Shown: piece after piece, positions 1 through 64,000 of the stretch | Layout: each line of letters opens with the position of its first letter | How positions within the stretch are numbered: the stretch's first letter is position 1 | Source of the DNA: Taxawa tesnikishii (nom. ined.) | Taxonomy: Eukaryota; Ascomycota; Dothideomycetes; Dothideales | Length of the DNA stretch: 64,000 nucleotides | NCBI GenBank assembly: GCA_030247885.1 | Contig: JAPDRO010000030.1 | Location: 202,416 to 266,415, forward strand | Direction of reading: 5' to 3' | The notes under the pieces: generated by a model | Database searches by the model: none | What the model saw: only the letters and a program-made list of their open reading frames with translations | Told to the model about the DNA's origin: nothing | Made by a program: the position numbers and the translations under genes

Positions 1-129
1 ATAGTACTATAAACTAAAGTATGTTTTTATATAGTATTATAATATAGAGGTAATAGTTTATAATAGTTGCAATATTAGTAAGGGTAAACTACTTAGTAAT
101 AGTAGACTACTTAGTAATAAAATACGTTA
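1..129 (+). mobile_element. Right end of a family A pogo-like TIR element (cut by window edge)
   Basis: This stretch matches, allowing C/T and G/A changes, the reverse complement of the left end of the full copy at 54778-56627, and also the right end at about 21620-21760. It includes the doubled CTACTTAGTAAT-like motif of the family A terminus and ends in ...GTTA, giving a terminal TA. The rest of the element lies outside the window. By comparison with other copies, its transposase would have read rightward. Confidence 0.75.
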
Positions 130-836
130 TATATATAGTTAATTATATATAACTAAAGAAAGTTAAAAATATTAAGAAGTATAATAAGTTAAAAAGAAGC
201 TTATAACTTAGTAACTAAATACTTATATACTTAGACTACTTTTTTATTAATATATAATATTAACTTATTACTATTAAGTATAATTTACTTATTATAATAA
301 ATATAGTATATTTTCTAAGTATAAATTTTATATATATTAAGTAAAACTACTATAATAATATAATTAGTTAGAGATTTATACTTAAGTATAATAGTATAAG
401 AAAAGTTAAGGTTATACTACTTATATATAATATTACTAAGTCTTAGTATTACTATATAATATAGTTTAAAGCGTACGAATATAATCGTATATTTCTTTTA
501 TATAAAGGAGTTTATTATATACTTTATAATAATTTATTTACTTATATTTTCTTATATTTATTTTCCCTTACTATTAAGTACTTTATACTTAAAATACTCT
601 TAGTATATATTCTTCTTATAATACCTTTAAATATATTTATACTTATAATAGTAATATAAATTTCTATTTTAAGCTTATAATTATATAGCTAAGACTAAGA
701 CTTTAACTATAAACTTAATATAAATCCTCTAAGAAAAGAGTATTACTTTAAAGGGAAACTAAATATAAGTCTTATATAAAGTATAAAGAACTTTAATAAA
801 AAGATCTAAGGAAATATTTAAGATTAAAGGAAGACT
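130..836. other. RIP-degenerated AT-rich DNA, no recognisable gene
   Basis: AT-rich sequence almost without CA or TG dinucleotides. I see no open frame or terminal repeat. It may be the left flank of whatever element was hit by the family C insertion that follows. Confidence 0.6.
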
Positions 837-2687
837 TAACGTAAACTATAAGGTAATAAATTAAGTAAAGTAATAGATTACTTAACTATAAACCTCCTAA
901 CTTCTACTACTAATTACGAACTATAATAACAATGTAATTAGAATCTAAGTTACTATAAATATTCTCTAGTTCTTTATTTTCCTCCTTATAAACTACTTCT
1001 TTAATTAGATACTTACGTAGCTATTTACGTAGCTTTTTATTACTAAATCTACTTTCGCTATCTTAGTTATCTTAAGTACTTCCTTTATACTAAATAGAAA
1101 CTTTTCCTTTAATATAACTTACTTTCTCTTCTTTTAAGCCTTTTATATCTTAAGAAGCTTTTCTTATTCTTTTACTTACTTACGTAAAGTAATAAGCTTA
1201 CTATACGTCGACTTAAAAGCGCGAGTTATTTACTTTATATATTACTTTACTAGAAAAGGTAAGTCCTACGTAGCTTTAATTACTAAGTTAAGTACTACGT
1301 TTACTTCGCGTAGTTTAGTCTTATTTAGTAAAAAGCTATTAAGTAGTAAAAGGTTTAAATTAAGTTATTATAAAAGTATATAAGGTTATATATCTATTAG
1401 AGTTAGCTTTATAAGTAGCTTATTAAATACTATTATAAGGCTTAGAAGTTAAAGGTTAGCGCCTTTTTATTTAGTAAGGATATTATATTTAGTAAGTACC
1501 TTATTTCTTACTTAAATATATATTTCTATCTACTTTATGCGTAATATATAACTAGAGTTAACTCGTAAAGTAATATTAGTCTCTAAAGCTAGTATATACT
1601 TTAGTAATATAAATACCTTAATATTAAGTAGCTAAAATATATATAAATAGTAAGGTAATAAGATAAGTAAGTCGATTATATTCTCTATATAAAAGGCGAT
1701 TACTTTCGTAGTTATATAGCTACTATAAGTATTTATAATTAATATTCTTTATATTATAAGGTTATTAGGTTATATTAAAGGCTTAAAAATAGTAGTTAGT
1801 TACTATAAACTATAACTATTAAACGTCTAGTTATTACTACTAGTTAAAAACCTTTATCTTAAAAGTATATACGTAGGTACCTACGCTATATTAGTATATT
1901 TAGCCTTAAAGATAATTAAGGAAAGTATAGTTTCCTTAGTAGTACTTATATACTCGATCGCTATTATTTATTTCCTTAGCTTTCGATTTACTTTTAACTA
2001 AATACTTTATATATATTTACTAGAGTTCTTAGTAACTAACTTACTTTAATAGTAAAGTCGGACTTATTTATATTATAAACGTACTTTAAAGGATAATTAT
2101 ATTATATAAATAGCTTTATTACTATATTAAATTACTTCTTTATAACTTTATAGCTTATTATATTAAAGCGTACGCTATTTATTTAACGTATCTAAATACT
2201 TATAATCTCTTAATAGTAAGTTTTAAAGTAATTAAGTTACTTCTTACTAATTAGTTAAGGTAATAATCGTAAAGTCTTTAATAATTATACGCGTTTATAT
2301 TAGATTTCCTTAGCTATTTATATAACTAACGTAAGTAAAGTAGGAAAGCTAGTATATATAAGACGTATAATTTATCGGACTAATATCTTTTCTTTTATAA
2401 CTAATAGGATTTACTTTATTTTATATACTATAGCGCGCGAAGTATATTTAACTATATAGTTTTAAAGCGTTATACTTAAAATATTAAACGCGCTAGTAGC
2501 CTTATAGATTAATATATATTCCTTCTTTTTTAGGGCCGAGATAGTATTTTAAATATTAGCTTTAGTATATACTTACTAGTTAAGTATAAAAGTACTTATA
2601 GTAAGTAGTAGTAATATTAGTAAATTAGAGGATTACGTTTTAATAATCTATTATTCTACTTAATTTATTACCTCGTAGTTTACGTTA
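837..2687 (-). mobile_element. Family C pogo/Fot1-like TIR transposon, full length, RIP-degenerated (copy 1)
   Basis: The 1851-bp unit begins TAACGTAAACTA and ends with its complement TAGTTTACGTTA, so it has TIRs of about 55 bp and terminal TA, the target site of Tc1/mariner elements. Its left part is colinear with the copy at 3712-5564, the fragment at 56681-57688 and the reverse complement of the right part of the element at 28751-33101. By comparison with that last copy, which retains a pogo-type basic C-terminal signature, the transposase read on the minus strand. No open frame survives: TAG/TAA stops are dense, as expected from CpA-to-TpA mutation. The family assignment rests on TIR, length, TA target and the C-terminal relic. 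Confidence 0.75.
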
Positions 2688-3711
2688 ATATAAAAGTAAA
2701 GAGATTTATAAAGTAAGTAAAGTAAAATAAAAGAAAGTTTTAAATTATAGTAATAAAGAACTTTTAAATTATTACTTTAAGGAAATTCTTTATTATTAGT
2801 TATAACTACTATTATTATAGAGTTAAGCTAAGTTTAATAAAAGGATAATATTCTTTATAATAGTCTTTTCTTAAGAATTAATAATATATTACTTCATTAA
2901 TTATTATAGTATTTTTAAAACTTTTAGTTATTATATTACTTAAATAGTAAAATAGAGACTATCTTTCTAAGTATAAAGGAACTTTTACTATATATAATAG
3001 CTTAGACTTATTAAATTAAAAAGCTTTTAATAGTTATATATTAATAAATATATTAGAAGATAACTTTATAAAAGCTTAATAATAAATAGTTTTCTATTAA
3101 GTAAGTATTTAAGTATTACTAGAGTTTAATAGATATATATACTTACTTATAACTATAAAAGCTTATAAAGTATAGTTATTAAAGGTAAGAGCTTATTATA
3201 TATAAGTAGTATTAATATAAAGTATTATACTTTATTTTTCTAGCTAAAGTTAAAGTATATTATACTAATACTATTAGTTATATAAGACTAACTATTAACT
3301 AGCCTAGTTATGTTATCTTCTTCTTTACTTATTTACTACTATTTAAAATCCTTAAGAGTAAGTTAAAATTAATTTTTTATACTTAGTATTATACTTAGTT
3401 TCTTCCTTAAGTCTTTAATTTTTAATTTCCTAGTTTAAAAGCTATAATTAACTATATTCCTTTAATATTATCTATGTAATATAATATTATTATTACTTGA
3501 TTTACTCTTTAATAATAAAATTACTAATTAGTTTATATTTACTAGACCTTAAATAAATCTTAAATATATTTAAAAGTTATTATACTTATATTTAACTTAC
3601 TTATATATACTATAATTATATAACTTATAAGGGAACTATAGTTAAATAATTATAATATTACTAGTAAATACTATCTAGTTAATATAACTTAATTAAATTA
3701 GTACTAATAAA
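2688..3711. other. RIP-degenerated AT-rich spacer
   Basis: AT-rich, lacking open frames and clear terminal repeats. It lies between two family C copies in the same orientation. I cannot assign it to an element. Confidence 0.5.
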
Positions 3712-5564
3712 TAACGTAAACCGCGGGGTAATATACTAGACAAAGTAGTATATTACTAAAACACGTGCTTCCTAAATTTAACTACTATCTACGAACTACG
3801 ATAATAATATAGTTAGAATCTAAGTTACTACATATACTTTTAGGTACTTTATCTTCCTTATCCTTAAGTACTTCCTTAATTACACGCTTACGTAGTCGTC
3901 TACGTAGCTTTTTAGTAGTTAAATCTACTTTAGCTACCTTTATTATCTTAAGTACTTTTTAAGTACTAAATATAAACCTTTCCTTTAATACGACTTACTT
4001 TCCCTTCTTTCGAGTCTTTTGTATATTAAGAAGCTCCTACTACTCTTTTAGTTACTTCTATAAGGTAATATTCTTACTATACGTTATTTTAGTAAAGCGA
4101 CTTATTTACTTTATATAGTACTTTATTAAAGAAGGTAAGTCCTACGTAGCTTTAATAACTATATTAAGCGCTACGTTTACTTTATATAACTTAGTACTAT
4201 CTAGTAATAAGCTATTAAGTAGCGAAAGGTCTAGATTAAGTTATTACGAAAGTATATAAGGTTATTAATCTACTAGAGTCGACTTTATAAGTAGCTTATT
4301 AAGTACTATTATAGGACTTAGAGGCTAAAGGCTAGCGCCTCTCTATTTACTAAGGATATTATATTTAGTAAGTACCTTATCTCTTACTCGAATATATATT
4401 TCTATCTATTTTACGCGCAATATATAGTTAGAGTTAACTCGTAAAGCGGCGTTAGTCTCTAAAGTTAGCGCGTACTTAAGTAGTATAAATACTCTAATAT
4501 TAAGTAACTAAAGTATATATAAATAGTAAGATAATAAGATAAGTAAGTCGATTATATTTTCTATATAGAAGGTAATTACTTTCGCTATTATATAGCTACT
4601 ATAACTATTTATAATTAATATTCTTCGTATTGTAGGGTCGTTAAGTTATATTAAGAGTTCGAAAATAGTAGTTAGTTACTATAAATTATAACTATCGAAC
4701 GTCTAGCTACTACTACTAGTTAAGAACTTTTAGTCTAGAAGTATATACGTAGGTACCTAGGTAGTATTAGTATACTTAGCCTTAAAGATAATTAAGGGCG
4801 ATATAGCTTCCCTAGTAGTACTTATATACTTAATCGTAGTTATTTACTCTTAATAGCTTATAATTACCTTTTAACTAGATACTTCGTATACGTTAATAAG
4901 AGCTTTCGACGACTAGCTTACTTTAACTATAAAGTTAGACTCGTTTATATTATAGACGCGCTCTAGAGGATAGTTATATTTTATAAAAAGCTCCGTTACT
5001 ATATTAAATTACCTCTTTATAGCGTTATAACTTATTATATTAAAGCGCGTACTATTAATTTAATAAGTCTAAATACTTATAATCTCCAAATAACGAGTCT
5101 TAAAGTAGTTAAGCTACTTCTTACTAATTAGCCGAGGAGAAGGTAATAGTTTCTTCGATAGCTATATACGTACGCGTCGGATTTCCTTAATTATTTATAT
5201 AACTAACGCAAGCAAAGTAAGAAAGCTAGTATATATAAGACGTATAATTTATCGGACTAACGTCTTTTCTTTCGCGTTCGAAAGGATTTATTACAATTTA
5301 CGCGTAATAGTACGTAAAGTTTAGCTAGCTATACGATTATATAGAGTATAATAAAGTATACTAAACGTATAAGTAGTAGCTCGTATCTTTATAAATTCCT
5401 TTTTATTTAAAGTAGAGATAGCGTTCTAGATATTAGCCTTAGTATAAGATAGTTTATTAAGCGTAAGAGTATTTATTACTTATAGTAGTAAGATTTGAAG
5501 GTAAGAAGGTTATATTCTAGTAGTATACTACTCCGTCTAATATATTACCTCGTAGTTTATATTA
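3712..5564 (-). mobile_element. Family C pogo/Fot1-like TIR transposon, full length, RIP-degenerated (copy 2)
   Basis: The left end TAACGTAAACCGCGGGG is less mutated than in copy 1 and matches the left end at 28751. The right end is ...CGTAGTTTATATTA. The body runs colinear with 837-2687 throughout, for example a shared block near 2340-2400 and 5215-5270. Length is 1853 bp with terminal TA. The transposase would have been on the minus strand and is destroyed by stops. Confidence 0.75.
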
Positions 5565-5655
5565 CTTATAAAGCTAACTTACTATAATTTATATTTAAAA
5601 ATAAGGCTATTAAACTTATTACTTTTCTTATTAATATATTTAGAAAGAATATAAC

Positions 5656-6480
5656 TAACGTATTTTATTAGTAAGTAGCTACTATTACTAAGTAACTACC
5701 CCTTACTAATATCGTAACTATTTTAGACTATTATAATAATACTACTACGACGTAACGTATAATTAACTTATAATAAAGGTATATTATACCTTACTATTAA
5801 GGCTACTTAAGTAACTCTTCTTAATAGTATAAAATATGCGTTTAAGGTATTTAATGTTTCCTAAATAACGCTAAGATAATGACGTAATAAAAAGCTTATA
5901 TAACATAATTATAAGCCTAACTTAAAGAAGCTATAAAAAATAGAGGAAAAGATAATAGTAATATATATACTTAAGTTAAATACGTAAGGGATAAGTATTA
6001 TAAAAGCTATAGTAAAAGAAATAGCTAATAATTTACTTACTATATATAGTAAAGGACCTATTAGTAAGTACTAAGTAAATAAGTTTAAGATATATACTAA
6101 GGAAGTTAAACTTTAACGTAGTTATTTATATAATTATTAGTAAGCCTTAAATATAAACTTACCTTATAATTAAGTAATTAAAACTAGCGCTAATAGTTAA
6201 ATAATAAATAAACTTACTTTAAAGTAGTTAAAGTACTTTAACGCGTATATAAAGGCGCGTACTATAGGCGTATATTACTTACTAATTATAGATAGTTATA
6301 AGAACTATAATAATTACGACTTCTATAACTATTATAAAGAATAAAAGATTATTATTCTTTATATACTCTTATACTTATTATACTTATTATAGCCGCTTAA
6401 TATAAGCTATTTTACCCCTTAAAGTAAGTATATAACGCGGAGATTAATAGCTACGTTACGAAATCCTAATAGGTAAATTA
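5656..6480 (+). mobile_element. Family A pogo-like element, 5' part only, RIP-degenerated
   Basis: It begins TAACGTATTTTATTA followed by the doubled CTACTATTACTAAGTAACTA-like motif. It matches the reverse complement of the right end of the full family A copy (54778-56627) through a block matching about 55560-55740. After about 6480 the similarity stops, so the 3' half with the zinc knuckle is missing. The coding direction inferred from the other copies is plus. Confidence 0.7.
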
Positions 6481-8884
6481 GCGCGTTATAGTACTAATCT
6501 ACTTTCTAGTACCTAATCTACTAATTCTTATATCTTAGATTTACGTATTAAATCTACAATATATACTTCGATCTATAGTATTTATAGTTCCTAGTATAAC
6601 TATTAATATTACTTATAATAATCCTAATAGAATACTTAATATAATCCTAAGGTATAAGTCCTTCGGTTTTATTAAGATCCCTAGTAAAGTTACGAGGTAT
6701 AAACTTAGTAAGTATACTATTACTATAGTTACTACTAGATCTTCCGTACTATACGTATAAATTAATATAAGTATAAGAAATAATATAGTCGTATTATATA
6801 CTATTATAAAAATACTCTATTTACTTAGGTTCCTTACTAGGCTTATTTAGCTAGGCCCTTACTTATATATTTACTATATTAAAAGTCTTCTTAATCGCGC
6901 TTTATAACGCGCTATTAAGTAGTTTATCCTCTAAAACCCTTTTATTTTAACTAACTATAAGTACTAATATTTCTTTATTTTCTTTACTATATATATTATA
7001 GTACTATATATATAAGTTACTTACGTTCCTAATTACGCGAGTAACCTTAAGCTTAACATTTTTCTAAAGCTTACTCGAAGACGTAACTTAATAAAAGAAT
7101 ACCTTTTATTAATCCTATTTATCTTTACCTTAATAGCCTTTAATATAAATATAGTAAGGGATAATAAATTACTACTTATAAGTATAGATAGTATATATAA
7201 ACTAATACGCTAGTACTTAGGGCTTCTATTATTAGCGTTTATAGTACTACTAACTTAAGTAATAACTATAAGGGGCAATAACTAAGAGGATATAATAGTC
7301 GTAATAAGCGATAATAATTATCGAACGTTTTTATTAATACCTTCGTTACTACTACGAAGCTCTAAACTAAATATATTTATAATATATTAAATTACATTAA
7401 AAAGGAATAAGGGTATAGTTTACTTTCTTCGCTAAAGTTTAATTTAATAAGGTTATTACTAAAGGTATAATACTATTAAGGAGCGACGTATTACTTAATC
7501 TTATTATTAACTACGCTAAGTTATTTACGCGCCTAATATATTATAATAGTAAGGATATACTCGCGGTAAAGAGGCCTATTCTCGCGTTACTATATATCTT
7601 AATATTTATTATATATATACTATATAGTCTTACTACTTAGTATTTTCTACTTTAACTTATACGTTATATTAGTCTCTAGTATACTAGTTATCTATAAGTT
7701 AATAATATACTTTATAGTTACTACTAAATAGAATAGTATATATAGTATTATATCCTAGAAGAATTTGCTAATATCCTCTTAGCTTATAAGACTATAATGT
7801 TTATAGTAGACCTTACTTATAATTTCGATAAATATTTTACTTACGAAACATTTCGCCTATTTAGTTATTTAGTACTCGGCGTAATAATGTTAATATAAGT
7901 ATTATAATAGTACCTCGTCGCTATCTTAGTAAAGGAAAGCTCTTACCTTTCCTTTCTTATATACTTATTACTTAAGGTAATTAGTATTACGAGACGTATA
8001 TTTATTAGTAGCATTTCGATTAATATAAGCGTTTATTTCTCTATAGGTAATAGTAGAGTAGTTATTACGAGCCGTTCTTATAGATTTACGTATTTAAATT
8101 TACGTTAATACTTTAAGAATAACTAGGAACATTATATACTTTAAAAACTATAGCCCTATATAGGGCGCGTAGTACTTTCGTCCTTAAGTTAACTTCTTAC
8201 TTAATAGACTAAACGTCTCTTTATATATCTTAAATAAGTTTATCTATTTAGTATTTATTTTAAGATACTAAGTAAAATCTAGGGTATATTATCTCTTAAA
8301 AAGAAGGTATAATCTTCGAAGTAAAAATAAATATAATACGAAGTTTAACTACTTTATAAACTCGAAATATAATTAAAGGTAATAGTAGCTTACTTTAACT
8401 AATAATCTATTTAAAGTCTTTTCTTCCTTAATAGAAGAATACTAAAGGTTATATCGTTTATATTCCTTAGCGTTCCTTTAGCTCTTAGTAGCCTTACTTA
8501 ATACTACGGGATACTTAAATAAGACTTAAGTAGTTAGGATTATAAATAAACGTAGCTTCTATTTAAACTAAGTCGTAGTTAATACTATTCGATCCTTAGG
8601 ATAACTTAGTAGTATTATAATATATAAGAGAAATTTAATAATATATACTAAAGATAAATAACGTATTAAACGAATAGTTAGTAAAGTTCTACTAAGGTAT
8701 TAAGATATAATATAACAAAACGAACGCGTTAATATAGTTAAGTTAAATAAAAAGAAGGAAAAAGTTTTATATATATAAACGCGTCTTAATACTTTCTTTA
8801 GCGATTTATAGTAGTTCGAGCTATTTATATAACTCTTAGTAACTATACTAATAGTAGCCTTAGTAACTTCTTTAAGACTTACTT
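6481..8884. other. RIP-degenerated repeat DNA, unassigned
   Basis: Heavily mutated AT-rich sequence with residual CG-containing words and no open frame. No TIR or LTR pair could be matched by eye. It probably derives from transposons, because RIP acts on repeats, but the class is unknown. Confidence 0.5.
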
Positions 8885-9190
8885 TATTAGTAATCCTAGT
8901 AGTACTCTTAGTAGTAATCCTAGTAGTAATCTTAGTAGACTCTTTAGTAGCTTTCTAAGAATCGCCCTATTAGTAATCTTAGTAGTAATTCTAGTAGTAC
9001 TCTTAGTAGACTCTTTAGTAACTTTCTAAAAATCGCCTTATTAGTACTCTTAGTAGTACTCCTAGTAGACTCTTTAGTAGCTTTCTAAGAGTCGCCCTAT
9101 TAGTAATTTTAATAGTAATCTTAGTAGTACTCCTAGTAGACTCTCTAGTAACTTTTTAAGAGTTACTTTATTAGTAATCTTAGTAGTTAG
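8885..9190. repeat. Minisatellite with 12-bp sub-units in 60-72-bp higher-order units
   Basis: Words such as TAGTAGTACTCC, TAGTAGTAATCT and TAGTAGACTCTT recur every 12 bases. A larger unit starting AGACTCTTTAGTA and containing an AATCGCC-type segment repeats about four times (near 8937, 9009, 9069 and 9141). The 12-base period keeps a reading frame, so it may once have coded a tetrapeptide repeat in a transposon protein. Confidence 0.8.
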
Positions 9191-11215
9191 TATTAATAAA
9201 GTAATATTACCTTTTCGACTATTATCTAGTTATAATACTTATTTATATAATAAAACTCGTATAATTACCTTAATTAAGTTACTATAGCTATTACCGTTAA
9301 AGTAAGTATTATAGTAAGTATAAGTTAATATACCTTAAAATAAGTAGTTTAGTAGACTATCTTATATAAAGAGATTATAAGTACTATACGCTCTATAGTT
9401 ATATCCGTAGGTACCGCTACCTTAAAGGTAGTAAATAATTATAATAAAAGGTAATTTAAGACCTACTTTCTATTAGTATTATATATCGAGGATATACTTA
9501 AAACTTACTATATAAAACTTTAAGCTCTTTCCTTATAAATATCGAATCGAAATAAGTCTCTCTTAATTACTTTAATTATCAATTATAGTAGGCCTCTTAT
9601 CTTCTTAATTTAATTTAATATAATTCGAGGCGCTATTTAACTCTTACTTTATAGTTAGTAATTCGACTAAGCGTAATAGAAGTAGATCCTTTAGGGCGTA
9701 ATAATACCCTATTACTTTTACTTTAACTCTTATAATCTCGTATATAAAGCTAATAGTCTTAAACGAACTACTCTTTAGCGTAACTTATATAAGCTCTATA
9801 GTTAAGATATAGTAGTATCTTCTCTTACTATTCCTACTCTTTATTTTTACGCTTTTAGTTTTAACTTTATCTTCGTTTTTATTACTAGCGTTACTAGTAG
9901 TTAAGCTAGTTATAGCGCGACTTATATTAGAAGTTAATCTAGTATTATTATAAGTAATTTTACGCTTATAGTCGCGTTACTTAAAGTTTACGTTAATTTA
10001 ATATATTAACTTTTAAAACGACTCTTTTCTATTATCTATTTATATAAATTATATAGTATCGTAAAATCGGTATATTATATTATATTACTTTAAGACTATA
10101 GTAAAGATCTTAACTTCGACGTAGTTTTATATTTCGATTATTATAAAACTCTTTCTAGTAAGATATAACGCTACGAAGATTCTCTTAATAAAAGTATAAA
10201 AGTCGTAGTATCTTTAGTTACTTAGTTATAAGTCCTATTTAATTATTTACGTAACTAATTAACTACTATTTTTATTAGTATTCTTTAACTTATAAGTTAA
10301 AGCTATAGTCGCATTAAGGGAGTATCTTTATAAGAGTATATATAAGTATTAAGTAGAAGCTTAGTTAGTCTTCTTTAACTTATAAGGCCTTTAGGATTAG
10401 CTATATACGCCGTCTAGTTACTACTTATATATTCTTCTCGTTTAAATAGTAAATATTCCTTAATATCTTATTTATATTCTTTATACCTTTACGATCTAAT
10501 TATCTTATTAGCTTCGTAGAAGATAGTCCTTATAAGCTACGCTAGTATATATAGGAACTACTATTAGTACTTTACTTTAACTTTATTAATAATATAAACT
10601 TAACTTTTTATTTACTTATATAAAAAGGCCTCTCTTATTATATTAATTAGTAGTTTAATACTAGTAATTTCTATAAAGTAGTATTCTTTTCCTTTTCCTT
10701 TATTATATTATAATATATAGTTAAGTAATAAAGTAAAGTATAATTATAGTAGGCCTTATTAATCTTTCCTTTATATTTTATATACTCGTTCGTTTATATT
10801 CCTTCTTTACTTTTATACTTTAATAAATATCCTAGTAAGATTACTAGTAGGGCTTACTTACTCCCTTATTTATACTTTATAAACTTATTCCTTTACTTTC
10901 GTTTTATACTTCCTTACTAATAAAGTCTTCTATTTAGTTACTACCTTTCCTCCCTCTAACTATATTTATATACTTATTTTTTACTACTACTTATCTTATT
11001 TACTTTACTTCTTTATTACCTTAATACTTAATAGTTACCGCGTCTTATACTACGTTTTCTTAAGCCTTTCGGATTTATATTAGTATAAAGACTTCGTTTA
11101 TATTATATATTACGCGTTAGTTAATAACGCTATCTTTAACTACTATTATAATATTACTCTCTTATCCTTTTACGCTCGTATAAGTCGTTTCTATATATAT
11201 ACTAATTACTTCGTA
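9191..11215. other. RIP-degenerated repeat DNA, unassigned
   Basis: AT-rich, without open frames and nearly lacking CA/TG. I found no diagnostic transposon motif. Confidence 0.5.
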
Positions 11216-11335
11216 TTATTACCTTCTTATTACGCGCGTTACTATCTTCTTATTACGCGCGTTACTACCTTTTATAATATACGTATTATTATCTTCTTAT
11301 TATACGCGTTACTACTTTTATAATACGTATAACGT
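11216..11335. repeat. Short tandem repeat of a TTCTTATTACGCGCGTTACT-type unit
   Basis: A unit of about 25-30 bp built on CTTCTTATTACGCGCGTTACTA recurs three to four times, with decay of the CGCGCG core to TATACG in later copies. It lies inside RIP-mutated DNA and has no obvious function. Confidence 0.65.
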
Positions 11336-14300
11336 AGACTTATACTTTATTATTAGTTCTTCTTTATTTCCTTATTTAACGCTAAATTTAGTTCTTATCT
11401 TATATAGTCGTTCTTATAGACTTTCTTTTATTAGTTTAAAGTATTTCTTCCTTCCTACTTACTTATATTATATTTTAACTTACTACGTAGAACGATTATT
11501 TATCTTAGTCGTTATAATAGACTATTAGAATTACGCTCTTTCTTTTACTAGTCCGAGGTATTTTTTCCTTTTACTTATATATATACTTATATTAGATTTT
11601 AACTTACTATATAGAACGATTATTTTACTTTTATACTATTACTATAAGTATACTTACTAATCCTACTACATCCTTTATATTATTACTTCTTAACTTAAAT
11701 CTTTTAGCTAATTTTAATAAGTATAATTCCTTTATATAAACGAAGAACTTACTTTAATATTTTCTTATAACTAAGGGCTTAAGTAAGTTTAAAAGAAGTA
11801 CTATAAGGGGATTCGTATACGCTACTTTAAGTATAAATAAAGCTAACTAGTAAATTCTTAAGGATATAATTATAAGCTATTTAAGGAATTTTAAATACTT
11901 TCGTAAGGGCCTCTTAAGTATACTTATAACTAAGCGCGAACGCTTTAGTATTTAAAATAACCTTCTTAATAAAGTAAAAGGCTAGGCTATTTAGGAATTA
12001 CTTTAAAAGAAGTCTTAAGAGAAGTTACTTTAACTTTAGTACTACTCGAACTTATTTTATAAGAATAAAAACGACGCAAACCTTATTAAGATAGTTATAT
12101 AATATCTTCTTTAGATATATATATAAGATATAAAGTACGAAAATAAAAGTAATAGTAAAGATAAATATAGCTAGGGTATTAAAAGTAAAAAAGAGTACGT
12201 TTAACGTTATAGTTAAGAGTATATTTATTATTACGCTTAAAATACTTACGAAGCCGAATATATAGTAGTATATATAGTACTATATTATTTACTAATATAA
12301 CTAACAATCTTAACGACATAATTATTAGTAGCTTAACGTTAAAGAAAAATCTTAATAATATACTTCTTATATTCGTCTAAGTTAACTCTATTTACTTTAA
12401 TATAAATATACTTATTAGTCTATTTATAGCTATACCTTTACGCCTTAGTACTATCTATAATACTAATAAGGGCGTATATAAGCTTAACCTTTTCTATAAG
12501 TTAACTTAGCGCTATTTTAAGAGCGTTCTACTACTAGTAGTTTAAGAGCTTATTACTTACGTTTAGTAATAAGTAACGCGCGAATTTTAGTAGTTTAACT
12601 TAATTATTAATCTTAAAGTAAACGTAAACGAAGTTAAATTAACTAGCTTACTATATAATAATATACTTTAGGAGGTATACTAAAATACTTTAGTTAATAT
12701 TAAATAGCTTAAAATATTCGTTATACGTAATCTCGACTATATTTAACTAATCCTTAAGTCCGAGCTTTATAAATAGAAAGTTATCTTAAATAAGTATACT
12801 TCGAAGAAAATAAATAAGCGTACTTTAAAGAATATAAAGGTAGTAAAGCTATTTATAAAGATCGAGCGTCGACTAGTACTATTATTACCTTCTATAAAGT
12901 CGACGCGTCGTTTTACTATTAAGTTTATAATAATAGAAAATAACGGTTTAATATTAGAAAGCGACGATTTATTTAAGTTAGACGTTCCTTTTAGTTCGAA
13001 AAACTCTTATTAGCTAAAAGATAACTACGTTACTATAGAGAGAGTTACTCTTAAAAGAAAACAAAAAGAGCTAGATAATAAGGTAAATAATAAGGCTTAT
13101 AAGAAGGCTATATACTTAATTATAAAGTTTTTTAGTTAATTAAAAGTAATACTTATAAACTTAGTTCCTTAATAAAGTAAAAGTTATTTATTACTCTCGA
13201 TAGTAATTAAATAGTATATAAGTAGCTATTAAGTAGTAATATCGAGGGCTTAAACTTTATTAATAAAGATAATAAAAGCGTAGTTATTAATTTTTAAGCT
13301 CTAATATTAAGAGATTATAGTTTTAAGTATAAGGAACCTACTTTTTAGTAGGCTACGTATCGCTTCTTTAATAGTAATTCGAATAACCTTAACTTTATAT
13401 CTAGTGTTTTTTATAAGGGCTAAAATAAGAAGAACTTCTTATTATTTTATTAGTTTTACTTTACGAGCTAGACTTTAAAGGAAATACTTTCTAATAGCCT
13501 CGTAGTTTATAATACTTATAATATAGGCCTTAGTAAGACTTATATTACTATCACGTAACTCTAGGTATTTATATAAATAATAGAGAAGTTAAAACGTCCT
13601 TTAAACGCTAAAGTATACTTAAGTAACTACTTTAACTTTAAGATACTACTCGCCTTATACGACTAGCTTAAAGATATTTAGTTACGACTCGAAGTAGGCT
13701 TAAGCTTAATAGTTATTATAAATTAGTTATTCTTAATATAAATCGATAATATTTATAAATTTATTAGGGATAAGATTAAGATTATACTTACTAGTTTAGA
13801 GATAATAAAGAGGAACTAAGCCTTCTTTACTAAGGAGAAAACGTATTACTTTATAGATACTATTATTTAACTTAAAAGTATATATTATTTAAGTTAAAAG
13901 TAACTAGAACTAAGGTATATATAGTAGGGACTTAATATTCTTAAACCCTTTTTAGTTAGAGATTTACTTAAACGTAACCTTATTAAAGATAGTAAGGAAG
14001 ATAATAAAAGAAATATAAATAATATATAAAATAGTCTCTTACTATAGTTTAATAGCTATTCGAAATAAGTCGTACTTATAACCTTAAAGAAGCTTATAAG
14101 TAATATCTATTTTACTAACTATTACTTTAAAGATAAGAAATATAATAAGTAGTTTAGTAAAGTTACTTACGAAAATATAAGTAGTAAAAAGTAGAAGATA
14201 ATAATACGCGTTTTAGTATAAAAACCCCTATTAATACTTCGTTTATACGCGTAATTATAAATAAGTTCTACGAATATATTAGCGTATTTAAGAGCGTTTA

Positions 14301-17300
14301 GTTAAATCTAAGCTTACTTTTAGGTACTCTATAGTTTATATTTATTAGTAAAATACTATTTAATAAGGTTACTTTAATTATAGGCTTATACTTTACCTTT
14401 AAAGCTTAGTACTTCGACCTTAGAGATCCTAGAAAGTATATTATTAGAAACTAGACTTAGAGCTTTCCGCATTAGGTAGTAAAAGTCGCTAGTAATAAAA
14501 CGAATCCTAGTAGTAGGTAGTATAACTTAAATAAAATCGAGTTAAACGCTTAGGAGTAAAGTTAACTTACTTATATTAAATAGCGCCTATTAAGAGTTAA
14601 CTTCCTATAGCTTATAATTACTATCGATATAATCGTAAAAGAGTAAAGTAAGGTTAACGTTACTTTACTTAAAAAGATAAGAGACGCTAAAGGTAAAGGT
14701 AACAATAAGGAAGACTAAATAAATATTAGTAAACTTAATAAAGAAAGTCTCGAATAAGTCTAAATTCTTAATAAAGTACTATAAGCTAAGACTATTAAGT
14801 ATAACGTTAACTATTAATAGCTTCTAAATATTAAGACTTACCTACGTAAAGAGAATATAAGAGTTATATTAATACTATTATATTTAACGTTCGACTATAT
14901 AGTTAAAATTCTAAAGAAAGAGATAAATTATTTAATACTTACTTAATAGAAGGTCTTTACTAATATACTTAAGAAAGGTATAAGAAAGTCTAGTTTTAGT
15001 ATATATAACTTTATAACTACTTATTACCTTTTCCGCGTCTTTATAGTCTTATATTACTTTAAGAAACTTAAGGAAACTAACAAAGTTATACGTATAAAAT
15101 TAGTAGAAAGTATAACGACTAAGATAGCGCTAATACTTTTAAAGGATCCTTAAAGTACTACTCTTTAGTAATATATAGTAGAGATTAACGCTACGCTTAT
15201 AATATAAAAGCTCTATAAGATTCTTAAGAAGATATAAGTTTAAAATAACTTTACTAGCTAGTTCTTATATAAGGTTATAATTAGTTCGTTCTTACTCTTT
15301 ACTATTACTATAGTTAAGATATAAATAATATAGTTACTTAAATAAAAGGCTAATAGTAACGCTCTTACTTAAGACTTCCTTAACTTTACTAATTTCTTAA
15401 AGGATATTAAGTTCGTTAATTCCTAGACTAGTAATAAACTTTAAGTAATTAACGACTTTAAGGGTACTAGTAATAAAGAGTATAAGGACGAGCTAGGAGC
15501 CTTATTAGTTATTATAAGCTAGATTAGTAGTAAAATAGATTTAGTTCTTAGTAATTATATTATCTTACTAGACTTTAACTAAACTATATAAAGTATATCG
15601 TAGCTTATTTATTAAGTAAGACGCGCTAAGATAACGTAGAAGGTAAAGATTACGAAGTACTATCGCATTATTTATAACTCTAAGTAAATCCGAATTTAAG
15701 GATAAATAAACGATTATATTATAAGTACTAATAAGCTTTACGCTAAACTAGCTACATATAGTATTAAGGAGGAGAAGCTTAAGAAGTATATAGATTAAGT
15801 AATTAATATTAGTAGCGATAAGGAAGGCGATAATAATATATAAATAAAAGGTAATAATAGTAAAAGACTAGAAAATTATACTTATATAAATCTAAAAGAA
15901 AAAGAATATACGTAAATTATTATTTCTAAAAGTAAACTATTTACGTAAATAAAATAAAGATTAGTAAAGTACTTAAAATACTAAATCCTATTAGGATACT
16001 TAATAGGGTCGAGTAGATAGCCTAGTATACGTAATATATAAGGCGAAAATACGAGAATATAAATACTTAGTAGGGCTATATTATATCCGCGTCTTACGAA
16101 GCGTAACTACCTTAATTCTTTACTATTATACTATAATTTAAATAATAGTACTATAATACTAATATAAGTATACCCCTTATATTAAAGACTAAGATTTAAG
16201 AGCGCCTCTAAGTTATTAAAGTATATTACTACTTATATTACTACTTAAAAACTAAAGAACGCCTTATAGGCTAAAGAGGGTATATATATAACTTATAAAG
16301 ATAGTAAATATATTAGAATTAATATATAATAGGCCGTATATCTTTTTCTATACTAAATACCTTATATATTAATATAGTATCTTAAGACCTTAATAAACTA
16401 AGTAGAGGCGATATTAACGCTATAGCGTACGAGGATATTATATATAACCTAATAAGCGACGAATTACCTTACGAAGGTATAGAAGAAAGTAATAATAAAT
16501 AAACGGAAGAAAATAAGAAGGTTAAAGAAGAGTTTAATAATAACGAAGAATATAACTTAGTTAAGGACTTTATAAACTAGACGTAGATATTAGAAGCCTT
16601 CGACTTATAGTCTAGTAATAGTAGTAATAATAACGATAATATAATTCCTATTAATAAGTAAGAGAAAATAACTAGTAAGGAAGTAGAAGACGTATATAAT
16701 ACTATATATAATATAAGTTTTAACTTAATTTACTTAAGTAGCAAAAGACTATTATTATTAGCATTAAGCGAGGTATATAATAGTTTTAAAGAAAAGACGG
16801 CTCTAAAAGTAGGCTCTTATAAGATATAGTACATATAGTATAAAGATTAAATATTAACGTATAACTAATAGTATCTAGTTATAATATATAAGATATAATT
16901 AATCTAACGCTACTTAGAAATTTCTAAGACTAGTTTAACTTTAACTTTACGTAATAAATATACTAAGAAAATATCTCTAAGAATAGTATTAACTACTTAC
17001 TTAAGACTTTAAGACTAAAACTCCTACTATAGCGCCTTAGTTAAAAGTCGACTAATTAGCTATAAATAAAGATAAAAATATACTTATAGTAGCGGATATT
17101 AAGTAGTAGTATATAAAGGAGATACGAGTACTAAGTAAGAGTAGCCTAACTAAATATATAGTATATAGTTTATAATATAAGAATTTAATATAAGTAGTTA
17201 AATTCTTCCTAGGTTATATTAGCTTTTAATATAACCTTTACTATAAGCTATACTATATATAAATAGACGAGAACTATAACTATAAGAAGTATACTAATAT

Positions 17301-19953
17301 ACTATTTAGTAATTAGTAATAGGACATATAAAAATAAGTTAGTTTAACTATACTTAAGGCTACTATTATACTTATTATTATCGTAAGTAATAAGACTAAG
17401 TTAACGCTTTAATTAAGAGACCTATAAGCTTACGCTATATATATAATAGTTAGTAACCTTAATATAATAACGTAATATTTAAACGAATAGCTTAAGTTAA
17501 TATTATTAGTATTATTACTAATAGTTAATAAGAGTAATATAAACTTAAAGAGTAGGATATTCTATTAGTATTTAAAAGAAGTCTTTAAACTAGTTGTAAA
17601 TATATATAAATAAAGAGGAACTAAAATCTCCTACGCTAATAACTAAATAAGGTAATACTTCCTAATAATCGTCGTAATTATAACTAATTATAAGGAGTAA
17701 GTTAAGCTAATAGACGTACTTAATAGTCGATACTATAAAATATATAAGATCTATCTTAATTTATAAGAGGATCTCGAACTCTTAGTACTCTAGTAAACTA
17801 AAGTAAATTCTTAAAATCGTATTAAACGTTAGCGACGAGTTGTTAATATTTATATAAGTCGTAGTAGCCCCTTAGATATATTACTACTAAACGCTAGAGG
17901 AAAAGATAAGTAAGAGTCTAATAGTATATTAAAAGACTTAAACTTAAAACTAGACTCGAACGAGAGACTATATAATATTAACTACTTTATATTTAATATA
18001 CTAAGTATAAAAATCTACTAATTACTTATAGTTAACATTCTTTACTAGCTTTTAAAGGGCGTTATAATATACGTACTTACTTAGACTTAGGCGTTTATAT
18101 TAAAGTATACGAAGAATAAGAAGGGTACTTAAATATATAAAGTAATAGAAAAGGTAGACGTAAGAAAGAAGCGCTAAAAGGCTATTAATTTTAAAGTAAC
18201 TAAAGCTATTATTAAGAATATTATTAATAGGCGATTCGTAGTAATTCCGCCCTTTTTAATGCTTTGTATTTTTAAGAAGCTATTCGCTATTTCTTAATAG
18301 ACTAGCGCTAAGCAAAAAAGTATCTTATAGTAAATTATACTAGTATTTATACTATTACTTACGGAAATTAGTACTATAAAAGCGAAAGAAGTAATTCGTT
18401 TTATACGCGTAATAGTAGATTTTATTACTCTTATAATATATAATAGTTATAATAAATAAACGCTACGTTACTTTAAACTTACGCTATATAAGATAAATTA
18501 ATATAAGGAAGTATTTCGAGTATATTATAACTTAAAAGTAAAAGAAGACGAACGTTACTTTAACTTTCTTAAGTAATATACCTTAATATATTACGTTTAA
18601 ATAATTCGCTTATATAGTTACGCGCCTAATTAAGATATAAACTATTTTAAATATAAGTACTATACTTATATAAAGGAGGACTTTCGATAAATAAATAGAA
18701 AAGATAAGTAGGAAGATTAGCTAATAAACTATTATTATTATAGCCTAAATATACTCGTACTATAAGACTTTCTTAATAACTATAAATAAAAGTTTATAAT
18801 AGAAACTAGAAAGTAAGTAAAAGAGCCTATATTACCTTTTAAGGCCTAGCTTATCGCAGCTATATTTAGCCTTCTTAAACTATATTGTTAAGCTAAGAAG
18901 TATTTATAGTAACTAGTAAGTAAAGTAGTAGAGTACCTAGGTACTAAGGAGAGGTAATACTTTTATTAAGTAATAACTATTTTCGTATATAAGAGTAAAC
19001 TAAAAGAGATAATAATTACGCCTATAGGCCTAGCGTCCTAAGAGGTAACTAATAACTTAAATAAAATAAAGTTTAATAATACGTAAGTAAATAACTATTT
19101 TATTTAGCTTTATTACTTTATTAAATATTAAAAGGAGACTAGTAATAACGCTAGTAATAAGGATATAATAAAGTAAAACTATACGTAATGTATTTATAAC
19201 TAGTAAAAGTCTAGTTAACTTAGATATAACTAAGTATAAGTATAAGAATATATAGACTTAGTATTAAACGATTATAATATAGTTATACTTATATTTTAAA
19301 GATACCTTCTAGTTTACCTCTAATTAATTATTACTATAAAGGATATTAGATCTACGCGTCGAGGCTACGAAGAGGCTTATATTAACGATAATAATATAGA
19401 AAATAGTAAGACTTTATACTATAGTAATATATATAAAGATATCTATATAGTAAAGAGAGTAAATAGTAAGGTAAATAACGATTATAAGATAACTATAATT
19501 AAGCCTTTAGTAATATACTTAAGTTAAAGTACGCTATAAGGAAAAAAGTATATTCTTTAACTTAAGTTTACTATACTATTTACGTAGTACTAGTAGACGA
19601 GTATATCGAGCAAACTAATAGGGATATATATATTAATAATACTACTAACTAAGTAAAGTATAACTTTATTTATAACGAGAATTAAAAAGAAAGAGTAATT
19701 TATATTATAACTAAGTCGAAGATCGAAAGGATAAGAAGTTTACGTAGTAGGGAGATAGTAGTAATACGAGTAGTAAGAAAGAAAAGGAAAGGGAAGACGA
19801 AGGCGTAAAGGCTAAGTATATTTAAAATAGAGTTTAAGAGATTAAAAGAGCCGAAACATTATAATATAGTAAGTAGAAAAAGAAGTACTAAGAATAAAGG
19901 AAGATATACGTAATAATAAAAGCGCCGTAAGTAATTAGGATAAATATAAGATA
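11336..19953. other. Long RIP-degenerated block, unassigned transposon relics
   Basis: About 8.6 kb of AT-rich sequence with dense stops in all frames and almost no CA/TG. Residual long-codon-like stretches, for example around 12850-13100 and 18100-18260, suggest former coding sequence of large transposons. I could not match them to reverse transcriptase, integrase or helicase motifs by eye. No tRNA or conserved gene was seen. Confidence 0.5.
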
Positions 19954-20831
19954 TTCTACTAAATATCCTACTAGACGTCCTACTAGATATCTTACGTAAT
20001 ATCTTACGAAATATCTTACTAGACGTCTTACTAGACGTCTTATTAAATATCCTACTAAATATCCTACTAAATATCCTACTAGACATCTTATATAATATCT
20101 TACTAAACGTCCTACTAGATATCCTACTAGATATTCTACTAAATATCTTACGTAATATCCTACGAAATATCCTACTAGATATCTTATATAATATCCTATA
20201 AAATATCCTACTAGACGTCCTACTAAATATCTTACTAAATATCCTACTAAATATCCTACTAAATATCTTACGTAATATTCTACGAAATATCCTACTAGAC
20301 GTCCTACTAAATATCTTACGTAATATCTTACGAAATATCTTACTAGACGTCTTACTAAATATCTTACTAAATATCCTACTAAATATCCTACTAAATATCC
20401 TACTAAATATCTTATATAGTATCCTACGAAATATCCTACTAAACGTCCTACTAAATATCTTACTAAATATCCTACTAAATATCCTACTAAATATTCTACT
20501 AAATATCCTACTAGATATCTTATATAATATCTTACTAGACGTCCTACTAGACGTCCTACTAGATATCCTACTAGATATTCTACTAAATATCTTACGTAAT
20601 ATCCTACGAAATATCCTACTAGATATCTTATATAATATCCTACGAAATATCCTATTAGACGTCCTATTAGATATTCTACTAAATATCTTATATAATATCC
20701 TACGAAATATCCTACTAGATATCCTACTAAATATCCTACTAAATATCCTACTAGATATCCTACTAGATATCCTACTAGATATCTTACGTAATATCCTACG
20801 AAATATCCTACTAGATATCCTACTAAATATC
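19954..20831. repeat. 12-bp minisatellite, about 73 units
   Basis: Near-perfect 12-base periodicity of units such as TCCTACTAGATA, TCCTACTAAATA, TCTTACGTAATA, TCCTACGAAATA and TCCTACTAGACG. Unit variants appear in a recurring order (a GTAATA unit then a CGAAATA unit then CTAGATA units), implying higher-order repetition. The period is a multiple of three. On the minus strand part of the array (20086 down to 19859) still reads as an open frame of Ser-Arg-Ile-Phe / Ser-Lys-Thr-Ser tetrapeptides. That is probably an accident of the repeat or a relic of a transposon protein repeat. Confidence 0.92.
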
Positions 20832-20991
20832 TTTAAATATAAAGACTTAGTATAAATCTTATAGTAAATATATAGTTAAGCGTAATAGAAAGGAGTAGTT
20901 ACTTTTTACTAAGGCTAAGTCGAAGTTTAATTTACCTTATATTATACTAACTTACGAATTTATAAATTTGAAAAAGAAGATTTTATAACGT

Positions 20992-21760
20992 AGTTATAGT
21001 ACTTTACTATGTAAGTTAAGAAAGAGGCCTTTCTACTAGCCTTTTATATTACTTTTAATAAGGTAATTATAAAGAATAATATCTAAGTAAACTATAAAAG
21101 TATTAGATTAATTCCCTATAACTTAAAGTAAATATTATTAAAGCTTAACGTAGTACTTTATACGCTAATACTCGTACTATTAGAAGTTACCTTATAGGAG
21201 TCTAAAATACTAGCTAATTTAAAGGAAATAAAGACGTAAATAACGCTAGTTTATAAGCGTATATAACTATATAGAAATTCGCTTATTTTACTTCTTTTAT
21301 AAGTTATAGATTTACTTACTAAAGGTATAGTTATTATAGGTTATAAATTAGAGTTATAGACAAGGGAAATTATAAGTCTTTAGAAGTTTATTAAAGCATT
21401 AATAAAGTAGCGTAGTTATAAAAGAAAGTATATTTAAATAAAGGAAAGTCTTATAGTAAGTAACGTATAGGATTTAATAGTTAATAAAGATAATAGTAGT
21501 AACTAGGATACTAAATAGCTTACGAAGAGAGTACGTATATAAAGGTACTATAAATATTATAGTAAGACTAGCTATAATATATATACTTATATTATAGAAA
21601 TAGTAAATTTAAATAATAGTAATACTTCTAAATAGTACTATAAGCTAAAGTATATTTTTATATAGTATTATAGTACGAAGGTAATAGTTTATAATAATTA
21701 TAATATTAGTTAAAATAAACTACTTAGTAATAGTAGACTACTTAGTAATAAAACATATTA
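20992..21760 (+). mobile_element. Family A pogo-like element, 3' part, RIP-degenerated
   Basis: Matches the reverse complement of 54778-55550. Near 21558-21608 the plus-strand reading gives a pattern that, with Tyr taken as mutated Cys/His codons, is a CX2CX4HX4C zinc knuckle. That is a usual C-terminal feature of one branch of fungal pogo-type transposases. The right terminus ends ...AAACATATTA. The 5' half is absent; the sequence just left of 20992 is unrelated to the family. Confidence 0.72.
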
Positions 21761-22125
21761 TACTTAAGTTACTTATAATATAAATACTTATTTATAAGTA
21801 GAGTAAATATTACTAGTATTAGTAAATATTAAAGGTACTATTATAAAAAGTTTAAAGTATTACTTTAAAGACTTTATTACTTAATAAAAGTTAAATAAAA
21901 TTATAGTTAACTTATAATACTCTTACTATAATAATAGTAGAGTATTAAGTAAGTATAAGTAAGTTTATAATTATAGTAAGATAATAATATTAATAATAAA
22001 TAACCTTATCCTTATAGATAATTATTATATTACTTTTACTTTTTCTTTTTAATTTTAGTTTTTACTTTGTTACTTATAGAAGTATTATTGTTTCTTCCCT
22101 TTAACATAGTGTTAGTATACTCTAG
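21761..22125. other. RIP-degenerated AT-rich spacer at the edge of the first gene island
   Basis: AT-rich, with no frame or repeat recognised. Base composition changes to normal at about 22080-22130. Confidence 0.5.
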
Positions 22126-22791
22126 CTAATTCTCTATGACTAGGAAGGACAATGATTAGCTAATTGGTTGATTAGTTGATTCTTGAAGCTATGAACCCTG
22201 AAGGATGTAGGAAGCTATCGCTAACCGAAGCGCGGAGCCAATAACAAGATACGCGTACCCATGAAGCCACAAACAATCGATAATGCATTTTGCGGGGTAA
22301 CGGACCAGGTAGGGGTATGAATCCTTGACCCAAGTGCGGCTTAGCTTTTGTCCCACTTGAGCAGGCCGGAAATTTTTTCTCCCAATCCTAGTCCGAGGAC
22401 GAATGATCTCGTTTTGGATCCCATTGCACGACTGCGACCCTGAGCGATGGCAAATGGACGGTAGATGAACTCCTTCCACTAATCTGTCTTCGTATGCAGA
22501 TCGTTTCCCGATGGCCGCTTCTTGGCGATCATACTCTCATCAAACGAGGCGTAGCGTAACAGCGTAATCGACAAGATTCGGGTTGCGGTTTCCCGTGTGT
22601 TATTCCCTAAGCGCCGGCCCAATCTTCGGAAGTGCCAAGACTTATCCCGCAAAACTATACATTCCCCTCGCCCACTCACAAGCTGGCAACTCTCTTTTAC
22701 ACTCATACACTCTTCTGTTTCCGACACACATCCTCACAAGCTTAACATCATTTGCAAACACGGTTCCGCATTTCACCCTGTGAACCCGAGG
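22126..22791. other. Intergenic region upstream of the 2EXR gene
   Basis: Normal-composition DNA that retains CA/TG dinucleotides. Near 22150-22182 there is a short run of GATTAGCTAATTGGTTGATTAGTT-like partial repeats. Reading frames exist on both strands but none shows a recognisable protein. It should contain the promoter and 5' UTR of the gene starting at 22792. Confidence 0.45.
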
Positions 22792-23760
22792 ATGATCGAC
22801 GATACTTTCAACCCCTTCTCGCGACTGCCTACTGAGCTTCGCGAAGAGATATGGCGCTTCTGCCTCCCGCATCGGGTGAGCGAAATGGACTATCCTGCCA
22901 ACTTCATAGTCTACGGCAGCTTCGACCCTGAGGACAAGCTTCCCTGTTCACTCAGATCGACCAGTATCAGCAATGGTCGCCCGCCATTACTTACGCGAGT
23001 CTGCCGTGAGTCGCGGAGAATTGCCTTTGAATCAGGCAATTGGGTTTCAGTGCTCTTGTCCCGGGAAGGGGAGAGTCCTTACCGGCCGCGTGAAGTTGAG
23101 TGGGAGGCCATGAACGTCATGGACCGCGATTACTGGCAGGACCCTTTCCGCGACTCTGCACATCTGAATTGGACCACGTCCTATCGGGCAGACCTTGGCT
23201 GTACGACTGATGGTCACCCTTTGAATTCTTTGGTCCGGGAATCGAAGCGTCTGAATGGGTCAGCATCGATCATGCTGGGCTACATGAGTGACTCCCTAAT
23301 GGAGCGGGAGCCCTTCGACGAACCTATAGCTCGGCCGCTTGAAAGCATACCAATACCCCACAGCAAGCAGGAAGACCTAGCGGCACTTAAGCTATTACCA
23401 GAATGGTTGGTAGTTATGAGAGTCGTCATCATACACCTTGACTTTGCACGAGCTGCCAAGACCGGCCTCTTCGGGCTATCAGGAGACGAATTTGTGCAAG
23501 TAGTGGACGCCACTTTGCCGTTGGCTTCGCAGCTGTATGAGTTAGCCGAGACTTGTGAACGTGGGGCATACGCGGTCACAGCTGCTCAGAACTTCGCTCG
23601 AATGTCTGCAAACGACATGGATGCCATGGTGAAGCGCGTGGCGTTGAAGGCTTTTCACGACCATGAGTTGTCGAAGCGCATGCGGCCAGCAATCATGTTC
23701 AGGCTGTGTACGCAAATGTGTAATCACAGTAACACGCTAGGAGAGGAGCGAAATGTCTAG
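22792..23760 (+). CDS. 2EXR-domain protein (fungal F-box-like hypothetical)
   Basis: A 322-residue protein if started at the ATG at 22792. The frame stays open upstream to 22597, but that extension is low-complexity and the first conserved residues follow this Met. The N-terminal segment FSRLPTELREEIWRFCLP (about residues 7-24), followed by PPLLTRVCRESRRIA (about residues 64-78), is the paired motif of the 2EXR domain, an abundant expansion family in filamentous fungi of unknown biochemical function. The rest is mostly helical with no signal peptide or membrane segment seen. No intron is needed. It lies just inside the boundary with the left RIP block and looks intact, without premature stops. 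Domain assignment is good; function is unknown. Confidence 0.85.
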   Translation: MIDDTFNPFSRLPTELREEIWRFCLPHRVSEMDYPANFIVYGSFDPEDKLPCSLRSTSISNGRPPLLTRVCRESRRIAFESGNWVSVLLSREGESPYRPREVEWEAMNVMDRDYWQDPFRDSAHLNWTTSYRADLGCTTDGHPLNSLVRESKRLNGSASIMLGYMSDSLMEREPFDEPIARPLESIPIPHSKQEDLAALKLLPEWLVVMRVVIIHLDFARAAKTGLFGLSGDEFVQVVDATLPLASQLYELAETCERGAYAVTAAQNFARMSANDMDAMVKRVALKAFHDHELSKRMRPAIMFRLCTQMCNHSNTLGEERNV

Positions 23761-23938
23761 ACCGGACAAGGTGGGATGAGATGAAGCTCAAGCCGCACAG
23801 TGCAGGCTATTCAAAACACGCGTGATAAGTAGGAGAGGGTTTACGTATGTCTAAATTTGTTAAACCAATGCACAGCAAAACGAAGCTACATGACGCAGGG
23901 TCTCTTGTGATTGTGGCTACCGCCGTCAATACGACGCA
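23761..23938. other. Intergenic spacer between convergent genes
   Basis: Short spacer between the 2EXR gene (plus) and the hypothetical gene that ends at 23939 (minus). Nothing distinctive was seen. Confidence 0.4.
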
Positions 23939-24733
23939 TTACTTGTTGCAATCACCAAACACACGATTGGCAACGGCTTGACACGCCTTGATAGCGCGAT
24001 CGTGCCTCGTGGCGGAATTGTTGCTTTGAATCCAATTTGTCTCGAAGTCATTGATGGTGTCAACGATGTTTTGCGGCTCGTTAGGATGATTTTTCAGCGT
24101 CTTGTAAATGTCGACATCCGTCCAAGAACTTTCCCGACTAAGGCGAGTCTCGGTCTCGACGTTCTAAATGCAGTCAGGCGAGCATCAGCTTCCTACTGCA
24201 CGGTTGACAAGCAAGCGGAGGAAGATAACGATCAGACGACATACCCATGTGATACCCTGATCGTGTAGCTTAGTGTTGATTTCTGGAATGCGGTAATTGG
24301 CTAAATCAGCCAAGCGAGCTTCTGTAGCGATGGTAATCGCGCTTCTCGCGCTTCTGAGCTCTCTGGTAAAATAGTCATCTCCCGATGTTTGACGGGCCGC
24401 CTGAATTCGGTCTGTCACCGCCGACAAGAGTGCGCCCAGCTGCTGCTGGCCGCCGTTGGGCCAGATATTCGGGAACAGCTTTCCGGGATCGAAGGCGTTG
24501 TTGTAGCCATTATTGTGCAGCTCTTCCGCCGCATGCACCGGGTCAGGGAAGAAGTCGTCGCCGATATCAGTGCTGCCCGACCAAAGGGGCGTTTTCTTTC
24601 CTGGCTTATGGATGTACTTCATCAACTCGTCGAATTGGCAGCTGCCGTCGGAGTTTGACCCTCGGCAACCTATTGCGATCCCATTCGTGGCTCCGACACC
24701 GGGTATCGGATAGCTGGACAAGCTTTCCCTCAT
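23939..24733 (-). CDS. Hypothetical two-exon gene, possibly 5'-truncated
   Basis: Exon 1 (24733-24245, 163 codons) begins MRESLSSYPIPGVGATNG. Continuing straight on, it would end in a short odd tail. An 81-nt intron (24244-24164) with donor GTATGT, a CTGAC branch site and acceptor TTTAG joins it in phase 0 to exon 2 (24163-23939), which reads NVETETRLSRESSWTDVDIY and ends ...VFGDCNK. The predicted product is 237 residues, acidic/polar, with Cys at GCRGS, GSCQF, KACQ and GDCNK and no membrane segment. I do not recognise the family. No signal peptide is visible. The first exon starts exactly where the monooxygenase remnant on the opposite strand begins, so the true 5' end may have been lost by rearrangement. 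The intron model is an inference from splice signals. Confidence 0.6.
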
Positions 24734-24735
24734 TC

Positions 24736-25557
24736 AGCGTTCTGACGGGTGGGGCCAAGACAATTGGCATAGATGAAATTCCTGATCGTGTCGCCAACAT
24801 GCACCGGTTGGACATGCCGCGCGCGGAGAAGGTACGAGCCAGGGTGGACGAGGTAGTCAGCGATCAAGAGGTTGCCGAGCACCTCAAGGCATGGTACCCA
24901 GGGTGTTGCAAGCGACCAGGGTTCCACGACGAGTACCTCCAAGCTTTCAATCTGCCCAACGTCGAGCTCGTGGATACGAATGGCAAGGGCGTCGAGAGAA
25001 TCACCTAGGCGGGCGTTATGGCGAATGGTAAAACATATGACGTGGACGTGCTCATCTGGTCAACGGGCTTCGAGCTTGGTGTGCTTGGCAGTCCAGGCTC
25101 TCGCTGCGGCGTCCCAGTCATCGGGCGAGCCGGCTTGGACATGGAGGACAAATGGGCCAAGGGCGTTGCCACATTACATGCTGTCTGCACCAACGGCTTT
25201 CCTAACATGTTCTTCGCGGGTGCAAACCAGGCGGGTGCATCGCCTAACTATACACCTATTCTGGAGACTTTTGCTCAGCACATCTCTAAGATTATCTCAG
25301 AAAGTACTCGGCGGATTGGCAAGGCTCAGCCTTCTGCAAAGGTGGTCATTGAAGTGACCCAAGAAGCAGAACAAGCCTAGTCAAGACGCGTCATAGCTGG
25401 GGCACCCCACTCAGCGCCAATGGTCGGATGCACGCCCTCGTACTACAATGCCGAAGCATCTTTGGATAACATGTCGAGAGAAGAACAGATGCTTGCGGCG
25501 CCGGCAGAGCCCTGGCCAGCAGGGCTAGACAATTTCATGGATGTCCTAGAAGACTAG
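24736..25557 (+). pseudogene. C-terminal half of a flavin-dependent (Baeyer-Villiger type) monooxygenase, broken
   Basis: A single frame runs through residues such as CKRPGFHDEYLQAFN, then DVLIWSTGFELGVLG, NMFFAGANQAGASPNYT and finally YYNAEASLDNMS with WPAGLDNFMDVLED. These are the order and spacing of the C-terminal part of fungal BVMOs; the ATGFE-like box and the substrate/cap region are present. The whole N-terminal half with the FAD Rossmann GxGxxG and the BVMO fingerprint is missing. The frame is interrupted by TAG at 25006 (after VERIT, CAG expected), TAG at 25378 (after EAEQA, TGG expected) and TAG at 25555. All are C-to-T or G-to-A products, as RIP makes. The frame could continue to 25614 if the last one is also a mutated Trp. 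It abuts the 5' end of the divergent hypothetical gene, so the breakpoint is near 24735. Confidence 0.85.
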
Positions 25558-25614
25558 AGGAGCCGGGATAGCGAGCTTGAAGGGTTGCATATATCAGGGG
25601 TACAGGTAGATTAG

Positions 25615-26290
25615 ATTGGCTTATTAGCTATACTTGGGTGTGAAAAACATTCTTCTAGTTGAGGAGACATGACTCGTACTCTATACATAGTAGCGTGGGG
25701 GATACATCAAACGCGTAAGGCCTTACGTCGCTTATATAAACATTATAATTAACCCTATATAAACTTAAGGATTCTTTATATTATATAGGAAAGTAAGACT
25801 ATAGTAATAGTAGTAATAGTATAAGTATTTAAGTTAGTAGGTAAGTAAGTTAATATATTTATAATCGCTTAGCTTATATATATTAAAATAATAAGATTAT
25901 AGTACATACTCTAATTAAATAGCTAGCTATCTTATTAATCTATTTTAGTTATATCTTAGAGTTATAATACGTCTTTAATAAAGTATATATATATAGTAAT
26001 AATTAGTAGTATTTTATTAAGTAGTTACCTTACTATTATATAGTAATAATAACGCTATATTTATACCCTTATACTTACTACTAGTAACTTTTATAATATC
26101 TAATACGATATAAGGATATAAGCCTTATATTACCTTACCTTAATATAGACTCCCTTAAACTTAATATTACGTCGAAATAGGACCTAAATGTAAGGTAGTA
26201 ACGTCTCACTCGTACTAGTATATAGCTTGTGTTATTACTTAAAGTATCTCGCGCTATCTATAGTAACTCTTAACTCGTTCGGTTAGGTAA
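25615..26290. other. RIP-degenerated AT-rich insert between monooxygenase and P450 remnants
   Basis: From about 25735 to 26285 the sequence switches to CA/TG-depleted AT-rich DNA inside an otherwise normal gene island, then switches back. It probably is a small transposon relic. It sits exactly where the 3' end of the P450 should be. No terminal repeats could be paired with confidence. Confidence 0.6.
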
Positions 26291-26474
26291 AACTGCCTCT
26301 ATCGTGGTGTTTACCTTGTTGACTCCAAATCACTGCAAATCCTCGGGAAGAGTGATTCCACCGGCGACGCCGTCCTGTCCGCTCTTATCCCCAGCTTGTC
26401 CTGTGCCATCTTGTTGCCCAGGTCTGACCAGCGTTGACTTCGCTGCAGTTGCAGCCATACATTACCCTAAACCT

Positions 26475-27928
26475 TCACCGTCGCATACAATTCCGAATGC
26501 GGTGCTGGCGTGTCCGGCCCAACCTCAGTAAGAGTAACGTCAAAGTTAAGTAGCAACTGTGTTTCCCGCTACTGTTAGCATTCTCGCATTCACGTTTTTG
26601 GACTGGATAGCTCAGCTTGCCAGCTACAATGGCATCCTGGATTTCGTCCATGAGGCGCTTAAAGATAGCTGGCCGCGAAAGTACCGAGACCATGAAGGCT
26701 GTCGATGCGCTGCCAAAACCATCCGAGCCAGCTCCGAGAATCACAAAAATCTCCGAGATGATCGTGTCGTCGAAAAGATGGTCGCCGTCGGGTGTACAAG
26801 CGTCCATAAAGCTGCGGCGTGCCAAGTCAACATCTACCAGCAGGTAGCCCAGCCATATAGAGCGGCCGGTAAAATGAAAGGAGCTATTCACTCACGATTG
26901 TAAGAGATCGTACGACTTCCCTCCTATATGAGCCTTTTGGCCGAGCTCCCTGATGCGCCTGCTGCGCTCAGCTAGAATGGCTCCCGCCTTCTCCATGACG
27001 ACAGCAAAGCCTAGTTGCTGTTCTGTGCGGACGACCAGCCATTTCTGCAGCCAAGAGTTGAGTAGCGCTTCGGTGAGAGGATATACGCGACCTGCCACAC
27101 CAAAGATAAGCATGCCCACACGAAACCCCTCGATGAGACCGCCAACGTCGGAGCCAGACTTGATGAAGCCAAGAGGATTCCTGAAACCCAAGTCGGTGAT
27201 GGTGTCGTACGCTAGATAGTGAGACCAGTGCGAAAAGTCCACAGGCTTTTTCTGCCCCGCAAACCTTTCATCTATGCTACTGACCCAGTGCAAGATGTGC
27301 TTGTCCAGAAGGGGCTCCATCCTCTGAATGTTCGCGAGAGCATATGGAGCGCCGATAAGGCGGCGATGCGCAGCATGAGCGCCTGGCTCTCGAAGCAGGA
27401 TACTGTTACTTTTTCCAACGTAGCCTTGCAAGTAAAATCGGGATTTAGTATCCCGACGGTGGAAGATGGTAGGCATGGCCTTGCTATCCGCGACGAGCAA
27501 CATGGTAGGCGTGACGCGGATCACTGGGCCTGAGATCAAAAATTGGCGTTGATTTCTTTTTCCAAACGAGAAGATTTGCTTAATATTTACATACCATGTT
27601 TCTTGGTGAGCGCCCATTGCGTGTGCAGCTCAGTGCCCCAAAAATGGTGCCAGGCTAGCCAAAGCGGTGTGACGCTGGCGAACCACGGCCCTGGATAATG
27701 TCTTAGAGGATGAAAGTAACGATAGTGCACGATCCGCCAGATTATGTCCGCGATACATGTCAGACTGAATATGGCACATAGAATCAAGTCCTGAGTCTTG
27801 AAAAATTCAGAAGACTGTGAGTAACCGAAGTTGTAGCGACCATGATGGTGTTTGGACCGACTTCCCCTTAGGAGAGTTTGCTTCGACAGGAAGTTGTTGA
27901 TATAAGTCGAAAATAAAGGACGGTGCAA
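26475..27928 (-). pseudogene. Cytochrome P450, 3'-truncated (no heme-binding loop)
   Basis: Exon 1 (27928-27595) has a membrane anchor LILCAIFSLTCIADIIW and the proline-rich hinge HPLRHYPGPWFAS. An intron (27594-27530, GTATGT..CAG) joins to exon 2 (27529-26896), with GPVIRVTPTMLLVADSKA and FSHWSHYLAYDTITDLGF. A second intron (26895-26812, GTGAGT..CAG) restores the frame into FMDACTPDGD and the I-helix ILGAGSDGFGSAST, then EIQDAIVAGKLSYP. After that the frame becomes non-P450 and I find no ExxR, no PERF and no FxxGxxxC heme loop. A weak P450-like scrap (GGITLPEDL) occurs near 26350 before the AT-rich block. The gene appears to have lost its catalytic C-terminus, probably to the adjacent insertion. 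The family subclass cannot be named by eye. Confidence 0.82.
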
Positions 27929-28533
27929 GAGGGTAGGCGAAGACAGAATTCGGACTCTGTATCCAACGAGTTATGATACTTGGAATCTCTCCGGCGGCTA
28001 ATGAGGTCTGCCTTGCGCCATGTAGTGAAGATGTGAATTACTAATTTGAAGTTAGCATCGGTCAGCATAGATTCGATGCTTACATGTTATAAAGCTTACG
28101 CTTATGGCACATCAGTGCCTGCTGGCCGACGGCACCAAGATCTGCCTCAGAAATGAAAGATGACCACGCAGGTAATCACAATGTAGGAGCCAGCGATTGC
28201 ACGTAATAAGGTGTCATGGTAGAAAAAGACGCACCGAGATCAGCAATCCTCGTCCGTGACGCGACCTTGTTGTCTACCTAGCATTATATGCTGTTCTGTC
28301 CTACCTAGCTCCGAGACCAACTGTGATACTCGCGAGTCAATACGTTTCATTTCGACCAATCTCAGTCTTCGTTATCGCTTGCTACGGGTGTATGCGGAAC
28401 GGCGTAGCGATTCCCAGAAGCTCGCGATATTGGGAATTGTGCGCGCGCAGACGAGAACGGAACTCGAGCGGTCACGGAGAGTACAGAGTGAATCTGTCGA
28501 GCAGCGGAAGCAGTACTCATCCTCAGAGCAATC
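27929..28533. other. Intergenic region upstream of the P450 remnant
   Basis: Normal-composition DNA. Overlapping short frames exist on both strands with no recognisable protein. It probably holds the former P450 promoter. Confidence 0.4.
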
Positions 28534-28750
28534 ATGACAACATACGCGACTTTGGTGCCCCACGATGTTGTCAAACAGTCGAGTACACTAACCAGATTTC
28601 CAACGGCAGTCCATCGCGATCATGCTCTATGCCTGGAAGCAGCGCACAAGATTCGAGATGAATTTGTATCCAAGGTTGATGTGGATTTGAATGCTAAGAC
28701 TATAGGCGACTATCCTATACTAGGCTTAGTTCAAGTAGTTACGTTTACGA
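28534..28750 (+). CDS. Possible gene fragment cut by the family C transposon
   Basis: A frame starting MTTYATLVPHDVVKQ and including LEAAHKIRDEFVSKVDVD runs to the junction with the transposon at 28751, where it enters TIR sequence and ends within it. It has an ordinary amino-acid mix but I recognise no family. It may be the first exon of a gene interrupted by the insertion, or a chance frame. Confidence 0.25.
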
Positions 28751-28858
28751 TAACGTAAACCGCGGGGTAGTAAACTAGGTAGGGTAGTAAACTACTAAAA
28801 CGCGACCCTCCGATCTTTCAACTCTACTACTACCCGTTATAAATGCTTCTATAACTAG

Positions 28859-31372
28859 TAAACTACTATCTTAATATAGCTAATATATAAATCTACTTAA
28901 TACGCGTTAAATACTATATTATTATAACTAAAAATAAGACTATAAGCCTACTTATAATAGCTATTATTATAAGGTTTTATAGTAGAGTAGTAAATAGACT
29001 TATATAAATAGTTTATACTACTTATATTTACTTAAAAGTATAACGTTATAATTATAGCGTATAGTAATAAGTAAGAGTAATAATATAATACTTAAAGCCT
29101 TCTTATTACTTATAATATTAACTACTTACTTCCTATACTTAATATTTTATTTACGTAAGTTTAAGGCTTTTCTCTTACTCTTTCGAGATAATTAAAAAGC
29201 TTTTATAGCGTTTTAAGCCTCTTACTAGCGAGCGCGTTTAACTACTTATTTAGTCTTCTTAGCCTTTTCTTTCTTCTTAATTACCTTAGTTACTTTTCTT
29301 ATTATATACTTCTCTTTAACTATCTTAAGCTTATATAGTTAAGTAGCCTTCTTAAGCTTAATTAACTTAGCTTTTTAAAGTTACTACTCTTTTTCTTTAC
29401 GTTTCTTTACTATCTAATAAGTACGTACTTCTTTAACTTTTTTAGTAACTAGAAAATAGCGCTACTATAATACTCTTTACGCTACTAAAGATTAAGAGGC
29501 TTACTATACTTCTAACGCTTCTTCTTATTACTTAGAGCTTCTCTAAGGCTCTTATTTTTATATTAAAGTAACTAGTTTTAACTAAGATAAAGTAAAATAA
29601 GTAACTAAGTTTTCGCGCCTTAGTAGTAGTATTATCCTTTACTACTACCTTAATAATTCGCTTTATCTTCCTCTAGTTAGAGGCGCTAAGTATTAACGTA
29701 AAGCTTTCTTATAATTCTTACTTATTTAAGGTAATATTAGCGAATTATTTAAGTATAATATCTATATTAAGTAGTAATATACTAGTTACTTTAAAGGAGC
29801 TAAGTACTATTATTTCTTTAAAGGAGCTTACTTATACCTTTTAAAATAAGAAAAAGAAGTCTTCCTTCTTAATTAATAATAGCCTTTAGCTTCTCTTAAG
29901 GAAAGCTAATAGCTCGTTTAAGTAAGCTTATAAGAGAAGCTTAAATATCGCTATATTAAGTAACTATAATATATATATTAAATAAGGAGGAAAGATAGTT
30001 AAGAGTATCTTATATTAATTATAATACTTAATAAAATCTATAGTAACGTAAGATTTATAGTTATTAAGAATAAGTAACTAGTAAGACTATTATACTTTCG
30101 CCTTAGTATAGTAATTAAATACTTATTTAAGCTAGGTAAAGCCTATATTATTATTTATCTAACTTAATAGTAATAAGCTAATATATACTAAGTATTTTCC
30201 TAGCTTAATATCTTTTACTTAACTTAGTTATATAGCTCTACTAGTAGCCTAATAAATAAGGCTTAGTAGTAATATTAATTTATTAGCGTATATATAAGCT
30301 AAAATAGTAATCTATTTACGTAAGCTATCTTATATAGCTACTTTAACTTTCTTCTTTTCTTATATTCGTCTACTAAATACTCGTTTCGATTAGCTAGTAA
30401 TACTAATTAAGAAGCCCTTCTTATTTATATTATATATATAGCGAGCCTTAATATTATATTAGTTAATCTTATAATATAATAAGTCGAAGTATAAGCTATA
30501 TTTATCCCCTAAATTAGCTTAATAGTAATTACTATTTATACTTATAGTCTACTATAAGATAAGATAGATACTATATTAGTTAATAAAGTAAGTAACTTAA
30601 GTCTTACTTATAGACTTTAGAGTTATTTTTAACGTAAAGTTTCGTACTATTTCTCTTATAGAAAGTAGGCCTTACTTTATAAGTCTTTTAATATACTATA
30701 TAAGCTCTTACTCCTATTAGTTACTATTAATATATATAACCTTACTTAAGGTATATAAGAGTAAATACTTACGTAACGTTACTTTTGTTATAAGTTAAAA
30801 GGTTATAAGCCTAAGTTAGCGCGTTAGTTAAATCGTAATCTCGATATATAATAGAAGGTTACAAGTTCGATTTCTACTTAAGTTATAGTAAAAGCGCGTA
30901 AAATCCTAAATGAGAGTAAAGCCTTAGTAAGCTATAAAGTCGGCTAATAAGCTCGGAAGGTTATAAGTCTTAAATCTATTAGTAACGTTATATGCTTATA
31001 CCCCTTACTAGAGTTAGGAGGAGTATTAATATATATAACCTTACTTAAGGTATATAAGAGTAGATACTTATATAACATTACTTTTATTATAAGTTAAAAG
31101 TTACTAAGCTTTTATTAGTTAAGTATATTAGTTATACGCGACGTTATAGTAACTTAGTACCTTCGCGTTAATATAGAACGTATAATACTATACTTATTAG
31201 CTATTCTAATATAGTTAGGAGATTCTCTAGGCTTTAGCGATTTTATTTTTATAAGCGTATCCTTAATTAAGCTTATATTAGTAAAGTTAATATAGTATTA
31301 AAGTTTAAGATAGTTAGTATCTACTATATATTAAGTAAATCTACGTATTAGTTATACTAAGATAGTAGTCTA
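28859..31372 (-). mobile_element. Pogo-like element D (HTH_psq plus DDE_1 relic), inserted in family C copy 3
   Basis: Its ends are inverted copies: TA followed by AACTACTATCTTAATATAGCT on the left, and on the right, in complement, TA followed by GACTACTATCTTAGTATAACT. On the minus strand, with stops read as mutated Gln/Trp, the N-terminal part (about 31260-31110) gives a psq-type helix-turn-helix (ESPNYIRIANKY then TRRYQ). Further on, about 30410, it gives the DDE_1 box YNINKKGFLI, the mutated form of the Asn-Met-Asp-Glu-Lys-Gly-Phe motif, then KKKVKVAI. Length without the 375-bp insert and its 5-bp duplication is about 2134 bp. Confidence 0.82.
30725..31099. mobile_element. 375-bp TRIM-like mini-LTR element with tRNA-like core (copy 1)
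   Basis: Two 76-bp direct repeats (30725-30800 and 31024-31099) start TATTAATATATATAACC and end AAGTTAAAA. They enclose a 223-bp internal region. The unit is flanked by the 5-bp duplication GTTAC (30720-30724 and 31100-31104). A purine-rich run GTTAGGAGGAG lies immediately before the right repeat, where a polypurine tract belongs. The internal region has an A-box-like TAGCGCGTTAGTTA at 30817 and a B-box-like AGTTCGATTTC at 30864, spaced as in a tRNA gene. No protein is encoded. It lies inside pogo element D. Alternative: a tRNA-derived SINE with flanking duplications. The 5-bp duplication and PPT favour the LTR/TRIM reading. Confidence 0.8.
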
Positions 31373-33101
31373 TACTAAAGCTAATATCTAAAATATACTT
31401 TATACCTTAAAAGAAAAGTAATACTCTTTTATTTATAAGACTATTAATATATATAATATTCCTTATAATACTCTATGTAATTATATAGCTAAATAAACTT
31501 TACGCGTAATAGCGCGTAAATTATAATAAATCCTTTCAAACGCGAAAGAGAAGACTTTTATTTAATAAATTATACGTCTTATATATATTAGCTTTCCTAC
31601 TTTACTTACGTTAATTATATAAATAACTAAAGAAATTTAACGCGAATATATATAACTATTAAGGACTTCGTAACCTTTTCCTTAACTAATTAGTAAGAAG
31701 TAACTCGACTACTTTAAAACCTACTATCTTAAGATAGTAAGTATTTAGACTCGTTAAATTAAAAGTATATACTTTAATACGATAAGTTATAACGCTATAA
31801 AGAGATAATTTAATATAATAACGGAGCTATTTATATAGTATAACTACTTTCTAAAGTACGTTTATAATATAAATAAGTTTAACTTTATAGTAAAAGTAAG
31901 TTAAATATTAAGAGCGTTAGTTAATATACGCGAGGTAATTAATTAAAAGTAAATCGAAAGTAAATAAGAGTAAATAATTATAATCGAGTATATAAATACT
32001 ACTAGGAAAGCTATATTACTCTTAATTATCTTTAAGGCTAAATATACTAATACTATATAAGTACTTATATATACGCCTTTAAACTAAAAGTTTTTAACTA
32101 GTAGTAGTAGTTAGATATCTAATAATTATAGTTTATAATAACTAACTACTATCTTTAAGCCTTTAACGTAACTAAAGAACCTTACAATATAAAGAATACT
32201 AATTATAAATAGTTATAATAACTATATAACTATAAAGGTAATTACTTTCTATATAGAGAATATAATTAACTTACTTATCTTATTATTATATTATTTATAT
32301 ATACTTTAACTACTTAATATTAGCGTATTTACGCTACTTAAGTACGCGTTAACTTTAGAAACTAATGCTACTTTACGAGTTAACTTTAACTATATAGTAT
32401 ATATAAAATAAACGGAGATATATATTTACGTAAGAGCGAAGGTCTTTAAGGCTAGTAGTATCCTTAGTAAGTAAAAAGACGCTAGTCTCTAGCCTTTAAA
32501 CCTTATAATAGTACTTAATAAGTTACTTACGAAGCTAACTATAATAGATATATAACCTTATATACTTTAATAATAACTTAATCTAAACCTTTTACTATTA
32601 AATAACTTTCTATTAAATAGTATTAAGTTATATAAAGTAAATATAATACTTAAATTAGCGATTAAAGCTATATAGGACGTTTCTTTTTAATAAAGTACTA
32701 TATAAAGTAAATAACTCGCACTTTTAAAGCGACATATAGTAAGAACATTATATTACGTAAGTAGGTAAAAGAATAGTAAGAGCTTCTTAATATATAAAAG
32801 ACTTAAAAGAAGGGAAAGTAAGTCGTATTAAAGGGAAGATTTATATTTAGTACGTAAAAAGTACTCGAAATAGTTAAGGTAACTAAAGTAAAGTTATTTA
32901 TTAAAAAACTACGTAGACAATTACGTAAGTATTTAATTAAGGAAGCGCTAAAAGATAAGGAAAATAAAGTACTTAGAAATATATATAGCGACTTAGATTT
33001 TAACTATATTATTATAGTATGTAAATAGTAGTTAAAGCTAAAAGAGTCGCGTCTTAGTAGTTTACTACTTTACTTAGTTTACTACTTTATAGTTTACGTT
33101 A

Positions 33102-36100
33102 CTAGAGTACTTACTTAAAAGGCTAGTACTTATAACGAGGTTTATTAACTTTATTATAATAAATAATAGTAAGCTTATAAATATAGTCTTAAAAATATCG
33201 AGTTAATAATAATTAAACTACTATAACGCTATCGACGTAATAAAAGTAACTATATTTAATACGAAGTTCTAGTATTCGCTATAAGGTCCTAATAATTTAA
33301 TAAGTAATAAAATAAGTATAGTAATTAAAATAAAGTAGTTCTAAGCTAGTATCTTAGTCGATATAATAGTAATAGACTACGATTTAGCTATAGATATTAT
33401 AACTACTTATAGTAATAGCCTATAAATAGTAATATCTCCCTATTTAATATCTCTTTTATAAAAGAGTATCTCCCTATTTAACTAGTAAATTACGGCCTTA
33501 AGTAAGAAGATAAAAGATCTTTATTATTATATTTACGACTAATTTAAAATAGTATATTTTAAGACATATCGTATTTTAATATAGGAATCCGTCTTATATA
33601 AGCGGAAAAAGTAAAGCTATCCGAGATTACTAATATAGTACTATATACGGCGGTACTTATTAATAATTACTATAGCTAGTCGAAAGAGCTAAAATATTAC
33701 CTTAAAATATAAGGTTTAAAAATCCTGTTTAATACGGTCTATATCCTAATATAATAATATAAATACTTAGATATCGAAGTTATAAAGAGACTTCGAGAAA
33801 AATACGTAGAACTTTAGGAGTAATACTTATTTTTAGTTAAAGAGCTAAAATAAATTAAGGGAGTTATTTTTAACGCTTACTATAAATATATTATAGTAGC
33901 TTAGTATATAGCCTCGAGTTCGGAATTTTAGAGTATCTTTACTCCTTACTACCTTACTAAGGAGGAGTTAAAATAACCGGAATATCTACTATTAAATAGT
34001 ACCTTTTAATAGAAATATATATTAACTAATAGTTATTAGGAAGCTAACTTTATAGTACCTATTAATAGCTCTATTATAATAAATAGCGTTAGGTTTTCTT
34101 AAATTAATAAAGTTATAATTCTAGCGATACTATTAGTTAAAGTAACTAATTATAACGTAAATGAAATTAATAGATTAAAATATAAAAAGGGCTATATTAG
34201 TAATATAAACTAGCTATATAATAGTACTTAATATTTATTATAAAAACCTTCTAATAATATAAATATTAACTTATCTCTCTCTATTAAATAAAGTTTAACT
34301 TTATAGCTAGCTTATTAAAGTTCCTTATAACTATATTAATACCCTTCCTTTAAAAAAGATTAAGGAGACTTATATTAACGCCTTTAACTCTTAGCTAAAA
34401 GTCCTAGCTATATCTTTAATATCTATTAAATCTATTATTAGTATACTCTATTATTTATTTCTTACGCTTAATAATATCGAGGATAACTTAATACTATATA
34501 AAGGAAATCCTACTACTTATACTTTATTTAGTATAGTACTAATAATAAACTTAGCTAACTATATTTTTATATATACTTTCGAAGAATTTTAGTAACTTTA
34601 AAGCCTAGATATTATAGGAATCTTTATAAAAGAGTTAAAGAACTTATACTATAAATAAGCTTTAGACTTATATTAGAAATATTATATATACGTACTTACT
34701 ATTAAAGAGTATATAATAATAGTTAATTATAAGACTAGTAGTCTCTTTTAATTATATATTCGACTAATATAAAGTAAATCTAATAAGAAGAGCGAATATA
34801 TTAATATAAGTCGATTTGTTATATTACTTAGGCGTTATTTCTAAATTCGCAACAATTACTAAAACCTTATATTAAATAAAGTAAGATAGTATACTTAATT
34901 ATATTATAAAATAAAGTTAACTTATATTAGTATACTAGCTAAAAAGGCTTTTACGAGGACTTAAATAAGGGTAAGATCTTCCTACTACTTATTTACTATC
35001 TTACTAACTCTAATCTTAAATAGATAATAATTAGGGGTATATTATAATATAAAGGAGTTAGTAAGATACTAATAGAATTAAAAAGGCTAATCTTAAGGAA
35101 GATAAAAAAGGAAAGAGCCTTCGACTTTACTTTCTTATTACTTTAAGATATATAAGAAGATATACTTAAAGAGTTAAAGTTACTTAAAGTTAAATTTAAA
35201 TCTAAGAATTCTATCTTCGAATTAGTACTTAAAAGGTTATAAGTATAAGGAGTTATTTACTTATAGAAGCTATTTACTCTCTACTACTAACTAGTACTAA
35301 TACTATTAAAGATCGATAATAAATACTTTATTTAGACTTCTAGTAATACTACTTTAGTATCCTTAAAGTCTACTAGATTACTTACTAGTCTTAAAATATA
35401 TACTTATTTAATAATTTCGGATCTATTAATACTATATACTCCTACGCTTTATTACTAAGATTTACTTTTAGTCGTACGATCCTAGAGTCCCTCTTTTTAG
35501 CCTAGTAATATTACTACGTATACTATAACTAGATTTAAGATATATTTCGTTTTAGTTACTTTAAGGCCCTAGGTAACGTATAGTTCTAATTTATTATCGA
35601 TAATAATAGAAACTACTAGTTCTTAATTCTTAATATTAGTAATTAACTAGCTACTTTATTAAACTACTTATAACTATCGATTTATTACTTCCTCGAATAA
35701 ATAAGATATAAAGATAACTCTAATAGTACCTTTAAGTATAGTATCTAAGTTGTAAATATTAATATACGCTTTTTCGGTAACTTAAGTTATTAAGTTAGTA
35801 TACTCTAAGTACGTTTATTAGACCGACATATATAGACATTTATAATACTATAGGAAAATAAGGATATATAATATAGAACTAAGTTAAGGAAATTATAGTA
35901 AGTAATAACTTAGTATAAAGTATTTAAGTTTTAATATTAAGTATATTTTACGCTACTTAGGTACTATTTAGGAGGCTATCTCCTAGTAAAGTATTATTAT
36001 TTACTATATAATACTACTATAAAAGGAAGTTAAGAACTAAAGGAAGGAACGTATAACTCCTTAATTATTAGTAGGTTCTCTTAAGATTAATACCTAGGAA

Positions 36101-36669
36101 GTTAAGTTATAAGTTTTAACTTAACCTAAAGGAGTAAAGTAAAGAAGGTAATATATTATAGTAAATTCTTATATAATATCTCGACTATAATAAGCGTAAG
36201 TATAAAGCCTAAGGATATAATTATTAATCTATATATATAATAATTACTAGGCTATAGTCGATATACTACTAATAGTATTTAAGTATATAATATAAATCGA
36301 ATTAATTATCGGATAGGAATAATAACTAGTTATTTATACCCCTATATTTATCTTACTTAAAAAGACTATAAATATATTAGTAAGTCTTATTACTTATAGT
36401 TTTATATGTTAGTAATTACTCGTAAAGGTAATAATCTAAGATAATATAACTAATTACGAAGTCCTTATTAGTAAGCTAATAAGTAAAATATAAGCTTAAG
36501 TATTATTATTATTTACTCGAATTAACTTTCGCTAAAGCTAAATATAGTAGGAGTTAATATAAGTAGTACGCTTCTTTAAAGTAAGCTTAAGCGTATTATA
36601 ACGCATTTTTATATAGATATTATAACGATTTTAAATACATAATTTTATATTAGTTTTATCTCTTAAGAT
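33102..36669. other. RIP-degenerated repeat DNA, unassigned
   Basis: AT-rich block with dense stops between two TIR elements. A local near-palindrome flanked by TCTCCCTATTTA repeats occurs at 33436-33480. Residual coding-like texture around 34300-35600 suggests a large degraded transposon. I could not recognise conserved protein motifs. Confidence 0.45.
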
Positions 36670-38520
36670 TAACGTATTTTATAAGTAAGTTAGCTACCTA
36701 AGTAAGTCGGCTACCTTACGAAACTAGAACGCCTACGTAGCAATATTACGTAATACTATAATACTTTATAGTAGTCTATAGAATAGTATATAATTATTTA
36801 GAAACGTTACTATCTTCTATATCTTCTATTTCTACTTTATAGGTACGGGAGTTATACTTAGTCTCGCTATAATAGCTATAACGCTACTTTACGCGTACCT
36901 TCTTTATAGCCTTCTTACTATTATTACTACTACTACCCTCCTTAGTAGCAACTAGATTAGTTACCTTACCTACTATTAGAGTTTCCTCTATTTATACGTA
37001 TTACCTTTTATAGCTCTTACGCTTTATAGCTACCTTAATTACGTCTTATAGACGCGCTATTTCTTCGCGTATTAATACTATCTTATACGCTATTTACTAA
37101 GCGCCCTTAGTTAGTTACTTAACCTACTTATTTAAAGAGCTTACTAGAAACCCTTAATGTTTTTATATACGATTTGAAATTAGCGTTAACTACGCCTTTA
37201 TTTTACTAGCGTTATATAGTATTTTCGCCTCCTATTCGACTATACCTAGTATAAGTAGCGTTAGCGTACGTAGCCTTATATTTAGCTTCGATAATATAGC
37301 CTCTAAGTTATATAAGACTAGCCTAGCGCCTCGAAACTCTACGTAGATATTTTCCTATATAAACGCCTTCTTAAAAGCTACTTTAAAGGTAGTTAAGAAG
37401 GTTTCTTTTATAATATAGTAAACGTAACTATATACTAAGGCTAAGATCTCGTTACTATATAGGCGCTTTAGTAGTAAGTAGTAAATAACGTTAAGTAGTT
37501 ATAATAAGTATAAGGAGTATAAAGGTATATAAAGAACTATAATATTATTCTCCTTATAGTAATCCTAAAATTCGACTAAGTAGTAACTCTTATAGCCGTT
37601 AATAATAAGTAGCTTATATACCCTAATAGTATAAGTCTTCGTATACGTATCGAAGTACTTAAGCTACGTAAGTGCGAGCTTATTATTAGTCTAGCTAGTA
37701 GAAGAGACCTTAATAATTTAGTTATAAAGTAAATTGTTAAACTAGGTTAAGATAAGGACCTTACTTACGAAGATAATAAAGGGTAAGATAACGCGCCCTA
37801 TAGCTCTAATACCTTATATTAAAGTAACTTACTCGCAATTACTAAGTTATAGTTTCTTTTATTTACTAGGTTTCTTTAAGCTTATAATAACTAGCTAAGA
37901 TAATATCTTACTTATTAAAAAGCTAGATTTATTAAAATTATAAGTGTCCTTATCTAAGATACTATACTTCGCCTTTATTAATTAAATAAGCGCGAACTAG
38001 AGCTAAATAACTATTAGATCCTTATAAGTAACTCGCTAGTAATCGTACGGACGACTCTATTATATTCGTAGCTTAGGCGTACGCTTAATAAAGTTATTAA
38101 CTTAGTTCTTACTAATAGGCTTCCTATTACGCTTTCCTAGTAGTTTATTTACTATATCTCGTATATTTCCCTTCGAGAGTAGTACGCTACGTAGACTCTC
38201 GTCTAATATATACTATATTATTACCTTTTCTTCTAGTTTTATAAGGCGCTTTAATTTCGGCTTATAGTCGCGTCGAGAGCGCTATCTAGCGTATTAGTCT
38301 TATAGCGTTAATTAGGGTATAATATATACTACTATAGCGCGTCTCTCGCTTTAAATTTACTTAGATATAATATTAGAGATAGTAAAGTATATATCTCCTT
38401 TAATATAAGTATATTATACGTTGCGTTATTAAGGTATTACGTAATATTACTACGTAGGTATTCTAGTTTTATAAGGTAGTTAACTTACTTAAGTAATTAA
38501 CTTACTTATAAAACACGTTA
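36670..38520 (-). mobile_element. Family B pogo-like TIR element, full length, RIP-degenerated (copy 1)
   Basis: The 1851-bp unit has TIRs of about 90 bp: TAACGTATTTTATAAGTAAG at the left and the complement ending ...TAAAACACGTTA at the right, with terminal TA. It is the inverted counterpart of 49432-51282, which has exactly the same length. The relic of the CCHC knuckle seen on the plus strand in that copy lies on the minus strand here near 36860, so the transposase read on the minus strand. Confidence 0.88.
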
Positions 38521-40650
38521 CTAATACTATATTACTTAAGTTACCTTCTAATAAAGAGAGTATAAAACTTATACTTATAGCTATTAAATTATTACGTACT
38601 ACTACGAGTTACGGGATTTTTATAAATTATATAGTTTTAATAATCGAAGAGTAATAAAATACTCTCTTAATACTATAATTTAAGCCTCTTTCTTATATAG
38701 TAGCCTTTTTAGTAATAGTTCTAGTTACATTTTACTAGCGCGTTTTATTAAATATACTACTATTAAATATAAAAGGTTTCTTCGAGTTTTCTAATAAATA
38801 CGCGAAGATAGTATTTATAGGTAATACTAAGTAAATACTATATAATTAGTTTAAATAAAATCCTAATTAACTTATCTTAATTTATAATAATATTAAAACG
38901 GTTATAATATTGCTAGGAAGTATAGTAAATAAAATCTAAAACAATAAAAGATTCTACTTACGCTAGTAAGTTAAAAGGGTATATATACTTATTATTTTAA
39001 CGTAATCACTATTTTTAATATAACTTTAGATAATATATAGTCGTCTACTAGGCTTTAAGGTCTTCTATAACGATAATAATAACTAGCTCGTTAAGGCTAT
39101 AATTAATAAAGATCTTACTAAATAACTAGGTAAGTACTTTCTATAGTAGCTTATAGTAATTATATCGCTAATATAGTATGTAACTAAGGTCACCGCGCCC
39201 CTTGTCGAGGAGACTTCGTTAGCCCTAGTAGATATACTTAGTAAAGGTAGAGGTATATATATAATGTCGTTTAGACTCCTTAACTAAGCTAATAGATATA
39301 AACTAGCGTAGTTTACCTCTCTAAGGTACTATTCTTAAGCTAATCGCTCGCCTTTCCTTACGAGTTTTCCTTAGTACTAAGCTCTATTACGACGAAGAAT
39401 AGCTCTAAATTACTTAATAGTATATAGTAATATTATTCTTAGCTATATAAGACCTTTAGTTATAGTCTCCTTAGTTACGGCCAATTGCGAACTTATTCCT
39501 TAGTAAATGCCAAATAAGTCGTACTCTTATATAAAAGGCCCGAGAAGCGATTTAACTCCTTATTTAAGAACGTATAGAACCTAAAGCTAAAGCCATAAGA
39601 GAGTAGGAGCTAAAGTTTAACGACGCGATCTCTTAGTTCGAAGACGCGGTAAATACGATACTATATAATCCCTAAATTGTTTAACTATCGCTTTTAATAG
39701 TAGCCGTCTATATAATAACAAATCTACTATCCTAAACGTAGGCGAATATTATAAAGTATCCTAAGATTATTAAGGTACTACGAAAAGAAATAATTTCGAT
39801 TCTTAGCGAGGATAAGAGATTAAAAACTATATTATTAAATAAAATAGTACTTCTCGATAGTTATAATAAGGAGAGTTAGCGTTTAAAACTATTATCTATA
39901 AGTAAGGTAACTAAGCGTCTTTACTACTATATTAGAATTTACTAATAAGAGTTTCCTTAGTATTAATAGGCTAAATAGCTACTAAGCGTATAGTTCTTTC
40001 TAATAGTACCGTGATTCCTAAGGGCCAAAGTATACTAGTTAATACGAGTAAGATATAGGACTCTAAAGTATATCTTATATCTCCGGAAAAATAGGATAGA
40101 TATCGTTTCCTTCGTATGCGCGAAGATCTTAAAAAGCGGGATTTAGCCTAACTCGTAATAACGTCTCTTAAATAGATTGTATTCGGTTATAGCATTTACG
40201 CTTACCTAGCCGCTTTTTCGTAGCGAACGAAATTAAGATTATATTAACTATTATCTTACTTAAGTATAAGTTAAAGTTAAAAGAAGGCTAGATAATAAGG
40301 GATTTAATTATAGGTTTACTTGCAACTTTAACTCTTCTATAAGTACAAGCGTTAAACGTCGCAAGGAAGAAATTACGATATAATAGATAGCTATAGCTTA
40401 AGGGTCTAACTTCCTAAGTAACTTAACGTCTTATATAATGTTAAGATAAGCGGTAGTACGAACTATAGAAAGGCTTTAAAGGATTGCGATAATTTTGAGC
40501 TAAGAGAAACGATCTCTAGTATATAGCTTTACTAGGAAGTTATTAAGTATAAGTATAGTATTATACTTTATTTAGCTCGCATAAGAGTTTATGCTAAGTA
40601 TTCATCTACTCTAAGTATATAAGGGAACAAACTATATACCTAAAGGCCTC
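38521..40650. other. RIP-degenerated DNA with a less mutated segment
   Basis: AT-rich block ending at the second gene island. The part from about 39170 to 40500 keeps more CA/TG and CG words than its neighbours and gives longer coding-like runs, so it is less intensely mutated or younger. I recognise no protein. Confidence 0.45.
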
Positions 40651-40868
40651 CTACCTTACGGTTTTATGTATGTAATAGTAATACTTCCGACGGAGGTAAG
40701 TGCTACAAGTAATGCTTACTACCCTTACTCCCTTTGTATATATAGATCCGCGACAAAACCCTGTCTCCTCGCGTGTAACTTAAGTCTCAGTATCCTAAGC
40801 TTCTTGAAACTGCTCTGTTCCCTTAAGACAACTATTCGTCCGTACCTTTTACTTCATAACGAACATCG

Positions 40869-42247
40869 ATGTGTACTATGGCAGTGTCTCCAGGTGATAG
40901 CTATACTATCCCTTTAGACATATCACTAGATGCATGTCTCGACGCAGTGGCTAAGATACTGGCCGCACATGCGGGACGAGCTATGTACGCTTACGAACGC
41001 GATTCGATATGGCACGTCGGTGTTGACAGCCAAGCATCTTTCACTATCGATCCGCCTAGCGAAATGGCAACAATTGAGACGGACACCGCTCGCTCCTCTA
41101 CTAAATTGACTAGAGATAGTAAAGAGGCCATCGCGGCCTTTACTTCTCACTATGCCCAAGAAGGAGGGATGATATTTGGCCAGATCGGCTTCAACTACTC
41201 TGCTTACATCAATGGTGTCAAGTTTGAGCCGGGCTCCTGGCCATTAGTTAGTCTTTTAGTCCCGCGGTTGCAAGTCCGTGTCCAAAAAGGTGCTGTCTCG
41301 CTCCGCAATTGGACAGGGAAAGACTTGCAAGTCATCAAAAAGCACTCTCGCATCCGTTTGCAAACATTGGGACGCAAGGCCGGCCTGACGAATCAATGAA
41401 TGGAGGATCATATCGAGATGTCGTGCAGCAAGCACTGAACGAAATCGCTCAAGGCTCTTATCAAAAAATTATCGCCTCTCGGACTATAGATCTATCATAT
41501 AAGGTCGATATGGTCGGAACTTTGGTATGCGGACGACGCGCCAATACGCCTAGACGCGCATTTCTGGTCGACCATCGGGGCTTCAGCGCCACCGGATTCA
41601 GTCCTGAGCTTGTCATGTCTTTTCAGGATGGCAAAGTCACCACCGAGCCGCTTGCCGGAACTAGGGCTAATGTAGGCACGGAAAGGGAGCGATCGCGGCT
41701 ACAGAATGATCTCCTCAATGACCCTAAGGAAGTGATGGAGCACATTATCTCAGTCCAAGAAGCAATGAGGGAAATGAAACAGTTTTGCGCGGATGGCACT
41801 GTGGCCGTGGCCGATCTCATATCTGTGAAGCGTCGTGGAAAGGTGCAACATCTGGCTTCCACAGTCACTAGAACTCTCTGCCCGTCTAAGGACGTATGGG
41901 ACGCTTTAAACGTACTATTCCCAGCAATTACTGCTACTAGTATTCCCAAAATGAAGGTCATCGAGGCTATCCATCGTCTAGAGACTTGCCCTCGCGAACT
42001 CTACTCAGGAGCTATTCTGCTTTTTGACGGATCCAAATCAGTCGAGGCATCGTTAGTCCTTCGGTCGGTCTTCCAAGATCCCGAACGCAGCTGGCTACAA
42101 GCGGGAGCGGGGATCATAGCCTTGTCGACCCCGGATCGAGAGCTCACAGAAACGTGTGAGAAGCTGCGAAGCTTTGCTCCCTTCGTGATGTCGATCAGGG
42201 AAGAAGCAGCGGGAACATTATCCATAGGGAAGGGGAACGCATGGTGA
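40869..42247 (+). pseudogene. Salicylate/isochorismate synthase-like chorismate-utilising enzyme, one frameshift
   Basis: Two overlapping frames (40869-41399 and 41309-42247) together make one enzyme of about 458 residues of the anthranilate/isochorismate/salicylate synthase family, which converts chorismate to isochorismate or salicylate. Motifs in order: GSYQKIIASR (general-base Lys region), GFSPELV, TEPLAGTRA (Glu of the Mg site), DPKEVMEHIISV, VQHLASTV, FPAITATSIPKM, PRELYSGAI, LQAGAGIIALSTP and ETCEKLRS. All are in the usual spacing, and the C-terminus is complete. The frames join if one A is missing from the A5 run at 41337-41341; no plausible intron lies there. The start at 40869 has a second Met three codons later. 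Catalytic residues seem kept, so the break may be recent or a consensus error. Salicylate synthase rather than isochorismate synthase is my best guess from the overall pattern. Confidence 0.82.
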
Positions 42248-42278
42248 AGCGGAACATGGACGAGCTACCCGCTGGCTT

Positions 42279-42625
42279 TCACAGTCGTTTACTATATGCA
42301 ACAACAACGCAATCGGAGTCAGAGCCGCTAGAGTCACTTTCAACTATACCCTCTTCTTCCTCCACGATCATGGGCATGATCAGCCTCTTACCCCGCTGCC
42401 TATGTGACCTCTTGATCCTCTTGTCTTCCTCGGCTTGACGTGCAGTTTGGAGAACTTCTCGAGTTGTCGGCACAAATTCGCCTTGCAAAGCGATCCTCTT
42501 GCCCTTTGTACGCTTTTTTAGGTATGAAGAAGTTCCTCTGCGTCTGCTAGCCGCTTCCGAAACGTTGCAAGCTCGCTTCGGGTGACCTCAAAAGTCTGGG
42601 TCATCCGCTGGACGTATCTCTTCGC
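42279..42625 (-). pseudogene. C-terminal remnant of a pogo/Fot1-type transposase, not RIP-mutated
   Basis: On the minus strand a frame reads EVTRSELATFRKRLADAEEL (about 42604-42545), a coiled-coil-like segment. A one-base shift then leads to YLKKRTKGKRIALQGEFVPT and TREVLQTARQAEEDKR, ending at 42279. The basic KGKR segment followed by xLxGxFVxTTxEVL is the tail of fungal pogo/Fot1 transposases and matches the relic in family C. Unlike the transposons elsewhere in the window, this one keeps CA/TG. It is a frameshifted fragment lacking HTH and DDE regions. It begins just 31 bp after the salicylate-synthase stop. Confidence 0.65.
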
Positions 42626-43420
42626 TGAGCTCACGAGGTTGCTACCTTAATTTAGCTTAGAACGAAGAGCTGCACTTGCCCCACGTAGTTCCGTATCTAA
42701 GTAGGTGCTTTTTAGTTCCTGACTGTCAAGTGGCGCAGTTATGCTGGCGATACAGGCCAATGGTGCACCCGCTGGGGAAGTTTTGCAAAAGCATTGATAA
42801 TGTTTGCCGTGCCAAACAAATCGACAACGCCCGCAGTAGGAATGACGGTCTCAAAACGATCAAGCTCTCCTGCCGCTCCAGGCCATTGAGCCTAGACATT
42901 GCAGCTGCAGCATCGAGTCTATACGTCCTGACCTAGTATTGTTGCTGCTTAGCGGCAATATCTCGTCCCATGAAAACCAAGAACTCGCCCTTCGATATAT
43001 GCTCCTTGATTGTTGGCTAACGCAGGATTAGAACCGAGCTATAGGGATTGGACCTCTTGGCTCTGCTCGAGGTTGACGATTTGATCCAACGTTTCGGATA
43101 TGTCTTGCAGTTGATATAACTTGAAGCAAGGCAAGCCATCATAGACTAGCATTGGAGTACTGTCATGAATCCCACTCTCAATATCGACATTAAGAAAGTC
43201 CTGGGACTCCCTGCTCTCTTTCCAAATCTTTCGTGTACTAAGGAAACAATGTACCGTGGAAGGGCTTGACTGTAGAGTCAACGTAGTGATAAGAGAAGAA
43301 TCCCCTAGAGTTCGAGGACACATGGTAGCAGTGTTGGTGGACGGGAATACTAAACACAAAATGGTGTCTACACTCTATTGCGTCCAGCTACATGAGTCTT
43401 TCGACTCCAAGTATCGAGCC
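42626..43420. other. Unidentified stretch between transposase remnant and HMG-CoA reductase
   Basis: Normal-composition DNA. The minus strand has a 106-codon frame (43359-43039) containing NVDIESGIHDSTPMLVYDGL, and further scraps at 42960-42700 (GVVDLFGTANIINAFAKLP in one frame). These look like fragments of degraded coding sequence. I cannot name the gene. They could be a broken neighbour or distant downstream exons of another gene. Confidence 0.35.
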
Positions 43421-45152
43421 CTACGACTTCCGGTTATAAACCATGTGGCTCCGTACAATGGAGCCGGCGGCCAGTGATGATAACAGGCTCAATTCTCCCG
43501 CTAACACGCCTGCTGCGATGATACATGCCAGCTTTTGGGCATTCCTCCCAGGTGCTTCATTGTTGGCGCCACGTATACCCAAGAGATCGAGTATCGCAGC
43601 TTGTGACTCTAACCTAGTTTCACCACCGATAGTTCCTACCTCGATTGATGGCATGTAGACGGAGATCTGTAAATCTCCTTCGGCAGTCCTGCATCATTTG
43701 TCAGCTTCGCACGATACAAGTACCGGAGGGAAGGGCTGGTATTACTTCTTCATAGCTGTGAGACAGCCACTGCTTTCCACATTCTGCGCGGGATATGGAC
43801 CGGTAGCTATAAAGATGGCGGTAACGATATTGGCAGCGTGAGCATTGAAGCCGCCCACGGCGCCTGAGACTGCATTTCCTACCAAGTTTTTACTCGTGTT
43901 GAGGTCGACCAGATTATTGACATCGGTCTTAAGAACGCGGTGAAGCACGTTAGTAGCGGTAGTTACTTGGGCACAAACACTTTAGCCACGGCCGTCGATC
44001 CAGTTTATCGCTGCGGCTTTCTTGTCGGTACAGTGGTTACCGCTCAGAGTGACGACCTGCACATCGTCGAAGCCGGCGGAGGCAATAGCAGACAAAGCTG
44101 CGTCGACACCTTGACTGATCATATTCATTCCCATGGCATCACCAGTCGTGGCTTTGAAGCGAGCGAAGACATCCAATCCAGTCACGGTGACGCGTACGCT
44201 GCGGAGCTTTGCAAAGCGGCTTGTGCTGTTGAAGGCTATTTCGACGACTTCGTATCCCTGCGGTGTATCGAGCCAGTGTTTCAATGCAGCTGCACGTTGC
44301 AAGTCGGGGAAGCGGAGAGCTAGACCACGAGTCATTCCATCGTCGAGGAGGGTCGTAGTAACACCTCCGCTAGCATTTATCGCAGTGGCACCACGGTTCG
44401 TACTCGCGACTAGTACGCCTTCTGTAGTTGCCATCGAAAGGTAGAATGAGGAACCGTTGATATCGAGTGGTCCAGCTACGCCCACGGGCAGTGGCAAGTA
44501 GCCGATGGCGTTCTCGCAGCAGGCACCCACGACCCGGTCGTAGTCGTAGTTGGTGTATGGAAGGCCAGAAGTTTCAAGCTTGGAAGTAGTGACTTGTTCG
44601 CGGATTCCTTGCTACGATAGCTCGGCGGACCTGCACAGCGCGGGTAGAGTCTCCCAGGACCTTTTCAAGGCTGTAAAGGGCAAGATTGTTCTCGAAGGCT
44701 TTTCTGACGACGTCTTCATCGTTCATAGTCTGCCATTCGCCGGGTGTGGGTCCGGTAAGGTTGGTATTGCGAGCGATCGAGGCCGCATCCGCTGCCTCCG
44801 GCAGTGCCACTTGCAATGTTTTAGTGGGAGATTTTGGCGAATCATTTGTCGGTGTCTTGGAGAATGGGCAGCTTTTGAATGAAGTATTCTCATCCGGTTT
44901 GGCACATGCCTTTGCGGACGGATGAGTAGACGACGTCGGAGTACGAGCATACTGCTGGTCTGAAACCCCAGTTGCTGTAAGCAGATACAAAACGGCGAGA
45001 TATGCTGCTACCGCGCAAACCAAACCACCGAAAAGTTTTGTGGCCCATGAAGATGTTCTCCATGGCTCCGGTGTCAGGGGGCTGAAGAGGGTCTTGTCTA
45101 CACAGCTCACAGTGTAACCGCCTTCGGCCTGATCGCTCCCTGTAATGAGCAA
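43421..45152 (-). pseudogene. HMG-CoA reductase, N-terminally truncated and degenerate
   Basis: Minus strand. The product would reduce HMG-CoA to mevalonate with NADPH at the ER. An N-terminal piece (45152-44574) has one membrane segment, LFGGLVCAVAAYLAVLYLL, a Ser/Thr/Pro linker and LALYSLEKVLGDSTRAVQVR. A one-base insertion at 44594-44595 shifts into [51 protein letters not shown] (catalytic Glu) and [19 protein letters not shown] (catalytic Lys). A TAA stop (43982) follows, then [27 protein letters not shown] and AQNVESSG. A 57-nt intron (43745-43689) leads to the C-terminus with [12 protein letters not shown] and RSHMVYN (catalytic His). The multi-span/sterol-sensing N-terminus is missing. 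The catalytic Asp expected in the GQDPAQN box is Tyr (GPYPAQN, codon at 43793-43795). The gene is almost certainly inactive. Confidence 0.88.
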
Positions 45153-45367
45153 TATCCCTGTTGACTTTCCAAATTGCTTCTGAGCACAGAGACGTTGGAC
45201 ATGATCCCAGGTTTGGTGAAGCTCATGGCTGGCATCTTTGTTGAAAGACGCTCCGAAAGACTATCGCAAGATTGTAGTGCACGGTAACTCGACGAATGCA
45301 TCCGATACTCAAACGGGTCGCTTGGAAGGTCGCGTTTCTTGTCCGTGATTGAGAGTTGAGAGACCGT
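45153..45367. other. Spacer between HMG-CoA reductase remnant and the PD-(D/E)XK-like gene
   Basis: Normal-composition spacer. A short minus-strand frame (45301-45107) overlaps it and may include lost 5' sequence of the reductase gene, but no conserved reductase motif is seen. Confidence 0.3.
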
Positions 45368-46903
45368 TCACGCTCCTTCTAGCCTCCATACCGCAGCGCG
45401 AACAACTCCTTCGAACATTACCCAGAAATCTGTGTCCAGATAGTCGAGCATCCGTCCTAGTACGTTGAGCAAAGCAAGCAGGGTATACAAATCACTAGTT
45501 CCAACCTCTTGCCGTGGGAACGGGCCGCACACATTGACGGCGCCAGAAGTGTTATCTTTCCAGGACAGGTAGAAACTCCACCGGTGACCGATAATTGTCC
45601 ATGCGATCTGGACGGGTAGCTGCGTGCTTGTGTCCGTGCCGAGGCGGGACATGTGTTCCAGTGAGCCGTATAGCCAGACAGCAAGTTGCAGTTCTGCTTC
45701 TTCTTGAGATCCGGCAGGTCTCTTCAGCTCGATAGGACAGACGAGAGGGACCGTGCTTGTATACGTATCAGCCATATGGCTGAGCGGTATCTCATCGTGG
45801 CTACCTGTTAAAGAGGTTGCTTGGGTGAGGTTACGCATCGATTCGTCTTCCGGATCATAAGCCAGAGCCAGATCTACCTTCTTCTGCATGGAACCCAGCC
45901 CGTTCCTTAGAAGATTGGCTCGTGGGAGGTAGCTGGGGGAGATGGATTGGGTCGAACTGTGTGAACTTTCAGCAGCAATATTGTGAGCGAACAGGAGGAC
46001 ATACATGTTGTTAAGTTCGAAATGTCTCGTGTCAGCGTTGCGGCTCTGAAGGGCTAGTTTGAGGACATCCTGAGCAACGAGGGTCCAGGCACTCTCGTCC
46101 TTGCGTCCGTCGTGACAGCGTCGCGCCTTATCGCTAATCTCGCAAATAGTCCGCCACAGAATCTCAGTGTGTGCGCCCTGTTGACCGAATGCTTGCGGTT
46201 GTACCTCGTCGAACCCGACAGAGTCTCTCTCTTGCAATCTCTCGCGCCATCCGTCCGGAATGTATTCAGTTATCTGTGTTAGAGCTCGGCGAAGACGGCT
46301 CACGGGGCCTGGTTCTGTGATAGTTCGGTCGCCTGGCTGTAGAATGTGTATTGGTGTCGGGCCGTTGCGAAGGGCGGCGATTGCGCGTCGTGGGCTAACA
46401 GAACGAGTTGGGGAGGTCGAAGACGGCCTTCTTGCGGTGCTTGATGTTGAACGTAGATCCGGAACATTGTGCAATGGATTCGACGGGCGATGTGGACTGC
46501 GATCAGGTGTAGGTTGGGCGCCGTGTGAGGACATGGACGGCCGGCGACGCTTCTTGACTTGTGCGATACAAGGCTTGTCGCGCTCTCGCTTGCGCTTACG
46601 CCCACGCTCCGGTTCACTGTCGGAGGACGCAGTCGTAAATGGAGGTGAGATCGGAGCAGACGATTGAGGTGTGGCCATTTGTCGAGGCGATGGCGATGGC
46701 GATGGCGATGGCGATGGCGATGGCGATGGCGACGGCGACGGCGACGGTCGTAGGCGCGCGGTGTTGATGTTGCCTGACTTCAGGACTTGCCGTGTTTGTT
46801 GTTCCTGCAACGCATCCTCACTCGGCAACAAAGCCAATAGTGAATCACAATCCGAAGTTTTGCCGCCGACATACTTCACCGCCGGCACATTAGAAGGATC
46901 CAT
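45368..46903 (-). CDS. Fungal PD-(D/E)XK nuclease-like protein with Ser-Pro repeat
   Basis: An uninterrupted 511-residue frame starting MDPSNVPAVKYVGGK. Residues about 50-80 contain alternating Ser-Pro, encoded by a hexanucleotide microsatellite. Residues about 95-125 are basic (RGRKRKRERD, KKRRRPS) and look like a nuclear localisation signal, followed by a Ser/Pro-rich disordered region. The C-terminal half is folded: YIPDGWRERL, VDLALAYDPEDE and CPIELKRP (E-x-K near residue 390), then QLAVWLYGSLEHM. This matches the layout of the PD-(D/E)XK-like domain common in fungal hypothetical proteins: an acidic residue, then ExK, then QLxxW. The substrate is unknown. No stops or shifts are present, so this is the best-preserved gene of the second island. 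Confidence 0.78.
   Translation of the reverse strand: MDPSNVPAVKYVGGKTSDCDSLLALLPSEDALQEQQTRQVLKSGNINTARLRPSPSPSPSPSPSPSPSPSPSPRQMATPQSSAPISPPFTTASSDSEPERGRKRKRERDKPCIAQVKKRRRPSMSSHGAQPTPDRSPHRPSNPLHNVPDLRSTSSTARRPSSTSPTRSVSPRRAIAALRNGPTPIHILQPGDRTITEPGPVSRLRRALTQITEYIPDGWRERLQERDSVGFDEVQPQAFGQQGAHTEILWRTICEISDKARRCHDGRKDESAWTLVAQDVLKLALQSRNADTRHFELNNMYVLLFAHNIAAESSHSSTQSISPSYLPRANLLRNGLGSMQKKVDLALAYDPEDESMRNLTQATSLTGSHDEIPLSHMADTYTSTVPLVCPIELKRPAGSQEEAELQLAVWLYGSLEHMSRLGTDTSTQLPVQIAWTIIGHRWSFYLSWKDNTSGAVNVCGPFPRQEVGTSDLYTLLALLNVLGRMLDYLDTDFWVMFEGVVRAAVWRLEGA
46685..46748. repeat. Hexanucleotide GGCGAT/GGCGAC microsatellite inside coding sequence
   Basis: About ten tandem hexamers, GGCGAT grading into GGCGAC. 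On the minus strand they encode (Ser-Pro)n in the PD-(D/E)XK-like protein. Copy-number change would alter repeat length without shifting the frame. Confidence 0.92.
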
Positions 46904-46907
46904 TCTC

Positions 46908-47513
46908 CCAATCCACCGCTACTCGTGTACGACCGCGCATGCGCAGAAGTAGGCGTTGACGCCCGACTAATATATCGAGGCCACACGGCGCCCGTGACAG
47001 GGCTTACCTCCCACCCATTCCGCGGCAAGGTCGATCTAGGCGATGTTTTCTCATCCTCGTCTCTCGACTGGAGCATCAAGCTCTGGCGCGCGCGACTACA
47101 CAGTTCCGTCCTGGCCACAAACACTTCTTCCTCCACCACAACCACAACATCTGCGCCAACCACTTTTAGCCCAGTCGAATACCACTAGCACAACCACGAA
47201 CCTCCAAACCGAGACTCCCCTTCTGATGTTCCCCTCGAATCCCCTATCTATGACATCGTCTAGTCTTCGCCGCCGTATCCGGCGCCGGCTCCCTCGACGT
47301 CCTCGACCTCGCCCTCGACACCGAAGTCCCCGTCGCGTCCGCTGTGCCCAGCCACGCCCTCGACGACGTATTTGGCGTCAAGAGCCTAAATCGCGTCTAT
47401 TAGGAAGGCAACGAGAGGAAAAGGATCGTGACTAGTAGGCTGGATAGGGCCGTAAGTGTTTCCGAGGTGGGTGGGGAGCCAGGTGGGAATGCTAGTAGAG
47501 GGGAGCAGATAGG
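46908..47513 (+). pseudogene. Dynein intermediate chain (WD40) fragment with TAG stops
   Basis: The plus strand reads VYDRACAEVGVDARLIYRGH, TAPVTGLTSHPFRGKVDLGD and SSSLDWSIKLWRAR, a strong match to a C-terminal WD40 blade of cytoplasmic dynein intermediate chain. Further on come SPIYDIV then a stop, FAAVSGAGSLDVLDLALDTE and SLNRVY then a stop, then EGNERKRIVTSRLDRAVSV, which are the last blades. In-frame TAGs at 47186, 47261 and 47401 fit CAG or TGG codons changed by C-to-T or G-to-A, and a frame change near 47264-47268 indicates a small deletion. The N-terminal two-thirds is absent. The fragment begins 5 bp from the start codon of the divergent PD-(D/E)XK gene, so a rearrangement joined them. 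A housekeeping copy presumably exists elsewhere. Confidence 0.75.
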
Positions 47514-48147
47514 TCGAGATTGAGGAGGGTACCTAGGCGACTGGGAAGGAGGGGACAGTAGTGTCTACAGACAACCACTTCGGAAGATTTAGAAAAGGTA
47601 GGAGGAGGATTATAATGTTTGTGATAGGAACTGCGTCTCAGACTTGTTTCCAGATAGCGGCCCGCCGGTCAGGAGTGTAAGGAAGTGAGTACAAATGAGC
47701 TTGGCTCGCTGGAACAATAGATAGGACGGCTCAGTCACTAAGAAAACTCTTGTCTATACCACCTCAGCTTACCTAGTATCGGCCGAGTGCTGTGCTCGAC
47801 CAGTCCACCGCGTAGATATACAACCTTGACTGGCTATGTAATCCTTACACGTACGGCCATAACTGCTCGAGAACACTAGATCCTGGCCTTCGCTCTCTAT
47901 ACGTTAAGTGAATATGTCGGCGCGAACTGACGGCCGTCCTCCAATGACTTTGCAGCACGTTTCTGGGAGCGGACCTCTATGAGAATTTCTATACGAACGA
48001 CGAGCAAGACTCAGCAGTGCGATTAGCCCCGTCGACTATACAAGGCGTTCGTTGCTACGCAATAGTAGAAATGGGGGCAAGTAAACGGCGAGCTTCTAAA
48101 TTGTCATAGAAGACGGCTTACTTGTTGTTCAATTCCTACTAGGGAAT
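47514..48147. other. Intergenic region
   Basis: Normal-composition DNA that keeps CA/TG. No frame of note, RNA gene or repeat was recognised. Confidence 0.45.
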
Positions 48148-48537
48148 TTATGACAGTTCACAGCCGAGTAGGCTCTTAGACAGTCTAGTCACCATAGCCT
48201 TTGCTTCCGCTTCGTCACTCTTCGGAGTCTCGTCATCACCCTTGTTCCACGTCAGAGTCTCGATCTTAGCCCCTCTATTAGTGGCGTCTCTAACGGTTAG
48301 GATGTACATGTCTTTGCCGGTCCAGCTCCGAGCAAAGTAAATGAGTATCTTGCCTTGCTAGTTTTCGGAAGTAACTATCCATTTATCTTCCATCTATTCC
48401 GGCCAGTAATCGGTTTTGAGCTTTGCGAGCTATTCGCCGTTGATCTGTAGCTTCCATGGTGCCGAAACTGCGTTCTAAATTGGCTCGAAGTGCTCTATAG
48501 TCCAAAAGCCGTGAAGAGATTCTATAGAGGTTAGCAT
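48148..48537 (-). pseudogene. Small conserved-looking gene interrupted by four TAG codons
   Basis: A 130-codon minus-strand reading, invisible as an open frame, begins MLTSIESLHGFWTIEHFEPI and ends TRLSKSLLGCELS before TAA at 48148. It contains only four interruptions, all TAG, after EHFEPI, INGE, YWPE and TSEN. Between them the sequence is well formed: SAPWKLQING, LAKLKTDYWPE, MEDKWIVTSEN and ILIYFARSWTGKDMYILTV. CAG (Gln) or TGG (Trp) turned to TAG explains all four. It looks like a small fungal protein of unknown function killed by RIP-like transitions with no frameshift. I do not recognise the family. An alternative, stop-codon readthrough, has no supporting signal. Confidence 0.6.
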
Positions 48538-48834
48538 AACAGAGCTAAGACTTCGATAGACATTTTCAACAGTACTATGAACTCGGGTATTCTAGAGGCA
48601 GTTATGATATCTATGTAAGTATAAGGTCGAACAATTTGATGTGATTGAATAGTAATGTGGAAATATAGAAGGGGAAGATGTCGAAGATAACAATTAAGAA
48701 GGGCTCAAATATTGCAGAATACAACTTAACTATAGAAGTCTTCCCTACCGTGTATATAGACCCACCGCGTACAACGCGTTTCATGTAACAACAATTAACG
48801 CTCATTTCATAATAACTTGCTTAAAACAATAAAT

Positions 48835-51800
48835 ATGGATAAAGCAATTGCTAAATTACGTGCCTCTAACTCTCCGAATGTAGCTACTATAGTAGTAAAG
48901 TACAAGCTCGTTAGATCGACCTTCTAAAGAAGATAAAAGGGTATTACTACTAATAGGAGCTAAGTTATTAAAGATTCTAGGTTCCTAAACTAGTAATAAG
49001 AATAGTAGCTTTTACTACATATTAGATAGCTATATAATTGATGCCTTTTACTTATACTAGTAATCGTAGCTAAGATAGTTACTTAGCTTAATAAAGAGCT
49101 CCTAAGTATAACTAGTATTTAAGGTTTATTAAGAAATATAGGGACGAGCTAAACTCTTAATATCTTAATAATTTAGACTTAGAAAGGTATTAAGTTAACT
49201 TTATAACTTTCTTTAAGTAATATTTCTCTATTATTAGTAAGAAAATAAACAAGTACTAAATACTACTAGAAAATACTTATAATATAAATAAGAAGGACTT
49301 TCTTCTTAAAAGAATTACTAAAGTTAAACGAATTTTTTAAGAGACTTATAAGTATCTTAAAAGCTTCTTAAAGTTAGTTAAGATAAATTAAGAAAGTAAA
49401 TTATAGTTATAGTAATAATATATATAAATAATAACGTGTTTTATAAGTAAGTCGACTACTTAAGTAAGTTAACTACCTTACAAAACTAAAATACCTACGT
49501 AGTAATATTACGTAATACCTTAATAACGTAACGTGTAATATACTTATATTAAAGGAAATATATACCTTACTATTTCTAATATTATATCTAAGTAAATTTA
49601 AAGCGAGAGACGCGCTATAGTAGTATATACTATACTCTAATTAACGCTATAAGACTAACGCGCTAGATAGCGCTCTTAACGCGACTATAAGTCGAAATTA
49701 AAGCGCCTTATAAAACTAGAAGAGAAGGTAATAATATAGCGTATATTAGACGAGAGTTTACGTAGTATATTACCCTTAAAGGAAAACGTATAAAATATAG
49801 TAGATAAACTACTAGGAGAGCGTAATAGGAAGCTTATTAGTAAGAACTAAGTTAATAACTTTATTAAGCGTACGCCTAAGTTACGAACGTAATAGAGCTA
49901 TTTATATAATTACTAGTAAGCTACCTACGAGGATCTAGTAGTTATTTAGCTCTAGTTCGCGCTTATCTAGTTAATAAAAGCGAAGTATAATATCTTAAAT
50001 AAGGACACTTATAATTTTAATAAATCTAACTTTCTAATAGGTAAGATATTATCTTAGTTAGTTATTATAGGCTTAGAGAAACTTAGTAAATAAAAGAAAC
50101 TATAGCCTAGTAATCGCAAGTAAGTTACTTTAATATAAGGCGTCGGGACTATAAGGTACGTTATCTTACTCTTTATTATCTTCGTAAGTAAGGTCCTTAT
50201 CTTAACTTAGTTTAACAATTTACCTTATAACTAGATTATTAAGGTCTCCTCTACTAGCTAGACTAATAATAAGCTCGCGCTTACGTAGCTTAAGTACTTC
50301 GATACGTATATAAAGGCTTATACTATTAGGTTATATAGGCTACTTATTATTAATAGTTACGAGAGCTACTACTTAGTCGAATTTTAGGATTACTATAAGG
50401 AAAATAATATTATAACTCTCTATATACTTTTATATTTCTTATACTTATTATAGTTACTTAACGTTATCTATTATTTACTACTAAAGCGCTTATATAGCGA
50501 TAAGATCTTAGCCTTAGTATATAGTTACGTTTACTATATTATAAAAGAAACCTTCTTAATTACCTTTAAAGTAGCTTTTAAGAAGGCGTTTATATAGGAA
50601 AATATCTACGTAAAGTTTCGAGGCGCTAGGCTAGTCTTATATAACTTAGAGGCTATATTATCGAAGCTAAATATAAGGCTACGTACGCTAATACTACTTA
50701 TACTAGGTATAGTTAAATAGGAGGCGAAAATACTACGTAATACTAGCGAAATAGAGGCGTAGTTAACGCTAATTCGAAATCGTATATAAAAACATTAGAG
50801 GTCTCTAGTAAGCTCTTTAGATAAGTAAGTTAAGTAGTTAACTAAGGGCGCTTAGTAAATAGCGTATAAGATAGTATTAATACGTAAAGAGATAGCGCGT
50901 CTATAAGACGTAATTAAGGCGACTATAAAGCGTAAGAGTTGCAAAAGGTAATACGTATAAATAGAAGAGACTCTAATAGTAAGTAAAGTAACTAATCTAG
51001 TCGCTACTAAGGAGAGTAGTAGTAGTAATAACGGCGAGAAGGCTATAAAGAAAGTACGCGTAAAGTAGCGTTATAACTATTATAGTAAGACTAAGTATAA
51101 TTCCTATATCTATAAAGTAGAAATAAAGGATATAGAAGATAGCGACGTTTCTAAATAATTATATACTATTCTATAGACTACTATAAAGTATTATAGTATT
51201 ACGTAATATTGCTACGTAGGCGTTCTAGTTTCGTAAGGTAGCCGACTTACTTAGGTAGTTAACTTACTTATAAAATACGTTATAGCTTTACCTTCTTTCT
51301 TAATTTATAATAGTACTTTTAACTTTATTTAAGACTTATAAGTTTAAGACTTTAACTCTAATAAATACTAAGTTTAGTTTACTTCTTTACTAAGTAGCTA
51401 GACTTTTAATAAGATTAGTTTTAAGTAGCTAAAAGACTTATTTAATAAGAAAACTTAAGATAAAGTAAAGAGAAATTAGAAGCTATTATTTATTAATAGT
51501 TATAAATCTTATATAACATTAAAGTTCCTTAAATAAGCTTAATAGTATAAGATTCTTATTACTATATATTCTTTCTACTTTATATATAGACTATAGCCTT
51601 TAGATATTAGTTACTTTACTCCTTTAACTACTTATTATAGCTAGCTACTTAAATAGTAAACTACGCTCTTAAAAGACTAAATAAAAATAGTTAAGAAAGA
51701 TTTTTTAAGTACTTTTATTTAGCTTAATATAAGGCCTTTATAGATAAGAATATTACTTCTAATTAAAGTAAAACTAACTTATTTCCCTTTAACTTTACTT

Positions 51801-52430
51801 TAATACTTAATAAGTTTAAGTTAAGAAACTAAAGAAAACTAATATTAAGAAAGCTAAGTAAAGGAGTATTAAGTAGTCCTTTTACTTATTAGGACTCTCT
51901 TTTAATATAAGAGAGTTAAGAGTAATTATTAATAAGATAGTAAATAAAAAGACTAAGAAAGTTATTAAGAGGCTTAGTAATAATTTCTAAAAGAATAAAG
52001 TAAAGACTACGCTTAAGAGGCTTAGTAAGTAGTAAGTAATAAAGGCTCTAAAGTATAAGAAAAAGAAAAGGAAATATAGTAAGAAGTTAATTAAGTAGTT
52101 TAAAGCTAATAAGGATTTTAAAGTAATTCTTTTAGCCCTAATAAAGTAAGGGCTACTCTTAAGCTTTAAGACTAAAGGAAATAAGAGAAAAAGTAAAAAA
52201 AGAAAATAAAAAGTAAAAGACTTAAGAAAGAGTTATTAAGAAAGTTAAGAAAGAATAGGAGGCTTAAAAGAGGCGTAATAATAAAGCTATAACTTAAGTT
52301 ACTTATAAGGCCTTTAAAGCTTTAAAGAAGACTTAAAGGAAAGTAAAAAAGTAACTAAAAAGGCTTAGAAATAAGCTAAGTTAAAGGTAAAGACTTAAAA
52401 TAAGAAGTTAAACTTAAATAATACTTAGTT
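48835..52430 (+). mobile_element. Pogo-like element E, split by a family B insertion
   Basis: The plus strand at 48835 reads MDKAIAKLRASNSPNVATIV, then KYKLVRSTF, the psq-type helix-turn-helix of fungal pogo transposases. Near 49276 comes TYNINKKDFLL, mutated from the DDE_1 Asn-Met-Asp-Glu-Lys box. The reading resumes after the inserted family B copy. Near 51477 comes RLLFINSYKSYITLKFLK (second acidic box), then IYSFYFIYRL, PLDISYFTPLTTYYS (third box). A basic Lys-rich tail follows to about 52260. Only the first 90 bp are lightly mutated. The right end merges into a family A copy at about 52430, so the element is truncated there. Confidence 0.8.
49432..51282 (+). mobile_element. Family B pogo-like TIR element, full length, RIP-degenerated (copy 2)
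   Basis: 1851 bp, identical in length to the inverted copy at 36670-38520. The left end is TAACGTGTTTTATAAGTAAG and the right end ...TAAAATACGTTA, with about 90 bp of matching TIR and terminal TA. Near 51067-51111 the plus strand reads RYNYYSKTKYNSYIY, which with Tyr as mutated Cys/His is a CX2CX4HX4C knuckle at the transposase C-terminus. It is inserted in the coding part of pogo element E. Confidence 0.88.
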
Positions 52431-54028
52431 TAAGTTATAAGGAACTAATCTTGCGCCTCTAAAGTTTACTAAGATATTTTCCTTTATAATTACCTTATTA
52501 AAAGCCGATATAAAAGGCTAGTTAGAAGGCTTCTTTCTTAACTTATATTATAGAATATTATAACTAGTTATTAATCTCTATATTATACGCCTACTTTAAG
52601 GGAGTAAAATAGCTTATATTAAGTAGGTATAATAAGTATAATAAGTATAAGAATATATAAAGAATAATAATCTTTTATTCTTTATAATAGTTATAAAAGT
52701 TATAACTACTATAACTCTTATAACTATTAATATATATTACCCTACCTAAGGTATATAAGAGTCGATACTTACGTAACGTTACTTTTATTATAAGTTAAAA
52801 GGTTATAAGCTCGAGTTAGCGCGTTAGTTAAATTATAATCTCGATATATAATAGAAGGTTACAAGTTCGATTCCTACTTAAGTTATAGTAAAAGCGCGTA
52901 AAATCCTAAACGAGAGTAGAGCCTTAGTAAGCTATAAAGTCGGCTAATAAGCCCGGAAGGTTATAAGCCTCGAATCTATTAGTAACGTTATACGCTTATA
53001 CCCCTTACTAGAGTTAGAGGGAGTATTAATATATATAACCTTACTTAAGGTATATAAGAGTCGATACTTATATAACGTTACTTTTATTACAAGTTAAAAA
53101 TAACTATCTATAATTAGTAGGTAGTATATACTTATAGTACGCGCCTTTATATACGCGTTAAAGTACTTTAATTACTTTAAAGTAAGTTTATTTATCGTCT
53201 AGCTATTAGCGCTAGTCTTAATTACTTAATTGTAAGGTAAGTCTATATATTAGCTTAATATAAAGACTTTACTATTAAAGATAATAAAGGGTAAGATAAC
53301 TTACTTAGTAATATAAATACCCTAGATAATTATAACTTACTTCTAGTTACCTAGTTATATCTTCTTAAAACTACTTTATTTCTTAGAGCCTATAAAGACT
53401 ATTTAAGCGTTAATTATACTTATTATAAACCTAGACTTATTAAAGTTATATATATCTTTATTTAAGATACTATACTTTTCTTTTATCTTTTTAACTAACT
53501 TAAAGTAAAGCGTTATAATACGTACGTCTTCGTTTAAGGCTTACTAACGATTATATAAATAACTATATTAAAACTTAACTTCCTTAGTATACGTCTTAAA
53601 CTTATCTTCCTAGTACTTACTAATAGGTCCTTTACTATATATAATAAGTAAATTATTAACTATTTCTTTTACTATAGCCTTTATAGCGCTTATTCCTCGC
53701 GCGTTTAACTTAAGTATATATACTACTATTACTTCTTCCTTTATTTTTTATAGCTTCTTTAAGTTAGACTTATAATCGCGTTATATAAGCTTTTTATTAC
53801 GTTATTATCTTAGCGTTATTTAGGGAACATTAAGTACCTTAGACGCGTATTTTATACTATTAGAAAGGATTACCTAGGTAGCCTTAATAGTAAGGTATAA
53901 TATGCCTTTATTATAAGTTAATTACGCGTTATATTATAGTAATATTATTATAATAGTCTAAAATAGTTACGATATTAGTAAGGAGTAACTACTTAGTAAT
54001 AGTAACCGCTTAGTAATTAAATATGTTA
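52430..54028 (-). mobile_element. Family A pogo-like element, 5' part (gene on minus), carrying a mini-LTR insertion
   Basis: Matches 55415-56627 block by block: GCGCCTCTAAAGTTTAC near 52453, the CTTCTTTCTTAACTTA region near 52530, and the terminus ...CCGCTTAGTAATTAAATATGTTA ending 54028. The knuckle-bearing 3' end is missing because the left side stops at about 52430. A 375-bp element is inserted at 52725. Confidence 0.75.
52725..53099. mobile_element. 375-bp TRIM-like mini-LTR element with tRNA-like core (copy 2)
   Basis: Same length as copy 1, with 76-bp direct terminal repeats (52725-52800 and 53024-53099) and a 5-bp duplication ATAAC (52720-52724 and 53100-53104). GAGTTAGAGGGAG lies just before the right repeat as polypurine tract. 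The A-box-like TAGCGCGTTAGTTA is at 52817 and the B-box-like AGTTCGATTCC at 52864, the latter intact here and mutated in copy 1. Inserted in a family A element in the third RIP block, unlike copy 1, so the two are independent insertions. Confidence 0.82.
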
Positions 54029-54777
54029 ATAGAGAAATTAAGATATTTATCTAAGTATATATTAACTATATTATTAAGTTCGAGTTCTTTTAAGTATTTT
54101 ACGTAATATATAAAGCTTTTATAACTATAAATAATATAGCTAAAGGTTTCTAAGGAGTTAATCTTATTTTATTAAACTTATAATTTATAGTTTCTAAGCT
54201 TAATAAAAAGTTATAAATACTAATACTTATAAGGTTCCTTATAACTAACGTTAACTCTTAAGTATCTTAAGTACTCTATAACTCGATCAAAGTTATTTCT
54301 TAGTTTAAGCTAATAGAGTCTTAAATTAGTAGTTATTAAGGAAGTTTTTAATACCTATTTTTTAATTATTAAGTAAATAGCGAAAGGAATTAAGATAATA
54401 GCTTACTTAATTACTCTTTTAATTATAAAAAACGATATTCTTTAAAAGATTAATAAAGCCTTTAGTAAGTACTAAAGAGCTAGAAAGTCTTAAGTATATT
54501 ATAAAAGTATATTAACTATATAAAGTATAAGGACTATTATAACTTAAAAAGAAATTAAAAAGTAATAAAAGTAAAGTATAAGTAAAAATTAAAGTAAAAG
54601 TAGTAAGAAGTTAGTAATAGTTTAATACTATTATAAATATAAAAAACTTAATTATAATATATAAATATACTAAGTTAAAGTAGAAACATTTAATATTTAA
54701 ATTATAAACTATTTCTAGTATATTTAAGTAGTTATAGTTATATAATCTACTATAGAAGTAGTATTATATTAAGAAAG
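54029..54777. other. RIP-degenerated spacer
   Basis: AT-rich sequence with dense stops between two family A copies. A purine-rich Lys-codon-like run near 54520-54620 resembles the basic tail of a pogo transposase, but this is weak. Confidence 0.4.
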
Positions 54778-56627
54778 TAATATGTTTTATTACCGAGCAG
54801 TTTACTATTACTAAGTAGTTTATTCTTACTAACATCGCAACTATTATAAACTATTACCTCCATACTATAATACTATATAAAAACATACTCTAGTCTATAG
54901 TACTATTTAGAAGTATCGCTATTATTTAAATCTACTATTTCTATAGTATAAGTACGCGTATTATAGCTAGTCTTACCGTAATATTTATAGTACCTTTACG
55001 TACGTACTTTCTTCGTAAGTTAAGTAGTACCCTTATTATTGCTATTATCCTTATTAGCTATTAAATCCTATACGTTACTTACTATAAGACTTTCCTTTAT
55101 TTAAATATACTTTCTTTTACGACTACGCTACTTTATTAACGCCTTAATTAACTTCTAAAGACTTACGATTTCCCTTATTTATAACTCTAATTTATAACTT
55201 ATAATTACTATACCTTTAGTAAGCGAATTTATAGCTTATAAAAGAGGCGAGATAAGCGAATTCTTATATAGTTATATACGCTTATAAACTAGCGTTATTT
55301 ACGCTTTTATCTCCTTTAAATTAGTTAGTATTTTAGACTCCTATAAAGTAACCTTTAATAGTACAAGTATCGGCGTACGAAGTACTACGTTAAGCTTTAA
55401 TAGTACTCGCTCTAAGTTATAGGGAATTAATTTAGCGCCTTTAAAGTTTACCTAGATATTATTCTTTATAATCGCCTTATTAAAAGTAATATAAAAGGCT
55501 AGTAGGAAGGCTTCTTTCTTAACTTACGTAGTAAAGTATTATAACTAGCTATTAATCTCCGCGTTATATACTCGCTTTAAGGGGTAAAATAGCCTACGTT
55601 AAGTAGCTATAATAAGTATAATAAGTATAAGAGTATATAAAGAATAATAATCTTTTATTCTTTATAGTAGTTATAGAAGTCGTAACTATTATAGCTCTCG
55701 TAGCCGTCTATAATTAGTAGGTAATATATACTTACTTAACGCGCCTTTATATGCGCGTTAAAGTACTTTAACTACTTTAAAGTAAGCTTATTTGTCGTCT
55801 TACTATTAGCGCTAGTTTTAAGTACTTAGTCGCGAGGTAAGTCTACGTACTAGCTTAATATAAGGACCTTACTACTAAAGATAATAAAGGGTAAGATAGC
55901 CTACTTAGTAGCGTAAATACCTTAAATAATTATAACTTACTCCTAGTTACTTAGCTATACCTTTTTAAAATTACTTCGTTTCTTAGAGCCTATAAAGACT
56001 ATTTAAGCGTTAATTATACTTATTATAAAGCCTATCTTATTAAAGTTATATATATCTTCGTCTAGGATACTATACTTCTTCTTTATCTTTTTAACTAGCT
56101 CGAACTAGAGCGTTATAACGCGTACGTCTTCGTTTAAGGCTTACTAATAATCGTATAAATAACTACGTCGAAGCTTAACTTCCTTAGTATACGTCTTAAA
56201 CCTATTTACTTAGTACTTACTAATAGGCCCTTTACTATACGTAACTAGTAGATTATTAGCTATTTCTTTTACTATAGTCCTTATAGCGCCTATTCCTCGC
56301 GAGTTTAACTCGAGTATACGTACTACTATCGCCTCTTTCTTTATCTTTTATAGCTTCTTTAAGTTAAACATAGTTGCGTTATACGAGCTTTTCGTCGCGT
56401 CGTCGTTTTAGAGTTATTCGAGGGACGTTAAATACCTTAGACGCGTATCTTTAGCTATTAAGAGGAGTTACTTAAGTAGCCTTAATAGTAAGGTATAATA
56501 TACCTTTATTATAGGTTAATTGCGCGTTACGTTATAAAGGTATTATTATAATAGTCTATAATAGTCGCGATATTAATAAGGGCGGACTACTTAGTAATAG
56601 TAGACCGCTTAGTAATAAAATATGTTA
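54778..56627 (-). mobile_element. Family A pogo-like TIR element, full length, RIP-degenerated
   Basis: The reference copy for family A: 1850 bp, with left end TAATATGTTTTATTACCGAG and right end ...TAATAAAATATGTTA. The ends match as inverted repeats of about 75 bp including the doubled CTACTATTACTAAGTAG motif, with terminal TA. The transposase, on the minus strand, would end at the CCHC-knuckle relic near 54950-55000. It is broken everywhere by stops. Partial copies are at 1-129, 5656-6480, 20992-21760 and 52430-54028. Confidence 0.87.
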
Positions 56628-56680
56628 TATAGAATATTAGTATATATAAGGTACTAATAAACTATATTAATTTACTATTA

Positions 56681-57688
56681 TAATATAAACTATAAGGAAG
56701 CTAGTTAAGTAAAGTAATTAGTTACTTAATCTTTACCCCTTTAACTCTATTAATTATTTATATATTATAATAATAATATAATTAGAATCTAAGTTACTAT
56801 ACTTATTTTTAAGTACTTTATTATTATCGTCTTTAAGTACTTCTTTAATTATATACTTATGTAGTTATTTACGTAACTTTTTACTTAATAACTTTACTTT
56901 AGTTACCTTTACTATTTTAAGTACTTCTTTTATATTAAATATAAATTTCCCTTTTAATATAACTTACTTACTTTTCTTTCGAATTTATTATATATTAAGA
57001 AGCTTCTCTTATTTTACTACTTATTTACGTAATATAACGTTCTTATTATACGTTACTTTAAAAGTATAAGTTATTTACTTTATATATTACTTTACTAGTA
57101 ATAGAACGTCTTATATAGTTTTAATTATAAAAGTAAATAGCGTATTTACTTTATATAACTTAGTACTATTTAAAAGAAAACTATTAAGTAGTAAAAGGTT
57201 TAAATTAAGTTATTACGAAGGTATATAAGGTTATAAATTTACTATAGTTAATTTTATAAGTAGTTTATTAAGTATTATTATAAGGCTTAGTAGCGCTAAA
57301 TTAATAGCTTTATATTTACTTAAGATATTCCTTATTATAATAACTTAATTTCTTACGTAAATATATATTTTTATTTACTTTATATATAATATATAGTTAA
57401 AGTCGAGTTGTAAAGTAACGTTAGTCTCTAAAGCTAGCGCGCGCTTTAGTAGTATAATTACGCTAATATTAAATAGCTAGAGTATATATAAATAGTAAGA
57501 TAATAAAATAAGTAAGTTAATTATACTCCCTATATAAAAGGCTATTACTTTTGCTATTACATAGCTATTATAGTTATTTATAGTTAGTATTCTTTATATT
57601 ATAGAGTTATTAAACTATATTAAGGACTTAAAAACTATAGTTAGTTACTATAAATAATAACTATTAATTATCTAGTTACTACTCGTAG
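56681..57688 (-). mobile_element. Family C pogo/Fot1-like element, 3' half, truncated at the telomere-proximal unit
   Basis: Starts with TAATATAAACTATAAGG, a mutated family C terminus, and is colinear with 837-1850. Similarity ends at about 57688, where composition changes sharply and the helicase-associated unit begins. The right half and right TIR are missing. Confidence 0.75.
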
Positions 57689-58135
57689 AAGTCAAACGAA
57701 TGGCCACGATTCGTTTGCTTTTGCGTGGGCTATAACCCTAAGGGTTAGAGGAACGACCACGATTCGTTTGCACCTGTTGACCACGATTCGTTTGCCTTCC
57801 CGAGCCCCAACCTTCTCGAAACCCACACACTATACTGTCATAAGGTTATTCTCTCTGCATGCCAAACACCACTCATATATATGCCATATACATGGAACAT
57901 CAAGGGCGGCGGTCTTAAAAGGAAAAAGATGAGGCGCCTTGTGCATAGGCCACTCCCGCATTTTCGCAGGGCGGCCTCTCCAAACAAAGACCAGCCCTGT
58001 GTCTATGCGACGTGATCAGTACGCTCTAAACAATTGATCCTGAGCATCACATGGATCCTTTAAATCCTTAGAAAGGTAATATAGCTATGTCTGGCCTCGC
58101 AAGTATGGCAGCCGTGAAGGCAAGCCAAGACTCAG
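57689..58135 (+). promoter_or_regulatory. 5' region of the telomere-linked helicase with three CCACGATTCGTTTGC repeats
   Basis: GC-normal DNA without RIP. The 15-base word CCACGATTCGTTTGC occurs at 57704-57718, 57757-57771 and 57781-57795. The first is preceded by CAAACGAAT (57693-57701), the inverse of ATTCGTTTG, making a hairpin-like pair. Between copies is AACCCTAAGGGTT (from about 57734), a palindrome made of one telomere-like repeat in each orientation. Being at the left border of the unit and upstream of the gene, these may be protein-binding or boundary sites. That is inference. Confidence 0.6.
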
Positions 58136-61100
58136 ATGGATGATTTTCATCGTCTCTTCCAAGTAGTCGCCCAGCACCGCATCCTTGTTTGCATCCATTG
58201 TCAGTATGCAGTCGTACCTTCGCAGCTCGCCAAACATCTTCGTGTGCATCACAAGCGTCTCAGCTTACAACAACGGCGGGACATTATTGCCAAAGTCGGG
58301 TCTTTTACCGAACTTGCGCAAGTCGAGGCAGATGTCATCTATCCAGCAGCAACAGAGCCTCCCGTAACGGGACTTCCGGTGTACTTCGACGGCTTGAAGT
58401 GTGGCGGGAAAGATGGCGAAGGCAGGCTTTGTCCCTATATATGCCGCACTCCGCGTGGCATGCAAGATCATTGTGAGCGGCAACACGGCTGGGTCAACGG
58501 ACAGAAGCGAGGCGGCGATGCTCGTTTGAAGCAGGTCCATACCCACAACAAGCTGTGGTCTTGCGACCGCGCCTGTCAGCGTTTCTTCAAGGTCGGAAGC
58601 TGGCAGAGGTACTTCGAGGTCCAAGTAGCGGACCTGGAGATTTGCGGTCGGAGGCGAGCCGGTCACCAGCGTGACTTCTTCCGGACGCAAGAAGAAGACA
58701 TCCTTCAGGCAGAGCGCGACGCCGCATCTGCGGCCAACCGTGTCCGCGGATTCGACGAGCATCGTTCTACCGTGGTACCATGGCTCAGAGAGACCGGCAT
58801 CGTCGACCATGTCTGCGGCTTGAAGAAAGACGAGATCCGAGCAGCGATCGCCGTGCCCTCGCGAGACGAAGGATGTCCTCTGCGGACGATCGTCGATGCG
58901 ATGGAGGACGTGCTCAGGGAGGCGCACGGCTGGTGTTTCGACGGACCCGACTGTATGCTCACTTGGCCATGTCGCGTCGTTCTCAGTCGGTTCCAGTCGT
59001 CGCAGGTCGAGTCGATTGGGAAGGTTCGGCCGTTCGATCCTTACAAGGAGCCCGGCACGCTCAAGGTCTACTTCAAGCTGGCGTCACAGTTCCTGTCGTA
59101 CCTGGAGCGAGTGGCGATCTGTGACGAGTACCACTTCAGTGCTGACTCGGAGGAGACGATCCGGCCAGAGGACGTGATCGAACCGACGGACAAGCAAAGG
59201 GTGGTGTGGCATAACCTCCGTCGGTTAGCAGAACGGGGAGCGACGGGCACGGGTGAAGGGATCAAGGGCCAACTGAGAGATGGGCTGGTTGAGTTATGGA
59301 TGCTCGTTATCCGTCACACTACCGGAGCCCGACGGTACCGCTCGCCAATAGTGAGCTTCTGCGCGATGCTAAGCATCAAGCCGTCTACGCAAGGCTGGAT
59401 GGAACCCGGCAACTTCAACAGCAGTCTGTCTGCGATGATATGGGTCGCGCAGCTGCTGATCTTCTATGACTGTGCTCGCAAAGAGCGGCAGGGTGGGGAG
59501 AAACGCTCGCGCTCGTCAAGGAATGCTGTGAGAGTTATCTGCAGCAGACGGCCGAGACGCCGATGGGGGAGATACTCCGCTGGCGCCTGTTGCTGTTTCG
59601 CATCTCGAAGGACAGCGTGGGTGATCATGAGGCCTGTTGGGACGAAAGCGAACAGGTCCTGACATACGAAGATACAGAGCTGCGTATGGACCAGATCCCC
59701 ACGCTACTGCTCTCCGAATACCGTGAGTGCGAACGGCTACTGTACGACGACTTGCTGCTGGGTCAGAAGGACCTACGCCGCATGCAGTCTTGGGCGCTTA
59801 GAGATAGCGGCAACGTCGATACCGTCGGCTGGAGCTTGATCCAGCATCGTGACAACGCTCTCCTGCTGAGGGGACGGACAAAGCTCTGTTGGCCGCCGTT
59901 GAGCGTTCCGAGCAACTGTGCCGCCTTTTCCTTCAGCAAGACCGTCGATCAGCGAGCGGCTTCGTTTGGAGGGACAGTGCGCTAGCCGGCTACGAGGCAA
60001 CTGTGCAGGAGTTCTTGAAACGCTTGTGTGTCCTCGTTCACATCAGTGGCGGTCAGCCCATCCGCGAAAGCGAGTTCTTCTCCATGACCTGGCGGAACAC
60101 GCAACGACGACGATCCATCACACTCCGCCACGATCGTGTCATGATACATGTCAAATACCACAAAGGTCAGCAGCAGACGGGCAGGTACAAGGAAAACATC
60201 CGGTTTCTCGCCAATCCGGTGGGCGACCTGTTGCTGGATTACCTCGTCTATGTCGTGCCGCTACGACAGGTCTTTCTGCGGCAGCAATCACCAAAGGCAC
60301 TGCTCTCCTCGTTCTTGTGGGAGAAAGACGGAAAGGTGTGGGGCGAAGGACGGTTGAGTCGTTGTCTGGAGGAAGCCAGTGCTCGGGCGTGCACACCCCG
60401 GCTTCACGTTTCCAACTGGCGCCAGATGAGCGTGGCCATCGTCAAGACCAAGTTTGCGAGCAACATAGGCTGCTTCGAAGTCAACGAAGACGACGAGGAC
60501 GCCGAGGAGATGGAGGAGGATATCCGAGCGATGACGAGACAGCGCAACCACAAGACACGCACGGTCAACAGGGCGTATGCCAATCAGACGGGAGCGACCT
60601 TCGGCAACGTGTGGGACGGGCTGATCCGAATGGGACTTCGCGCGTCAACGTTGTGGCAGGACTTCTGGGGAGTGGAGACGATGCTAAAAGGCAAGAAGCG
60701 AAAGAGGGACGGAGAAGAGTGTCGACTGAAGGAACGACTTGCCAAGGGTGTCTATCGGCCCCGCAAACCGTGGTCGGCAGAGGCTCTGCTGGAAGGGCTC
60801 AGAAAGCTCTACGGCAACCAGAGAATGATGTGGAAATCGAGGGAGCAGGAACAGACCCTCACCACGATCATGTCGTGGACGGAGCAGGTGGTGGCCATCT
60901 TGCCAACCGGAGCCGGAAAGAGCCTGTCCTTCATGTTGCCGTGTACGCTGCCTGATGCCGGGATCACCATCCTCATCGTGCCGCTCGTATCCCTTCGGGC
61001 AGACCTGCTTCGGCGGATACGGGAACTGAACATCGCTCACCTCGAATGGTTGCCGGGAGAAAGTCGAGAAGCATCGCTGATAATCGTCAGCGTTGAGGCT

Positions 61101-62569
61101 GCGGCCACAACACACTTCACGAAATACGCACGAAGCCTGATCGTCCAGCAGAAACTCGATCGAATCGTGATCGACGAATGCCACCTGACGGTGACTGCCG
61201 TTGACTACCGATCGAGCATCGTCGACCTTACTGCGGTCCGCAATCTCAGGACGCAGTTTGTCTACCTGACAGCCACACTGCCTCCGTCCATGAAAGAGGA
61301 GTTTGAGGAGCGCAACTACCTCTACCGTCCGACAACCATCAGAGCATCGAGCAACCGACCCAACATATTCTACATGGTCCGCAGGGCAGACCCTCGCAAA
61401 GGCAGCCTTCTGGAGCAGAGTGCGGTCGAAGCGCAAGACGCGTGGCGCGACTCCGACCTGTTCGATCATTCCCGTGACAAGATCGTCCTATACGTCCGAA
61501 CGTGTGAGGACGCGGACAGCCTGTGCCAACTGCTTGGTTGTGCTGCATACACCGCAAAGAGCGGAACGCCGGAACAGAAGAAGCTCATCGTTGATCGCTG
61601 GATCCATACCTCCGACCGCCCGTATCTCGTTGCCACGACCGCTCTTGCCGAAGGCTTCGACCACGCTCATGTACGTCTGGTCATGAACGTAGGGAGCCGG
61701 ACTCGTTGGTCACCTTCGCGCAGGAGTCGGGTCGGGCCGGCCGCGACGGGATGGAGGCGTACTCGATGGTTCTCCTGCCGGCGACGTGGCAGGCACAGCT
61801 CGAAGACGACGTCGACGTCGGTTCGGAGCAGACGGGCAGCTGCAGGGACGACGTGTCACTTCGCAAGCGACGGGACAAGCAGGCCGTGCACAAGTACTTA
61901 CGAGGCGAGCAATGTTTCCGAACTTCGCTGAGCGAACACCTCGATCTCGCTCAGCACCGAAGGTGGTGCATGCCGGAAGACGTGGCTTGCGACGTCTGCA
62001 AAGCGGCTCACGAGGATCCAATCGCAGCCTCGGACGCGACAAGACGGCAGACCGCCCACACCGGACTCGATCTCATCCAGCAAGAGCGGCTGCAGGCTCA
62101 CTCCGAACTTGTCAACTACCGTCTGGACCTGGCCAGCGTGCGCGGGACATGCTTGCTCTGCCGTGCGATGGACGAGGAATGGAAGCACGAGTTCTCCAAG
62201 TGTGCCCGGCGGCATGAGGTGTTTCACGAGCGCAGTCGAGTACGGCAGCGGCACGAGACACGCGGACGAAAGTGGTTGCGTCCGTACACGAGCTGCTTCT
62301 GGTGCCTAAACCCTCAGTCCATCTGCCAAAGGGCTGAGCTCAGCAAGACCAGTAAGGAAGAAGCGTGTGAGCACGGAGACGTGGTCCTGCCGCTCTGTTA
62401 CGGGATATTCGTGAGCGCCGGAGGAGCCAGATGGCTAGAGGACCACTTCCGGCGCAGATTCGCCGGGGTGGAGGATTTCTTTGACTGGTTGGGAGAGGAG
62501 ACAAGATTTGGAGGCGGAATGGCGGTACAGGGAGTCAGAGTAGCGGCAAAGGCTTTATTGTCGTTCTAA
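58136..62569 (+). pseudogene. Telomere-linked RecQ-family helicase (TLH-like) with OrsD-type N-terminus; three frameshifts
   Basis: One gene of about 1478 codons read through three -1 breaks. N-terminus: CIHCQYAVVPSQLAKHLRVH and CPYICRTPRGMQDHCERQHG, zinc-finger-like pairs of the OrsD-type domain. The middle part resembles a tyrosine-recombinase fold (RESEFFSMTW; LHVSNWRQMSVAI; NHKTRTVNRAYA). Then the helicase: Walker A LPTGAGKSLSF, Ia ILIVPLVSLRADLL, DECH in IVIDECHLTV, III YLTATLPP, IV KIVLYVRTCEDAD, V VATTALAEGFDHA, VI LVTFAQESGRAGRDG. The C-terminal part has CxxC pairs (CDVCK, CLLCR, CFWCL). The breaks at 59495-59498 (G4), 59870-59873 (G4) and 61697-61698 (CC) each vanish if one base is missing. 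The gene reads toward the telomere about 1.4 kb away, the classic position of fungal TLH genes. GC-rich and unaffected by RIP. Truly broken, or intact with consensus errors, cannot be decided here. Confidence 0.88.
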
Positions 62570-62611
62570 GATAGCGAGGTCAGAGACAACTAATAGCAAC
62601 GACCTATAAGA

Positions 62612-62713
62612 AAAACAGAAGAAGTAGTGAAGGAAAAAACAGAAGAAGTAGTGAAGGAAAAAACAGAAGAAGTAGTGAAGGAAAAAACAGAAGAAGTAGC
62701 GAAGGAAAAAAAT
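62612..62713 (+). repeat. 24-bp tandem repeat, about four units, just after the helicase stop
   Basis: AAAAAACAGAAGAAGTAGTG plus AAGG repeats four times. The last unit has one change (GTAGCG) and the array then decays into AAAAAAATAG. Purine-rich. Begins about 43 bp after the helicase stop codon. Confidence 0.93.
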
Positions 62714-63845
62714 AGATAATAGCTTAAGAGGTAAATACGTTAGGTCCTTACTAGCTCCGACAAGCAAGAAAGAGTCCTAACAAAAAGTAAACGCCTAATA
62801 ATAAGTTAGTTAGAGTAGTTAAGAAGAAGTCTAATAGATAAGGAAAGTAACTTAGTTAAATAGACTTAAGCTAAGTTATAAAGAAGTTAAGAAAGAATCC
62901 TAAAGTATAATAAAGTTCTTCTTAAACCTTAGGGATTATATAGGATAATATAGAACTAAGAGTTAGGGTTTAGATAAATAAGGGTAAAAAGTAAGTATAT
63001 AAATGAAGAAGACGATAATCATAGAAAAGCTAAGTTTTAAAGAAAGGAACAATATTTCTCTATATAGGATTTTCAAAAAAAAAGGTAATATTTCTCTCTA
63101 TAACAAGTATAATATTTTAAAGAGAAAAAGATATATCTCTTAAGATAAAAAAAGATAAAAGAAAGAAAAAGAAAAACTAATAGATTTAATAGTAAAGTAA
63201 AAGAAATTAAAGTAAAATAGTGGAATATAAAAAGAAAAAGGAGATTAGTTAAGAATAAGAGAAAAAAAGTAAAAAGGAAAGTAAAGTAAGGGAGGATAAT
63301 ATAAAAGAAAAAGAGAAGATAATAAAAAGAAAAGGTAATAAAAAGAGAAGGAATAAAATAAGTAAGTTAGAAAATAAGAGTTATAATAAGGAAGGAATAA
63401 AGAAAGAAAGTTTAAGTAATAGGGATATAATAATATAGAAATAGAATAAAAGTAAAAAATAGGAAAATAAGAAGAGATAAAATAAAAGAAAGAAAAGAAA
63501 TAAAAGAAAAAAAGTTAAAATAAGAGATTTATAGTAAAAGATAAGGAGTAAAGTAATAGAGATATAGTAATATAAGAATGGAATAATAAATTAGTAGAGT
63601 TAAAGTAATATTTAAAAAGAATAAGAAAGTAATAAAAATATAGTAATAAAGTAATAAAATAATAAAGTAGTAAAGTAGTAAAGTAATAAAATAATAGAGT
63701 AATAAAATAGTAGAGTAATAGAATAGTAGAGTAATAGAGTAGTAAAGTAATAAAGTAGTAGAGTAATAAGATATAAGAAGAATAAAAAGTAGAGAGATAA
63801 AATAGAAAGAAAGAAATAAAGTAGAAAGAGAAAAAAACATTGAAA
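62714..63845 (+). other. Subtelomeric purine-rich, C-poor tract
   Basis: Plus strand is dominated by A and G with T, and from about 63120 onward C is almost absent. Runs such as AAAGAAAAAGAAAAAC and long trains of TAATAAAGTAGTAAAGTAA (63620-63780) occur. The only reading frames are low-complexity. It shows C depletion on one strand only, which differs from RIP (both strands). No gene is supported. Confidence 0.75.
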
Positions 63846-63929
63846 AAGAGAGTGAGTGAGTGAGAGTAAGAATGAGTAAGAATAAGAGTGAGTGAGTGAG
63901 TGAGTGAGTGAGTGAGTGAGTGAGTGGGG
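63846..63929 (+). repeat. GTGA microsatellite adjoining the telomere
   Basis: GAGTGAGTGAGTGAGA, then degenerate GTAAGAAT units, then an uninterrupted GTGA run to about 63926, followed directly by GGGG and the telomere repeats. Confidence 0.95.
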
Positions 63930-64000
63930 TTAGGGTTAGGAGGTTAGGGTTAGGGTTAGGGTTAGGGTTAGGGTTAGGGTTAGGGTTAGGGTTAGGGTTA
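63930..64000 (+). repeat. Telomere, (TTAGGG)n
   Basis: Tandem TTAGGG to the end of the window. One variant unit near the base (TTAGGAGG at about 63936-63943) precedes at least nine perfect units. Orientation (G-rich strand running 5'-3' outward) shows this is the right end of a chromosome. Confidence 0.99.

Follow-up and report, generated by a model that had tools for sequence, protein, structure and literature searches.

Where miniature LTR elements contain pieces of tRNA, these have been described as promoters borne by the LTR, and the fungal hosts covered by that account are Basidiomycota only (PMC10886601). What defines the Helenus group of TRIMs is that the LTR contains a tRNA sequence (Kojima 2024; PMC10886601), and the primer sites of its fungal members, in the sections that treat them, mostly match anticodon loops, with initiator tRNA-Met dominant (PMC10886601). 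In the plant element Cassandra, as summarized in the same source, the LTR holds a Pol III promoter and the transcript begins and ends in the repeats (PMC10886601). Ty5 is described as priming from a 3' end generated within initiator tRNA-Met, in its anticodon loop (PMC5371799). Among ascomycetes, TRIMs have been reported in Cochliobolus, Venturia and Zymoseptoria, and the parts of those reports that describe the elements do not mention tRNA pieces. No TRIM with an interior tRNA-like segment was found in our literature search, which was not exhaustive.

We analyzed a 64,000-nt stretch of DNA (hereafter, the window) that forms the right end of contig C24, in a fungal genome of 29.4 Mb and 34 contigs. 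The window terminates in TTAGGG repeats, the telomere check having covered this end. It contains two 375-bp units on the + strand, both mutated by RIP, at 30725-31099 (copy 1, GC 0.27) and 52725-53099 (copy 2, GC 0.31), where an earlier note on this DNA had placed them. The target duplications claimed in that note were confirmed, GTTAC on the left (30720-30724) and right (31100-31104) of copy 1 and ATAAC on the two sides of copy 2 (52720-52724 and 53100-53104). In copy 1 the left LTR (30725-30800, +) has a TATA-like word at 30752-30761 and a TTTT run at 30783-30786, and is matched by a right LTR at 31024-31099 (+); the LTRs of copy 2 are at 52725-52800 and 53024-53099 (both +). Their length of 76 bp is as had been described, whereas their supposed exactness is not, with 5/76 mismatches between the two LTRs of copy 1 and 6/76 in copy 2. 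Both copies also have the expected 223-bp interior and a polypurine tract region ahead of the right LTR (31011-31023 and 53011-53023, +), which reads AGGGTTAGGGGAG in clean copies. We put at about 0.8 the probability that these units belong to a recently active family of non-coding TRIMs, 374 bp long with 76-bp LTRs, that is moved by a resident Ty1/Copia element.

The element had been recorded as found twice, which holds for the window and not for the genome. Genome searches recovered at least 21 full-length copies and at least 11 solo LTRs, and a query with a clean copy added two solos (at least 13), all of these counts being lower bounds. The full copies are nearly fixed in length (373-375 bp, n = 21). 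Seven are clean (373-374 bp, GC 0.47-0.48), their LTRs each reading TGTTAAC...GTTAAAA, and differ from the reference copy at 0 (the reference itself), 0, 0, 1, 2, 2 and 6 positions. Within six of them the left and right LTRs differ by 0, 0, 0, 1, 1 and 2 bases, and in the seventh by one substitution and one deletion; the apparent 28 differences of the copy at C3:13425 stem from a one-base deletion and are not real. Identical sequence is shared by three clean copies, each with its own target duplication (CCTAC, GGTTC and ATACG).

Exact 5-bp duplications flank 17 of the 21 full copies and 7 of the 13 solo LTRs, the latter comprising six found by script, with two rows mis-anchored, and one of those two that was exact by eye. 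An exact duplication is thus present at most full copies rather than at every one, and the 4/21 full copies and 6/13 solos without one count against a TRIM family moved by Copia. Open reading frames inside one clean copy reach at most 58 aa. As in TRIMs, the element is shorter than 1000 bp, has two direct LTRs and no coding capacity, carries a primer-binding site 3' of the left LTR and a purine tract 5' of the right LTR, makes a short target duplication of fixed length and leaves solo LTRs. The TRIM identity first suggested from the two window copies is now strong, given the solo 76-bp repeats, the duplications at 17/21 copies and a primer site of Copia type. Among the copies recovered, we saw neither variable duplications nor simple tails, and the second repeat was not normally missing, any of which would have pointed to a SINE. 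A larger element with the same ends, also considered earlier, was rejected, as genome searches with the LTR and with the element gave full copies and solos only. Neighbors in the same orientation as a full copy occur on C6 (at 1.7 kb) and C8 (at 0.4 kb). A 23-base pattern of the element had no exact match in the viral contig collection.

Two solo LTRs at one locus (L026) are inverted and 0.9 kb apart, at C1:105751-105824(+) and C1:106730-106812(-). Their duplications are swapped (GATAA/TTAAC and TTAAC/GATAA, read by eye, the script having mis-anchored the second), as expected if recombination between the solos inverted the intervening stretch. Within the clean LTR, CACGTG adjoins TGACATCA at element positions 46-57; the older copies mostly have G at positions 54 (9/14) and 352 (12/14), which would give TGACGTCA.

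Fourteen of the 21 full copies, including both in the window, are wrecked by RIP. Summed over these 14, there are 1015 substitutions relative to the reference, of which 970 are C>T or G>A, and CpA sites were mutated at 525/602 (87%), compared with 36% for CpG, 20% for CpC and 15% for CpT. This excess and the CpA preference indicate the signature of RIP. The flanks have a GC content of 0.16-0.28 in 20 of the 21 full copies and 0.42 in one. All 14 mutated copies lie less than 36 kb from a contig end, compared with only 3/7 clean copies. RIP typically hits repeats longer than 400 bp, according to the part of the literature that gives a size (PMC4522978). The 374-bp element and most of the 76-bp solos are heavily mutated, inside flanks that are already AT-rich, and 6/7 clean copies are in AT-rich flanks too. 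This pattern on an element below 400 bp would be compatible with leakage from the flanks, with a lower threshold in this fungus, or with the clean copies having inserted recently. With seven clean copies beside 14 mutated ones of the same size, the family offers a test of how RIP treats repeats shorter than 400 bp.

The surroundings of the window copies were also profiled. In the stretches 29001-40000 and 49001-57500, CpA and TpG fall to 0.05 of the expected frequency and CpG stands at 1.76, which is near-saturated RIP. A GC-rich subtelomeric island at 40860-46918 contains genes for a chorismate-binding enzyme, a piece of HMG-CoA reductase and a PDDEXK_12 nuclease-like protein. Pieces of a helicase gene (DEAD, Helicase_C) and an OrsD domain occupy 58118-62569, near the TTAGGG array toward 64000, and look like a telomere-linked helicase split over frames.

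The sequence directly 3' of the left LTR, GGTTATGAGCCCGGGTT, is a primer site that matches initiator tRNA-Met in its anticodon loop; it is at 30801-30817 (+) in copy 1, where it is the RIP-mutated complement of that loop, and at 52801-52817 (+) in copy 2. The first 14 bases of the site pair with CCGGGCTCATAACC, a sequence present at three of the four GGGCTCATAACCC loci in the genome, the fourth locus matching 13. The interior of the resident Copia begins with the same 17 bases. This primer region, clean or with RIP-type changes, occurs at 40 places genome-wide, compared with none for the reversed control. It lies 3.3-6.5 kb upstream on the same strand of 36 of 47 RVT_2 matches, some of which are pieces of one element, and is missing from 11. 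The best-traced Copia (L095) has two 167-bp LTRs starting with TGTTA, GTTTA duplications on both sides and a purine tract ending in GAGGAGGAG ahead of the right LTR. Its gag, Pol_BBD and RVT_2 domains fall in different open frames. For L096 an exact LTR could be traced over 106 bp only, and for L097 the right LTR was not found within the fetched stretch.

The TRIM thus shares its primer site and 5-bp duplications with the resident Copia, and on these grounds it is probably mobilized by Copia in trans. The partner is something we infer, since the LTRs of the TRIM and of Copia show no similarity beyond the starting TGTTA, a point that weighs against the pairing, as does the TRIM LTR ending in AA and not the usual CA. 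A search of the genome contig collection with the primer-site motif gave six matches, two of them in apparently fungal Copia elements (L120 and L125), where the 17-nt site follows an LTR-like end. The 17-mer therefore marks a Copia group and not the resident family alone, which also tells against assigning this partner. The contigs that contain L120 and L125 are filed under soil genomes of Acidobacteria and Bacteroidetes.

A further difficulty for the Copia pairing is that none of the four GGGCTCATAACCC loci received a tRNA call from ARAGORN. Three of them seem to carry pieces of initiator tRNA-Met interrupted by introns, which would explain the silence there; the fourth is unlike a tRNA gene. 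We read by eye six apparently interrupted loci that had been picked by motif (3' half matched, gene uncalled), namely the three initiator tRNA-Met loci (L091, L092 and L093) and L126, L127 and L128. In 6/6 the 5' part of a nuclear tRNA was found upstream of the 3' half. The inserts are short, start with GT, end with AG and mostly have a CTAAC-like branch word near the end, so that they seem to resemble spliceosomal introns. In all six loci a putative intron is in the D-arm/D-loop region, where it would split the A box; L091 seems to have two introns, and L126 and L127 apparently have a second insert after the anticodon. A limited literature search found no report of spliceosome-type introns in nuclear tRNA genes.

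The interior had been read earlier as a tRNA-like Pol III core with A-box-like and B-box-like words and an acceptor-like stem. We compared a clean copy with a subset of the nuclear tRNA genes in this genome, 17 in number. A first pass had used 27 tRNA sequences and 300 simple shuffles, none as good; ten were then dropped, comprising L063 (wrong orientation), the four GGGCTCATAACCC loci and five weaker candidates, and the later tests used the 17. The interior matched tRNA-Ile (L099) with a score of 40, reached by 0/1000 dinucleotide shuffles, the next best of the 17 scoring 26 and the dropped weaker candidates including L117 at 37 and L116 and L113 at 30. For the whole element, 1/1000 shuffles was as good. 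The alignment with tRNA-Ile keeps register over element positions 92-146 (30816-30870, +, in copy 1), running from the A-box place as far as the T loop.

The B-box-like word is sound. It is at 30865-30875 in copy 1 and 52865-52875 in copy 2 (both +), reads GTTCGATTCCC in clean copies and scores 16.3, inside the range of 11.7-18.0 seen for nuclear tRNA B boxes (the matrix was built from 15 of the 17 genes, since the pattern used failed to fit L099 and L102), and the element's best B score was reached by 1/1000 shuffles. The A-box-like word did not survive scoring. At its expected place (30816-30827 and 52816-52827, +; TTAGCGCGTTGG in clean copies) no A box scored, the value being 1.0, or 7.3 allowing one missing base, compared with 8.1-14.1 in the 17 tRNA genes. 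The best A score on either strand, 5.4-5.7, was reached by 634/1000 shuffles. The best A+B pair was reached by 0/1000; this pair owes its score to the B box and takes its A word from 101-110, away from the tRNA-aligned place. The layout of a type-2 Pol III promoter, with an A box in place ahead of the B box, is not what the element has. The supposed acceptor stem fell away as well, its 5' arm being mostly the primer-binding site and the tRNA models being silent. ARAGORN found no tRNA in the window and nine copy loci, and Rfam at E<=10 gave neither a tRNA nor a 5S match in both window copies and one clean copy. No special RNA fold was seen in the interior (z-score 0.00, with the folded stretch shifted by one base), and with ARAGORN and Rfam this led us to reject a cloverleaf tRNA gene there. 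A second tRNA-like unit in the right half of the interior was dropped (52/1000 shuffles as good, self-match 34/500). What stands of the proposed core is a tRNA-derived segment with a B box, without an A box, acceptor stem or folded tRNA.

The likeness rests on the B box and the T-arm region, and from the alignments we read the segment as tRNA-derived, having kept its B box sound and lost its A box. It could instead be chance added to a primer site, the acceptor-like and A-box-like words coming from the Copia primer-binding region. In keeping with this, GGTTATGAGCCCGGGTTAGCG, which extends into the A-box word, also occurs 3' of the LTR-like end in the Copia L120, the tRNA models ARAGORN and Rfam are silent, and the A-box half is matched by 61/2000 shuffles (92-125), or 232/2000 with the primer site included (77-125). 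Such a coincidence is nevertheless unlikely: positions 98-166 were matched to tRNA-Ile as well by 1/2000 shuffles and the T-arm half (126-166) by 11/2000, chance rarely yields such a B box, and the score of 40 was reached by 0/169 gene-region windows (best 36) and 0/46 Copia windows (best 31). The segment might also serve as a working internal Pol III promoter, outside the LTR, that makes the transposing RNA. TFIIIB would then be placed by the left-LTR TATA-like word (element 28-34) together with the B box. The RNA would begin within the left LTR, at about 57-62, and stop at the right-LTR TTTT (357-360), so that only a few bases would be redundant. The B box, the 0/1000 result for the A+B pair, the restriction of sense-strand TTTT runs to 59-62 and 357-360, and the presence in this genome of some tRNA genes with TTTT and then another base just 3' all speak for such a promoter. 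The chance-level A box speaks against it, and a TATA-driven start would be farther than usual from the A-box position. Transcription of a pre-tRNA normally starts about 10-12 nt ahead of tRNA position 1, which would be element position 86, so a standard start would fall at about 74-76, the junction of LTR and primer site. Because the tRNA-like part is 3' of the primer site, a standard Pol III transcript misses nearly all of the left repeat, and an RNA of 74-360 lacks LTR bases 63-72, present in every full copy, and cannot rebuild the left LTR. We consider a working Pol III promoter quite unlikely and favor a Pol II transcript as the carrier of the element, a choice drawn from this layout. If true, the Pol III reading would give Pol III-driven LTR elements a third layout, in an element that by its size falls short of the approximately 400 bp commonly cited for RIP.

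Two classifications would account for a tRNA-like piece in another way. The first is membership of Helenus, whose fungal members, as far as the source describes them, likewise combine a tRNA-derived piece with 5-bp duplications, an initiator-Met anticodon-loop primer site and Copia partners (PMC10886601). The duplication and the Copia-type primer site are both found here. In Helenus, however, the tRNA piece is in the LTR, and here it is in the interior; the LTR scored 19 for tRNA similarity, with 641/1000 shuffles as good. We therefore do not file the element as Helenus despite the likeness. The fungal hosts in Table 1 of that source are all Basidiomycota (PMC10886601), whereas the present genome looks ascomycete from its RIP at CpA and its 2EXR and OrsD domains, and membership is very improbable. 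The second is a SINE, either single or as a head-to-tail duplicate, which we regard as the least probable of all. The degenerate tRNA-like part with a retained B box is indeed shared with tRNA-derived SINEs of the SINE2 type, but those lack LTRs, a primer site and a purine tract and integrate differently. Instead of absent terminal repeats, a tailed 3' end and variable duplications, the element has 76-bp direct terminal repeats, 5-bp duplications, a primer site, a purine tract and solo LTRs, and no tail.

For a TRIM moved by Copia, the cycle may be pictured as follows. Pol II would transcribe the element from the TATA-like word of the left LTR into the right LTR, and Copia proteins would package the RNA. 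Cleavage of initiator tRNA-Met in its anticodon loop would release a 5' half that primes the minus strand at the primer site, as reported for Ty5, and the purine tract would prime the plus strand. Copia integrase would then insert the DNA, giving the 5-bp duplication, and copies would later accumulate RIP mutations or shrink to solo LTRs. The tRNA-Ile-like segment, between primer site and purine tract, would not be needed for the transposing RNA. It is most likely a captured passenger, and most simply a fragment of a tRNA or a SINE head that the transposing RNA could dispense with. A recently active family with an interior tRNA piece, in a RIP-proficient probable ascomycete, helps to separate promoter from passenger explanations of such pieces.

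Among known systems, Cassandra resembles the element as a small LTR element bearing Pol III-type promoter sequence, but in the description available its promoter is that of 5S rRNA and lies within the LTR; the present element has no 5S match at E<=10. The analogy to Cassandra drawn earlier is thus loose, the tRNA-like part here being 3' of the primer site and outside the LTR. Ty5 and Drosophila copia likewise have a primer site that pairs with the anticodon loop of initiator tRNA-Met; they are autonomous and coding, and a tRNA-like segment is not mentioned in the passages that describe them (PMC5371799, PMC10886601). The resident Copia elements (L095, L096 and L097) have the same 17-nt primer site, but differ in their unrelated 167-bp LTR, in being coding and in the absence of a tRNA-like segment across the 46 windows scored. 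L095 shares more with the TRIM, namely the TGTTA start, GGAG ahead of the right LTR, a 5-bp duplication and an LTR end other than CA.
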